From positions 1 through 39,672 of the IMG/VR virus record IMGVR_UViG_3300017971_000485: a stretch of 39,672 nucleotides of DNA. The stretch is one strand, 5' to 3'. Both the position numbers and the translations under genes were made by a program. Shown one piece after another: positions 1 through 39,672 of this stretch (position 1 is the stretch's first letter; each line of letters opens with the position of its first letter). Origin of the DNA: a virus. The notes under the pieces are model-generated. The model ran no database searches and was not told where the DNA came from. It saw nothing but the letters and a program-made list of their open reading frames with translations.

Positions 1-111
1 GATCATTTTGAACGCAACGTTGCTAGTCGCGTTGTAGATGTCCATATATCGCAATTCGCTCTCTACCTGATCAACATACTTCTCCAATTGTTTTGTATCT
101 AATTTACTCAT
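1..111 (-). CDS. Partial hypothetical protein, C-terminus beyond window edge
   Basis: An open frame starts at an ATG at 111 and runs off the left edge with no stop, giving 37 residues (begins MSKLDTKQLEKYV). A G-rich Shine-Dalgarno (GGGGGACAGG) lies just before the start. The visible part is helical and charged with no recognisable motif. It follows SSB on the same strand with a short gap and is probably co-transcribed with it. Function unknown. Confidence 0.6.
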   Translation of the reverse strand, partial: MSKLDTKQLEKYVDQVESELRYMDIYNATSNVAFKMI

Positions 112-154
112 CCTGTCCCCCGACATTTTGTGCTATTATTTAATAACCCTACGA

Positions 155-622
155 TCAGAAGGGTATGTCATCATCGAAATCATCAAACCCGTTATTGTTG
201 TTTTGCTGTTGTGAAGGCGTTGGCTGCTGCCGTGATTGCTGTTCCTGTGGCGCTCCTTGCTGGCCTCCTGATCCGCTACTAGACGCCTCTCTGCTGTCCA
301 ACATCTGAAACTGATCGCAAACAATCTCAGTTTTGTAATGTTTTTGCCCGTCGTGCTCCCATTCCCGATTTGTGAGCTTGCCGGTTAAATGGATGCGGCT
401 ACCCTTTTTGAGATACTCCACTGCGATCTCTGACGTTTTTCCAAACATCACCACATTGATCCAGTTGGTGCGCTCTACTTTTTCTCCGGTCTGCTTATCG
501 CGGAAATCGTCACCTACCGCCATGCTAAAGCTTGCTACTGATTGCCCGCTTGGCAAAAAACGCTGTTCCGGCGGCTTTCCAAGACGCCCGATGAAGTTAC
601 ACTGATTTAGATCTTTTCCCAT
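155..622 (-). CDS. ssb: Single-stranded DNA-binding protein (SSB)
   Basis: The 155-residue product has an N-terminal OB fold (about residues 5-110, starting NQCNFIGRLGKPPE), a Q/N/G-rich disordered linker (about 111-145) and the canonical acidic tail ending DDDIPF. That tail is the docking peptide for replication and repair partners in the bacterial SSB family. It would coat single-stranded DNA during phage replication and recombination. Length and architecture are normal. The start overlaps the end of the upstream HNH gene by 26 bases. It sits at the distal end of the leftward early operon that also carries the DnaC-like loader. Confidence 0.96.
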   Translation of the reverse strand: MGKDLNQCNFIGRLGKPPEQRFLPSGQSVASFSMAVGDDFRDKQTGEKVERTNWINVVMFGKTSEIAVEYLKKGSRIHLTGKLTNREWEHDGQKHYKTEIVCDQFQMLDSREASSSGSGGQQGAPQEQQSRQQPTPSQQQNNNNGFDDFDDDIPF

Positions 623-1250
623 TCTCTCTGTCCTCTGTATGTAATTTCGCGTGATCTGAATGATTCAATATTGCTAAGTTTTCAGGGTGGTTATTTAGTT
701 TATTGCCGTCTATATGGTGCACATGCTCCCCTTTCTTCATCCTTCTGCCGTAGAGCCATTCTGCAATACATACGTGTAATGCCTTGCCAGCGAGATCGCC
801 ATTAGAGCTTGATCTCGAAAAAACCAAATACCCATGTTTGTTTAAAGTTATTCCTGAGATATATCCGCTGTTTTTCTTTCCACTTAAAGCTCTGAGCTTG
901 TCTTTAGCCGCCTCGCTAAGCTTTCTCGATGTCGCGCTATTCCTGAGCTTTTCTCTCACGCAAGCTCTAGAATGCGAAAGTGTCTTATTTAACGTGGCGC
1001 TTCTGGTTTTAACCCCTATCTTGGCCAGCACCCTTAAAACATGAGTAGGGCTAGTTCCGATTGATTCGGCTATTTGTGTGCTGCTCATTAAGTCATCAAC
1101 ATACATAGACCTTACCTTGTCTTTATCTATTGATAATTTAGTTGCCGCACAAGATTTAGAGCAGTATTTCCTGTTTTGCCATTGAGAATTAGACAGTCTC
1201 TCTCTTCTGGTAAACTCTTCGCCACATCTTTCGCATGGTTTTGATTGCAT
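597..1250 (-). CDS. HNH homing-type endonuclease
   Basis: The 217-residue product has an N-terminal zinc-finger-like segment (C6, C9, C30, C34), a central helix-turn-helix (SSTQIAESIGTSPTHVLRVL) and a C-terminal HNH nuclease motif at about 176-204 (HVHHIDGNKLNNHPENL). HNH proteins of this build in phages are usually free-standing homing endonucleases that cut one DNA strand or both. It ends inside the start of ssb, as if inserted just upstream of it. Whether it is mobile here cannot be told from one sequence. Confidence 0.88.
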   Translation of the reverse strand: MQSKPCERCGEEFTRRERLSNSQWQNRKYCSKSCAATKLSIDKDKVRSMYVDDLMSSTQIAESIGTSPTHVLRVLAKIGVKTRSATLNKTLSHSRACVREKLRNSATSRKLSEAAKDKLRALSGKKNSGYISGITLNKHGYLVFSRSSSNGDLAGKALHVCIAEWLYGRRMKKGEHVHHIDGNKLNNHPENLAILNHSDHAKLHTEDRENGKRSKSV

Positions 1251-1361
1251 GCCTAAGCCTTTTTTGTGTTGGTAACGCTATTATGGCATCGTTTCGCAGC
1301 CGCTGCAATGCTGTTTGTTGCTAAATACCGATCACAGCATGTTAATGATTGTTAACTGGGG
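1251..1361 (-). other. Intergenic gap with relic-like attC half
   Basis: No gene is seen here. On the minus strand the stop of the gene at 1362 lies in GCATAAC, which resembles an attC R'' box. A CTTAGGC at 1251-1257 resembles an R' box with its first base changed. The region between can form a hairpin (arms near GCAT and ATGC around 1286-1306), but no convincing L-arm pairing is present, so it is at most a decayed site. Confidence 0.25.
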
Positions 1362-1628
1362 TTATGCCTTTTTCTCGACGCTGAACTTGAGCGTTGTTAA
1401 GTCATATCCTCGCTTCTCTAGTTCTTCCAGAAACGAATCACTCCAGGTCTTATCAATTGGGCTGTATCTCCTTCCAGAAAGAGCATAATCTAGCAACCTA
1501 ACGTCAGCACAGCTCGCCCCACCCCCACCCCACGCGTAACAAATACCAGGTATCTCGTGAGGAACCTTGCCCCACTGCGCTTTTATCTGGCCAGGTTTAG
1601 CTTTTGGCGACCTATACCGCTTACCCAT
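1362..1628 (-). CDS. Hypothetical phage protein
   Basis: 88 residues, basic N-terminus (MGKRYRSPKAKPGQ), a glycine run (GGGGAS) near residue 35 and a helical C-terminus. A good Shine-Dalgarno (AGGAGA) precedes the ATG. The stop codon lies in GCATAAC, like the stops of the attC-linked genes elsewhere in this window. No family recognised. Confidence 0.65.
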   Translation of the reverse strand: MGKRYRSPKAKPGQIKAQWGKVPHEIPGICYAWGGGGASCADVRLLDYALSGRRYSPIDKTWSDSFLEELEKRGYDLTTLKFSVEKKA

Positions 1629-1645
1629 AACAATCTCCTCTTATG

Positions 1646-1762
1646 CTAGGCCGTAATTACCTGATACCCAAAATAAACCAGCGCTCCAGCGCCAATTACC
1701 GCAAAAAAAACAAGCAAGAAAAACAGTTTTTCAACAAATTTCCAGAAATCATCCCCGAACAT
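1646..1762 (-). CDS. Small single-pass membrane protein
   Basis: A 38-residue frame (MFGDDFWKFVEKLFFLLVFF...) with one strongly hydrophobic segment at about residues 12-33. GGAGG lies 7 bases before the ATG. It overlaps the end of the gene at 1749 by 14 bases, typical of translational coupling. Inner-membrane location is inferred from the hydrophobic segment; function unknown. Confidence 0.65.
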   Translation of the reverse strand: MFGDDFWKFVEKLFFLLVFFAVIGAGALVYFGYQVITA

Positions 1763-1940
1763 AAGGAACCTCCGCCACAGCTATTACCCTCCATTTTGCC
1801 GCTTCAACAAGGGCATATTCGTTTATTGCGTCGTTAATATGCTCATGGCAGGCCTCAGGCCACGAAGCGCAATGTATCGGCTCGCCAGACTCATCGAGCA
1901 CAAGATACGCCAATGGAGCAACAGTCGAATCATCGCTCAT
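1749..1940 (-). CDS. Hypothetical phage protein
   Basis: 63 residues when started at the ATG at 1940 (MSDDSTVAPLAYLVLDESGE), which follows AAGGAT and does not overlap the upstream gene. An in-frame ATG at 1970 lies inside the upstream gene and is less likely. The mix of strands and helices resembles small accessory proteins common in phage early regions. No motif with a known role. Confidence 0.65.
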   Translation of the reverse strand: MSDDSTVAPLAYLVLDESGEPIHCASWPEACHEHINDAINEYALVEAAKWRVIAVAEVPYVRG

Positions 1941-1944
1941 ATCC

Positions 1945-2163
1945 TTACCCTCTCTTAAGCACCACCCCATCCAGGGTGAGAATGTTTTTAGCTTCGTCGT
2001 ACTCCAAGCCGCGCGTGCTTTCCGTTGGTTTCGCCTTTTCCTTTTTGACCAGCTTCATCACTTCGTCATAGCCTTTACGAGCCAACGTTGCAGCACTAAC
2101 CTGCTTCTTCTCTTCCTCTCGACTTATAAGAGTTCGGATCATGTTTATGATTGCTTTTGCCAT
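1945..2163 (-). CDS. Hypothetical phage protein
   Basis: 72 residues, lysine- and glutamate-rich helical N-terminus, then a short strand segment (AKNILTLDGVVL). Part of the compact leftward gene string; it ends four bases before the next start. No family recognised. Confidence 0.6.
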   Translation of the reverse strand: MAKAIINMIRTLISREEEKKQVSAATLARKGYDEVMKLVKKEKAKPTESTRGLEYDEAKNILTLDGVVLKRG

Positions 2164-2178
2164 CCTGCTCTCCTCAGC

Positions 2179-2367
2179 CTACTGCTCTGTACATGCAAAG
2201 TCTTTTATCTTCCCGCAATGGCGACAAACCCTCACGTATCTAATTCCTATAACGATAGTCTCATTAGGGTTGAAACTTGATCGAGTAAGAATATCCCGTT
2301 TTTCGTACTCATCCCACTGGTGAAGGTGCCAGTCGCCTGTGATTAAAAATCTAAGTATGCGTATCAT
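2179..2367 (-). CDS. Small protein with C-terminal zinc-ribbon-like CxxC
   Basis: 62 residues. Basic hydrophobic N-terminus, then RVCRHCGKIKDFAC near the C-terminus, which offers Cys/Cys/Cys ligands for a metal together with nearby His. Same strand and close spacing as its neighbours. Function unknown. Confidence 0.6.
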   Translation of the reverse strand: MIRILRFLITGDWHLHQWDEYEKRDILTRSSFNPNETIVIGIRYVRVCRHCGKIKDFACTEQ

Positions 2368-2407
2368 CCTAATTTCCTCTTAACACCCTAACCGCTCGAA
2401 CATGCGC

Positions 2408-2905
2408 CTATCTAACTCCACACGCTAACTTAACTGTATCCTCACCTACCGCATCTATAAGGGGTTGTAAGAAACTACTATTACAGAATTTAACGCACGG
2501 ATATTCCCCGCTTCTTTGAACTACACGTATTTTTCCATCCATATATTTAAACGTATAATAGAAGTGTGGCTCTTGAGGTTTCCCCTGGTTATACTCATCA
2601 GCAAACTTCTGTACCTTGTAACGTGCCTGGGTTACTGGATCTTTAAGCCAGGCTCTGTAGTGCCCTGCTTCCTTTTCGGTGCGGAAGGCATTGCCCATTT
2701 TTACACAGGATATCTGCCAATTAGAAGCGCGATAGTTGTCCCTGGTAACTTTCCCGGTACCATACATACTGAACATGACATCCCCATATCTAGGCCATCT
2801 CTCTTCTACCTTCTCAGTCTTCAGCTTCTCGATCTCCTGGCCAAGTGCTGTATGGGCTGCGCCTAGTTCCTCATACTTCTTCTCTAACTCAGTTAGCTTG
2901 TTCAT
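2408..2905 (-). CDS. Hypothetical protein with N-terminal coiled coil
   Basis: 165 residues from the ATG at 2905 (MNKLTELEKKYEELG), which has a purine-rich GGGGGAAAGG upstream; an in-frame ATG at 2932 lacks one. Residues 1-35 form a predicted coiled coil, followed by an aromatic-rich globular part. It overlaps the previous gene by 17 bases. No family recognised. Confidence 0.7.
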   Translation of the reverse strand: MNKLTELEKKYEELGAAHTALGQEIEKLKTEKVEERWPRYGDVMFSMYGTGKVTRDNYRASNWQISCVKMGNAFRTEKEAGHYRAWLKDPVTQARYKVQKFADEYNQGKPQEPHFYYTFKYMDGKIRVVQRSGEYPCVKFCNSSFLQPLIDAVGEDTVKLACGVR

Positions 2906-3245
2906 CCTTTCCCCCTTTCCGCTTAATGCCAATTCCGTCTAGCTGATCCATGGTGCCAGGGAAGATTTCACTACAACTGCTGTTATGCCTTGCTACTAAA
3001 TGACGATGAAGATGCTTCTCAATTACATCGGATATATGCAGATCATCGGAATAATCTGTATCACCAAAATCTGCACAAACTTCCCTTAAAGTGGCTTTAA
3101 TCTCCTCCTTCTCTACTATCCATGCCGCCTTGCTGGCTTCTGGGTCGTCATACCCTAACTCTCTACAGCAAGATCTAAGCATAGATCTATAAGCTCTCTT
3201 ATGGCCTTCTTCATAAGATTCTTCGTTTTGCTCTTCAGTGCACAC
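2889..3245 (-). CDS. Hypothetical protein, GTG start
   Basis: 118 residues, acidic and helical. The start is a GTG at 3245, supported by GGAG 7 bases upstream and by the absence of a nearby in-frame ATG. Sequence EEGHKRAYRSMLRSCCRELG suggests an amphipathic helix. It lies directly after the small gene at 3258. Function unknown. Confidence 0.65.
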   Translation of the reverse strand: MCTEEQNEESYEEGHKRAYRSMLRSCCRELGYDDPEASKAAWIVEKEEIKATLREVCADFGDTDYSDDLHISDVIEKHLHRHLVARHNSSCSEIFPGTMDQLDGIGIKRKGGKDEQAN

Positions 3246-3257
3246 GCCAATCTCCTT

Positions 3258-3434
3258 TTACTTTTTTATGCCATCTTTCCGCTTAGTTGGCACCATGCCG
3301 CCTAACGTTCTCTCTACGTACTTCTTGTGCCTCTCTTTATGCTCTGGCTTTATGTAAGCCGTTACAGGCTCAAGACCTTTATCCTTGCGGGCCTGTCGTA
3401 TCGCCCGCATTATGTCCGCTTTGGATTTAGGCAT
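3258..3434 (-). CDS. Small basic hypothetical protein
   Basis: 58 residues (MPKSKADIMRAIRQARKDKG...), very basic, one long predicted helix and a tail GGMVPTKRKDG. Its ATG shares one base with the stop of the previous gene (TAATG), so translation is probably coupled. The tail-coding segment is repeated in degenerate form near 3610-3640. Function unknown; DNA binding is possible from charge only. Confidence 0.6.
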   Translation of the reverse strand: MPKSKADIMRAIRQARKDKGLEPVTAYIKPEHKERHKKYVERTLGGMVPTKRKDGIKK

Positions 3435-3607
3435 TAGCCAATATCTTTGCGCTGGATAGACATCAGGTAGTCCTCAGTTTCTTGCATTGTCTGGAATCGC
3501 TTACCGTTGATAGTTACAGTCCCATCGCCATTGTTGATTAATTCAACTCCACGATTTTCACATGGCTGCTTTAGATGAAAAATATATGATTCGCTTAGTG
3601 ATCCCAT
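3434..3607 (-). CDS. Small hypothetical protein
   Basis: 57 residues (MGSLSESYIFHLKQPC...) with a strand-rich centre (GDGTVTINGKRF) and a helical C-terminus. AAAGGAT lies about 9 bases upstream of the ATG. Stop and next start overlap as TAATG. Function unknown. Confidence 0.6.
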   Translation of the reverse strand: MGSLSESYIFHLKQPCENRGVELINNGDGTVTINGKRFQTMQETEDYLMSIQRKDIG

Positions 3608-3646
3608 TTTATTTATCCTTTTTTTTAGCTGGCACCATGCCGCCCG

Positions 3647-3832
3647 TTATATTTGCTCTAGGCTGCGTGAGAACTTCTCAGCAATTGCGCCCTTCAAAAC
3701 TAACTCAAACCTACGTGGTTCTTTTTTGAACCAGTTGTTTAATGTTTGAACCGATTCCCCGCTGATCTCTGCGAGTTCGGCAAGGCTTTTCAGCCCCGCC
3801 GCTTTTGCCTTTTCACTCGGCTTCATTCGCAT
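3647..3832 (-). CDS. Small helix-turn-helix DNA-binding protein
   Basis: 61 residues. Residues 16-40 (SLAELAEISGESVQTLNNWF) read as a Cro/CI-type helix-turn-helix. The ATG at 3832 lies inside the end of the gene at 3813 (20-base overlap). Directly upstream of that two-gene unit is a promoter overlapped by inverted repeats (4068-4131), so autoregulation by this protein is a reasonable inference but unproven. Confidence 0.7.
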   Translation of the reverse strand: MRMKPSEKAKAAGLKSLAELAEISGESVQTLNNWFKKEPRRFELVLKGAIAEKFSRSLEQI

Positions 3833-4016
3833 CTTCCAGCTTTGCGTTTAGAGCCAGTTCAATTTGTTCTTTCCATTCGTTTGCATCGATACCCCATGTT
3901 TCCATGTCAGTTTCGTCTGCGCCTCCTTGCAGCACTTCCTGAAGCTCTTCAATGCTGTTCATGTCGTAGCAAGCTTCAGCAAAAGAACCTGTTTCGATGC
4001 TGTTTAGTGTGGTCAT
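3813..4016 (-). CDS. Small acidic hypothetical protein
   Basis: 67 residues, strongly acidic, starting MTTLNSIETGSFAEAC. AAGGAGA lies 6-7 bases before the ATG. It is the first gene after the promoter and operator region at 4066-4131 and overlaps the HTH gene downstream. The pair (acidic protein, then HTH) may be a regulatory unit. Function unknown. Confidence 0.65.
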   Translation of the reverse strand: MTTLNSIETGSFAEACYDMNSIEELQEVLQGGADETDMETWGIDANEWKEQIELALNAKLEDANEAE

Positions 4017-4065
4017 TGTCTTTTCTCCTTGATTTGGTCTGGGCCGTTCCCTTACCGTTGAATAC

Positions 4066-4094
4066 AGTTTACTAAAGCATTTTTAGTAAATCAA
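4066..4094 (-). promoter_or_regulatory. Predicted leftward promoter
   Basis: On the minus strand, TTGATT (4089-4094) and TAAACT (4066-4071) are spaced by 17 bases. It sits in a 128-base intergenic gap and points at the acidic protein and HTH pair. The inverted repeat at 4068-4090 lies across it. Confidence 0.5.
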
Positions 4095-4131
4095 GGCTTT
4101 TTGCTAAATTAATTAAAATAATTTTAGTTAA
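4068..4131. promoter_or_regulatory. Candidate operator: repeated TTTAGTAAA half-sites
   Basis: TTTACTAAA (4068-4076) and TTTAGTAAA (4082-4090) form a perfect 9-bp inverted repeat with a 5-base spacer. A weaker second pair, TTTGCTAAA (4100-4108) and TTTAGTTAA (4123-4131), follows. The first pair spans the predicted -35 to -10 interval. This is what a repressor-controlled promoter would look like; the protein that binds is not known. Confidence 0.5.
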
Positions 4132-4144
4132 TCACAATCTCCAC

Positions 4145-4615
4145 TTAATGCCGATCAGGCTCGAACGGATTGGCATTCACTGAAAACGGGCGGACGAACT
4201 CGAGTTGGTTTCGCTTTATCTGCCGGTCAACATCAGGCTTGTGCTTATGGTACGACCGGACAGACTCCTCTTCGTACATGACTATTTTGCCGTTTTGCTT
4301 GTACTTTAACGGTCCAGGGCCTACGTACTTCTGCTTCTTTTCGCACCACTCAGCGTGGTACCGCCTGTGAAGCCTCCGGCTATCTAGGGCGCTCCTGTCT
4401 ATCCCTGTAATCTCAGCAGCCCTGTCTACAGTCACAAAGCCAACCCACTTTTCAGCCTCTCGCTTCATGTATGCCTCTAGGCTGGCCTTATCAATCCGAA
4501 CCTTCCTACCTTCGTTACTAAACTCAATCTCACCATCAACCCTAAGTCTGCGCACATACTCCGTACTCTTCCCGATAATTCGTGCCGCCTCTGCCGTGCC
4601 TATTGTTTCACTCAT
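4145..4615 (-). CDS. Protein with two excisionase/MerR-type HTH domains
   Basis: 156 residues from the ATG at 4615 (MSETIGTAEAARIIGKS), preceded by GAGAAGGAAA. An in-frame ATG at 4669 would overlap the upstream gene. Residues 4-50 are an excisionase-like HTH with its typical wing ending in the YMKRE helix. A second HTH-like segment (VTVDRAAEITGIDRSAL) starts near residue 61. Such proteins bind DNA as excisionases or regulators; with no integrase visible, a regulatory role is equally likely. Confidence 0.72.
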   Translation of the reverse strand: MSETIGTAEAARIIGKSTEYVRRLRVDGEIEFSNEGRKVRIDKASLEAYMKREAEKWVGFVTVDRAAEITGIDRSALDSRRLHRRYHAEWCEKKQKYVGPGPLKYKQNGKIVMYEEESVRSYHKHKPDVDRQIKRNQLEFVRPFSVNANPFEPDRH

Positions 4616-4631
4616 TTTCCTTCTCTCCTCG

Positions 4632-4985
4632 CTATAAAACCCTGAAATTATGGTAATAACCTGCTGCACGCTTCTTAAATGTTGGCGTTGTAGTTATGTG
4701 GAGCTTTCCAGCGCCGAATTCGTCACCATCTGGGTCAATCCAGCGCCTTGTATAAAAAACTCGCTCTGGGTATTTGCCGGGCTTGTGTATATCGATGATT
4801 TCTAGAACCATTTCGCCGAGGCCTTCAGCAACAAATTCAAAATCTTCCTGCGATACTGGCTCTTGTTTACACCCTGGTATCCAGACATCACGAGAGTAAA
4901 AATCACCTGTGCAGTCATAGCCCTCGTGAACACCTGTGTAAAAAGGGAACTCAACCTTTATCTTCTGACCTATATGTAAACCCAT
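4632..4985 (-). CDS. Hypothetical phage protein
   Basis: 117 residues from the ATG at 4985 (MGLHIGQKIKVEFPFYTG), chosen because AAGGAGATAGGG lies immediately upstream. Predominantly beta-strand, ending in an aromatic motif (AAGYYHNFRVL). No family recognised. Confidence 0.68.
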   Translation of the reverse strand: MGLHIGQKIKVEFPFYTGVHEGYDCTGDFYSRDVWIPGCKQEPVSQEDFEFVAEGLGEMVLEIIDIHKPGKYPERVFYTRRWIDPDGDEFGAGKLHITTTPTFKKRAAGYYHNFRVL

Positions 4986-4998
4986 CCCTATCTCCTTA

Positions 4999-5241
4999 TC
5001 AGCCCTTAATCGGGCCATTGATCACCACTCCAGATTGCTCACGACGATTCAGCCTTTTGTTGCATCCATCACACTGCACCTCTGTATAGACGCCCACAGT
5101 CGCTCCTGAAGGGCAGAATCGATAACACCGCCTTCTTGTCGCCGTCTGATGGGAGCAGGCTTTCTGCTGCTCTGCAATCCACTTGCTACGGTCATTAAGC
5201 TCCCAACCATCAAACCCCGAAGGGAAATCCAGAGTATTCAT
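4999..5241 (-). CDS. Cys-rich hypothetical protein
   Basis: 80 residues from the ATG at 5241 (MNTLDFPSGFDGWELN), which overlaps the upstream stop as ATGA. Cysteines near the centre and a CDGCNKR motif could form a zinc-binding site. Translation is probably coupled to the preceding Cys-rich gene. Confidence 0.65.
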   Translation of the reverse strand: MNTLDFPSGFDGWELNDRSKWIAEQQKACSHQTATRRRCYRFCPSGATVGVYTEVQCDGCNKRLNRREQSGVVINGPIKG

Positions 5242-5456
5242 GATTTTGATTTCTCTATCCGCCCACAAGCTTGACACTGATCTCCGTATTCCATGCCTGC
5301 GTTGTGACATAGCAAGCACGTATTTTCATTGCCGCAGCGGTGCTCCCCTCGATGTAATCCGCCAGCAGGCTCATCACCAAGCTCACACATAGTGCATTTC
5401 CCATTTTCTAAGTGATACGCTTGCTTCGCTTCATCAATACTACTTTTCATGTTCAT
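5238..5456 (-). CDS. Small zinc-binding protein with three CxxC motifs
   Basis: 72 residues with CTMC, CLLC and CQAC motifs plus extra Cys and His, spaced as in zinc ribbons. GAGGAG precedes the ATG by about 6 bases. Coupled by ATGA to the next gene. Function unknown; nucleic-acid or protein binding is usual for such folds. Confidence 0.68.
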   Translation of the reverse strand: MNMKSSIDEAKQAYHLENGKCTMCELGDEPAGGLHRGEHRCGNENTCLLCHNAGMEYGDQCQACGRIEKSKS

Positions 5457-5473
5457 CCTTCGCTCCTCTTAAC

Positions 5474-5806
5474 TTAGGCGCTTCTACGGTCGTATATTTC
5501 TAGCCCGTGCTTTTTTGCTTCTGTAAGCATGTTTGCAGTTCCTCTTCCCCCGCTAAATAGCACTACGGCATCAGCGTACTTAGCCATTTCTCGATTCCTT
5601 ATTGGCCCGGCTGCTTTGCCGTGCTTGTCCCAATCAGCCTTAAACACTTTGCACGGTAATCTCCGACATTTTGCGTACACCTCACCATCGCCATCAATGC
5701 CACTAGCACCACCACTGACAACCTCTGTTATATTGATTGAATCAAGATAGTCAACATCATCTGGACTTATATGGTTATTTCTTCCGCCTGCAATAATAGT
5801 TTTCAT
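5474..5806 (-). CDS. DUF2493 / SLOG-family nucleotide-binding protein
   Basis: 110 residues from the ATG at 5806, preceded by AAAGGAGAGAAGG; longer in-frame starts run into the upstream gene. It shows the family signatures GGRN (7-10), SGGASGIDG (31-39) and GPIRNREM (67-74). SLOG proteins are Rossmann-like and bind nucleotides or nucleotide-derived ligands. DUF2493 members are common in phages, with the function of most unknown. Confidence 0.85.
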   Translation of the reverse strand: MKTIIAGGRNNHISPDDVDYLDSINITEVVSGGASGIDGDGEVYAKCRRLPCKVFKADWDKHGKAAGPIRNREMAKYADAVVLFSGGRGTANMLTEAKKHGLEIYDRRSA

Positions 5807-5835
5807 CCTTCTCTCCTTTAGCTCTCTTCTTATGG

Positions 5836-6549
5836 CTATGTGAATTCCCTTTCCGTCTCCATACGCTTTAAGCATTCATGCATCGCTTCGCCAGCTTTAA
5901 TCTCATAACCGCACCCAGTAACACCGCCTTTCCATGACCCTGATCTTTCGCCGACCTCACCATCGAAGTCTATATTGATCGACGTTCTAACTTTGCGCGG
6001 GAAAGGAAGCCATTGAAACCATCGCCACCGCCATTCTCTTGACTCTAAATAAACTTCTGCTTTTCGGTTTTGAACTTCTCCACTTTTAAGTCGATACACG
6101 TACGGGTGAACCTCCACAATTCTCCCATCTTCATACTGCCCATTTTCTACACCGAACTGACTGATTGCAGGAACCCAACCATCCTCTGTTAATACAGTAT
6201 GGCTAACGTGCTCCCAATCCCAAGGCATATGGAAAGCGTAAGTTTCAAGCCCCCAATGCCACCACATTACCTTGCCATAATAATGGAGCCCGTATTGAGG
6301 GCTGTGATTTATATCCTCATATCGCTGTTTCAGAAATGGCAGCTCAACATGGAACGCTATAAAAAACGGGCAAAAACACAGCCTTGGAATTCCTGTAGAG
6401 TACGCGTGATCTAGCTGAAGCTCAGGACCGCCACCGAAAGACACATAACCCCATTTAAACTCTATCGAACTCTCGCATACCCTGGTAACGCCTAGCATTC
6501 TCATAAACCCATTCAACTCGTAGTTATACCGCTCTCTAAATAATTTCAT
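5836..6549 (-). CDS. Tryptophan-rich hypothetical phage protein
   Basis: 237 residues, with a striking density of Trp, Tyr and Phe (for example MWWHWGLETYAFHMPWDW near residues 94-111, and WRWRWFQWLPFPRK) and a His/Asp-rich centre. A good Shine-Dalgarno (AGGAG) precedes the ATG. It has no signal peptide. I recognise the type from phage early regions but know of no assigned function. Confidence 0.75.
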   Translation of the reverse strand: MKLFRERYNYELNGFMRMLGVTRVCESSIEFKWGYVSFGGGPELQLDHAYSTGIPRLCFCPFFIAFHVELPFLKQRYEDINHSPQYGLHYYGKVMWWHWGLETYAFHMPWDWEHVSHTVLTEDGWVPAISQFGVENGQYEDGRIVEVHPYVYRLKSGEVQNRKAEVYLESREWRWRWFQWLPFPRKVRTSINIDFDGEVGERSGSWKGGVTGCGYEIKAGEAMHECLKRMETEREFT

Positions 6550-6604
6550 GATAGTCTCCTGTTTTTATTAGTTGTTCCCAGCCTCTTTGTGCCGGGCTGC
6601 GTGT

Positions 6605-6850
6605 TCATAAGACCCACTTACGAAGCTTATCTCTAGCCTCACGCTGGGCTTTTTTGCCCAGAGCCTCTTCCTTGTATCTCTTTGCGAATTTCTCGACGTC
6701 TTCGCGCTTGTAAAAAACACTACGACCTTTACCCTTTACCTCGGGGATCTCGTTGCGGTGGTATTTGCCGGACGATCTCCACTGGCTCAATCTTCCAGGC
6801 GGAACTCCAATCAGTGCCGCAGCCTCAGTCGATGTTATTAAATCACTCAT
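6605..6850 (-). CDS. Small excisionase/MerR-like HTH protein
   Basis: 81 residues. Residues 5-28 (ITSTEAAALIGVPPGRLSQW) form a helix-turn-helix, followed by a wing with a GRSVFYKREDVEKF helix, as in excisionase-like DNA-binding domains. Its ATG overlaps the stop of the DnaC-like gene by 8 bases. It may regulate the operon or act in replication; the family does not decide. Confidence 0.72.
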   Translation of the reverse strand: MSDLITSTEAAALIGVPPGRLSQWRSSGKYHRNEIPEVKGKGRSVFYKREDVEKFAKRYKEEALGKKAQREARDKLRKWVL

Positions 6851-7622
6851 ACTTCTGTACTCCTCTGTGACTCGCCCACGTAAACGGGATTAGCTTCCCG
6901 CCGTCTTCTCTCAACCGGTCAAACGCCCGGTCTCCTAGATATTTCTTGATGCCCTCGACCTCTAGATTCGAGATGATGATTGTTGGCCTGGCCTCCTCGT
7001 ATCTCTCGTTAATGATGTCGAATATGTAGTTTTCTTCCGTCTCACTGCCGAATTGCACCCCTACTTCGTCGAGTATTAGCAGGCCAGGCTTCGTGTAAAG
7101 CTCTATGACGTGACTTTCCGTCTCGGTGGACCCTTTGCCCCACGTCGACTTAATTCGTCTAACAGCGCGCATGATGGTCGTGAATAAAACGGTGGCATGG
7201 TGCCGTTTCATTACGGCAAGCGCGATACCTGCGGCCAGATGGGTTTTCCCGGTTCCTGGCTTCCCACAAAATATGGCGCTTCTACCTGATGCCTTTACCT
7301 GATCGAATTGATCGACGTAGTTAACGCAGAACTCGAGCGCGTTCTTCTGCTGGGCTGACTCGGCCATGTATGACTCGAGCGTCCTAGTTGAGAAACGTTT
7401 AGGAATGCTTGCCTGCTGAAGTCTTGCCTCCCATGCCCGACGCTTACGATCAGCCTCTTCGGCCTTATCACGCTCCTCCTGCTGTTTTGTAGATTCCTTT
7501 ACGCACTCGGGGCACTGTGACCAAATATTGCCCATGTAGTTTGTGCTCTCGTACTCGCCATGGTCATCACAGATATCCTTCCGCTTTTCCATGTCTTCAG
7601 GTTTTTTGAAAGTAGCGTTCAT
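6843..7622 (-). CDS. DnaC-like helicase loader ATPase
   Basis: 259 residues. An N-terminal zinc-finger-like cluster (C18, H21, C37, C40) precedes an AAA+ ATPase domain with Walker A GKPGTGKT (120-127) and Walker B LLILDEVG (181-188). DnaC/IstB-type loaders place the replicative helicase on single-stranded DNA. It overlaps the DUF1376 gene upstream by four bases, a pairing common in phage replication modules. No phage-encoded DnaB or polymerase is seen, so host enzymes would be recruited. Confidence 0.9.
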   Translation of the reverse strand: MNATFKKPEDMEKRKDICDDHGEYESTNYMGNIWSQCPECVKESTKQQEERDKAEEADRKRRAWEARLQQASIPKRFSTRTLESYMAESAQQKNALEFCVNYVDQFDQVKASGRSAIFCGKPGTGKTHLAAGIALAVMKRHHATVLFTTIMRAVRRIKSTWGKGSTETESHVIELYTKPGLLILDEVGVQFGSETEENYIFDIINERYEEARPTIIISNLEVEGIKKYLGDRAFDRLREDGGKLIPFTWASHRGVQKYE

Positions 7623-8365
7623 AAGTCTTGTATCCCCTCGCCGTAGTTCATGTTGTCGAATTGGCCAGCATTGCTATCAGCGGCTGGCACAACATCATCA
7701 GCCCACCTCTCACCATTCAGCCATCCCTGAGCCTGCTTCCAGAATTTACGATCTGGCCCCCTGGCTTGCACGTACCGCCTTGCGCCAGATATCACCTCCT
7801 CTGCGATACCATCCAGTTTTTTGCGCTTCCAAACCTTCTCTGCTTCAGCCCTAGATCGTTTGTCAGCATATACATCCCAAAATTCTTGAAAGCGTGAAGG
7901 CGATTTATCGCCGTTATTGTTTTTAGAAGATTTAGTAGAAGTAGAAGATGAAGTAGAAGACTGAAGAGCTATCTTTTCGCCATTGGTCTCGCTATTAGGG
8001 TCGTCAATAGGGGTGCCATTAGGCTCGCTACCCTTACCCTTTGACCATCGCTTCAATGCCCCCTGCCTACCAGCTTCTGCCTGCTTATCGCGGTAGTCTT
8101 GCTGTTGTTGGCGGGTTTCCTCTAGCCTCTGGTTTCGTCTACGGCCATCGTCACACAAGGGGAATTTATGCTCTAATTCTTGCCACACCTCTAGCACCCC
8201 TATAGCAACCCCATTGGCAAGCCTTTTAGGGTCGCTATGCAAAGAACCATTAACCCATTGATGCGATAGAAGCCTGATATATACCCCAACTTCCTGGTCG
8301 GTCATCTCTGCCGTATCGGTTAAAAAGTCAGCAGCATAAAACTGAAATGCAGGGGCCTTAGCCAT
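7619..8365 (-). CDS. DUF1376 replication-associated protein
   Basis: 248 residues. The N-terminal domain (FQFYAADFLTDTAEMTDQEV onward, about 1-95) is DUF1376. A Ser/Thr/Asn-rich linker follows at about 120-155, then a C-terminal domain (FQEFWDVYADKRSRAEAEKV) like that of phage primosomal proteins. Position before the helicase loader supports a role in origin recognition or primosome assembly, by analogy with lambda O/P. The origin itself was not identified. Confidence 0.85.
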   Translation of the reverse strand: MAKAPAFQFYAADFLTDTAEMTDQEVGVYIRLLSHQWVNGSLHSDPKRLANGVAIGVLEVWQELEHKFPLCDDGRRRNQRLEETRQQQQDYRDKQAEAGRQGALKRWSKGKGSEPNGTPIDDPNSETNGEKIALQSSTSSSTSTKSSKNNNGDKSPSRFQEFWDVYADKRSRAEAEKVWKRKKLDGIAEEVISGARRYVQARGPDRKFWKQAQGWLNGERWADDVVPAADSNAGQFDNMNYGEGIQDL

Positions 8366-9050
8366 TCTCGAAGCCCTCTTTTTTACTATCCAGCATAACT
8401 CCTACAAAATTAGGAGTTTTTGGCACATCCAAATTAACTAAAAACCCTTTTTTCTTCACTGATTTAGAGTATATAGTCCCGAAGTAATAGATTAACTTTG
8501 CCTCAATCTCATAAGCCTTAGCTTCTGTCAGGCCGTCAAAAACTATCTTCACTATTTTCTCATCGCGAATTCCTTTACCTTTTATCTCCCTTATATACTT
8601 ACCATGCCCTTGGTTGCGCTTTAAGTCATAAGCCCTGCCGCCAGAACCCTTTCCAACGTAAAATGGCTGGCCACCATAATTACCTCCACAGCATGCAGGG
8701 GCCACAAAAACACTTTTAGTTGGGTCTACGTGGACGTATACATAGAAATTATTATCTTTCGAGCCACCAGAATACAGCGGCGTCCAGTCTTGCATTATTA
8801 GCGCAGGCAGGTGAGCTGCATTTGCCCGTAATCGACGGGCGTTATGATTTGGAAGAGCGAGTTGGGTAGATGAGTTATGCTCAAACAATGAATCATTATT
8901 ATGAGGAATTGGGTTAAGCGAGGAAACAAACTTTTCTCTCTTCTTCAGCTTTTCATATCGCTTTCTTTTAGAAAGCTCTTTCTTAATCAAGCCTGATATA
9001 GCTTCAAGATCTTTTGTTTGTATCAGTTCTATATGTTGTTTATTTAGCAT
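8358..9050 (-). CDS. GIY-YIG family endonuclease
   Basis: 230 residues from the ATG at 9050, which has AAGG 7 bases upstream; an ATG six bases earlier is an alternative. GIY-YIG signatures are YVY (103-105) and FYVGKG (130-135), with the catalytic-type Arg in GGRAYD (139). The first 100 residues are a charged coiled segment. The gene overlaps the DUF1376 start by 8 bases. Free-standing homing endonuclease is the likely role. Confidence 0.85.
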   Translation of the reverse strand: MLNKQHIELIQTKDLEAISGLIKKELSKRKRYEKLKKREKFVSSLNPIPHNNDSLFEHNSSTQLALPNHNARRLRANAAHLPALIMQDWTPLYSGGSKDNNFYVYVHVDPTKSVFVAPACCGGNYGGQPFYVGKGSGGRAYDLKRNQGHGKYIREIKGKGIRDEKIVKIVFDGLTEAKAYEIEAKLIYYFGTIYSKSVKKKGFLVNLDVPKTPNFVGVMLDSKKEGFENG

Positions 9051-9216
9051 ATGCATCCTTACGACTCGGATAAAAAAACCGCTTAGAACTGCGAGCTGAC
9101 ACAGGGTGAACACACTACACCCTACCCGCAGACCTAAACGGTCTTTGTGTGTGTTTTTGTTACCAAGCTCGAGTGTCAGTCCTAACTTGGATTACGCTTC
9201 TCACAGCGTTGATTTA

Positions 9217-9225
9217 ATTATAGCA
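9217..9225 (-). promoter_or_regulatory. Extended -10 promoter for the leftward replication operon
   Basis: On the minus strand this reads TGCTATAAT, a perfect extended -10 (TGN plus TATAAT). There is no good -35 at 16-18 bases; the palindrome at 9237-9261 occupies that position. That arrangement fits activator-dependent or repressor-controlled transcription of the GIY-YIG, DUF1376 and DnaC-like genes. Confidence 0.6.
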
Positions 9226-9236
9226 CCACAATTGCG

Positions 9237-9261
9237 CTTGTAGTAGTGCAGATACTACAAG
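9237..9261. promoter_or_regulatory. Palindromic operator candidate
   Basis: CTTGTAGTA (9237-9245) and TACTACAAG (9253-9261) are a perfect 9-bp inverted repeat around a 7-base spacer, with a further GC pair outside. It covers the expected -35 of the promoter at 9217. The binding protein is unknown; the HTH regulator at 11491 is one candidate. Confidence 0.6.
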
Positions 9262-9263
9262 TG

Positions 9264-9294
9264 CCAAATAAAACCCCTCTAGGATTGCGAGGGG
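9264..9294 (-). terminator. Rho-independent terminator, leftward
   Basis: Stem CCCCTC/GAGGGG (9274-9279 with 9289-9294) and, on the minus strand, a TTTTATTT run right after it. It would end transcripts coming from the 9407-11375 gene block, insulating the replication operon, which has its own promoter. Confidence 0.75.
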
Positions 9295-9406
9295 CGGTTA
9301 CTCCAATCATGCAGCCTTCCAGCCCATACTCAACCGATACGCTAATTCATTGAGTGTTTTATTGTTTCATGTATCTCCATTTACAACGAGTGACGTATAG
9401 CCCCTG

Positions 9407-9640
9407 TTATGCACCAAGATTCGCCCTCAATGCTTTGTCATTTTCACGGCTCTTTCTGCAATCGCTGATTTTCTTAAGCATTGCCTTAAGGTCGTTCTCA
9501 GAAAAAGTAATAATGCTATCGCCGTCATCATCGGAATCATCGAGAAGAGACTCAGCATTTACAACGATCGTTACAGCATCACCTTCTGAACTCCAGGAAT
9601 GCATTCCGTGAATTGTTGAGTCTAAAAATTTGTGTGTCAT
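9407..9640 (-). CDS. Small acidic hypothetical protein
   Basis: 77 residues from the ATG at 9640 (MTHKFLDSTIHGMHSW), with AGGAG 7 bases upstream; a longer in-frame start would lie in the attC site. It is rich in Asp and Ser in the middle (DDSDDDGDS). The stop is the TAA of GCATAAC, like that of the attC-linked genes, but no full attC follows. Confidence 0.6.
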   Translation of the reverse strand: MTHKFLDSTIHGMHSWSSEGDAVTIVVNAESLLDDSDDDGDSIITFSENDLKAMLKKISDCRKSRENDKALRANLGA

Positions 9641-9665
9641 GTTATTTCTCCTGTACATGTATGGC

Positions 9666-9753
9666 GCATAACCACGCGCTCTAGGTTCGTTCACTCCGTT
9701 CACTGGACGGCCTCCGCTGCGCTCCGACCGCCCCTAAGCTAAGTCCGTTATGT
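9666..9753 (-). other. attC site L1 (moderate match)
   Basis: Minus-strand R'' ACATAAC (9747-9753) and R' GTTATGC (9666-9672) are complementary except for one base. Inner arms pair partly (AGCTTAGG with CCTAGAGC, one extra-helical base) and a second stem GGGCGGTC/GGCCGTCC lies inside. The R'' box contains the stop codon of the gene at 9748. Weaker than the other sites but correctly placed. Confidence 0.6.
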
Positions 9754-9924
9754 GCCAATCATGCCTTTTAGTTGCGTTAATGTTTCCAGCACCTCAAGCA
9801 TGGTGGCAATCTCTAAATCAGCCTCTTCCTGTGTAAGCTTTCCGTTCTCAATTAAATAAGGGTAAAACTTTTTTCTGCGTTTAACCTCTTTTCTCACACA
9901 TTTGATTTTTGTATCAATATTCAT
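9748..9924 (-). CDS. Conserved small phage protein
   Basis: 58 residues from the ATG at 9924 (MNIDTKIKCVRKEVKRRKKF), which overlaps the previous stop as TGATG. It resembles a widespread phage family with the pattern KIKCVRxE, then a YPxLIExGKLTQEEADxEI helix. Function of that family is not known to me. It forms a two-gene cassette with the membrane peptide upstream, closed by attC L1. Confidence 0.7.
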   Translation of the reverse strand: MNIDTKIKCVRKEVKRRKKFYPYLIENGKLTQEEADLEIATMLEVLETLTQLKGMIGT

Positions 9925-10043
9925 CAGCAGCAGCCTTTGGTTATTCCGCACTTGTCAGCTGCCCACCCAACAAACCAAGCAAATGCTAACACCCAAAATA
10001 TAAGTCCTGTAATCGTGAACAACCCTAGAAAAAATCCGTACAT
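9924..10043 (-). CDS. Small single-pass membrane protein
   Basis: 39 residues (MYGFFLGLFTITGLIFWVLA...), one hydrophobic segment at about residues 3-28, and Cys near the C-terminus (KCGITKGCC). AGGAGA precedes the ATG by about 6 bases. It is the first gene after attC L2 and is coupled by TGATG to the next gene. Probably inner membrane; function unknown. Confidence 0.65.
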   Translation of the reverse strand: MYGFFLGLFTITGLIFWVLAFAWFVGWAADKCGITKGCC

Positions 10044-10063
10044 AATTAATCTCCTGAGTTAGC

Positions 10064-10134
10064 ACATAACAAGGGCGGTCAAACCGACCTCGTTCCGCGT
10101 TGCTCCACTCGTCGGCTTACCGCCGACGTTAGGC
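10064..10134 (-). other. attC site L2 (strong match)
   Basis: Minus strand: R'' GCCTAAC (10128-10134), L'' GGCGGTAAGCCGAC, L' GTCGGTTTGACCGCC, R' GTTATGT (10064-10070). The L arms pair along their length with one extra-helical base, as integron integrases require for strand choice. The stop of the gene at 10129 is the TAA of R''. The arms share AAGCCGAC/GTCGGTTTGA with the site at 38290. Confidence 0.85.
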
Positions 10135-10353
10135 GTCTCTTTCGCTTAGAAACGCCTCTACCTCGTCGTTGTCATCGAAAAATACAGTACATCCGGCTGA
10201 TGTGCCTTTTATGTCTCTCCCATAAACAACAACCACGAATTCCCTCCCGTCTTCTGCGCCCCAATGCAAGCCAGGTTTAACATGCACCGCACCGCCATCT
10301 TCGCACTTTCCATTCTCGGCTACATTTTTGTGCTCCCAATGCTTAATATCCAT
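10129..10353 (-). CDS. Hypothetical cassette protein
   Basis: 74 residues (MDIKHWEHKNVAENGKC...), mixed strand and helix with a valine-rich core (EFVVVVYGRDIKG). AGGAGA precedes the ATG by 6 bases. It is a single-gene cassette between attC L3 and attC L2, with the stop codon in the R'' box of L2. No family recognised. Confidence 0.7.
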   Translation of the reverse strand: MDIKHWEHKNVAENGKCEDGGAVHVKPGLHWGAEDGREFVVVVYGRDIKGTSAGCTVFFDDNDEVEAFLSERDA

Positions 10354-10386
10354 CTCTATCTCCTAGCTTAAGGTGGTTCCGTTCAC

Positions 10387-10473
10387 GCCTAACCATCAAA
10401 ATTCATCGGACGGTTGTAACGCGGCGTTTCATAGTTGACGGCATCATGCCGCCGTTGATTTTGGCCGTTATGC
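10387..10473 (-). other. attC site L3 (strong match)
   Basis: Minus strand: R'' GCATAAC (10467-10473), L'' CAAAATCAACGGCGG, L' CCGTCCGATGAATTTTG, R' GTTAGGC (10387-10393). The arms pair as CAAAAT-CA-CGG-CGG with two extra-helical bases. The stop of the gene at 10468 is inside R''. Confidence 0.85.
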
Positions 10474-10752
10474 ACCCTTGAGGTATGTCTCAGCATGTTC
10501 ACGCCAATCAGCCCCATGCTGTTCGTACAGCCCCAGCATCCAGTGGATGACGTGCGCTTGCTCCTCTTCGGACTTCCTTGGTATTTCGTGGCCAAGTTCA
10601 CGCATACGAACTGCCATTGAGCCGCACCAGAAGTTTGGTCTACCTAAAATAAATCTGGTTTCTTCGTTCAGTTCAAGCGGGTGCATAACAAGTAGCTCGT
10701 TTTGACCGCCTGCCTCGGTGGCTGGTTTGTCTTTGTCGGTTTCGGTAGTCAT
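10468..10752 (-). CDS. Conserved small phage-type protein
   Basis: 94 residues from the third of three consecutive ATG codons (10752), the one best spaced from AGGGG; starts at 10755 or 10758 are possible. The central part (FILGRPNFWCGSMAVRMREL) followed by a charged helix with EEEQAHVIHWML resembles small proteins seen in phage early operons. It ends in the R'' box of attC L3. Confidence 0.7.
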   Translation of the reverse strand: MTTETDKDKPATEAGGQNELLVMHPLELNEETRFILGRPNFWCGSMAVRMRELGHEIPRKSEEEQAHVIHWMLGLYEQHGADWREHAETYLKGA

Positions 10753-10759
10753 CATCATT

Positions 10760-10810
10760 CCCCTAATTTATTTGGTTTCAATACGGCGGCAACACAGCAC
10801 AGCGTTATGC
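10760..10810 (-). other. Possible decayed attC
   Basis: The minus strand has R''-like GCATAAC at 10804-10810, containing the stop of the upstream gene, then CTGTGCTGTGTTGCC. No R' box or convincing arm pairing is seen before the next start. Recorded as a relic only. Confidence 0.3.
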
Positions 10811-11014
10811 ACAATCAGTGCGAAACATTCTTATTGACCTGTATCTAACATCATTTGTCCATGTATCGCATTTATCGCACCCGTAGTGTCCAGAAAACTT
10901 CCTTGTCAGCGTCGACTGACATTTATTACAGATAACCTCTAATTTAATGACAGACCCGAAACCTACATCCTCCACGCCTGTCACATCATCGCACACATCA
11001 GACACGCTACTCAT
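10805..11014 (-). CDS. Small zinc-ribbon protein
   Basis: 69 residues from the ATG at 11014, which has GGAGG 8 bases upstream (a GTG three bases earlier is an alternative). The motif CNKC followed 18 residues later by CDKC is a zinc ribbon. It overlaps the upstream gene by 8 bases. Its stop lies in GCATAAC. Function unknown. Confidence 0.68.
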   Translation of the reverse strand: MSSVSDVCDDVTGVEDVGFGSVIKLEVICNKCQSTLTRKFSGHYGCDKCDTWTNDVRYRSIRMFRTDCA

Positions 11015-11375
11015 CACTACCCACCTCCACTAGACTGCTGTCATTGCCAGCATCTGACTCATAGAATCCATCATCATGCCATGCCATTTGAACCCAGCCG
11101 CACCACATCAGAACCGCACCGTGGACAGAGTACGGGCCAAATCCGTCTATTGCGTAGATTCGAGCAGGAAGGCCGCCTTTAGTCATGTAGCGTTTGTTCA
11201 TTTCGATAAGCTTCTTCTCCTTCACCTCGCTATCTCGGACTAGCATCCTTTTGCCTTTGTATTCCACCCAAATATCAAACCGACCATCAAACTCTAATAT
11301 TTCCATATCCCTGATAGTTGGATCGAATCCAATAAATCCTGTTCCCACATATGTAACTGTATCGCCGATATCCAT
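11007..11375 (-). CDS. Hypothetical protein, first gene of the leftward early operon
   Basis: 122 residues, beta-rich (MDIGDTVTYVGTGFIGFDPT), with Trp- and Gly-containing strands towards the C-terminus. AGGAGATAAG precedes the ATG. It is the first gene after the promoter at 11401-11428, so it is expressed under the divergent switch region. No family recognised. Confidence 0.65.
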   Translation of the reverse strand: MDIGDTVTYVGTGFIGFDPTIRDMEILEFDGRFDIWVEYKGKRMLVRDSEVKEKKLIEMNKRYMTKGGLPARIYAIDGFGPYSVHGAVLMWCGWVQMAWHDDGFYESDAGNDSSLVEVGSDE

Positions 11376-11400
11376 TTTACTTATCTCCTCTTTTCAACTT

Positions 11401-11428
11401 ATTGTAGCGTAACGGGCGGTGGAGTCAA
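11401..11428 (-). promoter_or_regulatory. Leftward early promoter
   Basis: Minus strand TTGACT (11423-11428) and TACAAT (11401-11406) with 16-base spacing. The -35 lies in the left arm of the inverted repeat 11424-11447. It drives the gene at 11007 and the cassette block beyond. Confidence 0.7.
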
Positions 11429-11447
11429 TAACGTTTTTGTTATTGAC
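11424..11447. promoter_or_regulatory. Shared operator between divergent promoters
   Basis: GTCAATAAC (11424-11432) and GTTATTGAC (11439-11447) form a perfect 9-bp inverted repeat with a 6-base spacer. Each arm contains most of the -35 of one of two divergent promoters, so one bound dimer could control both directions. Confidence 0.7.
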
Positions 11448-11471
11448 ATAGTGACATATAACCCCTACCAT
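11443..11471 (+). promoter_or_regulatory. Rightward early promoter
   Basis: Consensus -35 TTGACA (11443-11448), then TACCAT (11466-11471) at 17-base spacing. It points at the HTH regulator at 11491 and the long rightward operon. The right arm of the shared inverted repeat covers the -35. Confidence 0.65.
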
Positions 11472-11490
11472 TAACAACAGGAGGACAAAA

Positions 11491-11751
11491 ATGCCAATTA
11501 AAAAAAACACTACTCATAGAGATATAGTGCAAAGATTTAAGGTTGATGGCGGGTATACAAAGCTTTCTAAAGTGCTTACAAAGATCAGAAGAAAGAAGGT
11601 GTCTAAAGACCGAATCGGCATGTGGGCAAACCCTAACAGAAACAGCATACCGCGCATCTTTCATCGTGATTTAGTTAAAGCTGGAGAAATTATGGGCATT
11701 CCTGTGACTTTTGAAGAGATCAGAAACGCGGATATAGGGCCAGAAAAATGA
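11491..11751 (+). CDS. Cro-like HTH regulator (probable)
   Basis: 86 residues, basic. The segment from residue 20 (GYTKLSKVLTKIRRKKVSKD) to about 60 (RIGMWANPNRNSIPRIF) has the layout of phage Cro/YdaS-type helix-turn-helix proteins, with a Trp-containing recognition region followed by a proline turn. AGGAGG precedes the ATG. First gene of the rightward operon and next to the shared operator, it is the obvious candidate to bind 11424-11447. No CI-like partner is visible. Confidence 0.65.
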   Translation: MPIKKNTTHRDIVQRFKVDGGYTKLSKVLTKIRRKKVSKDRIGMWANPNRNSIPRIFHRDLVKAGEIMGIPVTFEEIRNADIGPEK

Positions 11752-11918
11752 ACATCGACCTATCAGCAGCAGTAAAAGCCGCAGACAAAAAACAGACAGA
11801 GTATGAGTCACCTATGCCCGTAAATATGCACCGGGTTAGGACTCATAACCACAAGCAGCCTATGACCGATGAGCAGGAAGAGGAACGGTTAGATTACAAA
11901 AATAGAAAGGAGACATAG
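11748..11918 (+). CDS. Small hypothetical protein
   Basis: 56 residues (MNIDLSAAVKAADKKQTEYE...), polar and helical with an acidic C-terminus. Its ATG overlaps the previous stop as ATGA, so translation is coupled to the HTH regulator. Function unknown. Confidence 0.6.
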   Translation: MNIDLSAAVKAADKKQTEYESPMPVNMHRVRTHNHKQPMTDEQEEERLDYKNRKET

Positions 11919-11919
11919 C

Positions 11920-12297
11920 ATGACAAAGCAGGAGCGACTTGAAGCGGCAAACGAATTCATAAAGGTGATAGCTAGTTGCGGGCGAAAATTCTTTGAACAT
12001 GACGGGTTTGTCTCGACTCTAGAGCTGTCGCCAACAGGACGTGTTTTCTTTATCGACCAGTACACAAAGAAACGGATCTATACACATCTGAAATATGGCA
12101 GATGGAAAGGGTTTAGTAACGGTGGAACGCTGAAGATGATGGTTAAGTGTATGCGTGACTTTATCACAAAAGGCGAAACCATGAGAGCTGAATATTTCCA
12201 GCCAGAAATGGGCAATGGCTTCAAGAACCCTTGGGGATATGGTGAAGATATTCTTATTGTTCGTGATGCCGCGATAAGACTTGGCCTTGCAGCATAG
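11920..12297 (+). CDS. Hypothetical phage protein
   Basis: 125 residues beginning MTKQERLEAANEFIKVIASC, with a strand-rich centre (GRVFFIDQYTKKRIYTH) and a second helical half. AAAGGAG lies just upstream of the ATG. The type is common in phage early operons; no function known to me. Confidence 0.7.
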   Translation: MTKQERLEAANEFIKVIASCGRKFFEHDGFVSTLELSPTGRVFFIDQYTKKRIYTHLKYGRWKGFSNGGTLKMMVKCMRDFITKGETMRAEYFQPEMGNGFKNPWGYGEDILIVRDAAIRLGLAA

Positions 12298-12349
12298 CTA
12301 GGCTGGATTATAACGATAGAGTGAGATCGGTTTAGATAAGGAGATAGAG

Positions 12350-12670
12350 ATGGATAGCGTTGAAATAGAAATAGGCGAAGAGATTGGCAGATTCAAGAGC
12401 CACGCTGAATGGGTAAATCATGCTCCATGGGTATACCAGGCTGCATACAACAAGATTGGAAGCAAAGACGTAATCACTCTTGATAGCGCTACTCCGAGAC
12501 GGGTGATGATAAGAGGGGCGCAGTTTAATCGGGCTGAAATAGAATTAACTTTCCCGGTAATGATATACGCGCTGGAGAAGAGAGAGGAGGAGGAAGATTC
12601 AGACTATATTGATCCTCGCCATATTTGCCCGTACTGCGGTCAGGATAGCTGCGATTGCGACATGTTATAA
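12350..12670 (+). CDS. Hypothetical protein with C-terminal Cys cluster
   Basis: 106 residues, acidic, ending in CPYCGQDSCDCDML, a compact metal-binding-like tail. AAGGAGA precedes the ATG. The stop is the TAA of TTATAAC, followed by GCCTAAC, which looks like attC boxes, but no full site is present. Confidence 0.65.
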   Translation: MDSVEIEIGEEIGRFKSHAEWVNHAPWVYQAAYNKIGSKDVITLDSATPRRVMIRGAQFNRAEIELTFPVMIYALEKREEEEDSDYIDPRHICPYCGQDSCDCDML

Positions 12671-12700
12671 CGCCTAACACACCACGATAAGGAGGCGATG

Positions 12701-12922
12701 ATGAGCGATAACAGCGACGTTGTGAGCTTGCAATGCAAGTGCGGATCAGAATTTGAACGGCCAAAAGAATACGTAACTAAGGCAAAAGAATATGCTGAAG
12801 AATTCCCAAGTGCAGCTAGATTCTATAAACGGAAAATAACCTTGTGCGACAAATGCAATAAGGCGTGGATGGATGGTGTGCTTGAAAGGTTGCCGGATGT
12901 TTTAAAGGCACTATCAAAATAA
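12701..12922 (+). CDS. Small zinc-ribbon protein
   Basis: 73 residues from the second of two adjacent ATG codons (better spaced from AAGGAGG). CKCGSEF near the N-terminus and CDKCNKAW near residue 50 form the two halves of a zinc ribbon. Function unknown. Confidence 0.68.
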   Translation: MSDNSDVVSLQCKCGSEFERPKEYVTKAKEYAEEFPSAARFYKRKITLCDKCNKAWMDGVLERLPDVLKALSK

Positions 12923-12935
12923 TACTGACTTAAAC

Positions 12936-12969
12936 AGCCCGGCCCCGTCGGTGGATTTGGAACCGGGCT
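12936..12969 (+). terminator. Stable intergenic hairpin, no T-run
   Basis: AGCCCGG (12936-12942) pairs with CCGGGCT (12963-12969) around a 20-base loop. No run of T follows, so it is not a standard intrinsic terminator. It could protect the RNA end or attenuate; function undecided. Confidence 0.35.
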
Positions 12970-13024
12970 AAACAACTGGGATAAGAATACCACATTAGGC
13001 GTGGAGGATAAAGGAGATTAAGCG

Positions 13025-13312
13025 ATGCCGCTACCAGACGAAGAAATAAACAGAGAAATGTTTGTGGTAACTTTTAGCACAAAAAGCATCCACTCGGTAT
13101 TTGCTACTCATGAGTCAAAGTCTGGAGATTCGATACTGACTGAGTATGGCAGTGTGATGCGTACGAGCACAAAAGAAAGAGCAATTTTCAATAGCTACAA
13201 ATTTGCCAAGTTAGCGATATTAATGAATGACGGCGATATCAATGATGAGTCAAGGCAGCTTGCTAAAGACTTAGGGTTGAGATTTGTCAAGACGGTGGAA
13301 AAGGAGATATAG
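13025..13312 (+). CDS. Hypothetical phage protein
   Basis: 95 residues (MPLPDEEINREMFVVTFSTK), mixed strand and helix with no motif I recognise. AAAGGAGA lies 8 bases before the ATG. It ends one base before the GTG start of the next gene. Confidence 0.62.
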   Translation: MPLPDEEINREMFVVTFSTKSIHSVFATHESKSGDSILTEYGSVMRTSTKERAIFNSYKFAKLAILMNDGDINDESRQLAKDLGLRFVKTVEKEI

Positions 13313-13313
13313 C

Positions 13314-13559
13314 GTGACAGACGAACCAATGACCCAAGAAACTGTAAATCAGGCTTTTCAGGAAATCAAAAAGGTCTGGGATGAGAAGGTGGCCGAAAGC
13401 GGGAAGAGTGCACAAATGTTTGTGATTACAGACAACACTGGGTTTGCATCTGAATTTATAGCCACGTACCAAAGAGCCAAGGAACACGTTGAATGGAACG
13501 GCTTGGTTATGCCTGAACTCATGCCAGGGCTAGAAGTAAAGATATTGGAAGACGAATAA
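13314..13559 (+). CDS. Hypothetical protein, GTG start
   Basis: 81 residues from the GTG at 13314, supported by AAGGAGATATAGC immediately upstream; an upstream in-frame ATG lies deep inside the previous gene. Sequence begins MTDEPMTQETVNQAFQEI and is mostly helical. Function unknown. Confidence 0.6.
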   Translation: MTDEPMTQETVNQAFQEIKKVWDEKVAESGKSAQMFVITDNTGFASEFIATYQRAKEHVEWNGLVMPELMPGLEVKILEDE

Positions 13560-13582
13560 GCATAGGCGATAAGGGGAATAGG

Positions 13583-13762
13583 ATGATACGGATTGAGTAC
13601 ATTTTCACATGCGACATATGCGGAGAGACTGCAAACAACAATCAATATTTCAGGCCTCCGCTGTGGGTGACTTTGACGCCAAAGAATGTAGATAAGCATA
13701 TCTGCGATGAGTGCTGCCTGAAGATCAAAAGCCTTCACGAGAAGCCAAGTAAGGGAGCGTAG
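13583..13762 (+). CDS. Small zinc-ribbon protein
   Basis: 59 residues (MIRIEYIFTCDICGETANNN...). CDIC at residues 10-13 and CDECC near residue 46 form a zinc ribbon. AAGGGGAATAGG precedes the ATG. It ends one base before the next start. Confidence 0.65.
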   Translation: MIRIEYIFTCDICGETANNNQYFRPPLWVTLTPKNVDKHICDECCLKIKSLHEKPSKGA

Positions 13763-13763
13763 A

Positions 13764-13955
13764 ATGGCAGATAAAACATTAAATTGCAGAGGGTGCGGTA
13801 AATACCTAGGCACCATCAGAAACGGGAGTATTAGCAGGCATCTGGTGCCCTTGTGCGATTCGTGCCATGGGGTGCTTATGTCTGCTGCGAGAGATGCCAG
13901 CGAGAAGTCAGAGACCGCACGTATTCTGAATACAATGTTTGGTGGCGGGCGGTAA
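13764..13955 (+). CDS. Small zinc-ribbon protein
   Basis: 63 residues with CRGCGKYLG near the N-terminus and CDSCHG near residue 31, a compact zinc ribbon, followed by a helix. One of a run of zinc-ribbon genes between 12.7 and 16.2 kb. Function unknown. Confidence 0.68.
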   Translation: MADKTLNCRGCGKYLGTIRNGSISRHLVPLCDSCHGVLMSAARDASEKSETARILNTMFGGGR

Positions 13956-13971
13956 TGAGGATTAAACGGAG

Positions 13972-14211
13972 ATGAGCGAAGAACGCAAACCATGCCCTTT
14001 TTGCGGGGAGAAAAACACAGAGCTTTTAACGCAAATACGATCAGAACCATTGGATATAACTGTATCTGTTCGGTGTAATACGTGTGGGTCAGCAGGTGCA
14101 GAAACTTATATTGAGTTTAATCAAATGCGAAACCCACATCCAGAAGCGATATCTGAAAGGCTTTTAGATGCCGCTGAAACCGCTCTTGATGATTGGGATA
14201 ATAGGAAATGA
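13972..14211 (+). CDS. Lar-like restriction-alleviation-family protein
   Basis: 79 residues. CPFCGEKN at the N-terminus, VRCNTCGSAGAET in the middle and a helix ending DDWDNRK match the small Lar restriction-alleviation-type zinc proteins. Lar of the Rac prophage modulates type I restriction; most family members are untested, so the role here is inferred from family only. It overlaps the ninB start as ATGA. Confidence 0.72.
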   Translation: MSEERKPCPFCGEKNTELLTQIRSEPLDITVSVRCNTCGSAGAETYIEFNQMRNPHPEAISERLLDAAETALDDWDNRK

Positions 14212-14693
14212 GCACAAAGGTAGCGTTAAGGACGCTAGACGATCTGAAGCGCTTTAATCGTGAGGCAAAGCATGCGCTAGACGGGTTTAGCCATGGCGGC
14301 AAGCTGTACGTACTGTCTATTGCTGAGGCTCAATCTAAGCGCCGTGTAGCACAGAATTCAATAATGTGGTTGTGGTGGGAGGCTATCGGGAAACAGCGTG
14401 GCATGGCGGCAACCGAGGTGCATGCAGAGTACAAAATGCAGATACTACCGCACATCTACGCTACCAATGATAGGTACTCTGAAATACTGGAGTTGTGGCT
14501 GGAAGTTGAGCAGGAATTACAGGGGCAATATGAGCTACTGGTGAAGGTGGCCGATAAGATCCTATCTACTGCAATCTTGCTGGTTGGCGATTTTGCCAAG
14601 TTTTTGACTGAATCAGAACTAATTACGCCCGACGTCATGCTTCCAAAGCCAGAGGATACGTATTTTCAGGCTGTGCACGGCGCGAAACGTTAA
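14208..14693 (+). CDS. ninB: NinB-like recombination protein
   Basis: 161 residues. The pattern RTLDDLKRFNREA followed by KRRVAQNSIMWLWW and an acidic helix region (MAATEVHAEYKMQILPH) matches the lambda NinB (Orf) family. Lambda NinB helps recombinases load on SSB-coated DNA. It is coupled by ATGA to the Lar-like gene. A Ref-like nuclease lies 0.9 kb downstream, as in lambda-like nin regions. Confidence 0.85.
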   Translation: MSTKVALRTLDDLKRFNREAKHALDGFSHGGKLYVLSIAEAQSKRRVAQNSIMWLWWEAIGKQRGMAATEVHAEYKMQILPHIYATNDRYSEILELWLEVEQELQGQYELLVKVADKILSTAILLVGDFAKFLTESELITPDVMLPKPEDTYFQAVHGAKR

Positions 14694-14709
14694 GACAATA
14701 GAGGATGAG

Positions 14710-14775
14710 ATGAAAAACTTTTTACTATCAATCGGACTGGCTGCGTTTGCCATATTTGGCGGCTTAGGGGGTTAG
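14710..14775 (+). CDS. Very small hydrophobic peptide
   Basis: 21 residues (MKNFLLSIGLAAFAIFGGLG), one hydrophobic segment. GAGG lies about 6 bases before the ATG, and the gene fits exactly between ninB and the gene at 14780. Such peptides are easily chance frames, so confidence is limited. Confidence 0.45.
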   Translation: MKNFLLSIGLAAFAIFGGLGG

Positions 14776-14779
14776 GCAT

Positions 14780-15058
14780 ATGAGAGAAGATAATATTAGC
14801 TATTGGGGTGTTATAAGGCTCCTAATGGACGGCGTTTCTAAATGGCGACGCACTAGAGATATCGCCGGAACTGTAATGATGATTCACGAATCAGGGTATT
14901 GGTATTGGGAAAATACTGATTGCGTCACACTGCGCAAAGGTGAGCTAGATAGGCGTTGTTACGAAAAGAATTTTAATGCATTTGAATTTATATTCATCAG
15001 CCTTCTTGCGTCAATTAATAGCTGGATGGTCAGAAGATATGGCGCAAACAATGACTAA
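14780..15058 (+). CDS. Hypothetical protein
   Basis: 92 residues with several Trp and Tyr (ESGYWYWENTDCV) and a C-terminal partly hydrophobic helix (FEFIFISLLASINSWMV) that might associate with membrane. Weak Shine-Dalgarno. Function unknown. Confidence 0.6.
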   Translation: MREDNISYWGVIRLLMDGVSKWRRTRDIAGTVMMIHESGYWYWENTDCVTLRKGELDRRCYEKNFNAFEFIFISLLASINSWMVRRYGANND

Positions 15059-15096
15059 ATACTGGCACACATACAACACCAACAAGGAGCAATAAA

Positions 15097-15390
15097 ATGC
15101 CAAAGTTCAGAAAGAAACCTGTAGAAATAGAAGCTATTCAATTCAAGTACACGAAAGAAGGAATCGATGAGCTTCGTGATTTTTGCGGAAAATATCTAGG
15201 TCCTGTAACAAAAGAACGGCACATTGGTTCTATTGGCAAGGCCTTAATCCGCACTTTAGAGGACGGGGAAGGCGACATGACAGCAAAGCATGTAGCCACT
15301 GAAGGCGATTGGATCATAAAGGGCATCAAGGGGGAATTCTACCCATGCAAGCCTGACATATTCGAAGCAACTTATGAGGCCGTAGAGTAG
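15097..15390 (+). CDS. Conserved phage protein (GDWIIKG family)
   Basis: 97 residues. Starts MPKFRKKPVEIEAIQF and ends with EGDWIIKGIKGEFYPCKPD, a signature seen in many phage and prophage proteins of about this size. The family's function is not known to me. AAGGAG precedes the ATG. Confidence 0.8.
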   Translation: MPKFRKKPVEIEAIQFKYTKEGIDELRDFCGKYLGPVTKERHIGSIGKALIRTLEDGEGDMTAKHVATEGDWIIKGIKGEFYPCKPDIFEATYEAVE

Positions 15391-15411
15391 GGATGACAGC
15401 GGGAGATAGAT

Positions 15412-15570
15412 ATGGATGAACCAGAACAAACAACCTACTGCCCTATATGCCGTAGAAATGTTCCGGTTGAGGTTTATACAGATGGCGAATACGAATGGAC
15501 TGTAACTATCCACGACGATATAGAGCACGATGACGATGATTTAGAGGCGCTAGGGATGGGGATTCAATGA
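15412..15570 (+). CDS. Small acidic protein with CxxC
   Basis: 52 residues (MDEPEQTTYCPICRRNVPVE...). CPIC near the N-terminus could bind metal; the C-terminal half is very acidic. GGGAGA precedes the ATG and the stop overlaps the next start as ATGA. Confidence 0.62.
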   Translation: MDEPEQTTYCPICRRNVPVEVYTDGEYEWTVTIHDDIEHDDDDLEALGMGIQ

Positions 15571-15908
15571 GGCGAAAACCAACAAAGAACACCAGAGGGC
15601 CTAATGCGGCCGAAAAAGCATACGGCCGGAAGGTTAAGGAGAGGCCTTGTTGTGTTTGTGGCTGTCCGGGCCCGTCGATAGTCCAGCATTGTTTTGGCCC
15701 AACGTTCAAGCATAACAAGGTTCTAATAGGGCACTGGTTTATTATTCCACTATGCCCTATATGCGACACGTACGACACTCTCGGGAGCCATAAAGCATTC
15801 AGAGAGAAGTTCAAGCCTCAATCTGAACTCTGGCTAGAACAGGTTGAGAAATACGGAGACACGCCGCCGGATGATGTAGTGGCGGCAATTACTGACTGGG
15901 GGAGATGA
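15567..15908 (+). CDS. Ref-like / HNH-fold nuclease
   Basis: 113 residues. RPCCVCGCPGPSIVQHCF, then a GHWFIIPLCPICDTY segment and a helix with FREKF and ELWLEQVEKYG, resemble the Ref / DUF968-type phage nucleases. These use a Cys/His metal site with an HNH-like fold; P1 Ref is RecA-dependent. Position after NinB, in the slot of lambda NinG, supports a recombination role. Some usual catalytic His positions are not obvious. Confidence 0.65.
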   Translation: MRRKPTKNTRGPNAAEKAYGRKVKERPCCVCGCPGPSIVQHCFGPTFKHNKVLIGHWFIIPLCPICDTYDTLGSHKAFREKFKPQSELWLEQVEKYGDTPPDDVVAAITDWGR

Positions 15909-15911
15909 GAT

Positions 15912-16166
15912 ATGAAAACAATACTTATTGAAGGTGAAAAAGAAATTAACGTAAAGCGGTTCTATTTGCCTGTAAAGGTTGATGTGGAATGTCCGCACTG
16001 CGGAGAGAAGCACGTTCGTGATTTTTCAGTGAACTATTTAAGCTATCCGAAAATAAACAAAAGAAACCATGTTTATGTCTATTGCGAAAGCTGTGATGGG
16101 GAATTTGAATTTGATGCAACGCTAAAGGTATCGCTAGAAGTCGACACTACCACTAGGCCATCGTAA
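15912..16166 (+). CDS. Small zinc-ribbon protein
   Basis: 84 residues with CPHCGEKHVRDF and, about 40 residues later, CESCDGEFEF, forming a zinc ribbon within a beta-rich domain. GGGAGATGAG lies before the ATG. Function unknown. Confidence 0.68.
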   Translation: MKTILIEGEKEINVKRFYLPVKVDVECPHCGEKHVRDFSVNYLSYPKINKRNHVYVYCESCDGEFEFDATLKVSLEVDTTTRPS

Positions 16167-16188
16167 TAACATCAAGCGGAGAGGATAA

Positions 16189-16425
16189 ATGAGCAAACAA
16201 ATAGAACAGGCAATGAGCGCTTTGAAAAAGGCGATGCAGGACGATCCAGATTACGCGCGGAGATGGCACTCTGCAATAGTAGCCTGCGTATCAACAGCTA
16301 TCGAGCATGACCGAATGATGAATGAAGGCGGTATTTTGGATAGGCAAAACGCCAGCATGGACGCAGCAACCAGGGTGATGGAGGCGTGCTTTGACGTAGA
16401 TACTAGCCAGAATGGAGGCGGCTAG
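16189..16425 (+). CDS. Conserved small phage protein
   Basis: 78 residues. A helical protein (ALKKAMQDDPDYARRWHSAI, then MNEGGILDRQNASMDAATRV) of a type common in phage early operons. Its stop overlaps the GTG start of the next gene (TAGTG). Function unknown. Confidence 0.7.
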   Translation: MSKQIEQAMSALKKAMQDDPDYARRWHSAIVACVSTAIEHDRMMNEGGILDRQNASMDAATRVMEACFDVDTSQNGGG

Positions 16426-16526
16426 TGGGCAAAGTAACCAAATTCTACCCAAAAGGGGCCGCTAAAGAGATCGATAACGTTCTGGAGCAGGCGATTGGCG
16501 AATATGAGGAGGTGGTAGAGGCATGA
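16425..16526 (+). CDS. Very small protein, GTG start
   Basis: 33 residues from a GTG sharing its first base with the previous stop; GGAGG lies 6 bases upstream. Ends ATGA over the next start. Sequence GKVTKFYPKGAAKEIDNVLE. The double coupling supports it as real. Function unknown. Confidence 0.55.
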   Translation: MGKVTKFYPKGAAKEIDNVLEQAIGEYEEVVEA

Positions 16527-16831
16527 GGCGACATAAGCACAAATTCAACGCTGTACGGACAGAGAGAGATGGCCTGAACTTCGACAGCAAAAAGGAGGCG
16601 AGATATTACGACCAGCTCAAGCTAAGGGTAGCCAGCGGAGAAGTATTATTCTTCCTGCGCCAGGTTCCTTTCGATTTGCCAGGGAAGGTTAAATACCGGT
16701 GCGACTTCCAAGAGTTTCACGCTGACGGGACAGTCCACTTCATAGACGTTAAAGGGAAGCAGACAGACGATTTCATCATGAAGAAGAAAATGGTTGAATC
16801 GCTATACCCTGTCGAAATAGAGATTGTTTAA
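16523..16831 (+). CDS. DUF1064 PD-(D/E)XK phage nuclease
   Basis: 102 residues. KFNAVRTERDGLNFDSKKEA, a FLRQVPFDL strand, CDFQEF and FIDVKGKQTDDF match the DUF1064 family, whose fold is a PD-(D/E)XK nuclease (E in SKKEA, D in CDF, D-x-K in DVKG). Resolvase-like or DNA-processing roles are usually proposed. Last gene of the rightward operon; its stop overlaps that of the convergent lipase gene by two bases. Confidence 0.8.
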   Translation: MRRHKHKFNAVRTERDGLNFDSKKEARYYDQLKLRVASGEVLFFLRQVPFDLPGKVKYRCDFQEFHADGTVHFIDVKGKQTDDFIMKKKMVESLYPVEIEIV

Positions 16832-17535
16832 AGGTTGCTTATATACCTTGCGTAGGTTGCGGGTATATGAGCCTTTATCGATATTAATGATAAGTTTTTG
16901 CCGCTTCTGTAGATGGTGTATAAGCGCTTAGCCTTCTCCCATAACGACAGAGGATTTCCTAACTCCATATGCTCACCGCTATGCACAAATCCAAACCAGC
17001 GAGGGGGCACGTCTACCACGATATCATTAGCGACCGTGACACGAAGCTTTTTAACGTTGCTAGGGGCCAGCAGAGTATAGTATGCCTTAGTAGCAATTCT
17101 AGGCTGAGCAAAGGTTATGCAGTTAATGTCGCACCTTAAATACGGAGAAGCCATTTCTGCAAACAGATCAGCTACCGCGCCGCCTCTAGAGTGGCCAGTG
17201 ATCAGAACTGAGTTAGGGTTGATTTTCTCGATACGGTTTATGATCTTGTGAAGCATCTCTGCAAGATCTTTTGTGAATCCTTTATGAAAAAAACCGTCGT
17301 CAGTCTTGCTAAATCTGAAGTTCAACAGCCAATCTTTAATATCATTGGACCCAGGGAAGGCTACAACAACACGCTCACCTTCTTCAATCAGATAGCACGC
17401 GTCGCCAATACCCTGAAGCTTTGGGTCGAAAATGGTCAAAGAATCGCCAAAAATACGCTTCAACTCTGCCTGCTTCAAGTAGGCATGCTCCGCATATCCC
17501 CAGGCGTCCTTAATCTCTGTCGTTGAAAAGTTCAT
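16828..17535 (-). CDS. Class 3 lipase (alpha/beta hydrolase)
   Basis: 235 residues. The nucleophile elbow GHSRGGA has Ser116; Asp171 (in VANDIVV) and His223 (in SIKAHIP) complete the probable triad. VVVAFPGSNDIKDWL matches the oxyanion-hole region of fungal-type class 3 lipases. There is no signal peptide. It is the last gene of the late operon after two holin-like proteins, where an endolysin is expected, so a role in membrane breakdown at lysis is inferred. AAGGTGATAA precedes the ATG. Confidence 0.85.
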   Translation of the reverse strand: MNFSTTEIKDAWGYAEHAYLKQAELKRIFGDSLTIFDPKLQGIGDACYLIEEGERVVVAFPGSNDIKDWLLNFRFSKTDDGFFHKGFTKDLAEMLHKIINRIEKINPNSVLITGHSRGGAVADLFAEMASPYLRCDINCITFAQPRIATKAYYTLLAPSNVKKLRVTVANDIVVDVPPRWFGFVHSGEHMELGNPLSLWEKAKRLYTIYRSGKNLSLISIKAHIPATYARYISNL

Positions 17536-17538
17536 TTA

Positions 17539-17598
17539 TCACCTTTTAGTGTTGACTCCGCCAAAAACAACCGCTAGTATTATCCCTGTAGGTGCCAT
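17539..17598 (-). CDS. Possible 19-residue leader peptide of the lipase
   Basis: A tiny frame (MAPTGIILAVVFGGVNTKR) with AGGTGAAGG directly before its ATG. Its stop is four bases from the lipase start, so it could couple translation. Hydrophobic centre. May be chance. Confidence 0.3.
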   Translation of the reverse strand: MAPTGIILAVVFGGVNTKR

Positions 17599-17661
17599 CC
17601 TTCACCTATGTTTTGATTTTCCTTAGTTTCTCTATCATTACCAACATCGCTGACCGCATAG

Positions 17662-17693
17662 AAACCCCGGATTAACGTCTGGGGTTTTTATTC
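17662..17693 (+). terminator. Intrinsic terminator, mainly rightward
   Basis: AAACCCC (17662-17668) pairs with GGGGTTT (17681-17687) and is followed by TTTATT on the plus strand. On the minus strand the T-run is only three bases. The only plus-strand transcripts nearby come from the early operon ending at 16831, so they would cross the lipase gene antisense before stopping here. Confidence 0.6.
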
Positions 17694-17999
17694 CCCTAAT
17701 ATCTCTTTCAGTGCTTTCTTCTGCTCAGGAGTGACGGCCTTTTCTTTAAACTCTTTAATAACCGCGTACTCTATGTTTCTTCGGTTAATCTGCTGGCCTC
17801 TCAATGTTGCGCGGTGGCTAAAGAACATGAATACCAATGTCCCTAAAAGACTGCAAATCGCGACAATAGCACCGACAGCGTTAGCATTATTAGACAGCCA
17901 CAACATAAACCCGCCGCTAGTTGTCGCCCCGGAAGCCATCGCAATAGCTTCAGTCTTAGTGATTATCGCTGCGTGAGTTGCTATCGCGTCCTCTGACAT
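17688..17999 (-). CDS. Holin-like membrane protein
   Basis: 103 residues with one strong transmembrane segment (about 40-62, NAVGAIVAICSLLGTLVFMF) and a charged C-terminal helix (TPEQKKALKEILGE). Size, topology and location beside the lysis hydrolase fit a small phage holin of the HP1-like kind. It overlaps the multi-pass gene upstream by 19 bases. Confidence 0.7.
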   Translation of the reverse strand: MSEDAIATHAAIITKTEAIAMASGATTSGGFMLWLSNNANAVGAIVAICSLLGTLVFMFFSHRATLRGQQINRRNIEYAVIKEFKEKAVTPEQKKALKEILGE

Positions 18000-18451
18000 G
18001 CCGCACCATTATGTGGAGCAAAGCTATGCACAGGTAAACAATCCCCCCTAAAGCCCTGCCGTAATCGTTCAAAAATACCAACAGTGATTCCATACCCGGC
18101 TCCCATTAATTGCATAATGGTGATTAATATTATTGTTATATCGTAGTTATTTAGAATCACATTGGTGCCATTAGCCTGGTCAAGCTCAAAAAAGACCATT
18201 GCCACAAGCGCAAATAGAAGTAGCCCTACCTGATACCAATATTGCCGATCTCCAGAGCTAATTATCAGCGCTAGTGTTGCAGCGGTTAGAACCATCTCTA
18301 GTGCCGTGGTGTACTCATCTGTATATGGGTATATTAAAACATTCCCAATTGCAGCAAAACACAGAATAAAATTAGTGTTATTGCGGGCGATCAAAAACAC
18401 TAGCGCAAACAACACTGGAAACACCACGAACACTAGAAATTCATTGGTCAT
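17981..18451 (-). CDS. Multi-pass membrane protein, possible holin or antiholin
   Basis: 156 residues with four or five hydrophobic segments (for example residues 4-22, 27-43, 50-66, 74-90, 100-125) and a hydrophilic tail. Directly upstream of the holin-like gene and overlapping it. Phage lysis regions often carry a second membrane protein that modulates holin timing; that role is inferred from position only. Confidence 0.65.
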   Translation of the reverse strand: MTNEFLVFVVFPVLFALVFLIARNNTNFILCFAAIGNVLIYPYTDEYTTALEMVLTAATLALIISSGDRQYWYQVGLLLFALVAMVFFELDQANGTNVILNNYDITIILITIMQLMGAGYGITVGIFERLRQGFRGDCLPVHSFAPHNGAACQRTR

Positions 18452-18516
18452 TTCTTGTCTTTATTAGCCTTTTTCTTGATTGGCTTACGTTTTTTTGGCT
18501 TCCCGTTTGCTGCCAT
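18448..18516 (-). CDS. Very small lysine-rich peptide
   Basis: 22 residues, mostly Lys, Pro and Arg (MAANGKPKKRKPIKKKANKD). A strong AAAAGGAG lies before the ATG and the stop overlaps the next start as ATGA. Such basic micro-proteins sit in late regions of other phages. Function unknown. Confidence 0.55.
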   Translation of the reverse strand: MAANGKPKKRKPIKKKANKDKK

Positions 18517-18528
18517 TTTGTTCTCCTT

Positions 18529-19032
18529 TTATAATACTTTCCCGTGGTTTGGGTGAAAGTCGTACTTTATTTCTGCTGCTTTTCTTGCGCAAATTACCTC
18601 AAACTTGTCTTTGCTCATTTTTAAATATATTCGATCACCTTCAACGCTTATTCTGGCCAACCATAGCTTTTTCCTTTTATTCCACGTTACGCCAGATACT
18701 CCAGATTTATTGGTATAAGATAAACGTCTGTTTCTACTATTCTCTAATCTAGAAACAGCTCTAATATTTAGCCAAGAATTGTCATGCCTTGTATGGTTTT
18801 TATGATCTATGTGCTTTTTTGGCCATTCCCCTGTCATATAAAGAAATGCTAAACGATGAGCTTTATATTTTTCACCTCTAATTGATATCTTAATATATCC
18901 GGTGTCTGAGTCTTTGCACCCAGCTATATCCCCGACTTTAACTTGATTTTTGATTACAACTTTCTTCCACGTAAACACTCCAGTATCAGGGTTGTAATGC
19001 AAAAGCTCCTTAAGCTGTTCTTGTGTGATCAT
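18529..19032 (-). CDS. HNH endonuclease with AP2-type DNA-binding domain
   Basis: 167 residues from the ATG at 19032, which has GGAG 7 bases upstream; an upstream in-frame TTG is unlikely. The HNH motif spans about 59-102 (HRLAFLYMTGEWPKKHIDHK, then NIRAVSRLENSRNR). An AP2-like domain follows (SGVSGVTWNKRKKLWLARI). Typical free-standing phage homing endonuclease, placed just downstream of the large terminase. Confidence 0.88.
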   Translation of the reverse strand: MITQEQLKELLHYNPDTGVFTWKKVVIKNQVKVGDIAGCKDSDTGYIKISIRGEKYKAHRLAFLYMTGEWPKKHIDHKNHTRHDNSWLNIRAVSRLENSRNRRLSYTNKSGVSGVTWNKRKKLWLARISVEGDRIYLKMSKDKFEVICARKAAEIKYDFHPNHGKVL

Positions 19033-19138
19033 CTTATTCTCCAATCAAAGAATTCAATCAAAAAGATGGAGCGGAAGCTAGGTGATTGAGTCCTAACGTT
19101 CAGCCGCTAAGCCTATCCGCAATTTAATTGTACATCAT
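19033..19138. other. Intergenic gap, nothing recognised
   Basis: 106 bases between the large terminase and the HNH gene. A minus-strand GTTAGGA is present but no R'' box or paired arms, so it is not scored as attC. No promoter or terminator is convincing. Confidence 0.4.
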
Positions 19139-20668
19139 TTAATAACCAGCCATAATATCCCTGCCAACATCTCCGCGAGGCATGCTGCTATAGTCTTGTG
19201 GGTGCAAATCCATAATCCTCACGGCATGTCTACGCATAATATAGGCCTTGAAGATTCCATCAATTAAATCATCTTTCACTTTGACAATTTCTGTTTTCCC
19301 GGCACCTTCTTTGTTATTTCCTACAGTTCTTGTGTGATACTGCCTTATTTCCTCAAACACCTCATACAATGGGCTAGCGATTTTAAACCGACCTTCTTTC
19401 ATCAGGGAAAATATCTGAGTTATCGCTGGCCAAACAGCAAAACCCCCTTCCTCCCAGGTTGCATGCTCTGGAAGCATATTAAATCCGGCCTCTTCATATA
19501 GCACCCTGATTTCTTTAGCCTCTCCTTGTGATTGCTGTTTGTGGCTGTAGCCATCATGCGGCCACGCCAGCGGTACGTTATCCATCCAGTTTTTAGTGGT
19601 ATGCCATATTTCATATGGCTGCTTCTTGCTGCCTTTCCATGCATTGATCAAATAAAATGAATCTGCATCTTTATCCCATAACAACTGAACAATAGATGCT
19701 GGATGATTCCAACCAAAATCTGAGCCGCCAATTACAAACCAATGATCCGGGTATTCAAATGGTTCAAATTTAATATCATCTTCATCTATCTCAAATATTA
19801 GGCCAGAACCGAGTAGTGGCACTCCTTTACTCCTCATCTTTCTTTGGTATGCTGGATATTGGCCTAATATTTTGCGCTTTGCTTCGTCGTCAAGGTGCGG
19901 ACATTGATCCCATGTGGCATTCTGTAGGTACATCCCTGCACTCGCATAATCTTGCTCTTCTTCATCACCCTCAAATACTTCTCCCATAAACTTGCAAACA
20001 AGCTGCGTTTTTCCGTGCTCCGGGGTAAATGTCAAGATAACTTGGCCACCAGCTTTTGTTCCGTTTTCTCCTTTGTTTCCGCCGGTCAATGTTCTTGTTA
20101 AGACCTGCGGGAATATCTCTGAATCTTCTGGTTCTTCATCAATATGCGCGAAATCAACCTCATCCCCCATTAGCGCCTCTTGCCCTTGCTTGTACGACCA
20201 GAATTGGCATACGGAAACACCAAAAGTATGCCTTACTCTGACTTCGCGCATCGCTCCGGATGTTCCCGTCATCGACTTGTAATCAACTATTAAATCGGCA
20301 GGAATCAAGCCACCTACAAATTTACCGTTTTCCATTCTACCGAACAGCTTGTTCTGCAATAAGTCGCGAGTTTTCTCCCCTGTATAGCCAAGAAGCCAAC
20401 ACAAGGGAGGGTGATCAAATTTAATTCCTGGCCAGTCATCAGGATAATCGCCTGTCAAATGATACGCATCAATAATAAGGCCTGTCCTTGTTTTTCCACA
20501 CCTGTTGGCAGCCATTAACATACAACTAGAATATTCCTTAGTCGCAGCTATAAACTTCCTCTGCCAATCATAAGCACCGTCATACATCCGCTTAAGCTTA
20601 TTCCGCTTACTCCTCTTCACCTCCTCATCAAGGATTTTCAGGTATTCTATATTAGCCTGGCGGTTCAT
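19139..20668 (-). CDS. terL: Terminase large subunit
   Basis: 509 residues, close to P22 gp2 in length. The ATPase domain has Walker A AANRCGKT (53-60) and Walker B FAHIDEEP (173-180). The C-terminal nuclease starts with the Asp in GGSDFGWNH (317), with further acidic residues near DGYSHKQ and DDLIDGIF. It cuts and pumps DNA into the prohead. Its start overlaps the tail-fibre end by 17 bases. Lying after the fibre gene is a T7-like position. No small terminase was recognised. Confidence 0.93.
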   Translation of the reverse strand: MNRQANIEYLKILDEEVKRSKRNKLKRMYDGAYDWQRKFIAATKEYSSCMLMAANRCGKTRTGLIIDAYHLTGDYPDDWPGIKFDHPPLCWLLGYTGEKTRDLLQNKLFGRMENGKFVGGLIPADLIVDYKSMTGTSGAMREVRVRHTFGVSVCQFWSYKQGQEALMGDEVDFAHIDEEPEDSEIFPQVLTRTLTGGNKGENGTKAGGQVILTFTPEHGKTQLVCKFMGEVFEGDEEEQDYASAGMYLQNATWDQCPHLDDEAKRKILGQYPAYQRKMRSKGVPLLGSGLIFEIDEDDIKFEPFEYPDHWFVIGGSDFGWNHPASIVQLLWDKDADSFYLINAWKGSKKQPYEIWHTTKNWMDNVPLAWPHDGYSHKQQSQGEAKEIRVLYEEAGFNMLPEHATWEEGGFAVWPAITQIFSLMKEGRFKIASPLYEVFEEIRQYHTRTVGNNKEGAGKTEIVKVKDDLIDGIFKAYIMRRHAVRIMDLHPQDYSSMPRGDVGRDIMAGY

Positions 20669-23384
20669 GCGGTCCAGGTCCTATGTAAAATGTGAATCGG
20701 TATGTTCTTAAGTCTTCATTGCCAGCATCCATAAAGGCGATATCAGAACCATGTAAAGCGGTTATAACAGGAGTTATCGTACCAGCAATGCTTATGTCGC
20801 TGCCATTTTGAGCCCAATCAGTACCATCAAATCGATAGATTCTAAGGATGTCGGCAGTATCTTCAATAAAAGCCACATCTGTTCCGTTTAGAGCTGTAAT
20901 GTCAGGATCTCCTATAGCTGCTGGAAAACTAAAGCTATTCCCAACTTGCGCCCAGTCTGTGCCGTCAAATCGGTAAGTTCTTAAGGTTGAGGCTAGAGTG
21001 TCAATAAACGCAATATCAGTACTGTTTAACGCTGCAAGTTTTGGGTTATTAATCCCTGAAATATTTAAGTCATTCCCGACCTGAGCCCAATCTGTGCCAT
21101 CGAATCTGTAGGTTCTTAGATCCTCGTTCGCGTCATCGATAAAGGCTACATCAGTGCCGCTTAATGCCGCCAAAGTTGGATCTCCCATGCCGACAATACT
21201 CAAAGCATTCCCAACCTGCGCCCAATCCGTGCCATCAAACCGGTAAGTTCTTAGATCTCCAATAGAGTCATCAACAAAAGCGATATCAGTGCCGTTTAAT
21301 GCAGATAAATTTGCACCGCCACCCCCAATAATATTTAAGTCATTCCCGACCTGAGCCCAGTTAGTGCCGTCGAATCGGTAAGTTCTTAGGTCTGTGTTAG
21401 CGTTGTCAATATAAGCGATATCAGTGCTGTTTAGCGCTGCGATATCAAGCGCTATTAGCCCAGGAATATTCAGGTCATTCCCGACCTGTTCGGCTCTAAT
21501 CCAGTTAACCAGATTGCTACCATTAACTTGTGCTTGGCCAAACCCGCTCGTGATTAAGTTAACATTACCATCAGTATGCTTGTTCTCTATATCAAGATCT
21601 GTATCAGAAGCAGAAGCGAACCCTATCACGCCAACTTCGGTATCGCCACTGTCGGTAAATGATATATCTCCAATTTGAGATGATCCTGTACTATCTGAAT
21701 CCTTGATGATTAATGATGGCGTTGAATTCGAAATAGTAGGATTGTCAGAAAATGACTTATTAGACAAAACCTGAGGATGACTGTTAAAAGTAAATTCATC
21801 ATTACCTGTGAGTAAAGGTAGATTTACATTCCGGTCGGCAGCCAGTTCACTTACAGTAAAAACATACTGATGGTCTAATGAAGTATCATTTATTTGAGGA
21901 AGTGTTAATGTTTTCCCGGTTAACGTCTGAGGATGACTGTTAAAAGTAAACTCATCGTTACCTGTCAGTATGGGTAGATTTACGTTTCTATCTGCCACCA
22001 ATTCACTGACAGTAAACACGTACTGGTGATCTAATGACGTGTCGTTTATCTGTGGCAACGTTAATGTCTTATTAGACAATACATCAGTCGTGCTCTTTCC
22101 TACTAATGTATCAGTCGCGTCCGGGATAGTTATTACCCTATTCGCCGTTTGCGAGCTGGTTACAGTAGTTTTTGTCCCTGCGGTTCCAGCAACATTGAAA
22201 TCTATCTGAAGCGTAGGGTCCGCCGCGTCATCTATGCTAAAGGCATCGTCCTGAGCATTAATAGTATTCGTATCACCAATGGTTTTATTTGTGAGCGTAT
22301 CGGTTGTTGTCTTTGTTACCAGCGTGTCGGTAACGTCAGGGATTGTCACAACCCTGTTTGCAGTCTGACTTGTAGTGATAGTTGTTTTGGTGCCTGTCGT
22401 ACCAGCAACGTTAAAGTCTATTTGAAGCGTCGCATCAGCCGCGTCGTCGATAGTAAACGCATCATCTTGGGCGTTGATAGTATTAGAATCGCCGATAGTT
22501 TTATTTGTGAGCGTGTCTGTTGTGGCCTTTCCAACAAGCGTATCTGTCGCGTCTGGCAAAGTCAGCGTTCTATCTACCGTTTGACTTGATGAGACTGTAG
22601 TCTTTGTCCCCGTTGAGCCAGCCACGTCAAAATCAATCTGCAATGTGGCATCGGCGGCGTCGTCAATTGTGAATGCGTCATCCTGGGCGTTTATGGTGTT
22701 AGTATCACCGAGAGTCTTATTGCTCAATGTTTCAGTGGTATTTATATTTGACGGCTCAATAGACCCAGAAATACGCTCATCAGTAATAAGCGCCTCCGTA
22801 ATTGTCGACGTTGATGTGGTTAACGCGATTTGTGAGGACGGCATTTTACCTACAGGGATGGCCGGTGCGACTGGTGTGGCAGACTCAGATCCTGTAACAA
22901 TCGTATAAACGCCAGTCAGCTTATCGACCACAACTCGGTCAATACGCGGGTTAGATGTTGGTGCCGTGATCAATGTGGTGGTCTGATCCGCAATACTAAC
23001 AAGCGTTTCGCCAGTCATCACCTTCCCAGCATTAACAACTACGGCCATATTGGCAGGGCTATTCTCTATTGTCTCAAACTGATCCACATAAGCATCAGAG
23101 GTTGCCCCGCCTTGAGACTCCACGTCATCGTCACTAATCGGGTCTGAGCCGTCTTCGTTGGTGTGGGTGACCGTCAACTTTCCGCTATACTTAACGTCAC
23201 CGTCTATAGCGCCATAGGCATTCAACTGGTAAGGATTCTGCTGGGCAACGCTAAGCAATTCATCAGAATATATATCGGCCAATTCCAGGGTTTTATTGTT
23301 ATAGAAATAAACCCAGCCACTAGCCCTAGGGTTACCTGAAGAGTCTCTGAATACCGGCCTTACGTTCGTAGCATTGTTAGACAT
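20652..23384 (-). CDS. Tail fibre with repeat stalk and beta-propeller-like tip
   Basis: 910 residues. N-terminal part (about 1-215) is a virion-attachment region beginning MSNNATNVRPVFRDSSGNPR. Then come three repeats of 72 residues (GDTNTINAQDDAFTIDD...), two of 52 residues (TLPQINDTSLDHQYVFTVSE...), a spacer, and about six repeats of 45 residues (LRTYRFDGTDWAQVGNDLNI...) to the C-terminus. The last set has the length and W/G/D pattern of beta-propeller blades. Receptor binding is inferred. No chaperone or peptidase domain is seen. Confidence 0.85.
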   Translation of the reverse strand: MSNNATNVRPVFRDSSGNPRASGWVYFYNNKTLELADIYSDELLSVAQQNPYQLNAYGAIDGDVKYSGKLTVTHTNEDGSDPISDDDVESQGGATSDAYVDQFETIENSPANMAVVVNAGKVMTGETLVSIADQTTTLITAPTSNPRIDRVVVDKLTGVYTIVTGSESATPVAPAIPVGKMPSSQIALTTSTSTITEALITDERISGSIEPSNINTTETLSNKTLGDTNTINAQDDAFTIDDAADATLQIDFDVAGSTGTKTTVSSSQTVDRTLTLPDATDTLVGKATTDTLTNKTIGDSNTINAQDDAFTIDDAADATLQIDFNVAGTTGTKTTITTSQTANRVVTIPDVTDTLVTKTTTDTLTNKTIGDTNTINAQDDAFSIDDAADPTLQIDFNVAGTAGTKTTVTSSQTANRVITIPDATDTLVGKSTTDVLSNKTLTLPQINDTSLDHQYVFTVSELVADRNVNLPILTGNDEFTFNSHPQTLTGKTLTLPQINDTSLDHQYVFTVSELAADRNVNLPLLTGNDEFTFNSHPQVLSNKSFSDNPTISNSTPSLIIKDSDSTGSSQIGDISFTDSGDTEVGVIGFASASDTDLDIENKHTDGNVNLITSGFGQAQVNGSNLVNWIRAEQVGNDLNIPGLIALDIAALNSTDIAYIDNANTDLRTYRFDGTNWAQVGNDLNIIGGGGANLSALNGTDIAFVDDSIGDLRTYRFDGTDWAQVGNALSIVGMGDPTLAALSGTDVAFIDDANEDLRTYRFDGTDWAQVGNDLNISGINNPKLAALNSTDIAFIDTLASTLRTYRFDGTDWAQVGNSFSFPAAIGDPDITALNGTDVAFIEDTADILRIYRFDGTDWAQNGSDISIAGTITPVITALHGSDIAFMDAGNEDLRTYRFTFYIGPGPHEPPG
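20680..21500 (-). repeat. About six tandem 135-bp repeats (45 residues each)
   Basis: Codes for LRTYRFDGTDWAQVGN and variants, recurring near 20685, 20825, 20960, 21097, 21230 and 21367 on the plus-strand map, with near-135-base spacing. Loop residues differ while framework residues are kept. The last copy is partial and would close the ring with the first. Confidence 0.85.
21765..22080 (-). repeat. Two tandem 156-bp repeats (52 residues each)
   Basis: Two copies of a unit coding TLPQINDTSLDHQYVFTVSE through FNSHPQ, offset by 156 bases (for example near 21771 and 21927). They differ at a few residues (LVADRNVNLPIL versus LAADRNVNLPLL). Confidence 0.85.
22070..22735 (-). repeat. Three tandem 216-bp repeats (72 residues each)
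   Basis: Unit codes GDTNTINAQDDAFTIDDAAD through TLTNKTI. Boundaries recur near 22068, 22282, 22501 and 22718. Copies differ by scattered substitutions, mostly at third positions, so protein similarity exceeds DNA similarity. Confidence 0.85.
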
Positions 23385-23414
23385 ATCATTTCTCTTGGAT
23401 GGTATATACTAAAG

Positions 23415-25481
23415 TCATGGACTTTCTTCTGCTTGTGCTTCTTGCTCTAGTGCCCGATTTGCTTCTGCCAGAAGGATCGGGATTGACCTCCTTAGGTCGG
23501 CTTCTAATGTGCTGCGTCTTGGTGATTGGCCTAAGCGTATCAGCATATTCCTAACTCCCGCAGACTCGTAAGCCCTAGCAGCAAGCCCTACAGTTGATGC
23601 TAGCGCTAAAGTTGCTATTGCTCTTACATCACCAACGGCAGCCCCACCTATTACAGCAGTGGTCGCCGGCAGCTGAAGCGCCTGACCAGTTGGAGTGATT
23701 ACCGCTGCATCGCCTCCACGGGCCGTGGTTTCAAGTAGCCGCTTAAGTCCATTTAGCTCCGCTCTAGCCTCGCCTCTAAAAAAAGTCTGAAAATTATTAT
23801 CCAGCTTATCCAGTTCAGAAACGAATCGTTGCGGGCTTATTTCGCCTTTTTTTGTAGCATTGTCTATAGCTCTTCGGTACAAAGCCATACGCGCATTCTG
23901 CCTGCCTGATGTGTCAAGATTTTGAAAAAGAAGCCTGACTTCAGAAGGTGATGAGCTAAACAGCAGATTATTAACTAACTCGGGCTTCACATCACCTTTA
24001 TCAAGAACGGTTTTTAACCGTGACTTAGTAAGCTTCCGCGCCTCCCTAGCGTATATCCTATCAGCTGATTTGTACCTATCTAGTCCAGCGCCTCCTGCGC
24101 TGCTTCTAACGAAATCATCCAAATCTCTTGTTATACCATCAACAATACCGTCCATAATTGCTTTGTCAGATGATCGCAATTGAGACCTTCCTACAGCATC
24201 TACCTGCTCGCTAATGGCTCTAGCATCACTCCTAAGAACCCTTAGTGATTCGAAGTTGCTCCCCTCACGCCATATGCCACCCTCAACTAACGTGCTTCTT
24301 AAATTATTTAATTCATCAATAAGCGCTTCATTTGGCAATTTGCCAGGTCTGGACAGACTAACAATCGCTCCATCTATTCTATCTAGCGTATTGACTAACG
24401 GCACTGCCCCCCTTTCATTCATATCTGATATAACACGATTTAACCTATTGCCAGCAGCCCGTCTAACCCTATTTGTACTGGATTCTAGGCTAGTAAATAT
24501 ATCTCCTGCCTCAACCCTAGGAACAGCCTCGCTAAGTTGTTCAAGGGCCGTCGCTCTTTGCTCTTGCTGTGCTGAGCGACGGCCTCCAGTGCCAAGCGCT
24601 GGGATTCGCTCCGAAAATTGCTGAGACAGCCTGGAAAAAATAGATCTTGGCTGGAATATGTCAGATGTCAACACATCCACCCCTCTAGCCTCGCTAGCCC
24701 TAAGCACGTCTTCAATCTCACTCGCCCTTTGAGGAGTTATCTCTGGGGCTTCTCCTGGTCTAACCCTAACACCCAGAGCAGCTAGAACCCCTTCTGGCGC
24801 GGTCTCAGCCGCTGAAGCAGCTAAAGGACTCCCTGTCTCTTCAAATATTCTCTCTCCAAAAGTCTTGGACACGCCTTTTTCTTGTATTGATCTTATTGTT
24901 TCCGCAGCTTGCTTGACCCCTTGCCCAGAAACTAGCTCGGCCAGCCCGGCCAGCCCGGATATGGGGATATTAACTATATCGATCCCTTCTTGTATTAGGT
25001 CGCCAATCTTCCCAAGCTCTTCTTTTCCAGCCTCTGTTTTAGGCTGAGCTGTTAACGCTTCCCTCGTTGCCTCTATTGTTTTCGTTGCTTCTTCAGCGCC
25101 GACAAATGGTGCAGTTGCAGCCCCGGCAAGCCCAGCTACTGGCTCAGCTACAGCACCCGTTGCTAGCGCTGTTCCTGTCTCTACAGTCTCTTGGGGTATC
25201 GCCCCAAATACAGGCCCTCTTGCTACGCGCTGCACCGCTGGAGTTTGAAGGAATTGGCCAAATTGCTCAATGATGCCAGGCTCTCCACCGTCACCTGTTG
25301 CGGGTTGGGCCTCTGGTGCCTGCGGAGCAATGGCTGGCGTGGGCTGGGCAGGGGTAGGTTGCTGCATGAATTGTTGCTTATTCTGAGAAACAAACTCCAT
25401 CACCTGCGCCTGAGTAGTTCCCTCTGGCACTTCAAATCGTGCAATCCGTCCGTCTTCAAGCTGGATTTTTGCTATTGGCAT
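23415..25481 (-). CDS. Large ejection-type internal virion protein
   Basis: 688 residues. Starts MPIAKIQLEDGRIARFEVPE, a short N-terminal motif shared by many podophage ejection and internal virion proteins. A Pro/Gln/Ala-rich linker follows, then a long helical body with hydrophobic Gly/Ala segments (ATGAVAEPVAGLAGAATAPF; ATTAVIGGAAVGDVRAIATL). Size and position match P22 gp16-like proteins that enter the cell with DNA. Its ATG overlaps the previous stop as TAATG. Confidence 0.75.
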   Translation of the reverse strand: MPIAKIQLEDGRIARFEVPEGTTQAQVMEFVSQNKQQFMQQPTPAQPTPAIAPQAPEAQPATGDGGEPGIIEQFGQFLQTPAVQRVARGPVFGAIPQETVETGTALATGAVAEPVAGLAGAATAPFVGAEEATKTIEATREALTAQPKTEAGKEELGKIGDLIQEGIDIVNIPISGLAGLAELVSGQGVKQAAETIRSIQEKGVSKTFGERIFEETGSPLAASAAETAPEGVLAALGVRVRPGEAPEITPQRASEIEDVLRASEARGVDVLTSDIFQPRSIFSRLSQQFSERIPALGTGGRRSAQQEQRATALEQLSEAVPRVEAGDIFTSLESSTNRVRRAAGNRLNRVISDMNERGAVPLVNTLDRIDGAIVSLSRPGKLPNEALIDELNNLRSTLVEGGIWREGSNFESLRVLRSDARAISEQVDAVGRSQLRSSDKAIMDGIVDGITRDLDDFVRSSAGGAGLDRYKSADRIYAREARKLTKSRLKTVLDKGDVKPELVNNLLFSSSPSEVRLLFQNLDTSGRQNARMALYRRAIDNATKKGEISPQRFVSELDKLDNNFQTFFRGEARAELNGLKRLLETTARGGDAAVITPTGQALQLPATTAVIGGAAVGDVRAIATLALASTVGLAARAYESAGVRNMLIRLGQSPRRSTLEADLRRSIPILLAEANRALEQEAQAEESP

Positions 25482-26746
25482 TATTCAAACCCCAGGAATT
25501 TTATACCGCCCGCCTGCAGCCCGGCACCTGCTGTTGGTGCAGGAGCTGGTGCGGCTTGTGGTGGTGCCGCAGCTGGAGCTTGACGGGCTGCGGGAGGTTT
25601 CTTCTCTGGTTCTGGCGCAAGACTAAATTCGAGAGCCTCCCTTATATCGTTAGCTGTATCTGTATCTCCACGCTTCTCAGCTGTTCGTATCCCTCTATTT
25701 GCGGACCTTAATGCTATCTTTTTGGCCTGTTCTAGAATCCGTCTGTTTCCTGCAATGGACTTCCCTAATCCAGCCTCAAGCCTTGCCAATCTATCACCCT
25801 CCGCCTCAGTAAATGCAGAGCCAAAGGTTGCTTTCAATTGAGACAGTACTGATACGCCAAGGTTGTATGATAGTTCGGCCTCATCGGCAGACTCCATCCC
25901 TAGATATTGCTTTGCTTTAATTTGCGCCGCATCAAAGCCACCAGTTTCAACCATATCAAGTAGATCTAGACTTCTTTGAATGACGGCATGTGAATCAGCC
26001 GCCTCAATACCTCTATCCATAGAGAGCTGAGCTCTTTCCTCCTCATTCCTGCCTTTCGTTTCCTGAATTTTTTTTAACCCAGCAGCAAGAATATCAGCGG
26101 CTCGTTTTTCCTCTGGAGTTTCTGTAGACATCTCGTAACCTGGAGGTATATCAAAAGACGCTAGCTTTGCCTGGCCCGTTGCCGGATCAACTGTTGGAGA
26201 TGCTAAAACTTTCTCGCCGGTTTCTACATTTTTTATAGTGATTGGCTGGAAGCTTTTTACCCCAGCCTTCTCCCCTGGTCTCGGCGCATAAGCCTTCTTA
26301 AGCTGATCAAATCGCTCCTGAGTTAAAGTCGTAGTCTTTATCCCCTCAAACAGTTCTGGGTTTTGCTGAATCACGCTGTCAAGGTGGGCCTGCGCTTGTT
26401 CCAACGTTTCCATTTTAGAAGCTTCTTTTAGCGTGCTATCAAAAAGCTCTTTATTTTCACTATAAATCTGACGCATCCTGTCTGATTCTGAGCGCGCCAT
26501 TTCCTCTTCCGTTTGAGCCGCCTTAAGCTTCGCCTGCTCTCTCTGGGACTTCTGAGCCTCAAGTTGAGCCGCTGCTTGTGGGTCTATACCATAGAGCTGC
26601 TCCATGGCTCCAGGTTGCCCCATGTAAGCGCTTTGGATTAGTTTGTTTTTCTCAGCTTCTTGCCGCTGAAGCCCCTGCGCCTCAAGGCCACGACCAATAG
26701 CTGCGCCAGCCTTTGCTAAAAATGGAGTATATAGTTGTTGTGGCAT
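25481..26746 (-). CDS. Ejection-type internal virion protein
   Basis: 421 residues, helical. N-terminus MPQQLYTPFLAKAGAAIGRG, a Gln/Lys/Glu-rich coiled coil (about 55-130) and a helical domain containing FTEAEGDRLARLEAGLGKS, a motif recurring in phage DNA-transfer proteins. The tail is Pro/Ala-rich (about 375-410). Middle of three ejection-type genes, in the slot of P22 gp20 or T7 gp15. Assignment is by context and composition. Confidence 0.7.
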   Translation of the reverse strand: MPQQLYTPFLAKAGAAIGRGLEAQGLQRQEAEKNKLIQSAYMGQPGAMEQLYGIDPQAAAQLEAQKSQREQAKLKAAQTEEEMARSESDRMRQIYSENKELFDSTLKEASKMETLEQAQAHLDSVIQQNPELFEGIKTTTLTQERFDQLKKAYAPRPGEKAGVKSFQPITIKNVETGEKVLASPTVDPATGQAKLASFDIPPGYEMSTETPEEKRAADILAAGLKKIQETKGRNEEERAQLSMDRGIEAADSHAVIQRSLDLLDMVETGGFDAAQIKAKQYLGMESADEAELSYNLGVSVLSQLKATFGSAFTEAEGDRLARLEAGLGKSIAGNRRILEQAKKIALRSANRGIRTAEKRGDTDTANDIREALEFSLAPEPEKKPPAARQAPAAAPPQAAPAPAPTAGAGLQAGGIKFLGFE

Positions 26747-26788
26747 TATATTATCTCACTTATACCTGTGCTTATATAGAAGATGATT

Positions 26789-28222
26789 TTACCCACCACC
26801 TGCCAAATAGCCCCCGTACATTTGCGCACCCATCCCAAATACATCGCCCATGAAAGCCTGCTGAGCACCGGCTCCAGCCATTCTCATCTGAGCAGCCTGT
26901 TGAGCCGCACTTGTTAGTCCGCCACCTACTTGCGGAATAGCGCCACCTCCTGTCAGGGCCCCCATTGTAAGCTGCCCTGTTCCTGGAAGCTGCCCAGCAA
27001 CCAGTGTTCCCGTAGGCGCGGACCCAGCTCCTGGGGTCGTGTAAATTGGAGTACCACCCGGGCCCCCTAAATACGGAGAGCCACCAACGATAGGCTGACC
27101 TGCTCCAGGCGCACCCATTGTAAGTGCACCACCTCCAGGCACCCCGCCAACTCCAGGCTGACCAGCGTATAACTGTCCCATTCCTGGTAATTGACCGGAA
27201 ATCATAGGCTGACCCATTCCCATGCTAGCTAATGCGGTCGCTGTTTGAGGTGAGGCCATAGCCCCAAGCATATTCATGTAGTTCTGGTAGTACTGAGATT
27301 GAACATCAGAGCCAGCCTTGGCGGCTTCCTCCATCCTCCTTCCAGAATAAGCGGTACCCATTGTGGCGGCTTCTTGCTCAACCTGTTTTTGGCGCTCTTC
27401 CAAAGCCGCTTGATACCCAGGCATCTGCTTATAAGCTTCACCAGCCTCGCCAGGGGCTAACCCGAGTTCAACGGCCATCTGTTGCCGCGCTTGCTGCTCA
27501 GATGTTACAAAAGGCTGTAAAGCTTGCTGTGCCGCTTCTAGCTGGCCTTTCTGTTGAAGTACTTGAGCCTCATACCTGCGTTGCTCTTCGCCTGTGAGTT
27601 GCTGCCAGCGGGATTTCTCTTCTTGAGACAGGAGATCGTAGCGGCGTTTTTCTTCCGTGGTGATTGCTTCCGAAAATCCTACTCCACGGGCATACCTTAA
27701 CTTCTCTTCTGTGGTGTACGCATCATAACGCTGACGCTCTTCTGCTGTAAGCTCGTCAACTCTCGCAACTTGGTCTGCATAACGAAGTTTTTCTTCCTCT
27801 GTCATGCCTTCAATACGAACACGCTCAGCTTCGTATCGTTGCTGCTCTTGAGTTACAGCGGACTCATATCTCGCTTTCTCTTCTGCTGTTAATGATTCGT
27901 AATATGCTTGCCTGTCGTCATAGCGCACTTTTTCGAGATCCGTCATGGCCTCATAGCGCTGCTGTTCCAGTGCTTTTAAATCGTTGTAACGCTGTTGTTC
28001 TGTCGATGTTAGCGCTTGATATCTGCTGGCCTCCTCTAGACGACCGATCTCCCAGCGACGAGATTCTTCCTCCATTCGCTCTCGCTCGAATTGAAGCTGC
28101 GCTGCGGATGCTCGCTCCACAGAGGCTGCGCCCTGAGCTGCAGATTCCTCTGCAGCTGTGATGCCCATGAGATCTTTTGCTAAACCAACACCAGAAATAT
28201 CTTCTATTATGTCACCGCACAT
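26789..28222 (-). CDS. Internal virion protein with TxEExxRY repeats and Gly/Met tail
   Basis: 477 residues. N-terminus MCGDIIEDISGVGLAKDLMG has the early Cys common in short podophage virion proteins. Residues about 55-230 are a continuous helix carrying some 12 copies of a motif like LTAEEKARY. The C-terminal third is rich in Gly, Met, Pro and Ala. First of three ejection-type genes, so a role in the transit channel or core is inferred. It overlaps the acetyltransferase end by 11 bases. Confidence 0.72.
   Translation of the reverse strand: MCGDIIEDISGVGLAKDLMGITAAEESAAQGAASVERASAAQLQFERERMEEESRRWEIGRLEEASRYQALTSTEQQRYNDLKALEQQRYEAMTDLEKVRYDDRQAYYESLTAEEKARYESAVTQEQQRYEAERVRIEGMTEEEKLRYADQVARVDELTAEERQRYDAYTTEEKLRYARGVGFSEAITTEEKRRYDLLSQEEKSRWQQLTGEEQRRYEAQVLQQKGQLEAAQQALQPFVTSEQQARQQMAVELGLAPGEAGEAYKQMPGYQAALEERQKQVEQEAATMGTAYSGRRMEEAAKAGSDVQSQYYQNYMNMLGAMASPQTATALASMGMGQPMISGQLPGMGQLYAGQPGVGGVPGGGALTMGAPGAGQPIVGGSPYLGGPGGTPIYTTPGAGSAPTGTLVAGQLPGTGQLTMGALTGGGAIPQVGGGLTSAAQQAAQMRMAGAGAQQAFMGDVFGMGAQMYGGYLAGGG
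27530..28065 (-). repeat. Degenerate 12-18-residue repeat array inside the virion protein
   Basis: Motif T-x-E-E-x-x-R-Y recurs with 11 RY and one RW copies between residues about 55 and 230. Spacing is irregular (mostly 11-18 residues), and the DNA is less conserved than the protein. Confidence 0.8.
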
Positions 28223-28664
28223 AATTAAACCTATAAGATTCGCCGACTTTTATCATGTCGTGTGATTCAGAAATTTTAGCAATTGCATCAACAGGCAGCC
28301 CTGTTGATGTTGATAGTTGAATGTCGTTAGCCCCCTCGTCCTTTGCCAATTGGATATACTTGTTTGCCAAAAGGCTTCCTATCCCTTTTCTACGAAAGTC
28401 TGGGTGCACGTAGAAAATACGATCAGCGGCAGCACGGCAATCAGAAAAATACATTTCGCCTATTACAGCCATAAAGATTCCAGCTATTCCATCACCTTCT
28501 TCAGCTACTAAAGTGATCTTGCTTGAGTCCAGTATCATTGATTTTGCGAATGATTTTAACTTTTCTGGATTTATATCAAACACGCGATATCTAGACTCGC
28601 CATGCATTAGCACTAGCAAACTGTATATCTCGTCAAAATCAGACATTGCTGCTTCTCTAATCAT
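28212..28664 (-). CDS. GNAT-family acetyltransferase
   Basis: 150 residues. FYVHPDFRRKGIGSLLANKY (85-104) is the acetyl-CoA-binding motif A (RRKGIG at 91-96), with the preceding strands in place. Genes of this type occur among head and tail genes of several podophages. The substrate is unknown; it may modify host or virion proteins. Overlaps both neighbours by a few bases. Confidence 0.87.
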   Translation of the reverse strand: MIREAAMSDFDEIYSLLVLMHGESRYRVFDINPEKLKSFAKSMILDSSKITLVAEEGDGIAGIFMAVIGEMYFSDCRAAADRIFYVHPDFRRKGIGSLLANKYIQLAKDEGANDIQLSTSTGLPVDAIAKISESHDMIKVGESYRFNYVR

Positions 28665-28944
28665 CTAATTTCCCCGCTGCTCTAAGGCTTGCCAACAAGG
28701 CGTTAACCTGTGTAATAGCGTTGTTCAAGTCTGTCACCAATGTGTTTACATCTGCTTTAGTCTCGTTGGCCAGAATTATCACAGACGCCAAGTCTGTAGC
28801 GTTAGCGCTATCGACAGACACGGTAGAGGCAGCAGCATCAGAGACAGCATCACCTACCTTCGAAATCTCGTATAGAAAATCCTCAAAGTAAGGAGTAGCG
28901 CACCCGTTCTTATCAACGATAATTATGTTGCTTTCAAGGCTCAT
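28657..28944 (-). CDS. Small coiled-coil virion protein (probable)
   Basis: 95 residues. A strand-rich N-terminus (MSLESNIIIVDKNGCATPYF) is followed by a long Ala/Val/Leu heptad region (TDLASVIILANETKADVNTL to the end), likely a trimeric or tetrameric coiled coil. It overlaps the gp10-like gene by four bases. P22 has its tail-needle gene after gp10, so a needle-like or fibre-like role is possible, though it is much shorter. Confidence 0.6.
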   Translation of the reverse strand: MSLESNIIIVDKNGCATPYFEDFLYEISKVGDAVSDAAASTVSVDSANATDLASVIILANETKADVNTLVTDLNNAITQVNALLASLRAAGKLDD

Positions 28945-30362
28945 ATGCTCACCTCTGGATAAAATCGTGCACCGTAGAATTGAACGTCAACCGGATCAGT
29001 CACCTCTAAACGTATGCCAAAATCTTTATTCCTCACCACCCTTCCAAATCTTCTTAATGGAACACGGGTTCTATGATTGCCGTATTTCCCTAATGAGATA
29101 TTGCTTTTCTTGGTCCAGGTGTTCCCTCCATCCTTGGTGAAGTAGACAATCATCTTAGGATCGGCACTCGGGTCATCTGTCTTGGCAACCTCCATGTCTA
29201 TCTCGATTAGAGGGATAGTCATATTCTTGTCAGTAGAAATAAACTCAGATACTAGTTTAGTTCTCAGTATTTCGTTATCCTCAGTTCTGTTTGATGGGTC
29301 CAGAGTCCATAGTTTACCCTCTATGATATCACCGCAGATAATAGCGTTATCATATTGAACAGCAGAGTTAACCCTCCAGTAGCCGAAGCCTTCAGATTCC
29401 CTAGTATGGGTTAAACCTGTATTGACATCGAAGCCCCACGTCCACCCCTCAGAAGGGAAAGTGAGGTAATAGGTAGAATGCACCGGGCCATCAACAAAGA
29501 AGCCTACAGCGTCCTCTAGCTGGGTAAAGCCAGGGTAATCAGCGGACCCGTTGCCTTTCACTTTAAGCGTGAAATCCAGATCTGAGATATTCACAAGCTC
29601 GGTGCCTTGCATCATTCTCACTGTCCGGTCATCAGCTAGGAATGCAAAATAATCGTTTACATCAGCAAGAGAATCGACTGACAGTATGCCCCACTCTTTT
29701 GAGCCGCCATTTACCCGCCTAACTGGGAGGGTGGCGTCCACAATAGACTGCCAGTATTCTGTCGTTTTCCCGCCCAATATAAACAGCGCCGATTTCTTGG
29801 CTATAATGGCCTTAACCTCATCCGGGGCCTCTTCAGCTGAGGCAAACGTCAGCGGATTATAAGCAGTCGCATCGGATACGTCAGAGCCGAAAAACTCATT
29901 GGTGCCATCTCTAACCAGCCAGTGCCGTTCATTCAAAACCGTAACCGACGAGCTTGGGAAGAAGTCAGGATCAGATATTAAGACTAGGCCTAGGGCAACA
30001 CTGTACACATAACCCACGCCTGAGCCGTTAAGGATGAGTATCTCAGAATCACCAGGGATGGCATTAGGTACAAGCTTGGCGCGACCTGAACCGTTCACGG
30101 CACCGATGTTTGTTACAGCGCCAGCTGAATCAACACGGTAGAACCTGGAGCCTGCCACCAAGTAAATAAACCCATTATTAACCAGCAAATTAGACCTAAC
30201 AGGGGCCTCCATGCCGGTAGCGAATAGGGTTAGACCTTCCGCTTTTTTAACCGAGGCATACGTCCCGTCTCGGTTAACCTCAGGAATTAGATTCACTAAG
30301 CGCCCTCGACTCTTTTTAGAGCCGTAGTCTTTCTCGCGCATCAGCAACGGAAACTCAGCCAT
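28941..30362 (-). CDS. P22 gp10-like tail hub / DNA stabilisation protein
   Basis: 473 residues, essentially the length of P22 gp10 (472). Begins MAEFPLLMREKDYGSKKSRG, then beta-rich sequence with repeated FLADDRTVRMM and WTWGFDVNTG type strands. In P22, gp10 forms the hexameric tail hub below gp4 and seals packaged DNA. It overlaps the gp4-like gene by 8 bases. Confidence 0.87.
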   Translation of the reverse strand: MAEFPLLMREKDYGSKKSRGRLVNLIPEVNRDGTYASVKKAEGLTLFATGMEAPVRSNLLVNNGFIYLVAGSRFYRVDSAGAVTNIGAVNGSGRAKLVPNAIPGDSEILILNGSGVGYVYSVALGLVLISDPDFFPSSSVTVLNERHWLVRDGTNEFFGSDVSDATAYNPLTFASAEEAPDEVKAIIAKKSALFILGGKTTEYWQSIVDATLPVRRVNGGSKEWGILSVDSLADVNDYFAFLADDRTVRMMQGTELVNISDLDFTLKVKGNGSADYPGFTQLEDAVGFFVDGPVHSTYYLTFPSEGWTWGFDVNTGLTHTRESEGFGYWRVNSAVQYDNAIICGDIIEGKLWTLDPSNRTEDNEILRTKLVSEFISTDKNMTIPLIEIDMEVAKTDDPSADPKMIVYFTKDGGNTWTKKSNISLGKYGNHRTRVPLRRFGRVVRNKDFGIRLEVTDPVDVQFYGARFYPEVSI

Positions 30363-31302
30363 AACGCGGCATCCCTATCTTAATTGGGTGGGAGTCCGTG
30401 TCGAATGAGAGCATGTCATTTTTGAGGCGCTGAGCTTCTGACATGATCAGCGCAGTTCTTTCAGGCGATGCACCGTATTTGGGTATTAATTTAACCGCCA
30501 CATTGTAAATAAATGCCTCTTGCGCATACTCAGGTACATCAAGGGTTTCTTCGCCTTGAGTCATGACCTGCATTTTTCGTTCGTATGTGAAGTTGATTAC
30601 GGGCACTGAGCTAATAGGCGAATTCCAGAAATACATCACGCCATACTTTTCACCGGCGACATCTTGACGGTCGTAATAGGCCTGGATTGGCGTGCCGGTC
30701 TGGTCTTTATTAGGCAGAGCAAAGTACTCTTCCCTAGAGGCATTAACTATCTGAATTTCGTAGTCTTCACCCTCTTTACGACGGATATCTGTAACTCTGG
30801 AAACAGGAATAAACGTGTCTCTGTAATTTCTTACAAAGGCTCCGCTATTTGTAGCCAGTGGAATGGCATCTTTAACAGTTACGGTAGCCCCGTTGATGAA
30901 GGTTACGGTTGTCCAGAACAGGTCGTTATCGTTTTGAACAATACCTATAACATCATTACGCTCTATATCATCAGCGGATGTGACACTGAATGTATAAACA
31001 CCAGCCGCAGTATCAGCAGTGGTGGTAGTTTCGAAATACTCGTTTGTTACGCGAGTTGTAGACTGGCGGAAATCATACTTCTCTTGGCCAACTTTAAGAA
31101 ATAAAGATCCTTCTGTTTCAGTCCACAAGTGCATGCCCTGCGACTGCCACTCTTTTAGTAGAAGATTGCCGCTCCTCTTGAAGCGAGCAATCATATCGCC
31201 GTCTAGAGATTCCCCATCCGCTGCAATCTGTAAAATATCAAATGCCTCTGCCGCTGCGTCATTTACAGACAGTGCCAGAGTGTAATTGCCGGATGTGGCC
31301 AT
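30355..31302 (-). CDS. P22 gp4-like head-tail adaptor
   Basis: 315 residues. An N-terminal helical bundle (ALSVNDAAAEAFDILQIAAD, GNLLLKEWQSQGMHLW) and a C-terminal helical part (FIYNVAVKLIPKYG) are typical of phage adaptor proteins. A beta-rich insertion (about 85-240) makes it longer than P22 gp4 (166). It would bind the portal ring and the gp10-like hub. The portal gene is not in the window. Confidence 0.78.
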   Translation of the reverse strand: MATSGNYTLALSVNDAAAEAFDILQIAADGESLDGDMIARFKRSGNLLLKEWQSQGMHLWTETEGSLFLKVGQEKYDFRQSTTRVTNEYFETTTTADTAAGVYTFSVTSADDIERNDVIGIVQNDNDLFWTTVTFINGATVTVKDAIPLATNSGAFVRNYRDTFIPVSRVTDIRRKEGEDYEIQIVNASREEYFALPNKDQTGTPIQAYYDRQDVAGEKYGVMYFWNSPISSVPVINFTYERKMQVMTQGEETLDVPEYAQEAFIYNVAVKLIPKYGASPERTALIMSEAQRLKNDMLSFDTDSHPIKIGMPRYG

Positions 31303-31311
31303 GATGCCTCT

Positions 31312-31563
31312 CTAAATTATGTCAAAACTAGGTACTGCGTCCGTTGTTAAATCTTCGATCCGAACATCCTTAACCACACGTTGCGGCTTGGGTACTACAG
31401 GGAAATCCTGAGGCTGGCGTTGATGCCATGCCTCAGGGATTACGAAATAACCTTCCCAGCGCCTCAGAACCTGGCTCCTCTTTACTTTAAAACCAGTCGT
31501 GTCGCATATTGTGTTCGAGTCGTTAGGACTAAAGTAATCAGTCGATTTTGCTCGTCTTCCCAT
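31312..31563 (-). CDS. Conserved small virion-module protein
   Basis: 83 residues. ICDTTGFKVKRSQVLRRWEG, then VIPEAWHQRQPQDFP and a proline-rich end, a pattern seen next to adaptor genes in diverse tailed phages. Structural or assembly role inferred from position; no function known to me. Confidence 0.7.
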   Translation of the reverse strand: MGRRAKSTDYFSPNDSNTICDTTGFKVKRSQVLRRWEGYFVIPEAWHQRQPQDFPVVPKPQRVVKDVRIEDLTTDAVPSFDII

Positions 31564-31565
31564 GG

Positions 31566-32213
31566 CTAGTACTCATTTTGGAATATCACCCATTTAAGCT
31601 CAGCAGTATCTGTGTAGCTGTTAACCACTAATCGCGTGGCCGATGAATGCAATTCGCCAAGCTCCTTTAAGTCGGCCGTCTTAGCCGTTAAAGCCTCCAT
31701 GTTAAACCAGGATATGTTTTCAGGAGTTCCAGCGTTAAGCTGAGGATGAATCTCTTCAAGAGACTCCTGCACCGTGTAATCAATTGTGCCTGTCACATCT
31801 ACAGCATGCGTAGCGGCTTCATGGGCTCGATAGTTCAAAGGCAGAAGCTTAGTCATTACCTCATCAACCCAACCGATATCAAATGTGCCTACAGTAGCCG
31901 CATCAGTTGTGCCTGAGGTCACCGTCAACCAATACTTTGTGGTTTCGATGGTAGTAGCATTAGGCAACACAATATCCTCAGTCTGAGCAAACCCGTCAGG
32001 GTCAGTTCCAACCAGAGTTAAAGTCGGGGCATTTCCTGCAGGCTCATTTCCAGCGGTCGTGATAACCAGTCTATGAGCAAGGCTGTCCCCTGAGCCAGTC
32101 GCGAGCCATTCGGCATCTGTGCCGAAGGCCCACGCTGTTCCCGTTGGTAGATCGTCCGCTATGCCATTTGCATCGACATTAGCGGGATCTATATCAAAAA
32201 CAAACGGCTTCAT
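31566..32213 (-). CDS. Beta-rich virion protein (probable)
   Basis: 215 residues, rich in Thr, Ala and Asp with alternating strands (LAHRLVITTAGNEPAGNAPT). No helix-rich region or signal peptide. It lies between the beta-helix protein and the adaptor genes, overlapping the former by one base. A head-surface or head-tail structural role is inferred. Confidence 0.65.
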   Translation of the reverse strand: MKPFVFDIDPANVDANGIADDLPTGTAWAFGTDAEWLATGSGDSLAHRLVITTAGNEPAGNAPTLTLVGTDPDGFAQTEDIVLPNATTIETTKYWLTVTSGTTDAATVGTFDIGWVDEVMTKLLPLNYRAHEAATHAVDVTGTIDYTVQESLEEIHPQLNAGTPENISWFNMEALTAKTADLKELGELHSSATRLVVNSYTDTAELKWVIFQNEY

Positions 32214-33184
32214 TATGAATCAGCCGCTGGTAGTAGATAGCCAGAGGTGTCAATCACAGAGGCGCTATAGTTCTCAGTAAACGAGAAGTTTGTTCCTGCT
32301 GTAGCAACCAGCTCACCTGCGATGTCGCGAGACATAAATCTGTTGTTTGACACGAAACCAGTATTTGCCGTAGTCGTGTCAGCACTGATGGCCACAAAAC
32401 TGGCTGCTGCCAAGGTTGCATATCGGTTACCATCAATCAGCACATTGGTCAGATCTTTACCTGTCAAGGCCTCAACTAAGTGCAGGGCGTTGGCATTCAG
32501 GTGATTTACCACGCAATCCTTAACCACCAAGCGGTCAAGGTCAGCAGCCGTCACGATGAATGAATCAATGGCTGCATCAATTCCAGTGGAGACACAACCT
32601 TCGACATGTAGACCGTCAGCGGCGTTATCAGTGGTGCTTGATGCGTTGATATAGTCAACGAAGTTCAAGTCCGCACCTTCTTCTGCAAACTCACAGTTTA
32701 GGATGCTAAGATTTGCCGCTGTTACATCAATGGCATTGGTGATATCGGCGAATGATGCTTCTAACACAAGATTCATCAATGTTACATTAGCCGCTGATAC
32801 GGTTACCGCAGCTGCCGCCGCCGTATCTAGCACAACTTTAGGCCGAAGCGCGCCAGAGCCAATCCCGATAATCGAAACGCCTGCAACATCACACGCGATA
32901 CCTCCATCGGTTGTAATCGTCTCTTCATGCCCAGGCAGAACAAAGATTACATCGCCACGACTGGCCACACATCGACCAATTGCAAAATCAATTGTTCTGA
33001 ATGGGCGCTGGAATGTACCGTTACTTGGCGACGTTGAATCAGCACCAGCAATACTTTGATTTTTGTCTAGCAGAACATCTGCATTGCTGACAAAAAACAC
33101 CTCTCCAGGATTGGTTATAGTCAGGGGCACACCTTTAATGGTGACCCCATCCTTAAAACCGCCTGGGAAATTTGAAATACTCAT
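32213..33184 (-). CDS. Beta-helix (pectate-lyase-like) virion protein
   Basis: 323 residues. FQRPFRTIDFAIGRCVASRG, then recurring short strands (VSIIGIGSG, VTLMNLVLEASF, LSILNCEF, LVVKDCVVNHLNANAL, VLIDGNRYA) at about one turn per 20-25 residues, the pattern of a right-handed parallel beta-helix. No catalytic motif is evident. It follows the capsid gene, so it may be a head decoration or an enzyme on the capsid rather than a tailspike. Confidence 0.72.
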   Translation of the reverse strand: MSISNFPGGFKDGVTIKGVPLTITNPGEVFFVSNADVLLDKNQSIAGADSTSPSNGTFQRPFRTIDFAIGRCVASRGDVIFVLPGHEETITTDGGIACDVAGVSIIGIGSGALRPKVVLDTAAAAAVTVSAANVTLMNLVLEASFADITNAIDVTAANLSILNCEFAEEGADLNFVDYINASSTTDNAADGLHVEGCVSTGIDAAIDSFIVTAADLDRLVVKDCVVNHLNANALHLVEALTGKDLTNVLIDGNRYATLAAASFVAISADTTTANTGFVSNNRFMSRDIAGELVATAGTNFSFTENYSASVIDTSGYLLPAADS

Positions 33185-33246
33185 TGTTTTTCTCCTATGA
33201 ACCCATGTAGGGCCTTTTCAGGACCGCCATAGTTCGAAAGTGTTAA

Positions 33247-34149
33247 TTACTGGCCGCTGCCCCAGGCACATCGTGGGTCAGTGAAGCCATACGACTTGTA
33301 AAACATCCCCTTGCTTCGGAAGTTTTCAGTCCCAAAATCGTTATCCTGACTGAATGTATAATCCATCCGGTTAAAGATCTTGAACCCATCATCAACATCA
33401 GTGCGGATAAACCACTCAGACGCTGAAGTGAAGCGATGGTTGACGTGATAGCCATTCGGGAAAATGTCATACACGGGGTTAACAGTCGCTGTATTAGCGG
33501 TGTTAGGCTCGTACATTGACCCAAGGATACGCTCGGCAGTCCAACGAAGCTGACGCGGGATGTGCAACGATTTAGCTTTAGCGCTAATTAACAGGCCTGC
33601 GCCGTCTCGGAAATCCTCAAGTTCTGTCATTGCATCTTCAATCGCGGCTTGCGATAGAGGAGTAAAGACAGTGAATCGGTTAGAGAACGTGCCGCCCTTG
33701 CCCAATACGTGAGCGGTGCTGAACAGGGGCACGCCATCGCCGCCATTAACACTATAAGCGGTATTGATGACATTGGCCGCCAACTGCTCATCGGTATGAA
33801 CCAAAGAACGCTTCAGCATTGTGCCTGCTTTCTGGATCAGGTCGCGCTTCAGGTTATTCATCTGGGCTTCCATTGTGATAATGGTGCCTAAAGAATAAAC
33901 AGCGTGGGTGTAAGTAGTCGCGAAATCTTGCTTTTCTGCATCGTAAGAGGTGTTATCACCCTCTGGTTTCAAAGATGCAAGGCCAGTTCCTGACAAGCTT
34001 ACATCGACCTCATACGCTTTCTGTGACTGAAAAGTATCGAATATTTTGTCATATTCCATCTCTTTCTCAGCGTATTCGATGGTCGCAATCGCGTTGATGC
34101 CCTCTTGTAATAGGCGGGCTTCAGAGCCTTGAGTTACTATGCTAGCCAT
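33247..34149 (-). CDS. Major capsid protein
   Basis: 300 residues. An N-terminal arm (MASIVTQGSEARLLQEGINA) precedes FATTYTHAVYSLGTIITMEA, LFSTAHVLGKGGTFSNRFT and a C-terminal SKGMFYKSYGFTDPRCAWG. These fit the HK97-fold capsid relatives of Mu gpT. Position directly after a small cement-like gene supports the call. No scaffold or protease gene is seen beside it. Confidence 0.8.
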   Translation of the reverse strand: MASIVTQGSEARLLQEGINAIATIEYAEKEMEYDKIFDTFQSQKAYEVDVSLSGTGLASLKPEGDNTSYDAEKQDFATTYTHAVYSLGTIITMEAQMNNLKRDLIQKAGTMLKRSLVHTDEQLAANVINTAYSVNGGDGVPLFSTAHVLGKGGTFSNRFTVFTPLSQAAIEDAMTELEDFRDGAGLLISAKAKSLHIPRQLRWTAERILGSMYEPNTANTATVNPVYDIFPNGYHVNHRFTSASEWFIRTDVDDGFKIFNRMDYTFSQDNDFGTENFRSKGMFYKSYGFTDPRCAWGSGQ

Positions 34150-34151
34150 GA

Positions 34152-34736
34152 CTAAATCCCCGTCTGGTTAAGGGCTTCTTGAGAAGCGTTGATTGAAACC
34201 ACCCAGTCAGCATTTGTGCCAAGCTCATTCTCTGGCGCGTCATGCACTCGGTGTAGCCGCATATTCAGGGTGCTGGTGCTAGCCGCTGAGTCACTATCTA
34301 GCTCCATACCAGAGACCCCTGTCACTGCGTTCCCGGAACCAACGACCACATTAATGTTCAAGCCTGCCTCGGTGATCTCGATATCGTTACCTACAGAATC
34401 TTCCTGACAGGTATAAAGCACATCTTGACCCCAATACACAAAAGCATCACGCGCTGTTGAAGCTAATCGGTGGTTGGTGGTTAGCGTACCTTCATCAGTA
34501 AAATCTGGCAGGAATGAAGCAATAACGCCAATAGAGGCGTCTCCGGCAGCTGATTGAGCTACAACAGGCTTTGTTCCGGTTGCGTCAGCGGTCCCAGTAA
34601 GCTTTACTAAGTCACCTACAAAGCAAGCAACTGAATCGCCAGCGGCAAATGTTACGCGGCGTAGTTTCCCGTGAAAATCAGCACCAGACAAGGTGCCGAT
34701 TGGTGTTAGACCTGCTGGTCTATCTGCATTGGCCAT
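34152..34736 (-). CDS. Head cement / decoration protein
   Basis: 194 residues, beta-rich, small-residue-rich (MANADRPAGLTPIGTLSGAD). FAAGDSVACFVGDLVKLTGT and IGVIASFLPDF are typical of capsid-decorating cement proteins encoded beside major capsid genes. AAAGGAGG lies before the ATG. It is the first intact gene of the leftward late operon. Confidence 0.75.
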   Translation of the reverse strand: MANADRPAGLTPIGTLSGADFHGKLRRVTFAAGDSVACFVGDLVKLTGTADATGTKPVVAQSAAGDASIGVIASFLPDFTDEGTLTTNHRLASTARDAFVYWGQDVLYTCQEDSVGNDIEITEAGLNINVVVGSGNAVTGVSGMELDSDSAASTSTLNMRLHRVHDAPENELGTNADWVVSINASQEALNQTGI

Positions 34737-34752
34737 AATAGCCTCCTTTAAG

Positions 34753-34836
34753 TTAAGTTAATAATGTCGTTTGTCTGCCCATTCTTAGAGCATAACAGCG
34801 AACCTTATGCTTAAAGGTGCTATCTGTATTGGCCAT
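34753..34836 (-). pseudogene. Truncated duplicate of the cement gene start
   Basis: A 27-residue frame begins MANTDS, with DNA nearly identical over 17 bases to the start of the cement gene (MANADR). It then diverges and stops. Only a weak ribosome site precedes it. It looks like the remnant of a duplicated or replaced gene lying between the late promoter and the first late gene. Confidence 0.4.
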
Positions 34837-34855
34837 ACTTAGACCATCTTTGTAA

Positions 34856-34884
34856 ATAATAGCCTTATATTCAGCTGATTACAA
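34856..34884 (-). promoter_or_regulatory. Candidate late-operon promoter
   Basis: Minus strand TTGTAA (34879-34884) and TATTAT (34856-34861), 17-base spacing, pointing at the head genes. If used, the late operon begins with the cement protein, not with a portal gene. Confidence 0.5.
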
Positions 34885-34935
34885 CATTTTTGACGTTAAG
34901 TCCATAGGGTTATAGCGGGATGGGCTTTAATCTGC

Positions 34936-34963
34936 TTGACATGTAACGTTTATCTGTTACGCT
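34936..34963 (+). promoter_or_regulatory. Candidate promoter of the rightward right-hand genes
   Basis: TTGACA (34936-34941) and TACGCT (34958-34963), 16-base spacing. A small inverted repeat (GTAAC, 8 bases, GTTAC) lies in the spacer. It points at the zinc-ribbon and PAPS-reductase-like genes and back-to-back with the late promoter. Confidence 0.5.
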
Positions 34964-34970
34964 TTTAAGC

Positions 34971-35102
34971 ATGGCAACGTTAATTAAATGCGTAATTTGC
35001 GGAAAGAAGAAGTGGTCCAGGGCTGATGCTCTAACGTGCTCAGGTAAATGCAGAACCAAAAAATGCAGGAGGGATAAGAAAAATGGTTTACGAACTTTAT
35101 GA
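34971..35102 (+). CDS. Small zinc-ribbon protein
   Basis: 43 residues (MATLIKCVICGKKKWSRADA). CVIC and CSGKC-type cysteines form a treble-clef-like site; the C-terminus is very basic. No clear Shine-Dalgarno; the start is close to the predicted promoter. It overlaps the PAPS-reductase-like gene by 20 bases. Confidence 0.6.
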   Translation: MATLIKCVICGKKKWSRADALTCSGKCRTKKCRRDKKNGLRTL

Positions 35103-35934
35103 CAACGAACCATACCTAATAAGCTTTAGTGGCGGCCGATCCTCTGGCTATATGCTCCATAATTTGCTTGAAGCAAACAACGGACTACCGGGGCAAGCCT
35201 ATGTTTTATTTGCCAACACTGGAAAAGAAATGCCGGAAACACTGGACTTTGTAGCAGAGTGCGCAGAGCGGTGGCGCGTCAATATCATCTGGCTAGAACA
35301 CTGTTATGGCGATGATGGAAAAGTCTCTTTTAGGGTCGTTAACCGCGACACGGCATCGATGAACGGAGAGCCATTCGAGGAGTTGATAGGTAAGAAACAT
35401 ATGCTCCCAAATGTTGTTACTCGCTTTTGCACTGAAGAACTAAAAATTAACCCCATGTTTAGATACATGCGATCAATTGGAATAAAGAAAAAGAACCTAA
35501 CCGATGTGATCGGCATCAGGTATGACGAGCCGCGACGGGTGGCAAAGATGCGCGCCAGGAACGAAGTAGAAAAATTCGAAACAATCGCGCCTTTGGCTGA
35601 AGCAAAAGTTGATAAATACGAAGTTGGCTCTTTTTGGAAAGCTCAGCCATTCGATTTAAAGCTAGACAACAACAACGGTACAACACCTCTAGGCAATTGT
35701 GATCTCTGCTTCTTGAAAGGAGAGAAAAAAATAAGCTCAATTATTCGCGATCATCCATATCTGGCTGAATGGTGGTTTCAACAAGAGGACAGGATACAAA
35801 AAGGCTGTAGAGACGCTGGCGGGAATATTGAAAATGCCAGTTTTATAAAGCGCATTCCTTACCGAGCTCTGCCTGGCGCAAACATAGACGACCTGCTAAA
35901 CATAGAGATTGAGTGCCTTGGCTGTACCGATTAA
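35083..35934 (+). CDS. PAPS-reductase-like PP-loop protein
   Basis: 283 residues. The PP-loop SFSGGRSSGYM (14-24) places it in the adenine nucleotide alpha hydrolase / PAPS reductase superfamily. FCTEELKINPM and IGIRYDEPRR are typical of the phage branch. Cysteines in GNCDLCFLKG and near the C-terminus (CLGC) could hold a metal or Fe-S cluster. Family members activate substrates by adenylation or reduce PAPS; some modify nucleic acids. The substrate here is unknown. CAGGAGG precedes the ATG. Confidence 0.85.
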   Translation: MVYELYDNEPYLISFSGGRSSGYMLHNLLEANNGLPGQAYVLFANTGKEMPETLDFVAECAERWRVNIIWLEHCYGDDGKVSFRVVNRDTASMNGEPFEELIGKKHMLPNVVTRFCTEELKINPMFRYMRSIGIKKKNLTDVIGIRYDEPRRVAKMRARNEVEKFETIAPLAEAKVDKYEVGSFWKAQPFDLKLDNNNGTTPLGNCDLCFLKGEKKISSIIRDHPYLAEWWFQQEDRIQKGCRDAGGNIENASFIKRIPYRALPGANIDDLLNIEIECLGCTD

Positions 35935-35996
35935 TCTAGTCGCCCAACGTTCTGCTGTTCTAAGTGCAGGGTTTATCAGTGGAGAAAGGACAAGAA

Positions 35997-36200
35997 ATGA
36001 ATGATCTGAATAAAACTATCTATATAAGCACAGAAGTAGGCGTTGGCGGGCATGAGCCGGGAGTAGATGGCGAGGTTACCAATCCTGTGCACAATTACGA
36101 GGATGCTAAAAAGCTTGCTGAGCATTTTGAAAAGCATGGAATATCGGCAAAGATAAAGAATACGGGAGACACTGAATGTGAACAGCACCACAACACCTGA
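35997..36200 (+). CDS. Hypothetical cassette-region protein
   Basis: 67 residues from the ATG at 35997 (MNDLNKTIYISTEVGVGGHE), supported by GGAGAAAGGAC upstream; an in-frame ATG at 35964 is less well placed. A helical motif (EDAKKLAEHFEKHGISAKIK) follows a strand-rich half. It overlaps the next gene by 23 bases. Confidence 0.62.
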   Translation: MNDLNKTIYISTEVGVGGHEPGVDGEVTNPVHNYEDAKKLAEHFEKHGISAKIKNTGDTECEQHHNT

Positions 36201-36453
36201 AACAAACACCGAGGAAGGCGGTCTGGTTGAGCCGCTTGTTATATGCGCGTTTAGAGAGCTTAGGGAGAAATGGTTTAATGCTAAATTGAAGCGATTTGCC
36301 CATGAGCGAGAATGGGAAGAAGAGTGGCAGACTGAATCAAGAGAAGAGGAAAACAGAGGGCTTAAGGTGATATTTGATAAGCAAACCGAGGAGATTATCG
36401 CTGGCAATGCTGCGCCAATAGCGCCGACATGCTCCCACGATATGAGCATATAA
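36178..36453 (+). CDS. Hypothetical cassette protein, GTG start
   Basis: 91 residues from the GTG at 36178 (GGGAG about 10 bases upstream). Mostly one charged helix (FRELREKWFNAKLKRFAHER), very rich in Glu, Arg and Trp. The stop lies in the R'' box of the first attC. Function unknown. Confidence 0.6.
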   Translation: MNSTTTPETNTEEGGLVEPLVICAFRELREKWFNAKLKRFAHEREWEEEWQTESREEENRGLKVIFDKQTEEIIAGNAAPIAPTCSHDMSI

Positions 36454-36509
36454 CGCAAAGATAACCCGCCGGACTGAACAAAGTGAACGTGTTAATCGAC
36501 TTGTTATAA
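36448..36509 (+). other. attC site R1 (moderate match)
   Basis: R'' ATATAAC (36448-36454) and R' GTTATAA (36503-36509) are nearly complementary. Inner arms CAAAGATAAC and GTTAATCGACTTG pair with bulges. The weakest of the right-hand sites, but in register with the array. Confidence 0.6.
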
Positions 36510-36535
36510 GTCAGTAACTAACCAAGGAGGCCGAG

Positions 36536-36721
36536 ATGAATGGGTTCAGTTGGATTATAATTTTAGCAGCATTGGTATTCGTATTGTTGTATTTAATTGG
36601 TACAGATAAGAATGAAAAGATAGCTAAAGTAACTAGTAATTGCAGTCCTACAAGTCTTGTAATTATCGCCAGCAACGGAGACCCTGTGAGAGTTTATGAC
36701 TGCTCTGAAGCTGGCTTATAA
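36536..36721 (+). CDS. Small membrane-anchored cassette protein
   Basis: 61 residues. An N-terminal hydrophobic segment (about 4-22, FSWIIILAALVFVLLYLIG) is followed by a small domain with two Cys (residues about 35 and 56) that could form a disulphide if exported. AAGGAGG precedes the ATG. Function unknown. Confidence 0.65.
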   Translation: MNGFSWIIILAALVFVLLYLIGTDKNEKIAKVTSNCSPTSLVIIASNGDPVRVYDCSEAGL

Positions 36722-36838
36722 CGAACAGCTTGAGGGGCTTGCGGCCACTCAAAACTTAAAGGTAACGACATGAACACTGAAGCTGGACAAAACCAAGGAA
36801 CGTCGCGGACGCAAGTCCATTCTAAGCAATTGTTAGGT
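36716..36838 (+). other. attC site R2, long, containing a start codon
   Basis: R'' TTATAAC (36716-36722) and R' GTTAGGT (36832-36838). Long arms pair as GCTT then GG-CTTGCG-CC with bulges (36728-36748 with 36808-36828). AAAGG and an ATG at 36770 lie in the variable loop. Confidence 0.75.
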
Positions 36839-37015
36839 GTTGATTGGTTTGGCTATGAATTACTTAAACCAAGTAAATATCCACCTAATTTTATTCCGCG
36901 AGGCGCTACGCCTGTTATTGGCATTGACCAAGGCTCACCAGATGGTGATTGCACTTGCAGAGGGTTTTATAAGGATGGTGTTTTTCATGTTCAGGAGGTT
37001 AAGCACAATGATTAG
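36770..37015 (+). CDS. Hypothetical cassette protein started inside attC
   Basis: 81 residues. The only in-frame ATG lies in the preceding attC, so about the first 22 residues (MNTEAGQNQGTSRTQVHSKQ...) are attC-encoded; the cassette proper begins near LLGVDWFGYELL. AAAGG lies about 8 bases upstream. The C-terminal part has CTCRGFYKDG. It overlaps the next gene's start by 8 bases. An alternative is a TTG at the cassette boundary. Confidence 0.55.
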   Translation: MNTEAGQNQGTSRTQVHSKQLLGVDWFGYELLKPSKYPPNFIPRGATPVIGIDQGSPDGDCTCRGFYKDGVFHVQEVKHND

Positions 37016-37196
37016 CGGAAAAGAACTTTTGATAGGGATTATTTGCGGAATCGTTGGGATGGTTTTGTCTGGACTTGCTGCTGCATTCATTAGCAATCAC
37101 CAAGATATCGCGCCGGTTGCAACGCACTTGATGTCTGGCTCATTCGCCACATTGGGCGCACTTGCCGGTGTAGCAATGGCCCGGATAGACACCTAA
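37008..37196 (+). CDS. Small two-pass membrane protein
   Basis: 62 residues (MISGKELLIGIICGIVGMVL...), two hydrophobic segments (about 7-27 and 40-57) joined by a short polar loop. CAGGAGG precedes the ATG; a much longer upstream in-frame start is not supported. The stop is the TAA of the R'' box ACCTAAC. Holin-like topology, but function unknown. Confidence 0.68.
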   Translation: MISGKELLIGIICGIVGMVLSGLAAAFISNHQDIAPVATHLMSGSFATLGALAGVAMARIDT

Positions 37197-37264
37197 CGCC
37201 CCGCATCAGCTGGACGCAACAAGCGCCAGCGCAGTTGCGGATCGGCTGAATGCGATTGTTATAC
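37191..37264 (+). other. attC site R3 (strong match)
   Basis: R'' ACCTAAC, L'' GCATCAGCTGGACGCAAC, L' GTTGCGGATCGGCTGAATGC, R' GTTATAC (37258-37264). The L arms pair over about 18 bases with two extra-helical bases. Loop AAGCGCCAGCGCA. Confidence 0.88.
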
Positions 37265-37284
37265 GTGCCTTATGGAGAGGTTAA

Positions 37285-37659
37285 ATGCTAATACGTTGTT
37301 GTGGATGCGAAAAGAAAGTTGACGCCAGGCTGACTGATGGAGGTGAAATATACCCTCATAGACCTGATTTAAAGTCACTTCCGTTTTGGAAGTGTGACGC
37401 TTGCGGGAATTACGTTGGGTGCCACCATAAAACCAAGAATAGAACGCAGCCGCTTGGGTGCATTCCTACGCCTGAGATTAAGAATGCAAGACAGCATATT
37501 CATAAATTGCTAGATCCTATCTGGCAATCTGGGAAAATGAAACGAAAAGAAATTTACAAGATTTTAAGCGATAGATTGGGCTGGAAATATCACACGGCCA
37601 ACATACGGAGCGTTGAAGAAGCACGTGAGGTTTACCGCATAATTCAAGAGCACGTATAA
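37285..37659 (+). CDS. DUF3268 zinc-finger-containing protein
   Basis: 124 residues. RCCGCEKKVDARLTDGGEIY, then FWKCDACGNYVGCHHKT and PLGCIPTPEIKNARQHIHKL match the DUF3268 zinc-binding family, often found in phages. The C-terminal half has a helical DRLGW region. Single-gene cassette between attC R3 and R4; the stop lies in R''. Function of the family unknown. Confidence 0.8.
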   Translation: MLIRCCGCEKKVDARLTDGGEIYPHRPDLKSLPFWKCDACGNYVGCHHKTKNRTQPLGCIPTPEIKNARQHIHKLLDPIWQSGKMKRKEIYKILSDRLGWKYHTANIRSVEEAREVYRIIQEHV

Positions 37660-37713
37660 CGCCAGCGATTAGCGGCAACGCTTTTTGTTGTCCGCTAGAT
37701 TGCATTGTTATAC
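37654..37713 (+). other. attC site R4 (strong match)
   Basis: R'' GTATAAC and R' GTTATAC (37707-37713) are exactly complementary. L'' GCGATTAGCGGCAAC and L' GTTGTCCGCTAGATTGC pair with two extra-helical bases. A short TTTTT-containing loop makes it the most compact site. Confidence 0.9.
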
Positions 37714-37734
37714 CGCACAACTAAGGAGCTAGAA

Positions 37735-38295
37735 TTGACAAATAAATATAAAACGATTATTGCTGATCCGCCATGGAGGTATGGAAAGTGGGGTGTAGCT
37801 ACGCCCGAAAGCAGGCCAAACGGCAAGCAATACGATATGCCATACGAAACCATGACCATTTCCGAAATTGCCGCGCTTCCAGTTGCCGCCATGGCTGCGG
37901 AGAATTGCGACCTGTACCTGTGGACCACGCAGAAGTATTTGCCGCAAGCGTTTGATGTGCTGAAGGCGTGGGGATTCAGGTATTGCCAGACCCTGACATG
38001 GTGCAAGGCACCACGCGGAACCGGCCAGGGTGGCTTGTACTGCCCCACAAATGAATTTTTGATACTTGGGCGCAAGGGCAGGATGCCAACCGGAAAAACG
38101 CGCAAGGATTCAACGTGGTGGAAAGTGAAGCGACCGCACAACCAGCATAGCAAGAAGCCAGAGTTCTTCCAGGATATGATAGAGCAACAGAGCGATGGCC
38201 CACGGGTTGAGCTGTTTGCCCGCAGACCCCGTGAAGGTTGGGACGTGTGGGGGAATGAGGTTGAATGCACTGCCGAACTACCTGGCGCGGTATAA
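37735..38295 (+). CDS. MT-A70-family N6-adenine methyltransferase, TTG start
   Basis: 186 residues from a TTG at 37735, supported by AAGGAGC 6-7 bases upstream; no suitable ATG exists. DPPW (11-14) is the catalytic motif; DLYLWTTQKYLPQAFDVLKA and GFRYCQTLTWCKAP are family-typical. The C-terminal PRVELFARRPREGWDVWGNE closes the fold. Phage members protect DNA from restriction by methylating adenine; the target site is unknown. Single-gene cassette between attC R4 and R5. Confidence 0.9.
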   Translation: MTNKYKTIIADPPWRYGKWGVATPESRPNGKQYDMPYETMTISEIAALPVAAMAAENCDLYLWTTQKYLPQAFDVLKAWGFRYCQTLTWCKAPRGTGQGGLYCPTNEFLILGRKGRMPTGKTRKDSTWWKVKRPHNQHSKKPEFFQDMIEQQSDGPRVELFARRPREGWDVWGNEVECTAELPGAV

Positions 38296-38360
38296 CGGTT
38301 GCCATAAGCCGACGCGAAGCCGCAACGCGGCAAGCGGTCGGTTTGATGGCTTGGTTATAC
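38290..38360 (+). other. attC site R5 (strong match)
   Basis: R'' GTATAAC, L'' GCCATAAGCCGAC, L' GTCGGTTTGATGGC, R' GTTATAC (38354-38360). Arms pair with one extra-helical base, and an inner hairpin GCCGCAACGCGGC caps the loop. Arms are closely related to those of attC L2. Confidence 0.9.
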
Positions 38361-38384
38361 GGCACTTTCTCCGGTGCTTAAATT

Positions 38385-38404
38385 AACTGCAATTAAATGC
38401 AGTT
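38385..38404. promoter_or_regulatory. Upstream operator palindrome in the three-gene cassette
   Basis: AACTGCA (38385-38391) and TGCAGTT (38398-38404) are a perfect 7-bp inverted repeat with a 6-base spacer, seven bases upstream of a consensus promoter. It shares the TGCA core with the second palindrome at 38420. Confidence 0.6.
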
Positions 38405-38410
38405 TAACGC

Positions 38411-38439
38411 TTGACATGCTGCAATATATTGCATATAAT
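38411..38439 (+). promoter_or_regulatory. Perfect consensus promoter inside a cassette
   Basis: TTGACA (38411-38416), 17-base spacer, TATAAT (38434-38439): full sigma-70 consensus. The spacer holds the palindrome TGCAATATATTGCA (38420-38433), ideal for repression by an autoregulator. Drives the genes at 38477, 38728 and 38937. Confidence 0.88.
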
Positions 38440-38476
38440 TATTACCAAGTTAAGGCAAATAACAACGGAGAGAGAG

Positions 38477-38731
38477 ATGGGAAGAATTGTTTTTAAAGCT
38501 AAAGTTAAAACAGCTACTTCTGGACGTGAATATATAAGCGTGCCAAAAACGGTTAAAAAAGAACATTTTTTCGGTGAGCATCGATCTAGCAATACCAGTA
38601 TTTTCGAGGAAATATTAAAGCGTGAATTAACTATCGCGATCGGGAAAACCAAGATGATTTATTTAGATAGCTTGCCTCATAAGGTTAGTATTTCAGGCGA
38701 TTTTATGAAAACAGTGGTGGTGGAGATATGA
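38477..38731 (+). CDS. Small protein of a self-regulated three-gene cassette
   Basis: 84 residues from the ATG at 38477 (MGRIVFKAKVKTATSGREYI), with CGGAGAG upstream. The segment GREYISVPKTVKKEHFF resembles the swapped-hairpin start of AbrB-type antitoxins and regulators, but the rest does not match clearly. It overlaps the next gene by four bases. Possible DNA-binding repressor of its own promoter; not certain. Confidence 0.65.
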   Translation: MGRIVFKAKVKTATSGREYISVPKTVKKEHFFGEHRSSNTSIFEEILKRELTIAIGKTKMIYLDSLPHKVSISGDFMKTVVVEI

Positions 38732-38940
38732 AGTACGGAGATGTTAGCGAAAATGATTTCATGCCGCACTGGAACGAGATTCAAAAGCTTGCGTATAAGA
38801 ATGCCTATGAATGCGTTTCAGGGAATCCTTTCCCGCCAGGTAGCGCTGAGGCGGTAGAGTATAGGCGCTTCTATTCTTCAACTAGGGACGAGATATTAGA
38901 GGCTATCGAATCGGGAGAGATTGGAGTGGTTTTTAAATGA
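38728..38940 (+). CDS. Small acidic protein, second gene of the unit
   Basis: 70 residues (MKYGDVSENDFMPHWNEIQK...). Helical, with FPPGSAEAVEYRRFYSSTRD in the middle and an acidic end. Coupled to both neighbours by ATGA overlaps. No family recognised. In an autoregulated operon of this layout it could be a toxin, an antitoxin or an effector; the sequence does not decide. Confidence 0.62.
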   Translation: MKYGDVSENDFMPHWNEIQKLAYKNAYECVSGNPFPPGSAEAVEYRRFYSSTRDEILEAIESGEIGVVFK

Positions 38941-39101
38941 GTATTAAAGAAAACCTGAAAGCTAAAGGCTACACCAGAGACGAAATAAAAGCCCGCTGGG
39001 GCATCAAGGAACGCCAATACTACAACGTGCTAGCCAATCCTAAACAGATCCACGTCGACGCGGTTAACGGCCTGCCACGGAAAAAGAAGGGTGCCGTATA
39101 A
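38937..39101 (+). CDS. Small HTH-like protein, third gene of the unit
   Basis: 54 residues. KGYTRDEIKARWGIKERQYY followed by a second helix and a basic tail (PRKKKGAV) reads as a helix-turn-helix. Its stop is the TAA of the R'' box of attC R6. It may bind one of the palindromes at 38385-38433. Size and order fit a regulator. Confidence 0.65.
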   Translation: MSIKENLKAKGYTRDEIKARWGIKERQYYNVLANPKQIHVDAVNGLPRKKKGAV

Positions 39102-39229
39102 CGTCGCAATTAACCGGACCGCCGAGAACGAAGCTACGGAGATAAAGACTATGACACAGCAAGCAGAAACCACGCAATCAGAATCAAACGCCGCGTTAGG
39201 CGGGTCCGAGTTGAATTGCTTTGTTAGGC
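39096..39229 (+). other. attC site R6, long, containing a start codon
   Basis: R'' GTATAAC, L'' GCAATTAACCGGACCGCC, L' GGCGGGTCCGAGTTGAATTG, R' GTTAGGC (39223-39229). Arms pair over 18 bases with three extra-helical bases. The long loop contains GGAG and an ATG at 39151 that opens into the next cassette. Confidence 0.88.
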
Positions 39230-39327
39230 ACGATGATTGCACTGATGGATGTTGTTTGCATGGTGTTGGATGGGATGAGCCATGTTACGACTGTGAACCT
39301 GAGCTTATACCAGAAGCATCACTTTGA
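39151..39327 (+). CDS. Cys-rich cassette protein started inside attC
   Basis: 58 residues. The ATG at 39151, with GGAG 8 bases upstream, lies in the loop of attC R6; about 25 residues (MTQQAETTQSESNAALGGSE...) are attC-encoded. The cassette part has HDDCTDGCCLHGVGWDEPCY, a dense Cys/His cluster likely to bind metal. Function unknown. Confidence 0.58.
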   Translation: MTQQAETTQSESNAALGGSELNCFVRHDDCTDGCCLHGVGWDEPCYDCEPELIPEASL

Positions 39328-39340
39328 GGAGATTAGGAAA

Positions 39341-39535
39341 ATGTTTGAGAATTACATGAATGACACGTTTCAACCATTGCATGGGCAGTTGCTGTATCGC
39401 GTTGTTTTATCTGCCGAAGATGGCCGATATACGCTACAAAACGGCTTTAATAGCGAAGCCAGCGCGATCAGGTACGCAAAGAACAAAGATCATGAATACG
39501 GCGAAGGTCAACACCTTTACGTCGAATCTTACTAA
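39341..39535 (+). CDS. Hypothetical cassette protein
   Basis: 64 residues from the ATG at 39341 (MFENYMNDTFQPLHGQLLYR), supported by GAGGAGATTAGG upstream; an upstream in-frame start inside the attC R6 end is not needed. Strand-rich with a YTLQNGFNSEASAIRYAKNK helix. Function unknown. Confidence 0.65.
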   Translation: MFENYMNDTFQPLHGQLLYRVVLSAEDGRYTLQNGFNSEASAIRYAKNKDHEYGEGQHLYVESY

Positions 39536-39554
39536 CAACAGGAGAAAAAATATT

Positions 39555-39671
39555 ATGAAACATAAAAAACGTTATGCAGCTTGGGGTCACGATGGTAGTT
39601 TCCGTTTTAAATGGCATCGCGATTTATGGGCATGGTGGAACCGCAAACAATACGGCAAGCCTGGTGCCTAA
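39555..39671 (+). CDS. Very small Trp-rich basic protein
   Basis: 38 residues (MKHKKRYAAWGHDGSFRFKW...), with five Trp and many basic residues. AGGAG precedes the ATG by 10 bases. The stop is the TAA of the R'' box GCCTAAC at the window edge, as in the other cassettes. Function unknown. Confidence 0.6.
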   Translation: MKHKKRYAAWGHDGSFRFKWHRDLWAWWNRKQYGKPGA

Positions 39672-39672
39672 C
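39666..39672 (+). other. R'' box of a further attC, cut by the window edge
   Basis: GCCTAAC fits RYYYAAC exactly and contains the preceding gene's stop codon. The rest of the site is outside the window. Confidence 0.65.

Follow-up and report, generated by a model that had tools for sequence, protein, structure and literature searches.

Two arrays of integron-type gene cassettes with reversed attC sites in a phage genome in which no integron integrase was detected

We studied one complete virus record of IMG/VR, IMGVR_UViG_3300017971_000485, whose 39,672 bases are called here the window. Its genes encoded a terminase, a head-closure protein and a DNA transfer protein, along with a protein that matched major head protein families weakly. 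Two arrays of small genes and attC or attC-like sites were found: array 1 at 36-39 kb, with genes in the plus strand and sites in the minus strand, and array 2 at about 9406-10810, with genes in the minus strand and sites in the plus strand. An earlier note on this DNA had located one array at 36448-39672; an array does lie there, but the second one had been missed. The features are listed below, with the scores (in bits) of a covariance model (CM, see below).

Array 1:
36188-36244, minus strand: possible degenerate attC, weak (CM 9.8 bits, E 3), preceding the gene that ends at 36453
36448-36509, minus strand: attC (CM 26.7 bits)
36536-36721, plus strand: cassette gene (61 aa), TAA stop on the next crossover
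36716-36838, minus strand: attC (CM 30.5 bits, larger search)
36855-37196, plus strand: cassette gene or genes, open frame with TAA on the next crossover
37191-37264, minus strand: attC (CM about 41.3 bits in the minus strand vs 14.9 in the plus strand)
37285-37659, plus strand: cassette gene, DUF3268 zinc-finger protein (PF11672, phrog_1934)
37654-37713, minus strand: attC, the strongest site (CM 47.4 bits, E 6.6e-9)
37735-38295, plus strand: cassette gene, MT-A70 family DNA methyltransferase (PF05063, phrog_359)
38290-38360, minus strand: attC (CM 39.2 bits)
38411-38439, plus strand: promoter-like sequence, TTGACA and TATAAT spaced by 17 (12/12, a consensus match only)
38477-39101, plus strand: cassette of three overlapping small genes (38477-38731, 38728-38940 and 38937-39101)
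39096-39229, minus strand: attC with a long terminal loop (arm scanner and fold)
39151-39671, plus strand: final cassette of the array, with several small genes

Array 2:
9407-9658, minus strand: cassette gene, TAA stop at 9407 adjoining the crossover
9666-9753, plus strand: attC-like (arm scanner only)
9748-9951, minus strand: cassette gene
10064-10134, plus strand: attC (CM 34.0 bits, E 7.9e-6)
10129-10353, minus strand: cassette gene
10387-10473, plus strand: attC (CM 28.4 bits, larger search; sister contig too)
10468-10758, minus strand: cassette gene
10683-10810, plus strand: attC-like (arm scanner only), the stop of the preceding gene on the crossover

The plus-strand block ahead of array 1 starts with a PAPS-reductase-like gene (35083-35934; PF01507, phrog_424), and no attC was found directly around it. 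At the possible degenerate site 36188-36244, the outer R box GTTATATGC was the complement of GCATATAAC, the gene end at 36454. The sigma-70 promoter-like sequence at 38411-38439 belongs to the cassette that opens with attC 38290; it closely follows this site and reads in the direction of the genes. Array 1 ends with TAA^C at 39671/39672, where the R boxes were complementary over 10 bases.

A sister contig, IMGVR 3300028840_001461 (47,308 bases), was 100% identical to the window over positions 23250-39672 (16.4 kb) and continues past the end of array 1 and of the window as non-array DNA with minus-strand genes. Homologues of these genes adjoin a capsid-like gene in related phages, which places array 1 within a structural gene block. 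A chimera of phage and array was considered and is unlikely because the sister contig has phage genes at both flanks of array 1, although its full identity may mean that both contigs came from one sample or from related ones, which keeps it from being a fully independent check. The assignment of the attC sites to a phage genome in the earlier note was thus borne out. So was its statement that the segment lacks an integron integrase: a profile search of the 39,672-base window found neither a PF00589 tyrosine recombinase nor an integron integrase, the 47 kb sister contig gave no match to TIGR02249, and no integron integrase scored above the cut-off in any of 22 array-bearing viral records. The window therefore does not hold a complete integron, which includes intI, and corresponds to a CALIN, i.e., at least two attC sites with no intI nearby.

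Sites were identified against a reference set of attC from bacterial integrons, whose direction was fixed by intI. In those bacterial sites with unequal arms, the extra bases were in L'' in 54 and in L' in 2. A strict ungapped scan for R and L boxes missed true sites, and a gapped arm scanner and a CM made only of 46 bacterial integron attC sites were used instead. Seven window sites exceeded the CM threshold, with E <= 0.004 in a search of 433 kb (five in array 1 and two in array 2), and the three strongest reached E values of 7e-9 to 5e-7 in a search of the window, the E-values of this model being rough. All six sites that the earlier note had described between small genes in one polarity (36448, 36716, 37191, 37654, 38290 and 39096) were confirmed as attC-like. 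Five of them scored with the bacterial model, while the full site 39096-39229, with its long terminal loop, fell below the threshold; its arms aligned well in the gapped arm scanner, and its fold is a long hairpin. The array 2 sites 9666 and 10683 were not significant by CM and are reported on the basis of the arm scanner only. The attC architecture was present, that is, an R'' box ending in AAC and an R' box starting with GTT around imperfect L arms and a variable loop, and the extra bases in L'' and the covarying structure were found in the strand opposite to the genes. Rfam gave no match, and BLAST returned no named phage carrying the attC of the window. A search for the host, run with an attC motif on 369 genomes from a single class, yielded matches only with 3 mismatches.

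In an alignment of 98 distinct phage sites, 399 cells had changed on both sides of a pair vs 166 in shuffles, a count that leans toward the structure because the alignment had been fitted to it. A test of wobble pairs fitted a folded attC bottom strand, and both a DNA and an RNA reading predict this result. The hairpins might then be RNA elements between phage genes, acting in processing, as insulators of ribosome binding sites or as terminators, since in the reversed arrays the mRNA is of the same sense as the folded strand and its hairpins would be alike in structure and in wobble bias. We find this hardly credible, given that the R boxes are conserved, that the extra bases are of the attC type, that the R boxes pair across genes and that the homology of the units in other phages stops at the R box (see below); intrinsic terminators were not in excess, and none was found in the plus strand. 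If the sites are attC, as their architecture indicates, they might still be worked by another tyrosine recombinase, either the host XerCD or a phage-coded enzyme. The lack of an integron integrase in the window and in the 22 viral records would agree with this, and XerCD acts on folded single-stranded CTX phage DNA. We regard such an enzyme as unlikely, because the sites have the features for which IntI selects attC in bacteria, and IntI1 recombines some attC sites from other phages in published assays (PMC9892861).

All the significant CM matches were antisense to the genes, in the minus strand at 36-39 kb and in the plus strand at 10 kb. Read in the direction of the genes, the extra bases of the window sites lay in L' and not in L'', the mirror image of the bacterial sites. 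Since the attC strand is opposite to the genes, each site opens a gene and does not close one, which reverses the polarity assumed in the earlier note, where every site closed one to three small genes. None of the resolvable window cassettes had its gene running along attC, which is the arrangement in cassettes of the bacterial type.

The predicted cut point, or crossover, corresponds to TAA^C on the gene strand and G^TTA on the attC strand. An ORF of at least 50 codons ended exactly at the crossover triplet in all 10 window sites, in 1 of 49 bacterial sites and in 66 of 150 sites of viral contigs; for TAAC positions drawn at random from those viral loci the proportion was 10%. The crossover sits right behind the stop codon, and therefore an insertion there would leave the upstream gene intact. 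The R boxes flanking each gene paired with each other over 9-12 bases, vs a mean of 5.6 when boxes were swapped between cassettes, which is the trace expected if the gene was once circularised with its own attC.

Three unrelated phages in viral contigs (L035, L057 and L437) carried gene families of the window behind an upstream attC. The match of L035 to the window ran from 37656 to 38296 and took in the methyltransferase gene together with the site preceding it; no attC followed the gene. In L057, the site upstream of the methyltransferase gene (9919-9978) was 96.6% identical to window 37654-37713, no attC was found downstream, and the adjacent methyltransferase proteins were only 43% identical, with a good DNA match at the gene ends only. 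In L437, the DUF3268 gene was 88% identical to that of the window and the match stopped at the crossover base, 37660. Upstream of this gene lay an attC different from that of the window, none came directly after it, and the compared stretch of L437 had nothing else in common with the window at the nucleotide level. As the sites precede the gene and none follows it, the cassette unit consists of an attC and the gene downstream. These are gene cassettes in the broad sense, attC-gene units with ends at the R-box core, their movement being deduced from comparison. The attC and the gene do not always travel together, as L057 shares the site but not the gene and L437 the gene but not the site.

Comparison with related phages located the insertions. 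In more than 20 of them the two structural genes that flank array 1 were adjacent, mostly 130-450 bases apart, whereas in the window they are 5.3 kb apart with array 1 between them. Likewise, in six relatives of L057 the gene found before the cassette closely precedes an SSB-like gene, and the methyltransferase gene is absent.

The orientation of genes relative to attC was then surveyed. In bacterial integron controls, 89 of 100 cassettes were sense, 2 antisense and 9 unassigned, and among 91 cassettes of viral contigs 24 were sense, 42 antisense and 25 unassigned. These viral contigs were fetched by an attC DNA motif, blind to orientation, and were not collapsed by relatedness; the 91 include two cassettes of phage TJE1 added by hand. 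This orientation-blind set provides the fair comparison, another phage set having been picked in part after orientation had been seen, and two GC-rich contigs of ambiguous orientation (L036 and L038) were left out as support. Phage hallmark genes were present in both the sense and the antisense groups, and sense-format arrays also occur in phages. One 66 kb record (IMGVR 3300020171_000022; L339/L340) had two reversed arrays on opposite strands with 15 attC in total. Related methyltransferase genes were also seen in two contigs of metagenome-assembled genomes. That in a Bacteroidetes contig (L114, 5640-6650) lay between long hairpin repeats ending in TAAC/GTTA, of which the second seems to have equal arms without extra bases. 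In a phage-like contig of a Paraglaciecola genome (L115, 9500-10705), GTTATACCTC and GAGGTATAAC stood on either side of the gene and are the same cassette ends.

Two other origins of the arrays can be weighed against these data. The earlier note had proposed that the phage captures or exchanges cassettes with a host integron, and ordinary bacterial cassettes taken from a host chromosomal integron would account for sites of the bacterial attC type that score with a purely bacterial CM; phages that carry parts of host integrons do exist. This origin fits poorly and seems improbable to us because the relation between gene and attC, which is fixed within a cassette and cannot be changed by insertion, is the reverse of that in bacterial cassettes. 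Moreover, the cargo of known family is phage-like, close copies of the cassettes are found in other phages, and phage homologues of DUF3268 are mostly outside cassette form, those of isolated Vibrio phages lying in ordinary gene rows. Relaxed constraint is the other option, and it has a better, if still minor, chance of being sufficient: with no Pc promoter in phages, cassettes of either gene orientation would survive, the two being equally good outcomes, and no special mechanism would be needed. Both formats occur in phages in the proportions given above, and one cassette contains a promoter-like sequence of its own; this explanation alone, however, leaves the stop codons at the crossover unaccounted for, in the window as in the viral contigs.

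The comparisons show that the sites are attC by sequence and covariation, and they show the polarity of the sites, the stop codons at the crossover, the limits of the units in unrelated phages and the insertion relative to other phages. Taken together, the data make it probable that the window carries two integron-type cassette arrays with reversed attC in a phage devoid of an integron integrase, and that a host integrase serves them in trans. Judged from sequence, these would be phage-specific cassettes, each formed by an upstream attC and one to three phage genes, with the attC running against the genes. The host integron integrase would bind the folded gene-sense strand (the attC "bottom" strand) and cut beside the stop codon, at TAA^C. 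The attC and gene could then be released as a circle, or a circle inserted directly behind a TAAC stop codon, which would add a co-directional gene to the operon. We infer that the enzyme is an integron integrase, that these attC are functional and that exchange of the cassettes takes place mainly among phages; the data suggest that phages maintain a set of swappable gene cassettes of their own.

We further propose, tentatively and with the odds against it, that phages make cassettes from their own genes by capture at stop codons. A reversed attC located before a gene would recombine with the TAAC stop of that gene, where G^TTA on the other strand equals the R' box core, and the gene would leave as a cassette. 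Such a process would account for the antisense polarity and also for the position of the stop on the crossover. To our knowledge, the origin of gene cassettes is an open question. The stop-codon-bounded format of these phages offers a concrete and testable route from ordinary genes to cassettes and, if capture at stop codons is true, a route to their unexplained origin, with phages as the makers. This format would also imply that phages carry an exchangeable gene pool of their own, including methyltransferases and small early genes, on which the integron integrase of any given host would act.

Arrays of attC in phages, lytic ones included, have been published with recombination assays (Qi et al. 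2023, PMC9892861). An integrase-less attC array such as the earlier note had called unusual is indeed present here, but its rarity was overstated in view of that report. The CALINs of Qi et al. are, like the window, phage attC arrays without intI and with methyltransferase cargo. Of the phages in that work, MW202573 resembles the window in having sites in the minus strand and annotated genes in the plus strand, and differs in that the crossover does not fall on the annotated stops. The array of TJE1 follows the sense format, unlike the window. The text of PMC9892861 makes no mention of reversed gene/attC polarity or of stop codons at the crossover. Clusters of attC in phages are therefore already known, while for the reversed, stop-at-crossover format no description was found in the open-access literature, subscription papers being outside the search.

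The chromosomal integron arrays of Proteobacteria are similar to the window arrays in attC sequence and structure, in array layout and in the R-box complementarity of the closed cassette. They differ in the direction of the genes relative to attC, which is opposite to that of the window, in the intI not found in the window, and in the position of the stop, near R'' of the cassette's own attC in chromosomal integrons and at the crossover here. As described in papers citing Loot et al. (2024), attG insertion outside integrons, with its short core target, resembles the solo cassettes of L035 and L057, and the short array of L437, also outside any integron, can be likened to it; a G^TT core was read from the junctions. 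Set against attG as described in those papers, the target in the window is the antisense of a TAAC stop in a row of phage genes, and the cassettes are reversed.
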